A stretch of 38,289 bases of DNA from Pseudanabaena mucicola FACHB-723 (lineage in GTDB: Bacteria; Cyanobacteriota; Cyanobacteriia; Pseudanabaenales; Pseudanabaenaceae). The stretch lies in the NCBI RefSeq assembly GCF_014696385.1, contig NZ_JACJQB010000032.1, positions 1-38,289 of the forward strand, in the 5' to 3' direction. Positions 1-38,289 of the stretch are shown one piece after another. The translations under genes and the position numbers were made by a program. Positions within the stretch are counted from its first letter, which is position 1, and the number at the start of each line of letters is the position of its first letter. The notes under the pieces were generated by a model. It searched no databases. It was given only the letters and a program-made list of their open reading frames with translations, and was not told where the DNA came from.

Positions 1-446
1 TTCCCTATGCTTGGCAAGAGAAAGGGACGGGTTTAAGCTTACCCAGTCAACGCAGTAAGAGGTTAAATGTCGTGGGTTTGATGAATCGAAACAATGACTT
101 ATCTGCTTATGTTTTTGAACGCAGTATCACCAGTGCAGTCATTCTCGCTTGTATCGATGACTTTGCTCGTCAATCTACCAAGCCAACAGTGATTGTTATG
201 GATAAAGCCTCTATTCATACCAGTCAACTGATTCAAGAGAAATTAGAGCAGTGGAAGAACCAGCAAGTTGAGATTTTCCAGTTACCCCCTTATAGTCCCC
301 AGTTGAACTTGATTGAAATTTTGTGGCGTTTCATGAAGTATGAGTGGATTGAACTCAATGCATATGAATCTTGGGAAAGTTTAGTCTCTTATGTTGAAAA
401 AGTTCTTCGAGACTTTGGTTCAACTTATGTAATTAATTTTGCTTAG
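1..446 (+). CDS. IS630-family transposase, C-terminal part (5' end outside window)
   Basis: The reading frame is open from base 3 to the stop at 444-446, giving about 147 residues of the catalytic half of a DDE transposase of the IS630/Tc1-mariner group. Visible hallmarks are the second catalytic Asp in VMDKASIHTS and the final Glu in the block PPYSPQLNLIEILWRF, which is typical of the DDE_3 superfamily endonuclease domain. The first catalytic Asp and the N-terminal helix-turn-helix would lie left of the window. A GTG at 72 could be read as a start, but the upstream in-frame residues (PYAWQEKG) belong to the same domain, so this is an edge-truncated gene rather than a short one. Its stop codon overlaps the stop of the opposing usher gene by 2 bases, so the right end of the element must lie at or inside the usher's 3' end. 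Whether the element is intact cannot be judged. Confidence 0.85.
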   Translation, partial: PYAWQEKGTGLSLPSQRSKRLNVVGLMNRNNDLSAYVFERSITSAVILACIDDFARQSTKPTVIVMDKASIHTSQLIQEKLEQWKNQQVEIFQLPPYSPQLNLIEILWRFMKYEWIELNAYESWESLVSYVEKVLRDFGSTYVINFA

Positions 447-2794
447 CTACTTAAGGTGAGCGGTTGCCAAGCTGGATCGGAGAGCGATCGCACTTCTCCT
501 GCCTTGAGTGCGATCGCAATTCCCTTGGCATCGGCTAACACCCCACGAATGAATACATTTGCCTCTGTACCAAGACGAATCACCGTGCCACTCTTGTAAC
601 TGGGCAGCGTGAAATAAACAGGATTACCCACCTCAATCCCCGTAGGTGCATCGGGGACTTCTAGCAGGAGGCGCGAAACACTATAGGACGATAGGTTCGG
701 GACAACTGCCGCCCCAAAACTATCGGCTCGGCTGAGGTATGTCCCCTGTCCATCAGGATTAACACCGACTATTTGCGAGGCTAACCCCTTCTCTGGCACA
801 ACCAGCGCAAAGCTATCACTGATCGGGCGCGAGAAGGCAACATTACCATCGGCAAATGCGATCGCAGTTCTGACACTCACAAGGGCATTGGCTTGGGTGC
901 TATTGGACGAGAAGGAAAGATCGGGGGCAAGGTTCCAGATGGCGCGATAGCCTGTGTAGGTGAAGTTGGTATTGAGGCGATCGCTGCCACGGCTACGACT
1001 CAGCCCAAACGAGCCACTGAGGGACTCGCTCACCTGTGGCGTGCGGAAGCCCCAAGAGACTTGCTGGGTAGGACTATCGTTATTCCGAACCTCGGTACTG
1101 GCTTGAATCGGTTGTGAGCCTTGACCGAGATTGAGCTGCATATTCAGCAGGGCACGTTGTTCATTCACTCCTGTAGTATCAAGACTCTGGGATAGGGATA
1201 GATTGACCGATACATTGCCAAAGGATTTGGACAAGTCGAGACCGATGCGATAGGAATCGGGATTGTCGCGCCCAAAACGATACTGAGTGCTAAGCCCTGC
1301 ACCGATGTCACCAAATAACTTTTGTCGATAAAAGGCTGACAGATCCAAGGCGGTCTTATTACTGGGAATTGCTTCATTGCCAAAGGTGATAAATCTTGCT
1401 CCGCGCTGCTCGGCACTTAGCCCAAAGGAGCGATCGGTATCCTTGGCATTAAAAAAGTCATAGCGTAGTCTCCATGCGTAATCTAAGCCAACGTTTTGAT
1501 CATTACTAAGCGCCGCATCCCATGCGAAGTTACCGATTGCCGTGGCAAAAATCCCTTCCACTCCCAGCAATTGTTGGCGGCTAGTCGCTTGGGTATAGCC
1601 GCCAAGGGTGAAGACATTACTTACCCCCCAACGATGTGCCAAGGAGAGAATGGGTTTGGAAAGATCATAATTGCGGCTACCTGCAAGGGATTGCGAGGGA
1701 AATCCAAAACTATAGGCAAACTGCTGTACATTCGGAGCCAGCAAATTTGAAGCAACTGCCGAAGAGAAGTTAATCCGTTGCTCTTGTCCGCGATCATCGG
1801 TGACTAATAGCTCAATGTCATTAATGCCTGTCGTCAGGGGCAGTTGGCGCAAATCCTGTTGACCTGCGGGCAGGTTGAGGGTTTGGGCAAGCCGACCATT
1901 GGCAAAGACTTCCACCTTAGAGGGACGTTCTAAAAAGAACTCAAAGTTATTAACGGGACGGATGATTGTGTAGGGCTGTAATGAGAAGTTTCGCGCCGCC
2001 GCAATCCCCCCCACTGCGATCGCATTTTGAAAACCTGTGGTCGGAAAGCTGTAATCCCCTGCCAGATAGCGCACCGCATTGTCGGGGTCATCACGCACAA
2101 TCCTGATATCCCCCCTTGTTAATTCGGGCTGTCCCTTTTCGGCAAATGACCAATTTCCTTCTAACACCCAATTATGGAAATTAACTGCCCCATCAAAACC
2201 TAAAAAGAAAGGTTGTCGCTGAATCCCTAAATTTTGATTGCTTGCCCAATTAAAGCGATCGCTGGCAAAAATATTTACATAGCCACTGAGGGGACTAACA
2301 GGCAGCGCGTCCTTGGCTTCAGGTGGCAGATTAGAGCGATCGCCCAAAACGTTAACCGCCCGCACCGCAGGACTAACCTGCAAAAACACTGCAAGGCGGC
2401 GTTCATCAAAGTTGGCTTCGATGCCATTTCTTTGTAAAACATCTACCCCCACGTCTTCGGCATTTGCGATCGCAGTCTGAATCTGACTCAAGATTTCAGG
2501 ACGCAAAATTGGTGTGAGGGCAGTGATTACGGTCTGTGACTGGAGGCGAGTCTGTTGTGGCTGACTAGGAACAAAGGTGATGCGGATAGTAGCTTGTTCG
2601 CGATCATCAATGACTAAAGGAACAATTAGGGTTTGTTTGCTCGTATTGGTACGCGGACGACCAAACACCCGCTCAAAGGTTTCATCATCGCTATTAGGAT
2701 CGGGAGGAGTTTGGGCAAGCGTATAGTCGGCTGTGAGCAAGTGCAGAAGACAGACAGCAATGTATAGATAGCTAAGTTTGATCACTCGACTCAT
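443..2794 (-). CDS. Outer-membrane usher protein of a chaperone-usher pilus
   Basis: 783 residues with an N-terminal signal peptide (hydrophobic stretch ending near ADYTLA-Q, about residue 28), then a short Pro/Asp-rich linker and a beta-rich body. The region around residues 300-345, containing LPAGQQDLRQLPLTTG and a following VTDDRGQEQ block, matches the conserved part of FimD/PapC-type ushers. Many alternating hydrophobic strands with aromatic residues follow, as expected for a 24-strand beta-barrel. The role known for the family is to form the outer-membrane pore that takes chaperone-subunit complexes and assembles the fibre. The length is slightly below that of classical ushers and fits the archaic/Csu-like class better. 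It is the last gene of the minus-strand pilus cluster, 93 bp after the chaperone gene. The C-terminus runs into the transposase stop codon, so a small truncation by the insertion element is possible. Confidence 0.85.
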   Translation of the reverse strand: MSRVIKLSYLYIAVCLLHLLTADYTLAQTPPDPNSDDETFERVFGRPRTNTSKQTLIVPLVIDDREQATIRITFVPSQPQQTRLQSQTVITALTPILRPEILSQIQTAIANAEDVGVDVLQRNGIEANFDERRLAVFLQVSPAVRAVNVLGDRSNLPPEAKDALPVSPLSGYVNIFASDRFNWASNQNLGIQRQPFFLGFDGAVNFHNWVLEGNWSFAEKGQPELTRGDIRIVRDDPDNAVRYLAGDYSFPTTGFQNAIAVGGIAAARNFSLQPYTIIRPVNNFEFFLERPSKVEVFANGRLAQTLNLPAGQQDLRQLPLTTGINDIELLVTDDRGQEQRINFSSAVASNLLAPNVQQFAYSFGFPSQSLAGSRNYDLSKPILSLAHRWGVSNVFTLGGYTQATSRQQLLGVEGIFATAIGNFAWDAALSNDQNVGLDYAWRLRYDFFNAKDTDRSFGLSAEQRGARFITFGNEAIPSNKTALDLSAFYRQKLFGDIGAGLSTQYRFGRDNPDSYRIGLDLSKSFGNVSVNLSLSQSLDTTGVNEQRALLNMQLNLGQGSQPIQASTEVRNNDSPTQQVSWGFRTPQVSESLSGSFGLSRSRGSDRLNTNFTYTGYRAIWNLAPDLSFSSNSTQANALVSVRTAIAFADGNVAFSRPISDSFALVVPEKGLASQIVGVNPDGQGTYLSRADSFGAAVVPNLSSYSVSRLLLEVPDAPTGIEVGNPVYFTLPSYKSGTVIRLGTEANVFIRGVLADAKGIAIALKAGEVRSLSDPAWQPLTLSS

Positions 2795-2887
2795 GATGAT
2801 TATTGTGATCTATACATTGCGATCGGCAAAAGCATTGGGCAGTATAGGGGCTTTAGGAAGGAATAACAACCAGACAAAACAATAATT

Positions 2888-3688
2888 CTAATTACCGCGA
2901 TAGTAGTCGAAAGTGGCTGTAAGTTTACCATTGGGTAGACCTGCGGGACAGGGCAACGAAAATCGGCGTTTACCCCCTGCCAATATATTTTTACCTGCGA
3001 CTTCTAAAATTTGTTTAGCCTCTAGCACCACAGAGTTAGATGGATTGCTGACAGGAGCAAGAGTGAGGCGAGGATTATTGAGAATAGCGTGAGCAGTTCC
3101 TTGATTGGCAAAAGTTAGTAATAATTTATTGCTGGTTTTACCTGCTTTGTCCGTCTCAGGCTCACAGACTGAACTTTCTAACACAACATCAGGTGAGACG
3201 TTAGGAGGGACAACGTAAACAGAGCCAATGTAAGCGAACAAAACTTTGATCGATACGGTTGTTGCGCCTTGGGTTTGAGTGATTTCGGTGAGATCGACAG
3301 GCAACTGCTCCGCAATAATGCGATAGGCAAGTTCTTGATTTGGGGGAGTATTTCCAACCCAAGTTACACGAATAGTTTGACGTTCCCCTGCCTTAACTAA
3401 CATTTGTGGCGGATAGACAATGAAATCATCGTCAGCATCAGTAGTAATATCTTTGCCATCTATATCCATCTCCCGCTTGACCATCCGAATTTGGATAGCC
3501 GCAGATTTTTTCCCAGTGTTGGATACGACAAAAGATTGCGTTGCTCTTTGTCCAGTGGGGGCAAAGTTTATTTCTAATGGGCTAAAGGTAAAGGTGGCTT
3601 CGACTTGAGCCAAAGAAGGCATCGCTGCGAAAAAACTGCTGCTGCAACAGAGAGCAAGCATAGCCATGAATGACTTAGTTTTGAACAT
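2888..3688 (-). CDS. Periplasmic pilus-assembly chaperone (PapD-like fold)
   Basis: About 266 residues with a signal peptide (hydrophobic core LALCCSSSFFAAMPSLA, cleavage near residue 28). The N-terminal Ig-like domain has the pili-chaperone pattern: FSPLEINFAPTG, a strand FVVSNTGKKSAAIQIRM, then YPPQMLVKAGERQTIRV. This is the segment in which PapD-type chaperones donate a strand to subunits. A second beta domain follows, with two cysteines (in SSVCEP and SLPCPAG) that could form a disulphide. The ATG at 3688 is chosen because an AGGAG lies 8 nt upstream; a GTG one codon earlier is the alternative. It sits 38 nt downstream of a pilin gene and upstream of the usher gene, the usual subunit-chaperone-usher order. 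Family assignment is firm; the exact class (archaic, Csu-type) is inferred from the partners. Confidence 0.88.
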   Translation of the reverse strand: MFKTKSFMAMLALCCSSSFFAAMPSLAQVEATFTFSPLEINFAPTGQRATQSFVVSNTGKKSAAIQIRMVKREMDIDGKDITTDADDDFIVYPPQMLVKAGERQTIRVTWVGNTPPNQELAYRIIAEQLPVDLTEITQTQGATTVSIKVLFAYIGSVYVVPPNVSPDVVLESSVCEPETDKAGKTSNKLLLTFANQGTAHAILNNPRLTLAPVSNPSNSVVLEAKQILEVAGKNILAGGKRRFSLPCPAGLPNGKLTATFDYYRGN

Positions 3689-3726
3689 CACAAACTCTCC
3701 TAGAGAATAGATAAATAATACTTGGT

Positions 3727-4194
3727 TTATTTCGCGACAAGGATAAACGTAAGCTGATCGGCATATGTCCCTGCGGGTTTGGCAGAAATAGCAGTTTGAG
3801 AGATCTCGATCTGAATGTTGCGATTGCAGCCTGTTGGACTAATGCATTCTGTTATAGAATTACGATCTTCTAGAACTGTTAGCGCGGTTATTTGTTCCTT
3901 ATTAACTCCATTGTAACTAAGTGTGTATGGAATTCTTTCTCCAGAACTGCGTTGAAGATTGCCTGAATTGAAAGACTGAACTTTAACAGTAAATCCTGTA
4001 GAGCTATCAGATATAACTTTCACGTTACCAATACTGGTTAATGGCAGCGCTGTATTTGGAATAAGTTGTAATGCTGAACCAATGGAATTGTAGCTAGAAG
4101 CAAAAGATATACTTTCTTCAGCATTTGCTGTAAATCCTGAAGAAAGATAGAATCCTGAAGCAATTAAAAAAGATATAGCTAAAGACTGGTTCAT
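3727..4194 (-). CDS. Secreted pilin-like subunit (spore-coat-U-like)
   Basis: 155 residues with a signal peptide ending near FTANA-EE (about residue 25). The mature part is beta-rich. It carries a C-x5-C pair (ECISPTGC) followed by NRNIQIEISQ, and ends with PAGTYADQLTFILV. The final motif G-x-Y-x-D-x-L-T-F is the hallmark C-terminal strand of the spore coat protein U / Csu pilin family. It is clearly paralogous to the product of the gene ending at 5821: both share PNTAL-LTS-GNV in the first third and the GC-RN block before the end. An AGAGAG ribosome-binding site lies upstream of the ATG. Placed directly before the chaperone gene, it is most likely a minor or tip subunit, while the 194-residue neighbour may be the main one. 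That division of roles is inferred from position only. Confidence 0.8.
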   Translation of the reverse strand: MNQSLAISFLIASGFYLSSGFTANAEESISFASSYNSIGSALQLIPNTALPLTSIGNVKVISDSSTGFTVKVQSFNSGNLQRSSGERIPYTLSYNGVNKEQITALTVLEDRNSITECISPTGCNRNIQIEISQTAISAKPAGTYADQLTFILVAK

Positions 4195-4241
4195 AGTGAA
4201 ACTCTCTGCTTTCTGTAATACATCAATTCACCTATTGTGAA

Positions 4242-4279
4242 ACAAATGAGTTACAAGAATTATCTTGTAACTCATTTGT
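4242..4279 (-). terminator. Perfect 17-bp stem-loop between two pilin genes
   Basis: Bases 4242-4258 and 4263-4279 are exact reverse complements with a 4-nt loop (ATTA). The stem lies in the 157-nt gap between the upstream 194-residue pilin gene and the downstream 155-residue pilin gene. No long U-run follows on the minus strand, so it looks more like an attenuator or an mRNA-stabilising 3' end than a complete terminator. Such hairpins after a major subunit gene commonly set unequal expression in pilus operons. Confidence 0.6.
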
Positions 4280-4351
4280 CATTTAATGTTAACGAAATCG
4301 GTAAGATTTTGTAGTTTCAGGTTTCATATTTGAATTACTACAAAAGCCTTA

Positions 4352-4936
4352 TTACTTACCTTCAATTGTGAATGTGATAGTGTCTCTGTAGAGACCAGCA
4401 GGAGCTGATTCGGTTCCTGCTCCAGCACCATCAATATCTGCGAAATTAGCTTTGATCGATACTGTTATATCAGGATCGGGGTCATTATTCGCTTTAACTT
4501 CATTTTCCGCACTCGACCAAACAGACTGGGCGGCAGTGGTTAGACCAAAATCGGTAGCGGCGGGAGTCGCAGGATTTCCAACTTTTGTACCAATTTTGGC
4601 AAGAGTTAATGTGTAGGGGACTAATACATCTCCTGCGGTTGAGGTTGTCTTCAAGCTGCCATTATTTGTACTAGCAGCCGAGATGATGTAGCCTGCGGCA
4701 GAATTAGAGACTACATTCAAAGTTCCTACAGGCTCTGCGGCTGCCATCGCTTCTTGTGCATCTACATTCAATCTAACTGGGACGAAAGTAACGCTTTGTG
4801 CGATACCATTGTTCACAACAATCTCTTCAGCCTTCGCAGAAGGAGCCAAAGCGAACACTGTAACCGAAGTCAAACCAATCGCAAGAATTGTACGTCCAGA
4901 AATCGAAACCAATTGACGAAGTGTAGTGAATAGCAT
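4352..4936 (-). CDS. Secreted pilin-like subunit, candidate major subunit
   Basis: 194 residues with a clear signal peptide (ILAIGLTSVTVFALAPSAKA-EE, cleavage near residue 36). The mature part is rich in Ala, Thr, Val and Asn. It ends with PAGLYRDTITFTIEGK, the same C-terminal strand motif as the other two subunits, but lacks the cysteine pair they share. The start at 4936 has an AGAGGG site 8 nt upstream. It is the first gene of the block formed with the downstream pilin, chaperone and usher genes, and is followed by a strong stem-loop. Both points are consistent with it being the most abundant subunit. Membership of the spore-coat-U/Csu-like pilin group is inferred from the terminal motif and the context; overall identity to known pilins appears low. 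Confidence 0.72.
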   Translation of the reverse strand: MLFTTLRQLVSISGRTILAIGLTSVTVFALAPSAKAEEIVVNNGIAQSVTFVPVRLNVDAQEAMAAAEPVGTLNVVSNSAAGYIISAASTNNGSLKTTSTAGDVLVPYTLTLAKIGTKVGNPATPAATDFGLTTAAQSVWSSAENEVKANNDPDPDITVSIKANFADIDGAGAGTESAPAGLYRDTITFTIEGK

Positions 4937-5114
4937 AATCTTAACCCTCTCTTTCTGAAATCAATCAGAATAAAACTTTAATTAGGAATGGATAGCTTCA
5001 TCTATCCTTTTGAGAAAGAACTTTAGAATTTCGGAAGACCATCTTTGATCTTTCCCCCCGTTCGGTCTCTTTGTTCTTCGATGTATTCAATATATCCCCA
5101 ATACCTCGGCGCGT

Positions 5115-5136
5115 ATATCAGGGTAAACCCTGATAT
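5115..5136. other. Short 9-bp inverted repeat upstream of the pilin gene
   Basis: Bases 5115-5123 and 5128-5136 (ATATCAGGG / CCCTGATAT) are exact complements around TAAA. The site lies about 180 bp before the pilin gene start at 4936. It could be an operator or part of the adjacent dispersed repeat; no regulator can be named. Confidence 0.35.
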
Positions 5137-5152
5137 TGAAATTTAAGAAACT

Positions 5153-5253
5153 GCCCTCATCCCCCAAACCCTTCTCCCAGAACGGGAGAAGGGGAGCAAG
5201 AGATCTTTCTGATGCCTCTCTCCCTACATGGGAGACGGGCTAGGGGTGAAGGT
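5153..5253. repeat. Dispersed intergenic repeat with two hairpins (CCCTCATCCCC type)
   Basis: The segment contains a perfect 10-bp hairpin (5169-5178 with 5184-5193) followed by a second smaller one (5219-5224 with 5230-5235), and ends in GGGCTAGGGGTGAAGG. A related sequence recurs at 11879-11921 in the hoxY-hoxH gap. Sequences of this CCCTCA-CCC / GGGAGAAGGGG type are frequent between genes in cyanobacterial genomes. The rest of the 4937-5301 gap, apart from this and the inverted repeat at 5115, shows nothing I recognise beyond the expected pilin promoter. Confidence 0.65.
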
Positions 5254-5301
5254 ATATATAAATAATGCTATAAATTGGGTGATAGCAAAGGAGGAAAATG
5301 C

Positions 5302-5757
5302 ATGACTCAGGCGATCGCTCGGAAATCCTTATATGAAGCTGACTTCTTGCTATGGACTCAAGATACCGTAGCCAAGCTCAAGGCTAAAGATTATGACAAT
5401 TTGGCCATAGAGAACTTAATCGAGGAGATCGAAAGCTTGGGTAATTCCTATCGTGATGAGTTAGAAAGCCTCCTCGAAACCTTATTAGCCCATTGCCTCA
5501 AACGACTCTATGTAAATATGCCCTATTGCTTCAATGGTTGGCAAAATACCATCAAAGAGCAACGCCGCCGCATTGCCCTCAGACTAAGAAAAACCCCTAG
5601 CCTCAAAGCCGTTTGGGACGAAATTTTTGATGATGCTTGGAAACTGGCTTTAGGTTCAGTTCGAGATCATTACGAGCCTAAAGGCTATCCCATACCCGAT
5701 ACATGGCAATTTGGGCGCGATATTGACTCAATGCTCAATGTTAATTTCTGGGAATAA
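5302..5757 (+). CDS. DUF29 family protein
   Basis: 151 residues, soluble and highly charged. The sequence follows the DUF29 pattern common in cyanobacteria: an N-terminal YEADFLLWTQDTVAKL block, a central IENLIEEIESLGNSYRDELES helix, LLAHCLKRLY, and a C-terminal helix with Arg-rich RRRIALRLRKTPSLK. The function of the family is unknown. The ATG at 5302 is preceded by AGGAGG at about 7 nt, which fixes the start. The gene sits alone on the plus strand inside a minus-strand pilus cluster, convergent with the pilin gene ending at 5821 and sharing a bidirectional terminator with it. This suggests a later insertion that separated the outer pilin gene from the rest; DUF29 genes are often present in many scattered copies. 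Confidence 0.85.
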   Translation: MTQAIARKSLYEADFLLWTQDTVAKLKAKDYDNLAIENLIEEIESLGNSYRDELESLLETLLAHCLKRLYVNMPYCFNGWQNTIKEQRRRIALRLRKTPSLKAVWDEIFDDAWKLALGSVRDHYEPKGYPIPDTWQFGRDIDSMLNVNFWE

Positions 5758-5762
5758 TAAAA

Positions 5763-5813
5763 CCGAAATATTTTGAAAAGCGTTGCTTCGCAACGCTTTT
5801 CAAAATATTTCGG
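5763..5813. terminator. Bidirectional terminator, perfect 24-bp stem
   Basis: Bases 5763-5786 are exactly complementary to 5790-5813 around a TTC loop. The apex reads GCGTTGC-TTC-GCAACGC and the outer stem is A/T-rich, so transcripts of both strands end the stem in A/U-rich sequence. It lies exactly between the convergent DUF29 gene (stop at 5757) and the pilin gene (stop at 5821). Confidence 0.85.
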
Positions 5814-5820
5814 GGCTTTC

Positions 5821-6366
5821 TCACTGATTAGTCAACGTAAAAGTCAACATATCCGAATATAGCCCCGCAGGTCGGCTCTGTACCTGTGACTGCGAGATGG
5901 AGATTTTGACATTGCGATCGCAACCAGAATCATCGGCACAATTACTATCAAATCCACTATTTTCGACCACCTTCTTAATCGTGATCTGCCCTTGATCAAC
6001 ATCGTTGTAATTCAAGCTATAAACCATCAACTCTGTCCCTCCCAACCGCTTCAAAGCACCCGCATTCGCCGACTCCACCTCTACTTTAAAACCGCCACTC
6101 GTATTGGACTTCACATTCACATTCCCCACACTGGTCAAAGCCAATGCCGTATTTGGTGACAAATTAATTGGTGAGCCAATCCCCGCCGTTGAGATAAACG
6201 TAATTGAGTTCAAAGTCCCCAAAGTGCCATTGATCGTATCCGAAGAAATGTTATTTGCTTGAGCAATATCTGCGCCCAGAGCCAAGACCACGCCACAACA
6301 GCCCAAGGACAAAAAGGACAAATATGTTCGGGCAAGTTTCGACCCAAATTTAACAAAGATAGCCAT
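5821..6366 (-). CDS. Secreted pilin-like subunit (spore-coat-U-like), outlying gene
   Basis: About 181 residues with an N-terminal signal peptide (SFLSLGCCGVVLALGADIAQA-NN). The mature part shares PNTALALTSVGNV, a cysteine pair (CADDSGC) followed by DRNVKISISQ, and the terminal PAGLYSDMLTFTL motif with the 155-residue subunit at 3727-4194. The two are paralogues. I start at the ATG at 6366, which gives a normal signal peptide and has GAGA upstream; an in-frame ATG at 6402 would add 12 residues. It is separated from the other pilus genes by the oppositely oriented DUF29 gene and has its own terminator, so it is probably a separate transcription unit supplying another subunit. Confidence 0.75.
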   Translation of the reverse strand: MAIFVKFGSKLARTYLSFLSLGCCGVVLALGADIAQANNISSDTINGTLGTLNSITFISTAGIGSPINLSPNTALALTSVGNVNVKSNTSGGFKVEVESANAGALKRLGGTELMVYSLNYNDVDQGQITIKKVVENSGFDSNCADDSGCDRNVKISISQSQVQSRPAGLYSDMLTFTLTNQ

Positions 6367-6439
6367 AACAATTCTCAGATTGGATAAGTCCTGTAGCCCC
6401 ATCGTAAACCATATTTTCCCTTTTAATTTTGAGGTAGGA

Positions 6440-6501
6440 GTAGAGCATTTGCACCACTATTTCGCAACTTCCATCAAAATCTCGCTCCGCAAATGCTCTA
6501 C
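6440..6501. repeat. 13-bp inverted repeat, 36-nt spacer, upstream of pilin gene
   Basis: GTAGAGCATTTGC at 6440-6452 is exactly mirrored at 6489-6501. It lies 75-135 bp upstream of the pilin start, within the otherwise gene-free stretch 6403-6814, so it may be a leader structure or a remnant of a small mobile repeat. The core AGAGCATTTG recurs once at the right edge of the window (about 37940). The remainder of the gap holds an A-tract near 6528-6537 and a GGGGATGCCCC mini-palindrome near 6620; no ORF is convincing. Confidence 0.45.
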
Positions 6502-6814
6502 CCTCTTCGCTGAGAATTGCCTAAATCAAAAAAAAAAGGGCGGAAGGACATCCTCCCACGCTAGAGATAGCACCATAGTGCCATAGTCTCTAAAACCCTT
6601 TTAAACAAGAGAGGTATTGGGGATGCCCCCAACACTGATTGTGTAAACCTCAAAACCTTGTTCGCTTATTCAACAATTTTATTAATAGATTACGTTCTAA
6701 TTAGGGTTGTTAAATCTACCCTATATCAACAATTATCGACCTCTCTCAAGTCTTTGTCCTATTAACAATTTACCAAAATTGATTGGTTCTGAATATCAGG
6801 GGAAACCCCTAGTT

Positions 6815-8473
6815 TTAAAACCCACTCCGCAACTGCGCCGCTATAAACTCACTTGCCCTTGCCGTAATTGCCATCTCTGTCAAAGTTGGGCTTTGCCAAC
6901 CTGCCGAAGCCCAACAAGCACCATCAGTGACAAACAAATTCGGTGCTTCCCAAACTTGATTATGGCGATTCACTACCGAATTCTGAGGCGTAGTTCCCAT
7001 TCTCGCGCCGCCCACCTCATGGATGTAATAACCAGGGGGAGCAGAAAAAGCCATGGTTTCTTCCATGCGGCTCACAAAGTCACCAAAGACAGGGACATGA
7101 AACATCTCCGTTAGCTTCATGTTTTTACCGCCCGCAAGTTTGATAATTTCATCAATCTGTTGGTGCATATGCTCTAGCATCAGGTGCTCATTTTCTGACC
7201 AAGCACATTCGATATGCGGTACAGGAATTCCCCACGCATCGACAACATCATTACTTAACTGAATGCGATTGCTATGGCGTGGTAACACCTCACCATGGGC
7301 AATCAAAAAGCCAATCGAACCTGAGCCAACCTTACGGACAATGCTGGGCAAGTCAAAACGCTGCACACCTCCCCAAATGCCATAACCCCGTAAGAATTTT
7401 TCTTGCTGAGCGGTGAGGTTGCAAAAACAGGGGATAAAGAAGCTGTCACAACCCGACAGATCAAAGGTTTTGGGTTGCTTGATATGTGGCAAGAAAAAGA
7501 AAGTTGAGGTGGAAACGTGATCCATGAGATAGCACCCCAACATACCCGATGGATCGGTTAAGCCCGCAGGTTGATATTTCTCAGTGGAATGCAACAGAAT
7601 CCGCACCGACTCAATCGTGGAAGCACATAGCACCACTGTCCGCGCTAAGACCTCATGGGTGGTTTTGGTATTGCGATCGCAATAAACAACTCCCCTTGCC
7701 TTGCGCGTATCCGCATCAAAGACAACATGGCTGACCACAGCATCCGATCGCAAAGTTACATTACCCGTTGCCATCGCTGCCTTGAGCGAAGAACCAAGGC
7801 TAGAATATTGCGGCCAAGGTTGCTCTGGGCTAGGGCGATGTAGCCCAAAACCTCGTGAGGGAATCAGGCAACGATCAGACCAATTATTCTCCACCACTTG
7901 TTTAATGTGCAGCTCCGCAGGGGTAAGGGGTAAGGTAGTTTGATAGTCCCCATCGGGCAGTTGCGCTAATCCATCACGGCTACCGCGCACCTCAAAAAAT
8001 TGTTCCAATTTGCTGTAGTAAGGGGCAAGATCATCATGACAGATCGGCCAGTCCTGCTCATGACCATCACGACTCGCTGCCTTAAATTCATAGTCCGATA
8101 ACCGCAACGTAATGCCGCCCCAAGTTAAGCTCTTGCCGCCCACCTGACGACCACGTATCCAGTAAAAGGGTTGATCATCGGGGGTGGTGTAGGGATTATC
8201 TTTTTCGTCAGTAAATAGGTCGGGGTTGGCTTTCCAATAACCAGGATGCATTGATTGGTAAGACTGACGTTTTGCGATCGCAAGATTGTAAAAGCGCTTT
8301 GCCATGTCCCTGACTGGATGACCCAGATCTGCCTTGGCATCAGGGGTGCGACCTGCTTCTAGGACAAGGACTTTCAGACCACGCTCACTAAGTTCTTTGG
8401 CGGCGACACCACCATTAGCGCCAGAGCCAACCACGATTGCATCATAAATTTCTGGAGAGGGAGCGGTACTCAT
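6815..8473 (-). CDS. GMC-family FAD-dependent oxidoreductase
   Basis: 552 residues. The N-terminus has the FAD-binding Rossmann motif VVGSGANGG (about 14-22) with the acidic residue Glu40 ending the second strand (VLVLEAGR). Further GMC signatures are GGKSLTWGGITLR (about 112-124), the substrate-domain region in the middle, the catalytic-His region YYIHEVGGARMG near 480-490, and the closing block SPTLTEMAITARA. The family oxidises alcohols such as sugars or choline, passing electrons to an acceptor. No signal peptide is evident, so it is likely cytoplasmic. It follows hypD by 48 bp on the same strand and may be cotranscribed, although no role in hydrogenase maturation is known. Substrate cannot be deduced. 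Confidence 0.9.
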   Translation of the reverse strand: MSTAPSPEIYDAIVVGSGANGGVAAKELSERGLKVLVLEAGRTPDAKADLGHPVRDMAKRFYNLAIAKRQSYQSMHPGYWKANPDLFTDEKDNPYTTPDDQPFYWIRGRQVGGKSLTWGGITLRLSDYEFKAASRDGHEQDWPICHDDLAPYYSKLEQFFEVRGSRDGLAQLPDGDYQTTLPLTPAELHIKQVVENNWSDRCLIPSRGFGLHRPSPEQPWPQYSSLGSSLKAAMATGNVTLRSDAVVSHVVFDADTRKARGVVYCDRNTKTTHEVLARTVVLCASTIESVRILLHSTEKYQPAGLTDPSGMLGCYLMDHVSTSTFFFLPHIKQPKTFDLSGCDSFFIPCFCNLTAQQEKFLRGYGIWGGVQRFDLPSIVRKVGSGSIGFLIAHGEVLPRHSNRIQLSNDVVDAWGIPVPHIECAWSENEHLMLEHMHQQIDEIIKLAGGKNMKLTEMFHVPVFGDFVSRMEETMAFSAPPGYYIHEVGGARMGTTPQNSVVNRHNQVWEAPNLFVTDGACWASAGWQSPTLTEMAITARASEFIAAQLRSGF

Positions 8474-8521
8474 CGATGACAGTCCTTAAAGTCCTTAAAT
8501 AGTTTCTAGCTTTTAGCTTTA

Positions 8522-9619
8522 TTAGCGACAGCTATAGTATGCAGCACATGCCCCCTCAGAGGAAACCATCGGCGCACCAAGGGGATGCTCTGGGGTGCAG
8601 AGAGTCCCAAAACTAGGGCATTCATGGGGTTTGCGCGTTCCCTGTAAAATTAATCCACTAATGCAACGCGAAGATTCTTGAATCTCTCCTGCACAGGGAT
8701 GATCTAAAGACTGGCAATTAAAGCGAATCTGAGCATCAAAATGACGATACTTCTCTCTGAGTCTCAAGCCACTATTAGGAATGATCTCTAACCCTCGCCA
8801 TTGTCGCGCTGTTGGCTCAAACACCTCTTGGATCATGGCGATCGCCCGTTGATTGCCTGCTTTTTTAACGGAACGTGCATATTGATTTTCCACTTCCGCT
8901 TTACCTGACTCCAACTGCTGCACACAAAGATAAATTCCTTGGAGAATATCAATCGGTTCAAATCCTGTCACCACGATGGGAACTTGATATTTGACTGCGA
9001 TCGACTCATATTCCTGATAGCCCATGACCGTACAAACATGTCCCGCCGCCAAAAAACCCTGCATGGTATGGTCAGGATTACTCAAAATTGCTTCCATAGC
9101 TGGCGGCACAAGCACATGAGCGCAGAGAATCGAGAAATTATCTAGCCCTAATTGAGCAGCTTGAGCGACAGCTAGAGCCGTAGTTGGGGCAGTAGTTTCA
9201 AAACCAACGGCAAAAAATACCACTTCGCGATCGCAATTTTGTTGTGCCAGTTTCACCGCATCGAGGGGTGAATAAACAATCCGAATATCTGCCCCTGCCG
9301 CCTTGGCACTGAGCAAATCCGTAGTGCTACTAGGCACACGCAACATATCACCAAAGGAGCAGAAAATTACTTTCGGATTAGCGGCAATGGTGATTGCTTG
9401 ATCAATCAAATTAATTGGAGTCACACAAACAGGACAACCCGGCCCATGAATGAGGCTGATTTCCTTGGGAATCAGTCGATCTAGTCCATGCTTCACGATC
9501 GCATGGGTTTGTCCGCCGCAGATTTCCATTAATGTCCAAGGGCGAGTTATCAGCTTGGCAATCGCCTCTGCATATTCCTGAGCAATTTTGCGATCGCGAT
9601 ATTCATCTATATATTTCAT
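8522..9619 (-). CDS. hypD: Hydrogenase maturation factor HypD
   Basis: 365 residues, the normal HypD length. Conserved features are CGGQTH with Cys34, GPGCPVC with Cys62 and Cys65 (about 60-65), and a C-terminal set of cysteines ([31 protein letters not shown]) that hold the [4Fe-4S] cluster. HypD works with HypC as the scaffold on which the Fe(CN)2CO group of the [NiFe] site is assembled, using cyanide from HypE/HypF. The ATG at 9619 overlaps the stop of the upstream phosphoribosyltransferase in an ATGA junction, indicating translational coupling. It lies downstream of the hox structural operon on the same strand. hypC, hypE and hypF are absent from this window and must be encoded elsewhere. 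Confidence 0.97.
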
Positions 9620-10251
9620 CTATTTGCCGATTGAAAACAGGATAGGGCTTCCGCCGTTGTCACTTCCGCAAAATTACGATAGAAAGAACCAACACTCATA
9701 AAACCATCGGGCTGTAACAAAACAATCGCCCGATCAATCTGCTCCTTGACAATGCTCGGTATATGCCGAGGTGATACGGGTGCGACTACCCAAATTTCCT
9801 TGTAGGGTTTATCTTTCATTGTGGCAGCGATCGTGGCAATGGTTGCACCTGTAGCAATGCCATCATCCACCAAAATCGCCGTTGCCCCTGTAACGTCTAA
9901 ATTAGGACGGAAAGGCGCAAAAGTCAGCAAGAGTGCCTCAGCTTTATTCCGAGCCTGTTGAATCGCTTGCGACCATTCACCCGCATTGCAATATCTTTGT
10001 CCCGTTTCTAAACCCTGACCATCGGCTGTCACCGCTCCAATTGCCGTTTCCAAATTTGGGCGCAATACAATTTTTTTGGCGATCGCCACATCAAGGGGGC
10101 AACCTAGTTTTTTGGCAATCGGCGCAGCCACAATCACACCACCACGGGGAATTCCATACACAATCGGATTAATGGGATGGGCTTGGGCAATCACTTCTGC
10201 CAACTGCAAGCCTGCGTGATACCGATCTTGAAATAGTTTACTTGCTTCCAT
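9616..10251 (-). CDS. Phosphoribosyltransferase-family protein
   Basis: About 211 residues with the type I PRTase fold: [19 protein letters not shown] in the first quarter and the PRPP-binding loop [12 protein letters not shown] (about residues 126-138 from this start). [15 protein letters not shown] strand follows. The small PRTase group to which it belongs often has poorly defined substrates. The start at 10251 is chosen because GGAG lies 6 nt upstream; ATGs at 10263 and 10266 are alternatives without such a site. The gene overlaps hypD by 4 nt, so it is probably coexpressed with a hydrogenase maturation gene. Whether it has any part in maturation is unknown. Confidence 0.82.
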
Positions 10252-10415
10252 GGTGAACTCCATCATTAGCTAGAAAAAACTAGACACAAAATGACGCACT
10301 GCTCACCCTAATTTTAGATCAGTTCAAAGCCTACATCTGCATACAAATCAGTAAATTTATCTTCCAAGTCAATTCGCAATAATCGCAAGCGATCTTGACC
10401 TTCCTACCATTAGCC

Positions 10416-11849
10416 CTAATCATTGCGCCGTATCTCTTTTAATACCGTGCGATGATCGCTACCAATTAATTGTACTTGCATTGGCATCTGACCATAGGCA
10501 TGAGTTGAACAACTCAGGCATGGGTCGAAATTGCGAATTCCTGCCTCCACACGATTGAGGAAACCTTCCGACACATCACCATTGTGAATGTAATGCTTAG
10601 CAATTTGGGCAACAGTTTTATTCATCGCTAAATTATTGTGACCCGTCGCAATAATCAAATTCACCTTTTTAATAATGCCATTCTCATCGACATGGTAATG
10701 ATGGAATAGTGTCCCCCGTGGCGCTTCGCTCACACCAATACCTTCGAGGGCATTGATTCCTGCTTGGGCGCGAGTATGACTAGACATCACATCAGGATCT
10801 TCCACAAGCTCAGCAATCTTTTCTAAAGCGGCAAGAATCTCAATCAATCTTGCATAGTGATAGAAGAATGAAGAGGTAGCAACCCTACCACCACTGCGAT
10901 CGCGAAATTCCTGTAACTCCTGATTAGCTTTTGGGGTATCGATATATTCGCAAACATTCAACCGCGCCAGAGGCCCCACGCGATAAATTCCATCGGGATA
11001 GCCAAGGGGTTTGTAATAGGGGAATTTGAGATATGACCAAGGCTCAACCGCTTCACCGATATATTGTTGATAATCATCTTCACTGAGATGATCGGCGACG
11101 ATCTGCCCTTGACTATCCACAAAGCGAATATGTCCGCCGTAATGTTCCCATTCGCCATTCTTGCCAACTAAGCTCATAAAGAGGGATGGAAATTTACCAA
11201 AGACATCTACTTCCGTTTGCAGTTCATTTAATAAATTTTTGAACAAGGCTAAAGCATTCTCAATCGTGGCTAGAGATTCGGGAATGCGATCGCAAATCCA
11301 TGTCCTTCCCTCCTCACTCAGAGGTGAGCGCACACCACCCGCCACTGCCCAAGCCGTATGAATTTTCTTTGCCCCTAAAATCTCAATAATTTGCTGACCA
11401 AATTGACGTAAACGAATGCCACCCCTAGCCAGATCGGGATTTGCTGCCATAAGCCCAAATACATTGCGTGTCGCAGGATTGCTATCCCAACCGAGCAGAA
11501 AATCAGGAGAACTAAGATGGAAAAAAGAAAGGGCATGGGATTGGGTGATTTGCGCTAAATTCATCAAGCGGCGCAGTTTTTCACCCGCAGGGGGAATCTT
11601 GACAGCTAATAACTTATCCCCTGTTTTCGCAGATGCTAATAAATGACTAACGGGACAAATTCCACAAATGCGCGAGGTGATTCCCGCCATTTCCCACATA
11701 GGGCGACCTTCGCAAAACTTCTCAAAGCCACGATATTCCACCACATGAAAATGTGCATCCGATACTTCGCCAAGGTCATCCAGAAAGATCGAGATTTTGG
11801 CATGACCTTCAATGCGAGTGACGGGATCAATTACTACTGTTCTTGCCAT
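10416..11849 (-). CDS. hoxH: Bidirectional [NiFe]-hydrogenase large subunit HoxH
   Basis: 477 residues from the ATG at 11849. That start begins [18 protein letters not shown], the usual N-terminus, while a longer reading to 11894 runs through a dispersed repeat. The nickel ligands are visible as [10 protein letters not shown] (Cys62, Cys65) and DPCLSCSTH (Cys444, Cys447). A 27-residue tail follows His450 and should be removed by HoxW after nickel insertion. HoxH carries the active site that makes or splits H2 in the cytoplasm. It is the last hox structural gene; a 76-bp gap holding a cyanobacterial repeat separates it from hoxY. The 150-bp gap after it, before the phosphoribosyltransferase gene, shows no clear terminator. 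Confidence 0.98.
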
Positions 11850-11878
11850 GACTAGACTCTCTAAGTATTTATTTCTTT

Positions 11879-11921
11879 TTCCCCTCTCCCACAAGGAGAA
11901 GGGCTAGGGGTGAGGGGGATA
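11879..11921. repeat. Second copy of the dispersed CCCTCTCCC/GGGTGAGGGG repeat
   Basis: The stretch beginning TTCCCCTCTCCC and ending GCTAGGGGTGAGGGGG resembles the repeat at 5153-5253 and can fold on itself. It sits inside the hox operon between hoxY and hoxH, close upstream of the hoxH start. Confidence 0.55.
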
Positions 11922-11925
11922 AAGA

Positions 11926-12486
11926 CTATCCAAACTTAATCATTTCGCGCCCTTCCATCAGTGGCATTTCACCCTTTAGCAAAGGTGCGATCGCAGATTT
12001 AATCCGATCCGCCGATGGTGGACAGCCCGGAATATACATATCCACTTTCACCACCTCATGGACGGGCATCACTTTTTCTAAAAGCTCTGGCACAATTCCG
12101 GGGGCGTAGGGTAACTGCGGCGTAACATCACCGAGTTCTAAATAGCTGCGCCGTAGCACCATATCCGCATTGTCACCGCCCATCATATTTCGCATTGCAG
12201 GGACATTTGCCGTAACTGCACAGTCACCAAAGGAAATTAGGAATTTTGTTTGCTTACGGATTTTGTGAATTAGTTCCAGATTTTCCTCATTTGCGATCGC
12301 ACCTTCCACAAGGCAAACATCAACATTTTCGGGATAGTCCTTAATATCAGCGATCGGGCTATGCACGATATCAGCATATTTCACCAATTCAAATAGCCAT
12401 TCATCCAAATCCAAAAAGGACATATGACAGCCCGAACAACCCGCTAACCAAACTGTTGCTAATTTAATCTTTTCTATCTTGTCCAT
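11926..12486 (-). CDS. hoxY: Bidirectional [NiFe]-hydrogenase small subunit HoxY
   Basis: 186 residues, short as is usual for HoxY. Ligands of the proximal [4Fe-4S] cluster are [12 protein letters not shown] (Cys17 and Cys20), [14 protein letters not shown] (Cys89) and [11 protein letters not shown] (Cys155). There is no twin-arginine signal and no domain for extra clusters, consistent with a cytoplasmic enzyme. HoxY passes electrons between HoxH and the HoxEFU diaphorase. Its start overlaps the end of hoxU by 13 nt, so the two are translationally coupled. Confidence 0.97.
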
Positions 12487-13190
12487 TGTTTCTGTTCCCT
12501 TGCTTTGACGATAAATTCGAGCTTAGTGCGATCGCGTTCCATTTCGCCAACAGCAGAACCTTTATCAAAAATCGCTCCCGTTGGGCAAGCATCCACACAT
12601 TTTCCGCAAGATGTACAGGCATTGACCTCACCCCAAGGCTGATCGAGTCCCGTAATCAAGCGTGATTGTGCGCCGCGATTTGCCACATCCCAGACATGTG
12701 CTCCTTCGATTTCATCGCATACCCTGACACAGCGTGTACAGAAAATACAACGATTGCGATCGATGCCAAATAAATCATGGGACAAGTCCACATCACGCTG
12801 CGGAAACTGATAGGGAAATCGCGAATGTTCCATCCCCGTGGCGATCGCCATATTTTGCAGTTCACAGTTACCATTAGCCACACAGACCGCACAAACGTGA
12901 TTGCCCTCCGCAAATAGCATCTCCACAACCATTTTGCGATAGTTCTTCAACTGGTCAGTATGGGTTTGCACTTCCATACCTTCAGCAACTTGGGTAACAC
13001 AAGCCGCTAGTAATTTATTACTGCCCTTGACTTCCACCATGCAGAGGCGACAGGCTCCGACATCGCTCACACCTTCTAAATGGCAGAGAGTAGGGATAGT
13101 AATTCCTGCTTCTTTTGCTGTGGCGAGAATGCTTTTGCCCTGCTCGGCAGCAACTTCGATATCATTAATTTTGAGGGTGACGACTGACAT
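12474..13190 (-). CDS. hoxU: Hydrogenase diaphorase subunit HoxU
   Basis: 238 residues. An N-terminal [2Fe-2S] ferredoxin domain holds Cys36, Cys47, Cys50 and Cys64. A His/Cys motif follows (His98, Cys100, Cys103, Cys109). Two [4Fe-4S] sets come next: [11 protein letters not shown] (148, 151, 154, 158) and [12 protein letters not shown] (192, 195, 198, 202). This is the domain order of HoxU and the NuoG N-terminus. It links HoxF to HoxY electronically. It lies 20 bp after the Psb28-like gene and overlaps hoxY. Confidence 0.97.
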
Positions 13191-13210
13191 TTTTATTTAC
13201 CTTCATGACA

Positions 13211-13591
13211 TTAAGCATCAGGATTACTCGTAAATTCCCAGCCATTGGCTGCGGAATAACGTTCCATAAAGCGCATAAATCGATCCCAATGTGCCGTAGA
13301 GCTGACATCAAAGACAATCTCAATTTTGGCTAACTCTTCGTCATCACCTTTATCTTTCCAAAACAGTTTGGAACTTCTCGGTTCAATGGAAATCACACCT
13401 TCACTATCAACGAGACGAATATCATTAAAGGAAGCCTTAGCAAAACTGTTCGCACCTTGTACTGCCTTGATATTCACAAAGGTCATTTTTACGGAATTTT
13501 CACCCGTTTTGCGATCGCGCCTTAGTCTTACATCACTCAACTCTTCAGGAATACCAGCAAAAAATTCAATTGATGGGGTTATAGAGTTCAT
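13211..13591 (-). CDS. Psb28-family protein (Psb28-2-like) inside the hox operon
   Basis: 126 residues, no signal peptide or membrane segment. The N-terminus PSIEFFAGIPEELSDVRLRR and the C-terminal signature HWDRFMRFMERYSAANGWEF match the Psb28 family of photosystem II assembly factors. The Psb28 proteins bind PSII assembly intermediates on the cytoplasmic side. The middle part diverges from classical Psb28 and reads more like the second paralogue (Psb28-2). Its start overlaps the hoxF stop in an ATGA junction and hoxU follows 20 bp later, so it is translated as part of the hydrogenase operon. Family assignment is from motif recognition. A role linking PSII state and hydrogenase is inference. 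Confidence 0.8.
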   Translation of the reverse strand: MNSITPSIEFFAGIPEELSDVRLRRDRKTGENSVKMTFVNIKAVQGANSFAKASFNDIRLVDSEGVISIEPRSSKLFWKDKGDDEELAKIEIVFDVSSTAHWDRFMRFMERYSAANGWEFTSNPDA

Positions 13592-15222
13592 GATTTTACC
13601 TCTTTAATCAACTGCAAATAATCATCACGAAAGTGACGCAAGGTACTCACAATCGGATTGGGAGCAGATTGTCCTAATCCGCACAGGCTCATGGATTTGA
13701 CCATGCCGCAGAGTTCTTCGAGGCTAGCGAGATCGGCTTCTGTCGCATTGCGATCAATAAATTTGCTGAGTAACTGATGCAGTTGCACCGTACCCGCCCG
13801 ACAGGGCACACATTTACCGCAAGATTCATCCATACAGAATTGAATGAAAAATCGCGCCATATCAACCATGTTGGTGTTTTCATCCATGACCACCATGCCA
13901 CCCGAACCGATGATCGAGCCAAGGGCTTGCATCGCTTCATAATCGATGGGCGTATCAAAGGCTGAGGCAGGAATACAACCTCCTGACGGGCCGCCTGTCT
14001 GCACTGCCTTTACCTTGCCACCACTTGCCGTGCCGCCGCCCATATCTTCAACAATTTGGCGGAGGGGAATACCCATTGGCACTTCCACTAGTCCTGTATT
14101 CGCGATATTGCCTGCGAGGGAAAATACCTTGGTGCCTTTGCTCTTTTCTGTGCCGATGCTGGCATACCATGCGCCGCGATTGCGAATGATCGGGACGATA
14201 TTGGCGAAGGTTTCCACATTATTGATCAGGGTCGGTGCGCCCCATAGTCCAGATTCGGCGGGATAGGGAGGACGAGGGTGGGGAATGCCGCGACCGCCCT
14301 CAATGGAGGCAATTAGCGCCGTTTCTTCACCGCAAACATAAGCCCCTGCGCCAACCCGCACATCAATCTTAAAGTCAAAGGTAGATTCAAAAATTTGACT
14401 GCCAAGAATGCCCTGTTGCTTAGCTTGCTGAATCGCCAAACGGATATGCTCAATCGCTGGGGGATATTCAGCCCGCACATAGACATAGCCATGGGTTGCA
14501 CCCACAGCATAGGCGGCGATTGCCATGCCTTCCAGCACTCGATGCGGATCACTTTCTAAAATACTGCGATCCATAAATGCCCCTGGGTCACCCTCATCGG
14601 CATTACAGATCACATATTTTTGTTGCGGCTGATTGGGATTTTGCGACTGACTACGCCGCCGATCCTGCATTTTGGCAACCGTTGCCCATTTCAAACCTGT
14701 AGGATAGCCCGCACCACCACGCCCCCGTAAACCACTGCGGGTAACTTCATCAATTACTTGCTGTGGAGTCATTTCATGGAGGGTGCGATAGAGCTGGCGA
14801 TAGCCACCAACCGCGATATAGGGCTCGATGCGGGTGGGATCAATTTGTCCAATATGTTCTAAGACAATCCGCAACTGTTGCTTAAAAAATGGATGCTCGA
14901 GATCGCCAACTGTGGCAGTGACGTTACCACCCTTTAATCCACTCACAATCGAAGCTGCTTGATCATCCCTAACCTGCTCATAGAGAACAAGGGCAGAATC
15001 GATCGCCACTAAAGGCCCACGTCCGCAAAAGCCCATGCAGCCAACACTCACCACCTCAGCAGTGTCGGCTAAGCCTTCGGCATTAATCGCTGCCTCAAGT
15101 CGATCGCGCACTGCTAACGAGCCAGAGGCTTGACATCCGCCCGAAGTGCAACAACGAATCCGAATACTCTTTTGTCGATCGCGTTCTTCCTTAGCAATTT
15201 GTAATAGCCCTTCAATATCCAT
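13588..15222 (-). CDS. hoxF: Hydrogenase diaphorase subunit HoxF (NAD(P)H-, FMN-binding)
   Basis: 544 residues. The N-terminal thioredoxin-like [2Fe-2S] domain has CTSGGC (Cys25, Cys30) and GCMGFCG (Cys62, Cys66). The NuoF-like core follows: GRGGAGYPTGLKW for FMN/NADH, ICNADEGDPGAFMDRS, and GAGAYVCGEETALIASIEG. The C-terminal [4Fe-4S] motif ESCGKCVPCRAGT lies near 460-470, with a later Cys in SLCGLGQSAPNP. It is the entry/exit point for pyridine nucleotide electrons. It starts 2 bp after hoxE and ends overlapping the Psb28-like gene. Confidence 0.98.
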   Translation of the reverse strand: MDIEGLLQIAKEERDRQKSIRIRCCTSGGCQASGSLAVRDRLEAAINAEGLADTAEVVSVGCMGFCGRGPLVAIDSALVLYEQVRDDQAASIVSGLKGGNVTATVGDLEHPFFKQQLRIVLEHIGQIDPTRIEPYIAVGGYRQLYRTLHEMTPQQVIDEVTRSGLRGRGGAGYPTGLKWATVAKMQDRRRSQSQNPNQPQQKYVICNADEGDPGAFMDRSILESDPHRVLEGMAIAAYAVGATHGYVYVRAEYPPAIEHIRLAIQQAKQQGILGSQIFESTFDFKIDVRVGAGAYVCGEETALIASIEGGRGIPHPRPPYPAESGLWGAPTLINNVETFANIVPIIRNRGAWYASIGTEKSKGTKVFSLAGNIANTGLVEVPMGIPLRQIVEDMGGGTASGGKVKAVQTGGPSGGCIPASAFDTPIDYEAMQALGSIIGSGGMVVMDENTNMVDMARFFIQFCMDESCGKCVPCRAGTVQLHQLLSKFIDRNATEADLASLEELCGMVKSMSLCGLGQSAPNPIVSTLRHFRDDYLQLIKEVKS

Positions 15223-15224
15223 AT

Positions 15225-15752
15225 TTACGACTCCTCGATCCAGCTTTTGACCGTGGCTAAGACCTGCTCAGGGGTCTGTTGGCGGGATATATGTCCGTCA
15301 TAAATCGCCGCAGGTGCAACCCCGCAGTTACCAATACAGCGCTCGACCCGCAGAAATACTTTGCCATCTGGCGATCGCATTCCTGCTTTAAGCCCTAATT
15401 CTTGTCTCAGAATATCAAGCAATGCTTTCCCCCCCTTGGTGTAGCAAGCAGTCCCTAGACAAATAGAGCAGGTATGTTTGCACTTAGGCTGTACAGAAAA
15501 TAAATGATAGAAAGTAGCAACCCCATAGACCCGACTCAGGGGCATTTTTAATTCTCTGGCGATGTAGGTGAGGACATCCTTTTCGAGATAGCCAAACTGC
15601 TCCTGTGCCTTGTGCAATACTTCAATCAGGGCATCTTGACGGCTACGGTGTTGACGAATTGTTAAATCAAGAGCTTGGAAACGCGGATCTTGCGATCGCA
15701 ATCGGAGTTGCGCTTCTTGATGAGTGGTTGGAAAAGTCTGTTGTGTTGGCAT
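15225..15752 (-). CDS. hoxE: Hydrogenase diaphorase subunit HoxE
   Basis: 175 residues of the NuoE family. The [2Fe-2S] ligands are Cys98 and Cys103 (CLGTAC) with Cys139 and Cys143 (CIGNC). The upstream helical part FGYLEKDVLTYIARELKMPLS is typical of the family. HoxE completes the diaphorase module and is thought to help electron exchange with ferredoxin or membranes. It is the first gene of the operon hoxE-F-psb28-like-U-Y-H; the region upstream (15753-16122) is shared with the divergent hoxW unit. Confidence 0.97.
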   Translation of the reverse strand: MPTQQTFPTTHQEAQLRLRSQDPRFQALDLTIRQHRSRQDALIEVLHKAQEQFGYLEKDVLTYIARELKMPLSRVYGVATFYHLFSVQPKCKHTCSICLGTACYTKGGKALLDILRQELGLKAGMRSPDGKVFLRVERCIGNCGVAPAAIYDGHISRQQTPEQVLATVKSWIEES

Positions 15753-15869
15753 GATTACCCCATCCTGTTAACTCATGACCGTTAGCAAATTGCCAAATTT
15801 GAAAGCATTCTGCACTGCTTTTATTTTCTGACTTTTAGTTAGGGGCAAATCAAAAGGGCAGTAAAACTT

Positions 15870-15899
15870 AATTTATGTTTTACATAAGTTTTTGTTCAA
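15870..15899 (-). promoter_or_regulatory. Candidate hoxE promoter with palindrome in the spacer
   Basis: On the minus strand, TTGAAC (15899-15894) and TAAATT (15875-15870) are spaced by 18 bp, compatible with a housekeeping promoter about 120 bp before hoxE. A palindrome TTATGT-TTT-ACATAA occupies 15873-15887, that is the spacer and the edge of the -10. This is a place where a regulator could act. LexA and AbrB-type proteins are known to bind hox promoters in other cyanobacteria; no specific protein is implied by the sequence. Confidence 0.35.
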
Positions 15900-15987
15900 C
15901 AATATTTGTTTACAAAAAGCTTCACACTAATTCATCAATTAGATGCAAGTTTAAAAAATCTCGCAATGAAGGTTTTGCTAAGAGAAT

Positions 15988-16020
15988 AAATAAAGGTATT
16001 GCTTCACAATGCCTTTATTT
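15988..16020. terminator. Stem-loop in the hoxE-hoxW intergenic region
   Basis: Bases 15988-16001 pair with 16007-16020 over 14 positions with one G-T type mismatch and a CTTCA loop. The apex resembles the TTC-loop hairpins elsewhere in the window (5763, 23979). It stands between divergent genes, so it does not end a recognised transcript. It may belong to an intergenic repeat family or end a short unannotated RNA. Confidence 0.5.
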
Positions 16021-16058
16021 AGGATTTAATTTCTATTAATTTTACTGAAGAGAAATGT

Positions 16059-16094
16059 ATAAATACAATCACTAGCGAGACAATAAATACAATC
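16059..16094. repeat. 12-bp direct repeats upstream of hoxW
   Basis: ATAAATACAATC occurs at 16059-16070 and again at 16083-16094, a spacing of 24 bp, ending about 28 bp before the hoxW start. Direct repeats at roughly two helical turns are a common operator arrangement, but no known consensus is matched. The rest of the 15753-16122 gap is A/T-rich with no further gene. Confidence 0.4.
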
Positions 16095-16122
16095 CTATTT
16101 ATGTCTTATCTAGGTTAAAAAA

Positions 16123-16641
16123 TTGGCTAATTCTAATTTTGGATCAATTCTCGTAATTGGCTATGGTAACTCCCTTAGAAGTGATGACGGAGCAGGGTGT
16201 CAAGTCGCTGATATCGTCGCTAGTTGGCATTTACCTTACGTGCGATCACTCACAGTACATCAACTCACTCCCGAATTAGCAGAACCAATCGCCGCTTCTG
16301 AATTAACAATTTTTATTGATGCCTATGCAGGAGAATTTATCAAGAAGCGCGACAAATTAGCCATCCAAGTCAAAAAGATTGCGATCGCAAAATCTGAACT
16401 AGTTACTCATGGGAATTCTTCAATCTTGACAGGGGTTGGACATTTTTCTGATCCGCGATCGCTGCTATTACTATCACAACAAATCTATGGCAAAACACCG
16501 ACTGCCTACACATTATTATTACCTGCCGTAAATTGGGAATTTGGCGAACAGATATCGGCGGTCACTCGTAAAAGTATTGAGCAAGCTGTTGATTTTCTCA
16601 GAAACCTATGCACGAAATTAGTATCATCCAGTCAATGCTAG
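16123..16641 (+). CDS. hoxW: Hydrogenase maturation protease HoxW
   Basis: 172 residues of the HybD/HyaD protease family. The N-terminus VIGYGNSLRSDDGAG is the classic GN-L--DDG motif; Asp66 (FIDAYAG) and His107 (GHFSDPRSLL) correspond to the other nickel-sensing positions of the family. The enzyme cuts the C-terminal tail of HoxH after His450 once nickel is in place. The only suitable start is a TTG at 16123, preceded by AGG about 9 nt upstream; the nearby ATG at 16101 is in another frame and stops at once. The gene is divergent from hoxE and overlaps hypA by 34 nt. Confidence 0.93.
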   Translation: MANSNFGSILVIGYGNSLRSDDGAGCQVADIVASWHLPYVRSLTVHQLTPELAEPIAASELTIFIDAYAGEFIKKRDKLAIQVKKIAIAKSELVTHGNSSILTGVGHFSDPRSLLLLSQQIYGKTPTAYTLLLPAVNWEFGEQISAVTRKSIEQAVDFLRNLCTKLVSSSQC

Positions 16642-16949
16642 ACATTGCCTTTGACCAAGCCCAAAGTCAAGGCGCAAATCATATCCATCAACTACGTCTG
16701 CGCGTAGGCATTCTTTCAGGAGTAGTTCCTGAAGCCTTAAAGTTCGCCTTTGATGCTTGTACCAAAGATACGATCGCCGCCGATGCCAAACTGGAAATCG
16801 AATGGGTCAAGGCAATCTGCTACTGTCCGCAATGCCATGCCGAATTTTCGCCCCATGATTGGGTTTATGTTTGCCCTCGTTGCGAGCAGCTCAGTCACGA
16901 AATTCGCCAAGGTCGAGAACTACAATTAGTCTCTTTGGAGGTTTCTTAA
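16608..16949 (+). CDS. hypA: Hydrogenase nickel-insertion protein HypA
   Basis: 113 residues, standard HypA length. It begins MHEISI with the nickel-binding His2-Glu3 motif and has the structural zinc site CPQC (73, 76) with CPRC (89, 92). HypA passes nickel, with HypB, to the HoxH precursor. The ATG lies inside the end of hoxW, and hypB starts 1 nt after the stop, so all three genes form one coupled transcript. Confidence 0.97.
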
Positions 16950-16950
16950 T

Positions 16951-17763
16951 ATGTGTCAAGATTGCGGCTGCGGTGATATTCCTGAAGGAATGGTACAGAT
17001 ACATACCCATCATGATCATGCCCATGGGCATGACCACAATCATGATCACGGGCATAGCCACAATCATGATCATTTCCATCCTCACGATCATCTGAGCTTA
17101 GAGAATAATCGCCGCACCATTGCCGTTACCCAATCAGTTTTATCCCAAAACGATCGCCTTGCCGAGCGCAACCGTGGCTACTTCATGGCGAAAGGGTTAG
17201 GCGTTTTAAATATGCTATCTTCCCCTGGTGCTGGCAAAACTGCCCTCCTAGAACGCACCCTCACAGAATTACAGGATCGCTTACCCGCCGCCGTAATTGT
17301 GGGCGATCTAGCAACGGATAATGATGCCGCCAGATTAAGGCGATCGGGGGCGGAAGTGATTCAAATTACAACGGGGTCAGTTTGCCATTTAGAAGCAGAC
17401 ATGATCGCTCAAGCCTTGCAGCAAATGCACCTTGACGGTGTGAAATTATTAGCGATCGAAAATGTTGGCAATCTCGTCTGTCCTGCTGCCTATGATCTAG
17501 GCGAAAAGTTGCGCGTAGTTATCTTTTCGGTCACCGAAGGCGAAGACAAACCCTTAAAGTATCCTGTCATGTTCAAGACAGCAGATATCGTGGTGATTAG
17601 CAAAATTGACTTAGCGGAAATTGTGGAATTTAACCGAGATCTCGCACTCCAGAATATTCGCCAGATCGCGCCACAGGCAAAAATTATCGAACTATCGGCA
17701 AAAAGTGGGGAGGGAATGCCCGCTTGGTGTAACTTGATCGAGAGCTGCTGCCAAGTATATTAG
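16951..17763 (+). CDS. hypB: Hydrogenase nickel GTPase HypB with histidine-rich N-terminus
   Basis: 270 residues. The N-terminus has the high-affinity nickel motif C-x2-C-G-C (Cys2, Cys5, Cys7) and then a run from about residue 17 to 47 in which 16 of 31 residues are His, alternating with Asp, Gly and Asn, a nickel-storage region. The GTPase domain follows with the P-loop SSPGAGKT (90-97), [11 protein letters not shown], the conserved GSVCHLEA cysteine and SKIDLAE for guanine recognition. HypB drives GTP-dependent nickel insertion into HoxH together with HypA. The DNA of the His run is a low-complexity CAT/GAC repeat. It ends the hoxW-hypA-hypB unit. Confidence 0.97.
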
Positions 17764-17775
17764 AAACTAAAACCC

Positions 17776-17814
17776 AAGAACGAGTGACGGTACATCGCGC
17801 CACCAATCGTTCTT
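17776..17814 (+). terminator. Weak stem-loop after hypB
   Basis: AAGAACGA (17776-17783) pairs with TCGTTCTT (17807-17814) across 23 nt. The upstream flank AAAACCCAAGAA (17769-17780) is identical to the start of the strong hairpin after parB (23978-23989), so this looks like a decayed member of the same family. It may partly separate hypB from the next gene. Confidence 0.4.
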
Positions 17815-17832
17815 GAAGCTATAGTTTTAACC

Positions 17833-19404
17833 ATGAAAAACTTCTATCAAGACTCCAATCAAGATTTAGATAATTACCAATCATTCCTACAACCCATGGA
17901 TGACTATAATCAAGCCCTGCTTGCTGAAGTCCATCCTAGCAATTGGATCAATCCCACCCCAGCACCATGCTATGACTTGGTGGTAATTGGGGCAGGAACA
18001 GCAGGACTAGTCGTTGCCGCAGGAGCGGCAGGACTAAAACTAGGTCTAAAAATTGCGCTCATCGAAAAGCATCTCATGGGCGGCGATTGCCTTAATTTTG
18101 GTTGCGTTCCCTCAAAATGTATCATTCGTTCATCACGAGTAGCTGCCGATATCCGCGATGCTGCCGCCTTTGGCATTCATCCCCCTAGCCCTATTGAGAT
18201 TGACTTTGCCGCAGTCATGCAAAGGATGCGTCAACTGCGATCGCAAATTAGTCACCATGACTCCGCAACTAGATTTCAAAATCTGGGCGTTGATGTATTT
18301 TTCGGGTCGGCAAAATTTATCAATGACCATACCGTAGAAGTCAATGACTCCCAATTACGGTTCAAGAAAGCAGTGATCGCCACAGGAGCAAGGGCAGCCC
18401 ATCCTCAAGTAACAGGACTAGCAGAAACAGGATATCTCACTAACGAAACCGTCTTTAATCTCACCGAACGTCCTCAACGTCTCGCCGTGATTGGTGGTGG
18501 CCCAATTGGGTGCGAACTGGCGCAAGCCTTTCAGCGTTTAGGTTGTGCCGTCACCTTAATTCATAAAAATGTTCACCTGCTCGATTGTGAAGATGCCGAT
18601 GCCGCCGAAATTATTCAAACCACTTTATTGCGTGAAGGTATTCAGGTTTTGCTGAAGGCAAAGCTGGAACGGGTGGAGCAAATAGGGACAGAAAAGGTCA
18701 TTCACTACCAACAAGATGGAGTAGTCAAGAGCGTCTGTGTCGATCAGATTTTGGTTGGAGCAGGGCGCGTCCCCAATGTCGATGGCTTAAATCTAGAAGC
18801 GGCAGACGTAAAATATGATTCGCATCAAGGCGTGATGGTCAATGACTATTTGCAAACCAGCAATCCGAAAATCTATGCCGCAGGCGATATCTGCTCATCT
18901 TGGAAGTTTACCCATGCCGCCGATGCCGCCGCCCGTATCGTGATCAAAAATACACTGTTCTCTCCCTTTGGCATCGGGCGCAGCAAAGTTAGTGATCTCG
19001 TTATGCCTTGGGTAACTTTTACCGATCCTGAAATTGCCCATGTGGGCATGTATGCCGAGGATGCGATCGCAAAAGGCATTGCCACTAGTGAGATTAAAAT
19101 TCCCTTTACATCAGTTGATCGCGCGATCTTTGATGGCGAGACGGAGGGCTTTGTGAAAATATTGCATCAACAGAATTACGATCGCATTCTCGGTGCGACG
19201 ATTGTGGCGCGTCATGCTGGCGAAATGATTAGCGAAATTAGTTTTGCGATCGCATCCAAGCAGGGATTAAATTCATTATCCAAGGTGATTCATTCCTATC
19301 CCACCCAAGCCGATGCCATCAAAAAAGCCGCCGATGCCTATCGCAAGACCTTACTCACTCCCCGCACTCAATCGATTTTAAAAATATTAGCTAAGCTTAG
19401 TTAA
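17833..19404 (+). CDS. MerA/lipoamide-dehydrogenase-like FAD oxidoreductase
   Basis: 523 residues of the class I pyridine nucleotide-disulphide oxidoreductase family. A 45-residue acidic/polar N-terminal extension precedes the FAD motif GAGTAGL (53-59). The redox-active pair is GGDCLNFGCVPSK (Cys86, Cys91). An NAD(P)-binding motif VIGGGPIGCE lies near residue 220, a second FAD motif IYAAGDI in the C-terminal half, and the dimerisation domain ends with HSYPTQADAIKKAADAYRKT. It lacks the N-terminal metal-binding domain and the C-terminal Cys pair of true mercuric reductase, so Hg(II) reduction is not assured. Database names for such proteins often read mercuric reductase. It starts an apparent four-gene unit with the arsenite methyltransferase 24 bp downstream, suggesting a role in metalloid or thiol redox chemistry; that is inference. 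Confidence 0.85.
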   Translation: MKNFYQDSNQDLDNYQSFLQPMDDYNQALLAEVHPSNWINPTPAPCYDLVVIGAGTAGLVVAAGAAGLKLGLKIALIEKHLMGGDCLNFGCVPSKCIIRSSRVAADIRDAAAFGIHPPSPIEIDFAAVMQRMRQLRSQISHHDSATRFQNLGVDVFFGSAKFINDHTVEVNDSQLRFKKAVIATGARAAHPQVTGLAETGYLTNETVFNLTERPQRLAVIGGGPIGCELAQAFQRLGCAVTLIHKNVHLLDCEDADAAEIIQTTLLREGIQVLLKAKLERVEQIGTEKVIHYQQDGVVKSVCVDQILVGAGRVPNVDGLNLEAADVKYDSHQGVMVNDYLQTSNPKIYAAGDICSSWKFTHAADAAARIVIKNTLFSPFGIGRSKVSDLVMPWVTFTDPEIAHVGMYAEDAIAKGIATSEIKIPFTSVDRAIFDGETEGFVKILHQQNYDRILGATIVARHAGEMISEISFAIASKQGLNSLSKVIHSYPTQADAIKKAADAYRKTLLTPRTQSILKILAKLS

Positions 19405-19428
19405 GTAGTTCAATATCAACAAATAACC

Positions 19429-20397
19429 ATGACCTATCTCGAAACCACTGCCAAATTTTATGCAGAAGCCGCCGAAAGTCCTCAAATTGGACTGTGCTGC
19501 ATTAGCACCCCACCTTTACAATTTCCTGATCTCAAAATCCCTCAAATCATCTACCAGATGAACTATGGCTGCGGCACAACCATCCAACCTACCGAACTCG
19601 TAGGTTCACCAACGGTGCTATACATCGGTGTTGGTGGTGGTCTAGAAGCATTGCAATTTGCTTACTTCTGTCGTCGTCCCTCCGCAGTTATTGCCGTTGA
19701 TCCAGTTGCAGAAATGCGTGCAGCCGCCACCCGTAACCTCCAACTCGCCGCCCAAGAAAATGCGTGGTTTGATCCAAGCTTTGTCAAAATCCTTGATGGT
19801 GATGCCTTCGCTCTACCTGTCCCCGATGCCTCGGTAGATGTGGTCGCCCAAAATTGCCTCTTTAATATTTTTGAACCTGCGGACTTACAAAAAGCATTAA
19901 AGGAAGTCTATCGAGTTCTCAAGCCTAAGGGTAGATTAATCATGAGTGACCCCATCGCTACTCGTCCAATTCCTGCACATCTGCAAGCCGATCAACGACT
20001 CCGCGCCATGTGCATTTCAGGAGCAATGACCTATGCGGAATACACCCAACATCTGATCGATGCTGGCTTTGGACAGGTAGAAATTCGCGCCCGTCGTCCC
20101 TATCGCCTCCTTGATACCCATAGCTTTGACTTAGATCAGCCTTTGTTATTAGAAAGTCTTGATTCCGTATCGTTTAAAGTTCCCATTCCTGCGGATGGTG
20201 CTTGTATCTTTACTGGCAAAACTGCCATTTATCAAGGACAAGACGAACTACTCGACGATCATGCGGGTCATGTATTACTCTGCAGCAATCCGATCGCCGT
20301 TTGCGATAAAACTGCAGCAAAGCTCGGCTCACAATTCCCCCAAAAGGTGCTCATCACAGATTCCACTTGGCATTACAACGGCGGGGGCTGTTGCTAA
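19429..20397 (+). CDS. arsM: ArsM-type arsenite S-adenosylmethionine methyltransferase
   Basis: 322 residues with a class I methyltransferase domain: LYIGVGGGLEAL as motif I, acidic Asp91 ending the second strand, and LDGDAFALPVPDASVDVV. Cysteines expected for As(III) binding are present at Cys48 (NYGCGTT), Cys143 (AQNCLFNIFEP) and Cys195 (MCISGAM). Further cysteines occur at Cys23-Cys24 and in the terminal GGGCC. The architecture and N-terminus match the cyanobacterial ArsM group associated with arsenosugar biosynthesis. Methylation detoxifies arsenite and feeds arsenosugars/arsenolipids. The radical SAM partner ArsS is not in the window. It is followed after 2 nt by a membrane hydroxylase-like gene. 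Assignment is good; the final arsenic product cannot be inferred. Confidence 0.85.
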   Translation: MTYLETTAKFYAEAAESPQIGLCCISTPPLQFPDLKIPQIIYQMNYGCGTTIQPTELVGSPTVLYIGVGGGLEALQFAYFCRRPSAVIAVDPVAEMRAAATRNLQLAAQENAWFDPSFVKILDGDAFALPVPDASVDVVAQNCLFNIFEPADLQKALKEVYRVLKPKGRLIMSDPIATRPIPAHLQADQRLRAMCISGAMTYAEYTQHLIDAGFGQVEIRARRPYRLLDTHSFDLDQPLLLESLDSVSFKVPIPADGACIFTGKTAIYQGQDELLDDHAGHVLLCSNPIAVCDKTAAKLGSQFPQKVLITDSTWHYNGGGCC

Positions 20398-20399
20398 CC

Positions 20400-21209
20400 A
20401 TGGCAAACGAAGTGCTGATTCGTTTATCTTTTTTCTTGGGTACGTTAATCCTAATGACGCTGTGGGAAATACTTGCCCCACGAAGACCACTCCTGATTTC
20501 TAAACGACTGCGTTGGTTTAGTAACCTCAGTTTAGTAGTTTTGAATACGTTGATCCTCAGAGCAGTTTTTCCCTTAGCGGCAGTAGGTGCGGCGGCGATC
20601 GCCAGTGCTAAAGGGTGGGGACTCTTTAATGTTATTTCCCTTACCGAATGGCAAGCTGTACTGCTATCGGTGATCGCCTTAGACCTGATCATCTATTTCC
20701 AGCATGTCATCTTTCACAGCTTGCCCACACTCTGGCAACTCCACAAAGTCCACCACTGCGATCGCGATTTTGATGTAACCACAGGGCTAAGATTTCACCC
20801 CATCGAGATCTTGTTATCCATGGGCATCAAAATTATCGCGATTACATTACTCGGTGCGCCGCCTACCGCCGTGATCATTTTTGAAATTTTGCTCAACTCC
20901 ACATCCTTGTTTAACCATGGCAATGTCGGCTTGCCACCCAGCCTCGATCGCTTGCTGCGATTGTTTGTAGTTACTCCCGACATGCACCGCATCCATCATT
21001 CCATCATCACCAAAGAAACTAATAGCAATTTTGGCTTTAATTTACCTTGGTGGGATTATCTATTCGGAACTTATCGCGCCTATCCTGAAAAGGGACAGCA
21101 AGAGATGACCATCGGGCTAGCCGAATATCAAAACACTCTTCAGGTGGAACAATTACCTTGGATGCTGTTACTTCCTTTTTTGAAGATATCCAACAGGAGC
21201 CAGACATAA
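20400..21209 (+). CDS. Fatty acid hydroxylase / sterol desaturase family membrane protein
   Basis: 269 residues with four or more hydrophobic segments and the di-iron histidine boxes of the family: H102-x3-H106, H115-x2-H118-H119, His133, His173 and H196-x2-H199-H200, followed by the typical NSNFG...WWDYLFGTY block. Such enzymes hydroxylate or desaturate lipids in the membrane using O2. The ATG at 20400 lies 2 nt after the arsM stop. A longer in-frame reading from 20367 would run within arsM and is less likely. Tight linkage to arsM and to a TVP38-type membrane protein suggests a lipid-modifying step tied to this operon, possibly arsenolipid-related; that link is speculative. Confidence 0.88.
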   Translation: MANEVLIRLSFFLGTLILMTLWEILAPRRPLLISKRLRWFSNLSLVVLNTLILRAVFPLAAVGAAAIASAKGWGLFNVISLTEWQAVLLSVIALDLIIYFQHVIFHSLPTLWQLHKVHHCDRDFDVTTGLRFHPIEILLSMGIKIIAITLLGAPPTAVIIFEILLNSTSLFNHGNVGLPPSLDRLLRLFVVTPDMHRIHHSIITKETNSNFGFNLPWWDYLFGTYRAYPEKGQQEMTIGLAEYQNTLQVEQLPWMLLLPFLKISNRSQT

Positions 21210-21211
21210 TT

Positions 21212-21955
21212 ATGAATGCTAGGCATAAACAACTAACTCAGTTTACTTCTTGCCTGTTTTTGATTGCGATCGCAATTTTGTTACTATCAGCTCCCGCCTT
21301 TGCCGAGACCGCAACCGCAACTCAAGGGTTTAATCCTCAAGAATTACTGCGCGAGTCGTTGAAATGGATCAACAGCTTAGGATATATCGGCGGCATTGTC
21401 TTTATGTTGATTTACATCATTGCCACCGTCGCTTTTTTACCAGGATCAATTTTAACGTTGGGGGCAGGCGTAGTATTTGGAGTAGTAGTTGGCACAGTCT
21501 ATGTATTTATCGGCGCAACCTTAGGATCAATCGCCGCTTTTTTAGTCGGTCGTTACTTAGCACGGAGTTGGGTCGCTCAAAAGATTGCAGGAAATTCCAA
21601 ATTCACAGCGATCGATCGTGCCGTTGCCCATGAAGGCTTCAAAATTGTCCTGTTAACCCGACTCTCACCGATCTTTCCTTTTAACTTACTTAACTATGCC
21701 TTTGGGATTACAGGAGTCAGCCTCAAAGACTATACACTTGCCTCCATCGGCATGTTTCCGGGAACTGTGATGTATGTCTATATCGGATCATTAGCAGGAG
21801 ATCTGGCGAGAATTGGTGGAGACAATCCACCAACCGAACCTACTCTGCAATGGATCATTAGGATTGTCGGATTTATTGCCACAGTTGCCGTCACCATCTA
21901 TGTGACTCGCATTGCTCAAAAAGCTCTTGCCGAAAAGGTTAGTGGAGAAAGGTGA
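21212..21955 (+). CDS. TVP38/TMEM64 (VTT-domain) membrane protein
   Basis: 247 residues from the ATG at 21212, which lies 2 nt after the preceding stop with an AGGAG 12 nt upstream. The N-terminal hydrophobic segment ends APAFA-ET and could be a signal peptide. The VTT domain follows: YIIATVAFLPGSILTLGAG, GATLGSIAAFLVGRY, then the re-entrant motif LLTRLSPIFPFNLLNYAFG and FPGTVMYVYIGS. Known members act in membrane lipid movement (DedA/VTT scramblase-like) or are linked to metal and stress genes. It closes the MerA-like/arsM/hydroxylase unit. The 290-bp gap after it (21956-22245) holds no gene or strong hairpin that I can support. Confidence 0.88.
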   Translation: MNARHKQLTQFTSCLFLIAIAILLLSAPAFAETATATQGFNPQELLRESLKWINSLGYIGGIVFMLIYIIATVAFLPGSILTLGAGVVFGVVVGTVYVFIGATLGSIAAFLVGRYLARSWVAQKIAGNSKFTAIDRAVAHEGFKIVLLTRLSPIFPFNLLNYAFGITGVSLKDYTLASIGMFPGTVMYVYIGSLAGDLARIGGDNPPTEPTLQWIIRIVGFIATVAVTIYVTRIAQKALAEKVSGER

Positions 21956-22245
21956 AAAAATTTCTGTAAGTAGCTATAGCAATTCTCATACTGGTGAGGT
22001 AAAGACAAAGAAATTCAGCCCCTTGTTTAGCTAGCTTAATCTGTACCTTGCTAGGCTAGAAACCCCTATACAGACTGGATTATAGGTTTTATAGTCTTAC
22101 ATTCAGTCGCCCTCCCTCATTTAAAAATCATAAAAATAATGGACAAAATACTTTGACCATCGTGTTTGAGGTGTTGGAATATCTATCACCAAAGTCAACA
22201 CAAACCGCTATGCTTGCTTGTAATAAATGTCATAAAATGCTACCC

Positions 22246-23010
22246 ATGACACATGTAATTGCATTTTTCAACCAATCAGGTGGCGTTGGCAAAACCACGA
22301 TTACTCAAAATATTGGATATCAACTCACCACCAAAGGATACCGAGTCTTGCTACTCGACATGGATCCTCAAGCTTCCCTGACAACATTTATGGGCTTAGA
22401 TGTTGCTCAACTAGACAAAACTATTTATGACGCACTGGTATCAGAAACCGATGAACCTTTAGCAATTTTGCACGATTTGCACAGTATGGACTTGTCGCCC
22501 GCCAATATCATTTTGGCAAATGCTGAACAGGAGCTAGTGCTAGCCGATCAACGGGAATTGCGCTTAAAATTGCCACTATCACAGGTGCTAGACAACTATG
22601 ATTTTGTGTTGATTGATTGTCCCCCTAGTCTTGGCATCCTTAGTCAGATCAGCCTTGTAGCTGCCACAGAAATTATTGTGCCAATTCAAACTCAATTTAA
22701 GGCTTTGATGGGTACAGATTTTCTGCTCAGTACCGTCAAAAAAGTGCAACGAAGGCTCAATAAAACCTTAAAAATCGCAGGTTTCATTCCGACGATGTAC
22801 TCTTCGGCAAATGCCCTCGATCAGCGCACCCTTGAAACAATTATTGAGCAATTATCGCCGATCGCGCAGGTGTTTTCTCCAATTCCCCGAGCCACTGCCA
22901 TTGCGGAAGCGTCAGAATATGGGAAGCCCCTAGCAATCTCACCGAAGAGAAACACTGCAATTTTAGACATTTTTGAAGAGATTACCATTGCCCTAGAGAA
23001 ACTATCATGA
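22246..23010 (+). CDS. parA: ParA-type partition ATPase
   Basis: About 254 residues from the ATG at 22246, which places the ATPase motif near the N-terminus as is normal. In-frame ATG and TTG codons upstream (22210, 22153) would add residues without family similarity. The deviant Walker A reads NQSGGVGKTT, with Ser where most ParA proteins have the signature Lys. LLDMDPQASLT, LIDCPPSL and the switch regions follow. ParA pattern-forming ATPases move ParB-bound DNA for partition of plasmids or chromosomes. It overlaps parB by an ATGA junction. Along with the downstream replication gene and iterons it suggests a plasmid-type stability module. Confidence 0.9.
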   Translation: MTHVIAFFNQSGGVGKTTITQNIGYQLTTKGYRVLLLDMDPQASLTTFMGLDVAQLDKTIYDALVSETDEPLAILHDLHSMDLSPANIILANAEQELVLADQRELRLKLPLSQVLDNYDFVLIDCPPSLGILSQISLVAATEIIVPIQTQFKALMGTDFLLSTVKKVQRRLNKTLKIAGFIPTMYSSANALDQRTLETIIEQLSPIAQVFSPIPRATAIAEASEYGKPLAISPKRNTAILDIFEEITIALEKLS

Positions 23011-23957
23011 CCATGAAACCAAAGTTGAAGCCAAATGCTCATCGCATCAAGCTCAAAAATGTTGCTCTATTTGATGAACAAGATGCTGATATCAAGGGTG
23101 AGTCAACTAATGCGATCGCAATTTCCAAGATCGTTTTACCAAGCCAACAACCGCGCCACTATTTTGATCCTGACAAAATGGCATCCTTAGTCGATTCCGT
23201 CCGTACCCATGGCATTCTTGAACCAGTGCTATTGCGATCGCTAGATAATGGAACCTATGAATTAGTCGCAGGGGAACGTCGATATCGGGCGGCTCAAGAA
23301 GTTGGGCTAGAGCAAATCCCTGCGGTAGTGCGGCAGATGAGCGAAATAGAGGCTTGGCAAATTGCCCTAATTGAGAACCTGCAACGCGAGGATATTAACC
23401 CCGTTGAAGAGACGGAGGCAATTTTGCAGCTATTAGGCTTAAAGCTGAGTCTGCCGATCGATGCCGTCAAGTCACAGCTTTATCAAATGCGACACATTTC
23501 CCGTGGCGAAGTTGACCAGAGCGCTTTGACGAATCCTGAAAATATCGAAACAATTAAGACAGTATTTAATTCCGTAGGTTTGAAATGGGAGTCTTTTATC
23601 ACTTCTCGGCTACCACTTTTAAAGCTCCCCTTTGAAGTGTTGGAGGCTCTGCGCCAAGGGAGACTAGAGTACACCAAGGCTCATGCAATCGCAAAGATTA
23701 AAGATGCCACCGCAAGGCAACAGATGTTAAATACGGTCATCGAGGAGGGATTGTCTTTAGTCCAAATTCGCGATCGCATTACGGCGTTGCCCCAAGTTAG
23801 CAATTCTCACCAAAATGAAAATAGTTTTAAGATTCAAGTCGATCACACTTTGCGATCGTTAAAAAAATCAAAGATTTGGAGTGATCCGACAAAACAAGAA
23901 CGCCTCGCCCAATTGATGCAGCAAATTGAAGAGCTAATTACTGATGTAGCAAAGTAA
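23007..23957 (+). CDS. parB: ParB-type partition CTPase / DNA-binding protein
   Basis: 316 residues. The ParB/Srx-like CTPase domain shows ISKIVLPSQQPRHYF, LVAGERRYRAAQ and ENLQREDINPVEETEA. A helix-turn-helix region with TKAHAIAKI and a C-terminal dimerisation part follow. The start overlaps parA by 4 nt. ParB binds parS sites and stimulates ParA. No canonical parS palindrome is obvious in the flanks. The middle domain is longer than in chromosomal ParB, which fits a plasmid-type protein, but that is not conclusive. Confidence 0.92.
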   Translation: MTMKPKLKPNAHRIKLKNVALFDEQDADIKGESTNAIAISKIVLPSQQPRHYFDPDKMASLVDSVRTHGILEPVLLRSLDNGTYELVAGERRYRAAQEVGLEQIPAVVRQMSEIEAWQIALIENLQREDINPVEETEAILQLLGLKLSLPIDAVKSQLYQMRHISRGEVDQSALTNPENIETIKTVFNSVGLKWESFITSRLPLLKLPFEVLEALRQGRLEYTKAHAIAKIKDATARQQMLNTVIEEGLSLVQIRDRITALPQVSNSHQNENSFKIQVDHTLRSLKKSKIWSDPTKQERLAQLMQQIEELITDVAK

Positions 23958-23978
23958 GAGTTAGCTAGGACAAAATCA

Positions 23979-24021
23979 AAACCCAAGAAGTGAGTTGCGA
24001 CGCAACTCACTTCTTGGGTTT
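23979..24021 (+). terminator. Perfect 20-bp terminator hairpin after parB
   Basis: Bases 23979-23998 are exactly complementary to 24002-24021 around a GAC loop, 22 nt after the parB stop. A short T-rich tail follows (GGGTTTCTAAG). The GTTGC-NNN-GCAAC apex is the same as in the terminator at 5763-5813. Confidence 0.8.
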
Positions 24022-24094
24022 CTAAGCAAAACTTTGATTGCTATATTTAATACACAAATCAATCTGCTTGATCTAAGATATATGAGTATTAGAT

Positions 24095-24787
24095 GTGAAG
24101 ATTTTACTTGCTGAAGATGAACTTGACTTAGGCAATGCGATCCAACGCAGTCTCAAGCAAGAGAAATATATTGTTGATTGGGTTAAGGATGGGGAAGAAG
24201 CTTGGGCGTATCTCGACAACCAACCCACTGAATACAGCGTCGTCATTTTAGATTGGATGCTGCCTTATCGATCGGGTATTGAAATCTGCAAGCAATTGCG
24301 TCAAGCCCACAATCCTATCCCTGTCTTGATTCTGACCGCAAAAGATCGCATTGAAGATCGGGTAACAGGACTAGACGCTGGGGCTGATGACTATTTAGTA
24401 AAGCCCTTTGGCATGTTAGAACTATTGGCAAGATTGCGAGCCTTACAAAGACGCTCACCCCAGATCCAATCTCCACAATTAGAAGTTGCTAATCTGATTC
24501 TGGATTATAGTAGCTCGACCATCAGCAGTATTGATCCACAGGGCAATCGTCAGAGTATTCAACTAACCGCCAAAGAGTTTCAACTCTTGGAATACTTCAT
24601 GCAACATCCCAATCAAATCTTGACTCGCGATCAAATTATCAGTCGGCTCTGGGAAGTCCAAGCAGAACCCGAAAGCAATGTGGTTGCCGCCCAAATTCGC
24701 TTGCTGCGCCGCCGTCTCGCCGAGCATGGTCATGGGAAATTAATTGAAACAATCTATGGTCTAGGGTATCGGCTCAATGCACCATAA
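24095..24787 (+). CDS. rppA: OmpR-family response regulator, RppA/NrsR-like
   Basis: 230 residues. The receiver domain has the acidic pair in LLAEDELDLG, phospho-acceptor Asp53 (ILDWMLPYRSG) and Lys in DYLVKPFG. A winged-helix DNA-binding domain closes with TIYGLGYRLN. The sequence strongly resembles cyanobacterial RppA; in Synechocystis the same pair is also known as NrsR/NrsS and responds to nickel and redox state. The start is a GTG at 24095, because the overlapping ATG at 24093 is stopped immediately. It overlaps its kinase gene by 11 nt. Its presence in the same window as a nickel hydrogenase is suggestive but unproven. Confidence 0.85.
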   Translation: MKILLAEDELDLGNAIQRSLKQEKYIVDWVKDGEEAWAYLDNQPTEYSVVILDWMLPYRSGIEICKQLRQAHNPIPVLILTAKDRIEDRVTGLDAGADDYLVKPFGMLELLARLRALQRRSPQIQSPQLEVANLILDYSSSTISSIDPQGNRQSIQLTAKEFQLLEYFMQHPNQILTRDQIISRLWEVQAEPESNVVAAQIRLLRRRLAEHGHGKLIETIYGLGYRLNAP

Positions 24788-26129
24788 CCGCATTTTCCTG
24801 AAAGCACGCATATCCCTAGCACTGTGGTATGCAGGGGTGATGGGAGCAATTTTAGGGTTAGCAGGACTAGGTGCTTATCAAGTGATGGCTCATGCCCATT
24901 GGCAAGGTGTTGATCAAGAATTAGCCGCCGTATCGGGCAATCTCCATGATGCCCTAGAGCCAAATCTAAACCAGTCAGGAGAAATTAGCATTGATGTCCA
25001 ACAAATTTTGCCCAACCTCTGCATTATCGGTACAGTTTGCGCAAAGGAAGGCAATCGCCATGTTTTAGGCATCACCCAACATAAAAGTTACTACATCAAG
25101 CTTTTGGATAACTCAGGTCGCGTCCTTGCTACCGTTGGTAATCCTCTAGGGTCATCATCTTTGCCCCATACAGTGACAGCATGGCAAACTCTTAGTGATA
25201 CACAGGGCAACCGCTATCATCAAGTGTCTTTATCACTCAAAAATCGTGTAGGAGAACCTTGGGGATATATCCAAGTAGGTCGCTCTCTCCAAGATTATGA
25301 CCAACACCTCCAAGAGTCAAAACTCGCCCTACTAACAGGACTACCGATCACATTTTTGCTGGTGAGTATTGCTAGTTGGTATTTATCAAGCAAGGCAATT
25401 CGTCCTGTCTATACTTCCTATCAACAAATTCAGCAATTTACCGCCGATGCCGCCCACGAAATCCGCACCCCTCTTGCTTCTATCCGCGCCACCGTGGAGT
25501 CAGTCCTATTAAGTAACCAAATTTCTGAAGCAGATACCCGTGAAACTCTCCAAACCATTAATCGTCAGACAGTCCGACTCTCGCAGTTAGTCCAAGATTT
25601 GCTGATGCTGTCGCGCATGGACGTACAAGCTCCCCTGCCAATCCAAAAATCCTGTTGTCTGAATGATATCATCAGCGACTTAATCGAGGAACTAGCAGCA
25701 ATCTCGATGCAGGCAAAAATCACGATTAAATTAAAATTAATCAACCATATACCTATTTACGCAATTGGAAATGAAGAACAAATCTATCGCCTAATTTTCA
25801 ACATTTTCATTAATGCCATTCATTACACCCCCGCAGGTGGCACAGTTCAAATTGCTCTTGACACTAGCGATCGTCATGCTGTTGTCCGCATTGATGACAA
25901 CGGCATCGGCATCAACGCTGAAGATTTGCCCCATATTTTTGATCGCTTTTATCGCGCCCACAGTGATCGCTCCCGCCAAACAGGTGGCACGGGGCTAGGG
26001 CTAGCAATTGCGATCGCAATCGCCAAATCGCACCATGGCAATATTCAAGTTAATAGCCAACTAGGCAAAGGCAGTAGTTTCAGCATTCGCCTACCTCTTT
26101 GCGATCGAGCCAATTGCGATCGCACGTAG
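24777..26129 (+). CDS. rppB: Sensor histidine kinase, RppB/NrsS-like
   Basis: 450 residues with TM1 at about 13-37, an external sensor of about 145 residues containing Cys82 and Cys88, and TM2 at about 183-204. The H-box DAAHEIRTPLASIRAT places the phosphorylated His at 227. N, G1 and G2 boxes follow (NIFINAIHYT, DDNGIGI, GGTGLGLAIAIAI). There is no HAMP domain of normal length. It is encoded with its regulator in an 11-nt overlap. Nickel or redox sensing is taken from the RppB/NrsS family; no nrs-type efflux genes are nearby, so the target may differ here. Confidence 0.85.
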   Translation: MHHNRIFLKARISLALWYAGVMGAILGLAGLGAYQVMAHAHWQGVDQELAAVSGNLHDALEPNLNQSGEISIDVQQILPNLCIIGTVCAKEGNRHVLGITQHKSYYIKLLDNSGRVLATVGNPLGSSSLPHTVTAWQTLSDTQGNRYHQVSLSLKNRVGEPWGYIQVGRSLQDYDQHLQESKLALLTGLPITFLLVSIASWYLSSKAIRPVYTSYQQIQQFTADAAHEIRTPLASIRATVESVLLSNQISEADTRETLQTINRQTVRLSQLVQDLLMLSRMDVQAPLPIQKSCCLNDIISDLIEELAAISMQAKITIKLKLINHIPIYAIGNEEQIYRLIFNIFINAIHYTPAGGTVQIALDTSDRHAVVRIDDNGIGINAEDLPHIFDRFYRAHSDRSRQTGGTGLGLAIAIAIAKSHHGNIQVNSQLGKGSSFSIRLPLCDRANCDRT

Positions 26130-26312
26130 TGATTTTCTGCTCAATTTATTGCTCTTAATTTATCTAAAATATTTATAAGCCAAGTCAATTTTAGGCAAAT
26201 TAAAATTAAATTTCAAAATTTTGTGGATCATAGTTTGATCTATCAATGTATGCTTGATCTCAGTTTCTTTATTCACGAGAGGTTACAAAACATTGAATAT
26301 ATATACATACAT

Positions 26313-26352
26313 ATCAAAAAAGCCAGTGACTACAACTCACTAGCTTTTTGAT
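26313..26352. terminator. Stem-loop after the rppAB-like pair
   Basis: ATCAAAAAAGCCAGTGA (26313-26329) pairs with TCACTAGCTTTTTGAT (26337-26352), with one bulged A and one G-U. The outer stem is A/T-rich on both sides, so it can end transcripts in either direction. It separates the two-component pair from the iteron region. The stretch 26130-26312 before it is strongly A/T-rich and holds no gene. Confidence 0.65.
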
Positions 26353-26447
26353 GACCTGAAGGTCTTATTAAGTATTCTTATCCCAATCAGAGACTTGATC
26401 AGAGCTTAATCAGGAAAGAATAGAAAAAACAGAAACAGATCAGAAAT

Positions 26448-26573
26448 GAACAATAACCGGAGATGAACAGTAACCGGAAATGAACATCAAATGAAAACAG
26501 AAAACGGACATTAATCAGGAACAGACATTAATCAAAAATGAACATCAATCAGGAATGAACATTAATCATTAAT
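26448..26573. repeat. Iteron array, seven 17-bp direct repeats; probable replication origin
   Basis: Units of 17 bp, best form GAACATTAATCAGGAAT, lie head to tail at 26448, 26465 and 26482, then after a 7-bp spacer at 26506, 26523, 26540 and 26557. The middle TTAATCAGG part is kept best in units 4-7. Degenerate GAATCAGGAAT-like units continue to about 26650. The array sits 350 bp upstream of a CyRepA1-like replication gene and is flanked by A/T-rich DNA, the layout of an iteron-controlled plasmid origin. Single related sites at 26802-26811 (inverted) and 26831-26840 lie nearer the rep start and may serve autoregulation. Confidence 0.85.
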
Positions 26574-26607
26574 CACGAACTGAAAGAATCAGAAGCCGAA
26601 AAAAATC

Positions 26608-26805
26608 GGAAACGGATAGAATCAGGAATATACAGAATCAGAAACATACAAACATTTAAACGGATGTATGGCTTTCGAGGGCAATTTCGATCCTGTGTTC
26701 TATCTTAATACAAGATAAGAGTTTCGCAACAGTTTTTGTTATAATTTTTTGCCAAATTTTGTACAAATAAACTGCCCGCTAAAGCTAAATCATCTATCCG
26801 TTTCC
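26608..26805. repeat. 13-bp inverted repeat flanking the A/T-rich part of the origin
   Basis: GGAAACGGATAGA at 26608-26620 recurs inverted at 26793-26805, bounding a 170-bp A/T-rich segment. Both copies adjoin iteron-like TCAGG sequences. This could mark a Rep-binding or melting zone of the origin, or promote looping of the rep promoter. Confidence 0.55.
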
Positions 26806-26926
26806 TGATTAAAAACCCTACAAACTTTATAATCAGGACATCTCAAGTGTTAGACAAATTTTTAGCCCCACTGTGGCAGACCAATAAAAAAATTGTAAAA
26901 AATCTGATAATTGGAGGACAAAAATA

Positions 26927-29900
26927 ATGTCCTCTACGAATAATCAGTATTCAAGCAGTAAATTTTCACCATCAAAAGCCCATACTCCCTGCCCAATCTG
27001 CGAAGATACCAAGGGCAAATGTCGAATTGCCGCCAATGATGATAGTTTTGTGCTCTGCATGACCCATCCCCTCGATGTTGGGCGATCGGATTGGCGCTAT
27101 CTTGGCGAGACGAAAGGTAGCTATTACGCAGGTAAATATGTCCGATTACGTGCCGAGTCTTCATCGGAGCAAGCAGCACGTCGCCTCGACCATCTCCAGC
27201 GTCGCCTTGCCCATCAAAAAACTCAAAGGGAAAGCCGCAAAAAATTACCTTCTGCTTCTCAAAAACATCGTTTGTATCAAGGCTATTTGACAAGTTTGGT
27301 TTTAGATAATCTAGACAAAACCGATTTGCTCTCAAGGGGCTTATCCGAGACTGAAATCACCCAACTTGGCGCAAAATCTACCCAGTCTGGCTACATCTTG
27401 CCGATTCGCAACCCTGAACGCCAAATCCTCGGCTTTCAAATCCGATTTCGTGAGCAAACATCAGGTCGCTATCGCTGGCATAAACCCCTAGGCATTCCTG
27501 CCCATCAAAATAATGGTGAATTACCGCTAGCCTTCTATGGTCAGTTGCTAGTAGCCGCCGATCGCGTAGTTTTAGTTGAGGGGACTGGGGTTAAGCCCTA
27601 TCTCGCCTCAAAACTGCGAAACTGCCCTGCTATCGGCGCTTCTGGCGGTCAGTTTCTATCCAGTCAGAAAACTTTGCAATCCTATTTGGCGATGATTGGC
27701 AGTAACCCTGAGTTTTCGCGCATAGAATATGCGATCGATGCGGGTGATGTCGCCAATCCTGCGGTGATGCGCCGCCATGAAAAGAATCTGGATTTAATCA
27801 AAGAGCTTGGCTATCGCATTGATGTGCTGTGGTGGGGACAGTTTGCCAAAACCGATGGTGATATTGATGAAATCGCTAGCAACACCGATATTCAAATACT
27901 CAACGTCGAGCAATTCTTTCAAATTGCTAATTATCAGCCTCAACCAAAATTTTCACCTTTTACTTGGTTGCGATCGCAACTTTTCCCCCAACCAAAATCG
28001 CAAGGATTTGCCCAGCGATCTATACCTAAGCAAGAATCGCGAACTCAAAACCCTACTTTTAAGTATGCCGAAGGTCAAAGGCTCGATACTTGGCGCAGTG
28101 TTTTAAAACACCAAAAACATGTCCTTGATGCATCTTTTACTGGCACTGGTAAGAGTTATGATGCGGGGCGTTTGCGTCCTGAATCATTGGACGGCATTGA
28201 GCAGGTGATCTACATCTCCACGGATTCTCGCAACGTCACAACAACCACTTTACAAGATTGGACACTTTTACCTGCTCGTCATAATGGTCTCACCATCAAG
28301 TCGGGTAAATTGCGCCGTACCCAACAGGGGGACTCATTACATACACAGGCAAATTGCTCACGAACTGGCGCAATTTCAGCTCTACGCGACAAAGCTATTT
28401 CTGATACTAAGGTCATTTGTGAGACTTGCCCTTTACTTAATGCTTGTCGTGGAAGTTCAGGTGATGGATTTGGATTTAGACATCAGAGGGCGATCGCCTT
28501 TCGCGCAAATATTTTGCGATCGCACCCAATGAGCTTACCTAACCCTGATGAATATGACTATTCCAAAACTCTTTTAATTTGGGAAGAAGTATCCCAAAGT
28601 TTAACCACCCTGCGTCAGATTGCTGTCGATGAGGCGGATGTGGATAAAGCAATCTCCATACTCTTGCGCTCCGATCTAGAGCATAAACAACAGGTAATTG
28701 AGATATTACTCAAGTTGCATAAACTACTAAAGGATAAGTCTTACCATGGCCTCAGTTTTGATCAAATCAAAGCCGCAATTCCTGAACTAGTCGATACAAA
28801 CTTATTGGCAGATTTACTCAAACCTGATTTATCAATACTCGATACTGTCGATGGGATTGCAGAGTCGGAATTTGAATCAGCAAAGGGCAAGGATAAACAA
28901 GAACTAGCTCGTCTCCATCGGCTCTTAAAGAGGGAAACTACCCTCAGTTCCCTAGAGATTGAGCGCAAGATCAATAATGAAGTTTTAAAGCAATGGTTAG
29001 TGGAATTTCTTGATATCCTCTCTGGCAAAATCACCCATGGTGATCTGCATATTCAGTATGGAAAATTGACAATATCCTTAGCTGACTATCGACTGCGTGA
29101 TATTGCCCATCAAGCCGCCAGTAATCTCTACCTAGACGCAACCATCGATATCACCGACCTTCAGTTGCGCCTAAATGCTTCTGTACAGGTTATTCAACAG
29201 ATGGGTAATTTAGTCATGCCGAAGATCTTGCAGGTGCATAATCTGGGACGTTTAGGATTGCAACGCAGTGAAGGACAAATTGCCAAGGTGGAGACAATTA
29301 TTAAGCATCTGACAGATCTTGACCCATCAACGAAGGTGATTGATTTTAAAAGATTCGCCAAGTTAGAGCAGGGAGTTTGGTTTCGAGATTCCCGTGGCTC
29401 TAATGACTTTAAGGATGCGCGAACTTTGATCATTGTCGGCACACCCTGCGCAAATCTTGCCATGCTCCGCGCTGAGTTTGTTGCCCTCACAGGCATCCAT
29501 CCACAACTACAGGACAAGGCATTTGCAGCATTTATCCATCGGCATATTCTGGCAACAATTCAGCAATGTCTGGGGCGCAAAGCAGGCGATCGCTACAATC
29601 AAGGCGACAGGATTTATTTTCTATCGGATTTTGATCTGGGCGACATTCCCTCTACCCTGATGAAAGCAGGGGAAATTACCCCAGAAGCAATGACTAAATT
29701 AGAGTTATTCCAAAATCAAGTAACCGCAGTCATTAATTCAGTAACCGATGCAGGATTTGATTTAGTTAATGCTTCAGAACGGCAACTGAGCGACTTTCTA
29801 GGAATAAAACGAGGCTCATTACTGCATCATTTTGAGTGGATCAATCCGTTATTAAAGGATCTATATAACAAAATGATCCATGGGTTTCCTGAAATTTTAC

Positions 29901-30127
29901 CCTCATTGGATGATCCCCATGATTTACAGCAATTAGACTTTTGGGTTGGTGCTTCCGAGCATTTTCTGCGGGAGCCGATCACGATTAATCAGACCCTCTC
30001 AGGGATTTTTGAGTTCTTCGATGGCTATATTCCCCGTCATCTGCATCCCTATATAATCACTAAGTTATCTTCCTTTGCTTTAGATCGACTGCTATTAGCC
30101 TTGTCTTTAGTGGCAGTACGCGAATAG
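26927..30127 (+). CDS. CyRepA1-like plasmid replication protein
   Basis: 1066 residues; start supported by GGAGG 9 nt upstream. An N-terminal zinc-ribbon-like site (Cys22, Cys25, Cys32, Cys44, His47) resembles primase CHC2 fingers. A TOPRIM-like DUF3854-type domain follows at about 200-275, with LVEGTGVKPYLA and AIDAGD as the likely metal-binding acidic motifs. A helicase-like part begins with the P-loop SFTGTGKSYDAG near 403-410, then a Cys cluster (CETCPLLNAC, near 497) and an acidic strand LLIWEE near 550. This order is that of the large cyanobacterial plasmid replication proteins called CyRepA1. It would bind the upstream iterons and prime or unwind the origin. No stop or frameshift is seen, so it looks intact. 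The functional assignment rests on domain order and context. Confidence 0.8.
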   Translation: MSSTNNQYSSSKFSPSKAHTPCPICEDTKGKCRIAANDDSFVLCMTHPLDVGRSDWRYLGETKGSYYAGKYVRLRAESSSEQAARRLDHLQRRLAHQKTQRESRKKLPSASQKHRLYQGYLTSLVLDNLDKTDLLSRGLSETEITQLGAKSTQSGYILPIRNPERQILGFQIRFREQTSGRYRWHKPLGIPAHQNNGELPLAFYGQLLVAADRVVLVEGTGVKPYLASKLRNCPAIGASGGQFLSSQKTLQSYLAMIGSNPEFSRIEYAIDAGDVANPAVMRRHEKNLDLIKELGYRIDVLWWGQFAKTDGDIDEIASNTDIQILNVEQFFQIANYQPQPKFSPFTWLRSQLFPQPKSQGFAQRSIPKQESRTQNPTFKYAEGQRLDTWRSVLKHQKHVLDASFTGTGKSYDAGRLRPESLDGIEQVIYISTDSRNVTTTTLQDWTLLPARHNGLTIKSGKLRRTQQGDSLHTQANCSRTGAISALRDKAISDTKVICETCPLLNACRGSSGDGFGFRHQRAIAFRANILRSHPMSLPNPDEYDYSKTLLIWEEVSQSLTTLRQIAVDEADVDKAISILLRSDLEHKQQVIEILLKLHKLLKDKSYHGLSFDQIKAAIPELVDTNLLADLLKPDLSILDTVDGIAESEFESAKGKDKQELARLHRLLKRETTLSSLEIERKINNEVLKQWLVEFLDILSGKITHGDLHIQYGKLTISLADYRLRDIAHQAASNLYLDATIDITDLQLRLNASVQVIQQMGNLVMPKILQVHNLGRLGLQRSEGQIAKVETIIKHLTDLDPSTKVIDFKRFAKLEQGVWFRDSRGSNDFKDARTLIIVGTPCANLAMLRAEFVALTGIHPQLQDKAFAAFIHRHILATIQQCLGRKAGDRYNQGDRIYFLSDFDLGDIPSTLMKAGEITPEAMTKLELFQNQVTAVINSVTDAGFDLVNASERQLSDFLGIKRGSLLHHFEWINPLLKDLYNKMIHGFPEILPSLDDPHDLQQLDFWVGASEHFLREPITINQTLSGIFEFFDGYIPRHLHPYIITKLSSFALDRLLLALSLVAVRE

Positions 30128-30130
30128 TCA

Positions 30131-30164
30131 ACAGAGGTAATCCATGAAGTTGGCTTATCTCTGT
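30131..30164. terminator. Stem-loop between convergent rep and kinase genes
   Basis: ACAGAGGTAA (30131-30140) pairs with TTATCTCTGT (30155-30164) over 10 positions with one G-U. It lies in the 27-bp gap and runs into the kinase stop codon, so it may end both transcripts. Confidence 0.45.
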
Positions 30165-31258
30165 AAACAAAAACGAAATATGCTACCTACTTGTAGTTGG
30201 CTAGTAACTTCAATTTTGCCGCCCAGTAATTCCACTAAAGATTGCGTAATTGCCAACCCAATTCCTGTTCCTCCCGAACGGCGCGATCTTGCTTTATCGG
30301 CACGCCAAAAGCGCTTAAATACATAGGGTAAATCTTCGATCGCAATGCCAATACCTGAGTCTTGCACTTCAATCCAGATGCGATCGCAATCGTCGTCATA
30401 GGTGCGAATCGTAATTTTGCCTGCCTCTGTATATTGGATCGCATTGCCAATCAAATTGACTAAGATTTGTTCTAGACAGTCGTGATCGGTGATTACTGTC
30501 TCGATACTTGATTGGTAATCAAGCTCTAGTGACAGATCTTCAGATACTTGTTCCGCAAATCTTTCCACCAATGTGGTTAATAGGGGTTTAATTGCGATCG
30601 CAGTGGGCTTGAGTGGGATTGTCCCAGCCTGAGCCTTCGATAGTTCTTGGAGATTATTGACCAAGCGTTCTAGCCGTCGATTTTCCTTAATCAGATCTTG
30701 ATAGAGTTCTGGTGAAGGCTGAGTTTTTCCTTCCAAGAGTCGCTCTAGATAGCCACGGGTGACTGTGAGCGGAGTCCTTAACTCATGGGTCATATCGCTG
30801 ATCAGTTCACTGCGCTTTTGTTCAGAATCCTCCAACCCATTTGCCATCACATTAAAACTTTGACTGAGGTAGTCGATTTCAGGAATTTCACTGTTGGGCA
30901 TGCGGACTTTAAAGTTGCCTTCGCGAAACTCCTGTGTGACCGATGTGATTTGTTGTAATGGCGTGCGAATTCTGCGGGCAACTAGATAACTGAGTCCTAG
31001 TGAACCTAATGCTCCTAGTGCCAGTGAGATGCTCATACTCCTTCCCCAAGAGCTATGAAATTCTCCAATGATTAACTTTTTTTCAGTTTTTGAATCAATG
31101 TCTAATAGACCTTGGTTTCGCATTTCTTGAATGCGGCGATCAAATAGGAGGGGATTGATGGAAACTCCGCTCAAGGTCACAATTACCATGCTCAGTACCA
31201 CTACCAATAGGTGAGAAAATAACAGGCGTGTCCGTAAATTTGGTTTAGCCATTGCCAT
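30155..31258 (-). CDS. Sensor histidine kinase (HAMP, BaeS-like)
   Basis: About 367 residues from 31258; ATGs at 31252 and 31282 are alternatives. TM1 is near the N-terminus (HLLVVVLSMVIVTLSGVSI), a short external loop follows, and TM2 (ISLALGALGSLGLSYLVA) leads to a HAMP linker (RRIRTPLQQITSVTQEFREGNF). The H-box SDMTHELRTPLTVTRG has its phospho-His near residue 158. N and G boxes are NLIGNAIQYT, QDSGIGI and GGTGIGLAIT. It pairs with the upstream regulator gene, overlapping it by about 14 nt. The signal is unknown. Confidence 0.88.
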   Translation of the reverse strand: MAMAKPNLRTRLLFSHLLVVVLSMVIVTLSGVSINPLLFDRRIQEMRNQGLLDIDSKTEKKLIIGEFHSSWGRSMSISLALGALGSLGLSYLVARRIRTPLQQITSVTQEFREGNFKVRMPNSEIPEIDYLSQSFNVMANGLEDSEQKRSELISDMTHELRTPLTVTRGYLERLLEGKTQPSPELYQDLIKENRRLERLVNNLQELSKAQAGTIPLKPTAIAIKPLLTTLVERFAEQVSEDLSLELDYQSSIETVITDHDCLEQILVNLIGNAIQYTEAGKITIRTYDDDCDRIWIEVQDSGIGIAIEDLPYVFKRFWRADKARSRRSGGTGIGLAITQSLVELLGGKIEVTSQLQVGSIFRFCLQR

Positions 31259-31949
31259 CCTCAAATTTATAGCCAACGCCACTTACGGTCTTGATAAAGG
31301 TTGGCTGGCTACTGTCAAATTCTACTTTTTTGCGAAGTCTTGCCACATGGCTATCCACAACCCGATCTTCACCAAAGAAGTCATCGCCCCATAGTTTCTC
31401 AATCAATTGAGCGCGACTCCAAACGCGATTAGGATAGCTGAGGAAGGTGGACAATAGCTTAAATTCGATCGCAGTTAGCTCTAGTACCTCAGAATTATGA
31501 TTACTGTGACGAGTGGCAATGCGGCGATCGAGATCAATCTCAAAATTTTGAGTCTTATAAATCTGGACAGGCTCTAAATGGCGTAAACTGCGGCGCAACA
31601 CTGCCCGAACTCGCGCCGCCAATTCACGGGGGCTAAAGGGTTTCACCATATAGTCATCAACCCCAGTGGATAGACCAATAATGCGATCGATCTCTTCCCC
31701 CTTAGCAGTCAACATGATGATGTAGGGATCTTTGATCGATTTGTTTTGGCGAATCCGCGAACAAATTTCTAAGCCGTCCATGCCTGGTAACATCCGATCT
31801 AACACAATCAAATCTGGCTGAGTCTTTTGAACGAGATCCAGAGCCACTAGTCCATTGTCAACGGATTGACATTCAAAATTTTCCTCTTCTAAGGTTTGCT
31901 GGATCAGATGTCGGATTTCCGAGTCATCTTCAACGATCAAAATTTTCAT
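31245..31949 (-). CDS. OmpR/PhoB-family response regulator
   Basis: 234 residues from the ATG at 31949, which gives the standard N-terminus MKILIVEDDSEIRH; a longer frame to 32063 has no family similarity. Phospho-acceptor Asp51 lies in VLDRMLPGMDG, with Lys in YMVKPFSPREL. The C-terminal winged helix ends FIKTVSGVGYKFE. It is cotranscribed with the kinase gene that follows. A divergent small-protein gene lies upstream, and the shared 215-bp region holds two TTGACA hexamers 21 bp apart, which could be promoter elements or direct-repeat binding sites for this regulator. Confidence 0.92.
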   Translation of the reverse strand: MKILIVEDDSEIRHLIQQTLEEENFECQSVDNGLVALDLVQKTQPDLIVLDRMLPGMDGLEICSRIRQNKSIKDPYIIMLTAKGEEIDRIIGLSTGVDDYMVKPFSPRELAARVRAVLRRSLRHLEPVQIYKTQNFEIDLDRRIATRHSNHNSEVLELTAIEFKLLSTFLSYPNRVWSRAQLIEKLWGDDFFGEDRVVDSHVARLRKKVEFDSSQPTFIKTVSGVGYKFEDGNG

Positions 31950-32164
31950 AGGACGCGCTATTTTCCCCTTAGTTAGCTTTGAAATACCTTGTATTTTATA
32001 GTGCGGTAATGAAACCATCTTGAAATAAGCAGTTGCAAATTTGCTCTGACACAAAATTGACACAACTACATCAAGTCTTTGACATGTCTCTTAGATAGAT
32101 TGAATACATCGCTGCAGAGCTAGTCTCCAAAGCTAATTCAGTTAATTCAAGCAGAGAAAAAACA

Positions 32165-32257
32165 ATGTCAGCAACTCACTTCATCGGATTCGTGTTCAAG
32201 TTCTACACTGTGACTCTTTCGATTTTGGTTGTTTCTAATGCTATTTCAACCCTATAA
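32165..32257 (+). CDS. Candidate 30-residue single-span membrane protein
   Basis: ATG at 32165 to TAA at 32257 encodes 30 residues with the hydrophobic core FKFYTVTLSILVVSNAI, enough for one membrane helix. There is no strong ribosome-binding site, only a purine-rich GCAGAGAAAA stretch. It is divergent from the response regulator gene and convergent with the fructosamine-kinase-family gene. TTGACA at about 32080 followed by an A/T-rich hexamer gives a plausible promoter. Many tiny membrane proteins in cyanobacteria serve photosystem or stress complexes, but no family is recognised here. It may be chance. Confidence 0.4.
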   Translation: MSATHFIGFVFKFYTVTLSILVVSNAISTL

Positions 32258-32295
32258 ATGCCAAAAACATCATAGAAACGTCTTAGCACAAATAG

Positions 32296-33162
32296 TTATA
32301 CTTTATTTGCTGTAAGATTATGAATCATCCGATTGGCTTGAGAGCTATAGCCGCCACCAAAGAGGTTGAAGTGATTGAGGATGTGATACAGATTGTAGAG
32401 AATTTTCCGTTTCTCATATCCCGCATCTAAAGGATAAGTGGATTGATAGGCGCTATAAAACTGGTTCGGAAAGCCGCCAAACAACTCAGTCATCGCCAGA
32501 TCCACTTCGCGATCGCCAAAATAAAGGGCAGGATCAAAAATCACAGGTTCACCATCCACAAAAGCCGCATTGCCACCCCACAGATCACCATGCACCATCG
32601 AAGGTTGAGGCCGATAGCCCTCAAAAAGTTTTGGTACAGCGTTATAAATTTTTTCCTCGGCGATCGTAGGTTGCCACCCCTTGCGTTTGGCAAGCTGGAT
32701 TTGAAAACTAAGTCGATATTCAATCCAAAAACTAACCCAATCTTTAGTCCAGTGATTTATTTGGGGCGTTGATCCGATCACATTATTTTGCTCCCAGCCA
32801 AAGCCGCGATCGCAATTAATTCGATGCATAGCCGCCAAGTTGCGCCCCATTGCTTCCCAGTTTTGCTTACCACCAAAATCAAAATTTTCCATGACTAGAT
32901 AGGCAGCATTACCCGCAGTTCCCCAACAAATTGGCAGCGGCACACGAATTGTCTGCGTGTCATACATTTGTTGCAGGGCTAGTGCTTCAGTTGTAAACAT
33001 ATCAAGGCAATCAGCGCGATTAGTTTTGACAAAAAAATGCCGATCGTGATCGGATACTCGCATCGCCTGATTAATGCATCCACCCGACTGCGCCTGTGTG
33101 CGATCGCAATTAAATTTTTGACCTGTTGCCTGTGAAATCGCGATCACAATTTCTTCCCACAT
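32296..33162 (-). CDS. Fructosamine kinase family protein
   Basis: 288 residues. Kinase-like features of the FN3K family are the N-terminal GGCINQA loop, Lys46 in FFVKTNRA, Glu59, VMENFDF, the catalytic HGDLWGGN (His191, Asp193), and the metal-binding FDPALYFGDREVDLAM (Asp210). The family phosphorylates sugars attached to protein amines, leading to their removal (deglycation). It stands alone on the minus strand, 70 bp downstream of adenine deaminase. Confidence 0.92.
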   Translation of the reverse strand: MWEEIVIAISQATGQKFNCDRTQAQSGGCINQAMRVSDHDRHFFVKTNRADCLDMFTTEALALQQMYDTQTIRVPLPICWGTAGNAAYLVMENFDFGGKQNWEAMGRNLAAMHRINCDRGFGWEQNNVIGSTPQINHWTKDWVSFWIEYRLSFQIQLAKRKGWQPTIAEEKIYNAVPKLFEGYRPQPSMVHGDLWGGNAAFVDGEPVIFDPALYFGDREVDLAMTELFGGFPNQFYSAYQSTYPLDAGYEKRKILYNLYHILNHFNLFGGGYSSQANRMIHNLTANKV

Positions 33163-33232
33163 GACTTTGCTCCGTAAGTAAACTTAAAACCTAGTAATTA
33201 TGCTGCCCGCATAACCATCAATATTGTTGACA

Positions 33233-34909
33233 CTAGCTTGGCTCATCCCAATCAAGAGAAACAAAATTGAAATCGGTGGTACTAAATAAACCCAGATCGC
33301 TCAATTTCAGTTCAGGAATGACTAGCAATGCCAAAAATGAAAGAGTCATAAATGGCGAAGTTAATGAAGAGCCTAATGCCTTTGCCTTCGCATTTAAGCT
33401 CTCATATTGCGCCGCAATGTCATAACCATCAGCATTACTCATCAATCCTGCTACAGGTAATTGCAACAACTGCACATCATTACCGTCAACGACCACCACG
33501 CCACCCTTAGTCGCAATAATCGCATTTACTGCTGTGCATAGCTCGGCATCACTTGCCCCCACCGCAATCACATTATGGGAATCATGGGCAATACTCGATG
33601 CGATCGCACCACGCTTTAAGCCAAAGTGTTTGACTAATCCCATCGCTGGCGGCGCATCCCGATAGCGATTAACGACAGTTAATTTGAGAATGTCACGATC
33701 AATATCTGCGATCGCAAATCCTTTCGTAACCTTGGCGGGTAAATGCTGCTCCTTGGTAATCAATTGGCGATCGCAAACCTCAATCACCCTCACCATCGGT
33801 GTCTGCACAGGAATCGCAAAGTCTTCAATCTTTTTGGCAGTAGCGGCAAACCGATTGAGTGGCAAAGTCTCTACTGAAGGCAAAAGAGCCTTACCTTGCT
33901 CCGCCGCTAAAACCCCATGACAATAGGTTCGTAAAACTTGGAAATCCTCCAAATCATCAACCACAATAAAGTCCGCAGGATCTTCAATCTGCAACAATCC
34001 CACCTTGAGATGGTAATGCTTGACAGGATTAACACAGGCAGCTTGCAGCACGTCAAACTTGTCGTAACCTAGTGCGATCGAGCGCTTGACTAAATCATTA
34101 ATATGCCCCTTCGCCAAGTCGTCAGGATGGCGATCATCACTACAAAACATACAAAATTCTGGATGTGTTTTTAGCAATGGATGTAAAGCCTCATAGTTCT
34201 TTGCCGCCGAGCCTTCCCGAATCAATATTTTGATTCCTGCTGCGATTTTCTCCAACGCCTCAGCTAGTGTAATACACTCATGATCTGTGGAAATTCCTGC
34301 ATTGGCATAGCGTTGGACTGTCTCCCCATGCAGTTCAGGGGCATGTCCATCAATCGGTAAATTCAGATTCCGCGCTACCTGTAGCTTGGCGATCATCTCT
34401 GCTTGATTTGCCAGCACCGCAGGGACATTCATCACTTCACTGAGATAGCTGACCCCATCCTCCTCAAATAATTGCTGCAATTCGCGATCGCCTAATGCCG
34501 CTCCCGATGTTTCAAAGGATGTTGCAGGTACACAAGCAGGCGCACCCAAGGCAATCTGCATTGGCGTTTGTCGCGCATTTGCCAACATAAATCTCACCCC
34601 CTCTAACCCCAGCACATTGGCTATTTCATGGGGGTCGGAGACCGTTGCCACCGTCCCATGTACCGTCGCTAGTCGCGCAAATTCTGTCGGAATTAGCATC
34701 GAACTCTCGATATGAATATGGGCATCAATAAATCCCGGCAAAATATAGCGATCGCAATTTTTAGCTAATTCGTGATTCGCTGGCTCTCTAATAATTTCTG
34801 CAATCCGACCCTCTGTAACCACAACAGTGCCTACAAACATGTCTCGATTGAGAACATCAACGATATTGCCAAAGACTTGAAAGCTTAACATATCCGAATT
34901 TATTGCCAT
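33233..34909 (-). CDS. ade: Adenine deaminase
   Basis: 558 residues, typical length. Amidohydrolase metal site DAHIHIESS (His64, His66), then MIPTEFAR-like and SDPHEIANVLG, HAPELHG, STDHECITL, and the metal-binding acidic block CSDDRHPDDL near 273. The C-terminal domain ends with the usual VIPELKLSDLGLF. It converts adenine to hypoxanthine and ammonia in purine salvage. It lies between the P-type ATPase and fructosamine kinase genes, all on the minus strand with short gaps, so they may be cotranscribed. Confidence 0.95.
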   Translation of the reverse strand: MAINSDMLSFQVFGNIVDVLNRDMFVGTVVVTEGRIAEIIREPANHELAKNCDRYILPGFIDAHIHIESSMLIPTEFARLATVHGTVATVSDPHEIANVLGLEGVRFMLANARQTPMQIALGAPACVPATSFETSGAALGDRELQQLFEEDGVSYLSEVMNVPAVLANQAEMIAKLQVARNLNLPIDGHAPELHGETVQRYANAGISTDHECITLAEALEKIAAGIKILIREGSAAKNYEALHPLLKTHPEFCMFCSDDRHPDDLAKGHINDLVKRSIALGYDKFDVLQAACVNPVKHYHLKVGLLQIEDPADFIVVDDLEDFQVLRTYCHGVLAAEQGKALLPSVETLPLNRFAATAKKIEDFAIPVQTPMVRVIEVCDRQLITKEQHLPAKVTKGFAIADIDRDILKLTVVNRYRDAPPAMGLVKHFGLKRGAIASSIAHDSHNVIAVGASDAELCTAVNAIIATKGGVVVVDGNDVQLLQLPVAGLMSNADGYDIAAQYESLNAKAKALGSSLTSPFMTLSFLALLVIPELKLSDLGLFSTTDFNFVSLDWDEPS

Positions 34910-34958
34910 ACTCCAATTTTACTGGCATAGGCAAATAAAACCAAGAAGTTGATTGATG

Positions 34959-37910
34959 CTATACCTGTCTATGCTTTCTACGTTGTTGCTGCCTCCGCAA
35001 AAATAACTTCCGTAATTCTTCTGCCCCCACCAAAATTGGTGGACAAGCAAACAACGCTAACCAATGCCAATTAGCTAGTGATGCAGTACCAAATACCTCT
35101 CTAAACGGTGGGAAATCAATAAACGCTAGCAAAGATACAAATTCAACACTAATACCCAACCAAATCAAGCTATTGTTTGACCAAGACTGACGCAAGATCG
35201 AACTCCAAGAGGAACGGCAAGCAAATAAATTTCCTAACTGGCAAAACACAATCGCTGCAAGGGTAACAGTAGTAGCCTGACGATAAATAGCCGTCACCTC
35301 TGGAGTGGCAGTATGGGCAAGAATCGCAGGCGTAACTTGTTGTAAGTCGGCGATGGAATAGCCATAGCTCCACCACACGATGAAAAATCCTAACATTGAT
35401 AAAACTGCCTCAATTACCCCAAGAAATAGATAGGCACGAATTAACAAAGGTATATTTAATAAAAATTCTTGGCGCGGGCGTGGTGGACGATCCATAATTC
35501 CTGCTTCAGGCAACTCTGCGCCCAGAGCCAAGGCAGGAACCATATCTGTACCTAAATCCACCGCCAAAATCTGCAAAATATTCAAGGCGGGGGGGATCTT
35601 AAAGGCAACCATTCCCAAAAATGGCACAATTTCAGGCGTATTGGAGGCAAGTATATAGGTCATAAACTTGCGAATATTTTGATAAATTGCTCGACCCTGC
35701 TCGATCGCCACCACAATCGTCGCAAAGTTATCATCGGTAAGAACGATATCAGCAGCTTCTCGTGCCACATCTGTCCCATTCTGCCCCATGGCAATCCCAA
35801 TATGGGCGGCACGTAATGCTGGTGCATCATTAACCCCATCCCCTGTCACGGCAACCACTTCACCAATATCTTTATAGGCTTGCACCAATCGCAATTTATG
35901 TTCAGGTGACATCCGCGCAAATACCAATCCAAAGCGATATTTAACTATTTGCCGCAGTTGAGCATCGGACAAATGCCCCATCCCTTCCCCTGTGACTACT
36001 CGAACCTTATCGCGGACTAATCCAATTTGTCTGGCGATTGCCTCAGCCGTCAGACCATAGTCTCCCGTCACCATAGTCACCTTAATTCCTGCCTGATGAC
36101 ATTGGTCGATCGCCTTAGCCACTTCGGGACGTGGCGGATCAAACATAGCAACTAAACCAATAAAAATGAGATCCTGTTCTAAATCCTGTGCCTTCAGATC
36201 CAGTAGTTCTTGATCTCCTCTGCGTGCTGCTAAACCCAATACCCGAAAGCCCTGCCTTGCTAGTCCATCATTAGCTTGTACAACTTCTTCCCAGAAGTCA
36301 TGGGTCAATTCTTCCGCCATGCCATCACGCAAAATCCAATGACAATGCTTCAATACTTCTAGAGGCGCACCTTTGGTAAAAGCCAGATAGGGCAAATTAT
36401 CTGTCCATAGCTCTGCCTCTTGCCAATTTAAAACCACAGTCATCATTAAACGACGCGAATCAAAGGGAATCTCACGTATGCGAGGTAATTGTTTTTGTAA
36501 ATTCTCTAAATTGAGATCAGCTTTAGCCGCCGCAACCAATAAAGCCGCTTCCGTGGGGTCACCAATTTCTTGCCAGCGACTCGGAGCATTCAGATGTACC
36601 AATTTTGCATTAGAGCAAAGCGCCGATCCAATCAATAAAATTTTGGCTTTCCAAGCTAGATCAAACTGTTCAGGAATATCAACTTCGCCAACAGTTGGGT
36701 CATACCCCGCCCCCGTTACTTCAATTAAAAAATGGGAATCTGGAGTTTGGGATACTTCAAGCTCAGGTTGCTCTAAATTCTGGTCTAACTTTTGCGATCG
36801 CGGTAGCCACAAATAGCGCACCGTCATCTCATTTTTAGTTAATGTCCCCGTCTTGTCAGTACAAATTACAGTCGTCGCACTCAATGTCTCCACCGACGAA
36901 AGCCTTCGCACTAAAGCATTTCTCCTTGCCATCCTCTTGACACCCAGCGCTAGCGCCAGTGTCACCGTAGGCAGCAACCCTTCAGGCACATTTGCCACAA
37001 TAATACCGATCGCAAAAATAAAGCTCTCAGTGATGTTCATGCCAATCAGCCAATAACTGAGCATAAACACACTTACCCCCATCCCCAAAGCGATCGCCGT
37101 AATAATCCGTACAATCTGTGAGACCTGAATTTCTAGAGTGCTAGGTTCACGCTTGACCACAGTAGTTAGATGGGCAACCTGCCCAAATTCAGTCTCTGCA
37201 CCCGTTGCATAGACCACTGCTGTTGCCCTTCCCGCCGCCACTGTCGAACCTGCCAAAACCAAATTGGCAATTTCCGATGGGTTTACCTTTTCTTGCAATG
37301 GCTGTTCTCCTTGGCGCAGCATGGTTTTGCCACCACGCACAGACACAGCCTCGCGCAGCCTAATGGGATATGGCGTTCGTGCTACAGGCAAAGATTCCCC
37401 CGTCATCACTGACACATCAAGATATAAACTTTCCGCAGAAATTAATCTGGCATCCGCAGGAATGCGATCACCTTCCTCTAGCTGCATCACATCACCACGC
37501 ACTAACTCCCGCGCGGCAATTTGCTTTAACTCCCCATCCCGAAAAACTTTTACCTGCATCGGCAAAACTTTTTTGAGAGCAGATAAAGCTTTCTCAGCTT
37601 GAAACTCTTGCCAAAAGCTAAATACCGCATTAATCAAAATCACCGCCCACACTGCCCAACCCAGTTCTGGAGTCCGCGATATAAAAGCCAATATTCCTGC
37701 CACCCATAGCAGCAATGCCATAAAGTGCGTTAACTGATCCGTAAATCTCAGCCACAGTGGACGATGGGCAGCCTCTGGCAGCTCATTTGCTCCAAATTTT
37801 TCTAGCCTGTCTCTCGCTTCATCCTGCAACAGTCCTTGTGCAGAAGTCTCAAGGGATTTATAAACTTCTTCAAATGACAAAGCCCAGATCGGTTGATGAA
37901 ATGATGCCAT
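34959..37910 (-). CDS. P2-type cation-transporting ATPase, Na,K-ATPase-like signatures
   Basis: 983 residues. The actuator motif is MTGESLPV, the phosphorylation site CTDKTGTLTKNEM (Asp near 352) and the hinge GDGVNDAPAL (near 690). Ten membrane spans are expected. In M4 the motif is NVPEGLLPT, with PEGLL as in Na,K-ATPase rather than the PEGLP of SERCA-type Ca pumps. M5 reads SNTPEIVPF and M6 DLGTDMVPALALG, followed by IMDRPPR. These keep the acidic residues that in Na,K-ATPase bind ions (M4 Glu, M5 Glu, two M6 Asp). A Na+ or K+-handling role is therefore more likely than Ca2+, by inference. No beta subunit is visible. It is the first gene of a minus-strand run with ade. Confidence 0.9.
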   Translation of the reverse strand: MASFHQPIWALSFEEVYKSLETSAQGLLQDEARDRLEKFGANELPEAAHRPLWLRFTDQLTHFMALLLWVAGILAFISRTPELGWAVWAVILINAVFSFWQEFQAEKALSALKKVLPMQVKVFRDGELKQIAARELVRGDVMQLEEGDRIPADARLISAESLYLDVSVMTGESLPVARTPYPIRLREAVSVRGGKTMLRQGEQPLQEKVNPSEIANLVLAGSTVAAGRATAVVYATGAETEFGQVAHLTTVVKREPSTLEIQVSQIVRIITAIALGMGVSVFMLSYWLIGMNITESFIFAIGIIVANVPEGLLPTVTLALALGVKRMARRNALVRRLSSVETLSATTVICTDKTGTLTKNEMTVRYLWLPRSQKLDQNLEQPELEVSQTPDSHFLIEVTGAGYDPTVGEVDIPEQFDLAWKAKILLIGSALCSNAKLVHLNAPSRWQEIGDPTEAALLVAAAKADLNLENLQKQLPRIREIPFDSRRLMMTVVLNWQEAELWTDNLPYLAFTKGAPLEVLKHCHWILRDGMAEELTHDFWEEVVQANDGLARQGFRVLGLAARRGDQELLDLKAQDLEQDLIFIGLVAMFDPPRPEVAKAIDQCHQAGIKVTMVTGDYGLTAEAIARQIGLVRDKVRVVTGEGMGHLSDAQLRQIVKYRFGLVFARMSPEHKLRLVQAYKDIGEVVAVTGDGVNDAPALRAAHIGIAMGQNGTDVAREAADIVLTDDNFATIVVAIEQGRAIYQNIRKFMTYILASNTPEIVPFLGMVAFKIPPALNILQILAVDLGTDMVPALALGAELPEAGIMDRPPRPRQEFLLNIPLLIRAYLFLGVIEAVLSMLGFFIVWWSYGYSIADLQQVTPAILAHTATPEVTAIYRQATTVTLAAIVFCQLGNLFACRSSWSSILRQSWSNNSLIWLGISVEFVSLLAFIDFPPFREVFGTASLANWHWLALFACPPILVGAEELRKLFLRRQQQRRKHRQV

Positions 37911-38177
37911 GTGCTAAAGCTCTAAATAACTACTGAATTAGAGCATTTGTCTCGATTCCACGTACCCTATGCTCTAAAAAAGATTTTGGCTCAGATTTAT
38001 CGACATCAGCATAAACCACTAGAAATATTAAACTTCCCTCTCCAAAACTAAGATATTGATGCTGTGGAGCTAGTAAAGGTGGGGAATCACAAAAAAAATT
38101 AGTCTCTATAAACTATATACAGAGAGGGTTTTGTTTGAATTTAGGTAAAAAAATCCAAAACAAACCTTACAAAAGGG

Positions 38178-38289
38178 TTGACAAACCGAAATAACCTTGC
38201 TAACTTAATAAAGCGCTGAAGGGAAGCGAAGCGAAAGCGAAGCAACCCGACCTGAAAAGAGAAGCGCCAAGAACCTAGACAACCAAATA
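38178..38289 (+). promoter_or_regulatory. Promoter-like sequence and purine-rich leader pointing off the right edge
   Basis: TTGACA at 38178-38183 is followed after 17 bp by TAACTT (38201-38206). Downstream is a tract of repeated GAAGCGAA units (38221-38242) and then GAACCTAGACAACCAAATA at the edge. This last part resembles leaders found before rRNA operons, but no mature RNA sequence is in view. The rest of 37911-38177, gene-free, has only a GCTCTAA/TTAGAGC inverted repeat near 37919-37945 and A/T-rich DNA. Confidence 0.35.

Follow-up and report, generated by a model that had tools for sequence, protein, structure and literature searches.

The window analyzed here, a 38,289-nt stretch of Pseudanabaena mucicola FACHB-723, contains a compact four-gene unit that may well be a variant of the cyanobacterial gene cluster to which the synthesis of arsenic-containing sugars (arsenosugars) is attributed, a reading in which we have moderate confidence. 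The unit comprises four intact reading frames on the + strand, which encode a MerA-like FAD/NAD(P)H disulfide oxidoreductase of 523 amino acids (positions 17833 to 19404; NF004991), ArsM, an arsenosugar-type arsenite methyltransferase of 322 amino acids (19429 to 20397; NF038099), a 269-residue membrane protein of the fatty-acid-hydroxylase/sterol-desaturase superfamily (FAH; 20400 to 21209; PF04116), and a 247-residue TVP38/TMEM64 membrane protein of the VTT/DedA superfamily (21212 to 21955; PF09335). The intergenic gaps are 24, 2, and 2 nt; the close packing described in the first-pass annotation was thus borne out, with all frames intact and all family scores above the cut-offs, and the four genes are presumably cotranscribed. 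Besides this gene content and intact active-site residues, the argument is carried by the recurrent clustering of ArsM and ArsS with TVP38 and MerA-like genes and, less often, with FAH.

ArsM scored 559.6 bits against the arsenosugar ArsM model NF038099 (cut-off, 400), and in an alignment with the arsenite methyltransferase structure 5evj its Cys48, Cys143, and Cys195 fall on cysteines. The conserved cysteines of ArsM enzymes bind arsenic. The flavoprotein, which has the redox motif CLNFGC (Cys86/Cys91), scored 832.9 bits against the FAD-containing oxidoreductase model NF004991 (cut-off, 620) and 395.2 bits against the MerA equivalog TIGR02053, which is under the cut-off of 454.45. A C-terminal cysteine pair is the feature of MerA that serves Hg(II) transfer; the flavoprotein ends in ...LAKLS, its last cysteine is residue 354 of 523, and it does not have this pair. 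Its identification as MerA was rejected on the basis of the TIGR02053 score.

FAH gave 101.7 bits against PF04116 (FA_hydroxylase; cut-off, 31), and its histidine clusters are intact, with His102, His106, His115, His118, His119, His133, His173, His196, His199, and His200 invariant across 34 sequences. For the structure model of FAH (pLDDT = 86.9), the top aligned chain was the hydroxylase domain of Scs7p (4zr1, Z = 7.9; 4zr0, Z = 6.9; next unrelated row, 2.4), the best hit among PDB sequences for the FAH profile had an E value of only 0.85, and no structure matched the model in Foldseek at E <= 0.001, so that the substrate is not readable from the structure. The name OlsE (ornithine lipid hydroxylase) was rejected for FAH (NF052566, 82.6 bits; cut-off, 475), as was UptA (undecaprenyl phosphate transporter) for the TVP38 protein (NF052604, 25.1 bits; cut-off, 250), which scored 103.6 bits against the VTT family PF09335 (cut-off, 33.9). 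The TVP38 protein of the window is presumably a member of COG0398. The COG0398 DedA proteins are described in PMC10127716 as putative phospholipid flippases/scramblases whose commonest fusion partners are FAD disulfide oxidoreductases.

On the contig of the window, no TIGR04167 (ArsS) match was found at E <= 0.001, arsS does not adjoin arsM, and positions 15001 to 27000 contain no ArsS remnant (best tblastn E = 0.30). The earlier statement that ArsS is missing therefore stands for this contig and fails for the genome, in which an intact ArsS is encoded on another contig (G000:C1:111050-111982; TIGR04167, 413.9 bits; cut-off, 300); this copy rules out the loss of ArsS. It is 74 to 80% identical to the ArsS proteins of 17 further family loci, none of which lies beside ArsM, and only 40 to 43% identical to the ArsM-linked ArsS proteins of the family.

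The spacing between hypB and the flavoprotein gene is 69 nt, and this gap holds a hairpin (17763 to 17828, + strand; RNA fold of -20.5 kcal/mol, z = -4.7) that is kin to a dispersed repeat (four partial matches at three other places in the genome, 77 to 81%) and probably lies outside the unit proper. A promoter and terminator scan gave sites no commoner than in shuffled sequences, and hypB was not found adjoining MerA-ArsM at the other such loci read. Operon continuity with the hyp genes was rejected because of the gap, the strong repeat-related hairpin, and the absence of hypB from those loci, which leaves the first-pass view of the unit as a direct continuation of the hydrogenase maturation genes unsupported. 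The contig itself looks plasmid-type: it encodes ParA and ParB, and a 1066-residue protein, for which NCBIfam and Pfam yield no name, has counterparts with 57 to 68% identity on nine Pseudanabaena plasmids.

The linkage that the first-pass annotation had proposed to look for in other genomes was largely recovered. Among the 23 ArsM loci of the family, from which L058 was dropped for want of a full ArsM and the ArsM of G001, split over contigs L056 and L057, was excluded, 21 have TVP38 and 6 have a MerA-like gene no more than 5 kb from ArsM. ArsS is counted at 5 of these loci and not 6, because the "ArsS" of L036 is a false positive, the ArsS of that genome lying elsewhere. The order ArsM, ArsS, TVP38, MerA-like is found in other cyanobacterial families (L135, L143, and L146), and plasmid pPg_02 of P. 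galeata has the order HK-RR-TVP38-'mercuric reductase'-ArsM-TVP38-ArsS; in the wider survey, 20 of 56 ArsM places were read. Both the ArsM-TVP38 and the MerA-ArsM linkage in cyanobacteria look to be more than chance.

FAH is a rarer partner, with orthologs in 3 of 38 family genomes, beside ArsM in two (2 of the 23 ArsM loci) and away from it in one. Genome G010 has the ArsM-FAH order of the window with a different spacer, and TVP38 was not found nearby. No arsenic biosynthesis gene was found near the FAH ortholog of G009 (L103) or near the FAH relatives of other cyanobacteria and their phylum (eight loci, L127 to L134), one of which has an ArsR-type match. The paralog control comprised 20 loci, of which L255 is the L240 locus itself, L253 is a second in-subfamily copy, and L254 and L257, where the FAH profile had no match, were left unjudged. 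None of the seven clean same-genome paralogs (L248 to L252, L256, and L258) has any listed neighbor in the stretch available. The cyanobacterial paralogs (L259 to L267) are not a clean control, since six of the nine adjoin an ArsR-type match (42 to 60 bits), a seventh has one 3.7 kb off, and two (L265 and L267) lie inside TIGR04283-TVP38-MerA-like runs.

In distant bacteria, too, linkage of this kind recurs, with MerA-like and TVP38 genes at ArsM/ArsS loci and with some relatives of FAH near arsenosugar-named genes. The loci sampled were the best 80 of at least 576 confirmed FAH relatives (55 to 72% identical to the FAH of the window), a selection biased to close relatives, and some stretches were short. 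Within these best 80, ArsS or the 'arsenosugar glycosyltransferases' TIGR04282 and TIGR04283 occur within 5 kb of FAH in 11, a TVP38-type gene is directly downstream in 23, and an ArsR-type match lies within 350 nt in 33; at a control distance of 6 to 8 kb, the corresponding counts were zero for VTT, ArsR, and TIGR04282/TIGR04283 and one for ArsS. All four families of the unit are present at one locus (L177). The FAD oxidoreductase showed no clear fall with distance around the 80 loci (0.017, 0.021, 0, and 0.011 per kb). In these distant bacteria, the linkage of FAH with ArsR, TVP38, and arsenosugar-named genes looks to be more than chance. The ArsR, VTT, ArsM, and other neighbor profiles were home-made, and that for ArsM is loose: its 41-bit match at L240 is doubtful, the ArsM of L174 reaches 169 of 263 bits with the best NCBIfam model, and the matches near 195 bits among 60 ArsS loci are taken as scored by this profile. 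NCBIfam models gave scores above their cut-offs for ArsS, TIGR04283, and TIGR04282 at L192, for ArsS at L218, and for NF004991 at L177.

At the 60 ArsS loci, which were hand-picked for flank length from 118 rows in the phylum group of G334, the FAH subfamily occurs only once and an FAD oxidoreductase lies within 5 kb at 14. A TVP38 stretch was present at all eight FAD-oxidoreductase loci followed up (seven of the 14 and L181), and TVP38 and FAD stretches stand side by side at ArsS loci. The FAH of L325 is 45% identical to that of the window, below the range of the best 80 loci. ArsS is present in 29 of 49 FAH genomes, which represent 50 of the best 80 loci, but is frequent without regard to FAH as well, with 113 of 299 comparison genomes (Fisher p = 0.007), a group of unknown make-up that includes the FAH genome G334. 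On the FAH tree, several branches of which are long, an arsenosugar-linked label, broadly defined (ArsM- and mtnP-like matches counted, L240 left out), changes at least six times on well-supported branches and shows tighter clustering than most shuffled labels (as low in 2 of 500).

With the chances about evenly balanced, we read the unit as a plasmid-type version of the ArsM/ArsS cluster for organoarsenicals (arsenosugars), with FAH and TVP38 on its membrane side. The scarcity of FAH at ArsS loci and at the ArsM loci of the family, the cyanobacterial FAH relatives with no arsenic biosynthesis gene nearby, the lack of a clear distance effect for the FAD oxidoreductase, and the commonness of ArsS in the comparison genomes weigh against this reading. 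ArsM methylates As(III), and ArsS, cooperating in trans from its distant contig, would adenosylate the dimethylarsenical, while the MerA-like flavoprotein may maintain the arsenical, or the thiol that carries it, in the reduced state. FAH and TVP38, the latter of a family with proposed phospholipid flipping or scrambling, would modify or redistribute a membrane lipid, possibly the carrier lipid of the arsenosugar; any lipid product, and with it an arsenolipid role of the unit, is putative. The presence of FAH with arsenosugar-type genes in some distant bacteria makes it a candidate for steps that link arsenic to membrane lipids. It is unlikely, in our estimate, that the FAH subfamily is the missing enzyme of arsenolipid biosynthesis, that is, a membrane di-iron hydroxylase that would act with a TVP38 flippase and a dedicated flavoprotein reductase on the lipid moiety of arsenosugar lipids, at a step after ArsM and ArsS, in cyanobacteria and several other phyla.

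FAH and TVP38 could possibly serve a general membrane defense that tunes lipids whenever thiophilic metals or reactive sulfur species stress the cell and makes no arsenic-containing lipid, in which case their presence in arsenic clusters would reflect that arsenic counts among these stresses; we give this reading tentative credence. Among the plasmid records with an FAH match (12 of 58 opened, one without annotation), relatives of FAH are found within a mer island and next to genes for copper ATPase, multicopper oxidase, CDF, and DUF411 proteins, and a divergent ArsR alone accompanies FAH on four further plasmids. The FAH-linked ArsR carries a fused rhodanese domain in all four cases scanned, and 13 FAH loci contain a protein cluster of which the single member scanned is DsrE. 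Together with the frequency of closely adjoining ArsR-type matches, these neighbors point to a wider metal or sulfur stress, and FAH is accordingly not arsenic specific. However, operon-like joins with ArsS, TIGR04283, and TIGR04282 recur across several phyla and are narrower than generic metal stress.

That FAH came as a mobile gene into a plasmid-borne cluster, where it sits between arsM and TVP38 as a passenger and has no arsenic role in this strain, seems quite improbable: the plasmid-like contig, with ParA, ParB, and the plasmid relatives of its 1066-residue protein, and the few FAH carriers in the family, one of them with the gene away from ArsM, would agree with such an origin, but the 2-nt gaps on both sides of FAH, the intact histidine clusters, the repetition of the ArsM-FAH order in G010 with another spacer and no TVP38 found near it, and the FAH-ArsS clusters of other bacteria argue against it. 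We consider it very improbable that the unit confers mercury and arsenic co-resistance, with the flavoprotein as a true mercuric reductase and ArsM as the arsenic arm. Mercuric reductases are among the nearest solved structures (5x1y, E = 1.1e-84), and the pPg_02 copy is annotated as one; however, the better fit to NF004991 than to MerA, the missing C-terminal cysteine pair, and the absence of any mer transport or regulator protein among the neighboring proteins that were profile-scanned speak against this function, as does the fact that, of the 29 family genomes with NF004991, 28 have a single match to it, irrespective of whether ArsM adjoins.

We know of no enzymes that convert the product of ArsS to lipid-bound arsenic, and the recurring clusters with TVP38, a MerA-like reductase, and in some cases FAH provide concrete candidates for these steps. 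In the open-access papers searched (subscription papers not covered), neither 'TVP38' nor 'sterol desaturase' ever occurred in one paper with 'arsenosugar', and the available portions of PMC7826186, PMC5552862, and PMC8911655 contain nothing linking FAH or TVP38 to ArsM. According to PMC12159101, cyanobacteria make both arsenosugars and arsenolipids (Miyashita 2012 and Xue 2014, cited therein), and ArsS, a radical SAM enzyme, has been characterized (Cheng 2021, cited therein).

Compared with the cyanobacterial ArsM-ArsS arsenosugar cluster (NF038099 and TIGR04167), the unit has the same ArsM family and, as recurrent neighbors, TVP38 and the MerA-like protein, whereas its ArsS is elsewhere in the genome and of another type, and an FAH gene separates arsM from the TVP38 gene. 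At the proteobacterial FAH-VTT-ArsS-TIGR04283(-TIGR04282) loci (L184, L192, L204, and L218), FAH of the same subfamily directly precedes the TVP38/VTT gene and the pair is joined to arsenosugar-named genes, as checked with NCBIfam for L192 and L218 only; ArsR adjoins FAH in L184, L192, and L218, and the sequence of L204 ends 0.9 kb upstream. Unlike the window, these loci gave no ArsM or MerA-like match in the DNA stretches examined. The Elusimicrobia contig L177 has the order PiT, radical SAM/ArsM-type fusion, FAH, TIGR04283-like, TIGR04282-like, an unnamed gene, TVP38, and MerA-like; its FAH, MerA-like, and TVP38 proteins are 58%, 55%, and 58% identical to those of the window, respectively. 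It differs in the interposed glycosyltransferase-like genes and in the ArsM-type domain, which is fused to the radical SAM domain, is 32% identical to the ArsM of the window, and scored 230.8 bits with the best ArsM model, under the cut-off of 263. Fused TVP38/FAD-oxidoreductase proteins, the COG0398 DedA fusions described in PMC10127716, have two domains in common with the unit, and such fusions are annotated on FAH-carrying plasmids of Acinetobacter and Pseudoalteromonas; in the window, by contrast, the two domains are encoded by separate genes with arsM and FAH between them.

The four genes of the unit lie on the forward strand with intact reading frames and spacers of 24, 2, and 2 nt, as the first-pass annotation described. 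Each product scores above the curated cut-off of its family model: the MerA-like flavoprotein (17833-19404) for NF004991 (FAD-containing oxidoreductase), ArsM (19429-20397) for NF038099 (arsenosugar-type ArsM), the fatty-acid-hydroxylase-family protein (FAH; 20400-21209) for PF04116 (fatty acid hydroxylase), and the TVP38 protein (21212-21955) for PF09335 (VTT). The flavoprotein contains the redox motif CLNFGC; it scores 395.2 bits against the MerA equivalog model (cut-off, 454.45), and no C-terminal cysteine pair is found in its sequence, so that it is MerA-like and not established as MerA. Its most probable role is that of a disulfide or arsenical reductase using NAD(P)H. Cys48, Cys143, and Cys195 of ArsM align with cysteines of the arsenite methyltransferase 5evj, and its family and active-site residues suggest that it would carry out the methylation step. 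Ten histidines of FAH (102, 106, 115, 118, 119, 133, 173, 196, 199, and 200) are invariant among 34 relatives. For the predicted FAH structure (mean pLDDT 86.9), the best alignment is to the hydroxylase domain of Scs7p (4zr1, Z 7.9), the nearest unrelated structure reaches only Z 2.4, and Foldseek returned no significant match; from its family, FAH is a putative O2-dependent membrane hydroxylase. TVP38 proteins are members of the DedA superfamily. Phospholipid scrambling is a proposed activity of the COG0398 group, whose commonest fusion partners are FAD disulfide oxidoreductases, according to the text of PMC10127716, a COG0398 DedA paper in whose text the word stem 'arsen' is absent.

ArsS had been regarded as missing, which is correct for the window's contig, where a profile search did not find it, but not for the genome, in which a copy on contig C1 scores 413.9 bits (cut-off, 300) among frames unrelated to the unit. 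ArsS adenosylates arsenic (Cheng 2021 as cited in PMC12159101), and the unlinked copy may cooperate with the window ArsM. The C1 protein shares 74 to 80% identity with the ArsS proteins of 17 further loci in the family Pseudanabaenaceae, those not adjoining ArsM, but only 40 to 43% with the ArsM-linked ArsS of five family loci; thus, two ArsS types circulate. In four family genomes (G013, G014, G005, and G033), ArsS is above its cut-off and ArsM is not; there, the enzyme may work with a different methyltransferase or in a different pathway.

The proposed continuity of the unit with the hydrogenase maturation genes found no support. The 69-nt spacer between hypB and the flavoprotein gene folds as a strong hairpin (z -4.7), an imperfect palindrome (17763-17828) with diverged partial copies (four matches) at three other places in the genome; it is a small dispersed repeat. 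Since hypB also did not turn up next to any other MerA-ArsM locus read, a single operon with the hydrogenase genes is unsupported. The region 22153-30127 encodes a ParA-like protein, a ParB-like protein, and a 1066-aa protein with 57 to 68% identity to proteins on nine Pseudanabaena plasmids, pPg_02 included, which suggests that the entire contig, with its hydrogenase and hyp genes, belongs to a plasmid (hypA and hypB are named by profile match; the hox genes are what we take them to be from sequence).

ArsM scores above cut-off in 23 of the 38 family genomes. Within 5 kb of ArsM at the 23 family loci read, TVP38 occurs at 21, the MerA-like protein at 6, ArsS at 5 (leaving out one false positive), and FAH at 2, namely, the window and G010; linkage in the family is the rule for ArsM and TVP38, is partial for the MerA-like protein, and rarely extends to FAH. 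FAH orthologs are present in 3 of the 38 genomes: that of the window, G010 (68% identity, adjoining ArsM), and G009 (71%, away from ArsM). G009 and G010 each have a TVP38-ArsS pair (L105 and L104) that is separate from MerA-ArsM. The order TVP38-MerA-like-ArsM-TVP38-ArsS is found at three family loci (L043, L049, and L051); L043 (G012:C3) corresponds to plasmid pPg_02 of Pseudanabaena galeata CCNP1313, on which an HK-RR pair lies upstream of the run.

Across 292 genomes of the phylum, ArsM was matched in 55 (E <= 1e-90) and FAH in 17 (E <= 1e-30), the window's genome among them. At the 20 phylum ArsM loci read, ArsS lies within 5 kb at 12, TVP38 and the MerA-like protein at 4 each, and FAH at none. 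Eight FAH relatives from other cyanobacteria and their phylum (L127 to L134; 38 to 72% identity) have no arsenic biosynthesis gene nearby and an ArsR-type match at one locus. TIGR04283-TVP38-MerA-like-FAH runs were detected with home-made profiles in two genomes (L265 and L267), with MerA-like proteins 64 to 66% identical to the window flavoprotein and more distant FAH proteins (33 to 34%).

A profile scan of species genomes gave 576 confirmed FAH loci, of which the best 80 were kept. Among these best 80, an ArsR-type gene lies within 350 nt of FAH at 33, a TVP38/VTT gene is directly downstream on the same strand at 23, and ArsS or the 'arsenosugar glycosyltransferases' TIGR04282 or TIGR04283 lie within 5 kb at 11; 15 loci are arsenosugar-linked once ArsM-like and mtnP-like matches count. 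At 6 to 8 kb, VTT, ArsR, TIGR04282, and TIGR04283 are at zero and ArsS has one match; FAD oxidoreductases show no clear drop with distance. NCBIfam matches were confirmed at L192 (ArsS, 445 bits; TIGR04283, 287; TIGR04282, 205) and L218 (ArsS, 441 bits), the other arsenosugar-gene calls at FAH loci being made with home-made profiles. L184 and L192 share the order ArsR-FAH-VTT-DsrE-ArsS-TIGR04283-TIGR04282, with DsrE named from one scanned member of its protein cluster. All four window families recur together at L177, from an Elusimicrobia MAG, in the order PiT, radical SAM/ArsM-type fusion, FAH, TIGR04283-like, TIGR04282-like, an unnamed frame, TVP38, and MerA-like. This MerA-like protein is above the NF004991 cut-off, at 827.9 bits, and the ArsM-type domain (230.8 bits against the 263-bit cut-off of its best model) shares one 885-aa frame (L177:1565-4222) with the radical SAM domain. 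Because TIGR04167 (ArsS) has no match at E <= 1e-40 in this genome (G359, a MAG of unstated completeness), the fusion may stand in for ArsS.

FAH matches occur on 58 plasmid records, of which 12 were opened, among them a Sinorhizobium record without annotation. FAH relatives lie inside a mercury-resistance island (Methylophaga), near a multicopper oxidase (Loktanella), flanked by ArsR and VTT, with a copper ATPase alongside (Roseibium), together with VTT, a CDF transporter, and DUF411 (Phaeobacter and Dinoroseobacter), or next to a divergent ArsR with no adjacent VTT (Fuscovulum, Limimaricola, Thioclava, and Sulfitobacter). On a Pseudoalteromonas plasmid, FAH adjoins a CDP-alcohol phosphatidyltransferase, with a TVP38/FAD fusion nearby. 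On an Acinetobacter portensis plasmid named for NDM-1 (L241, NZ_CP096121.1), its companions are mtnP, a phosphate transporter, a methyltransferase, the arsenosugar-named glycosyltransferases TIGR04282 and TIGR04283, DUF547, and another TVP38/FAD fusion.

None of seven same-genome FAH paralogs outside the subfamily has any listed neighbor; the cyanobacterial paralogs do not provide an equally clean control. In the reverse direction, 60 ArsS loci from the phylum group of G334 have, within 5 kb, FAD oxidoreductase at 14, TIGR04282 at 7, TIGR04283 at 6, VTT (by profile) at 4, and the window's FAH subfamily at only 1 (L325; order FAH-ArsS-TIGR04283-TIGR04282, its FAH 45% identical). Follow-up of eight FAD-oxidoreductase loci (L181 and seven from the 14) showed a TVP38 stretch at each. 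ArsS is found in 29 of 49 FAH genomes and in 113 of the 299 genomes used for comparison (p 0.007), which is weak support because the two groups differ in make-up. In a phylogeny of 114 FAH sequences, 17 rows carry the arsenosugar-linked label, which takes 11 changes. Well-supported branches force at least 6 of these, so the link has been gained or lost repeatedly. The FAH of the window clusters with that of L103 (support 98/86), within a nine-row clade (100/99) in which one row is from Desulfotignum and the other eight are cyanobacterial.

Taken as a whole, the unit has about an even chance of being an organoarsenical module. General metal/sulfur membrane stress, to which we assign about one third of the probability, draws on the rhodanese domain fused to FAH-adjoining ArsR in all four cases scanned and on the DsrE cluster at 13 FAH loci (best 80 of 576), which point to sulfane-sulfur or thiol stress no less than to arsenic. 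ArsR-rhodanese fusions adjoin the FAH subfamily at the proteobacterial loci L192, L158, L163, and L218, some with DsrE nearby; such loci are possibly a sulfane-sulfur-sensing membrane-lipid operon. As for the arsenolipid route suggested earlier, FAH is unlikely to be a specific arsenolipid enzyme.

ArsM/ArsS clusters and TVP38-FAD fusions are already known. Neither FAH recurring at some ArsM/ArsS clusters nor the layout seen in the window, where ArsS is supplied in trans, was found in the open-access literature searched.
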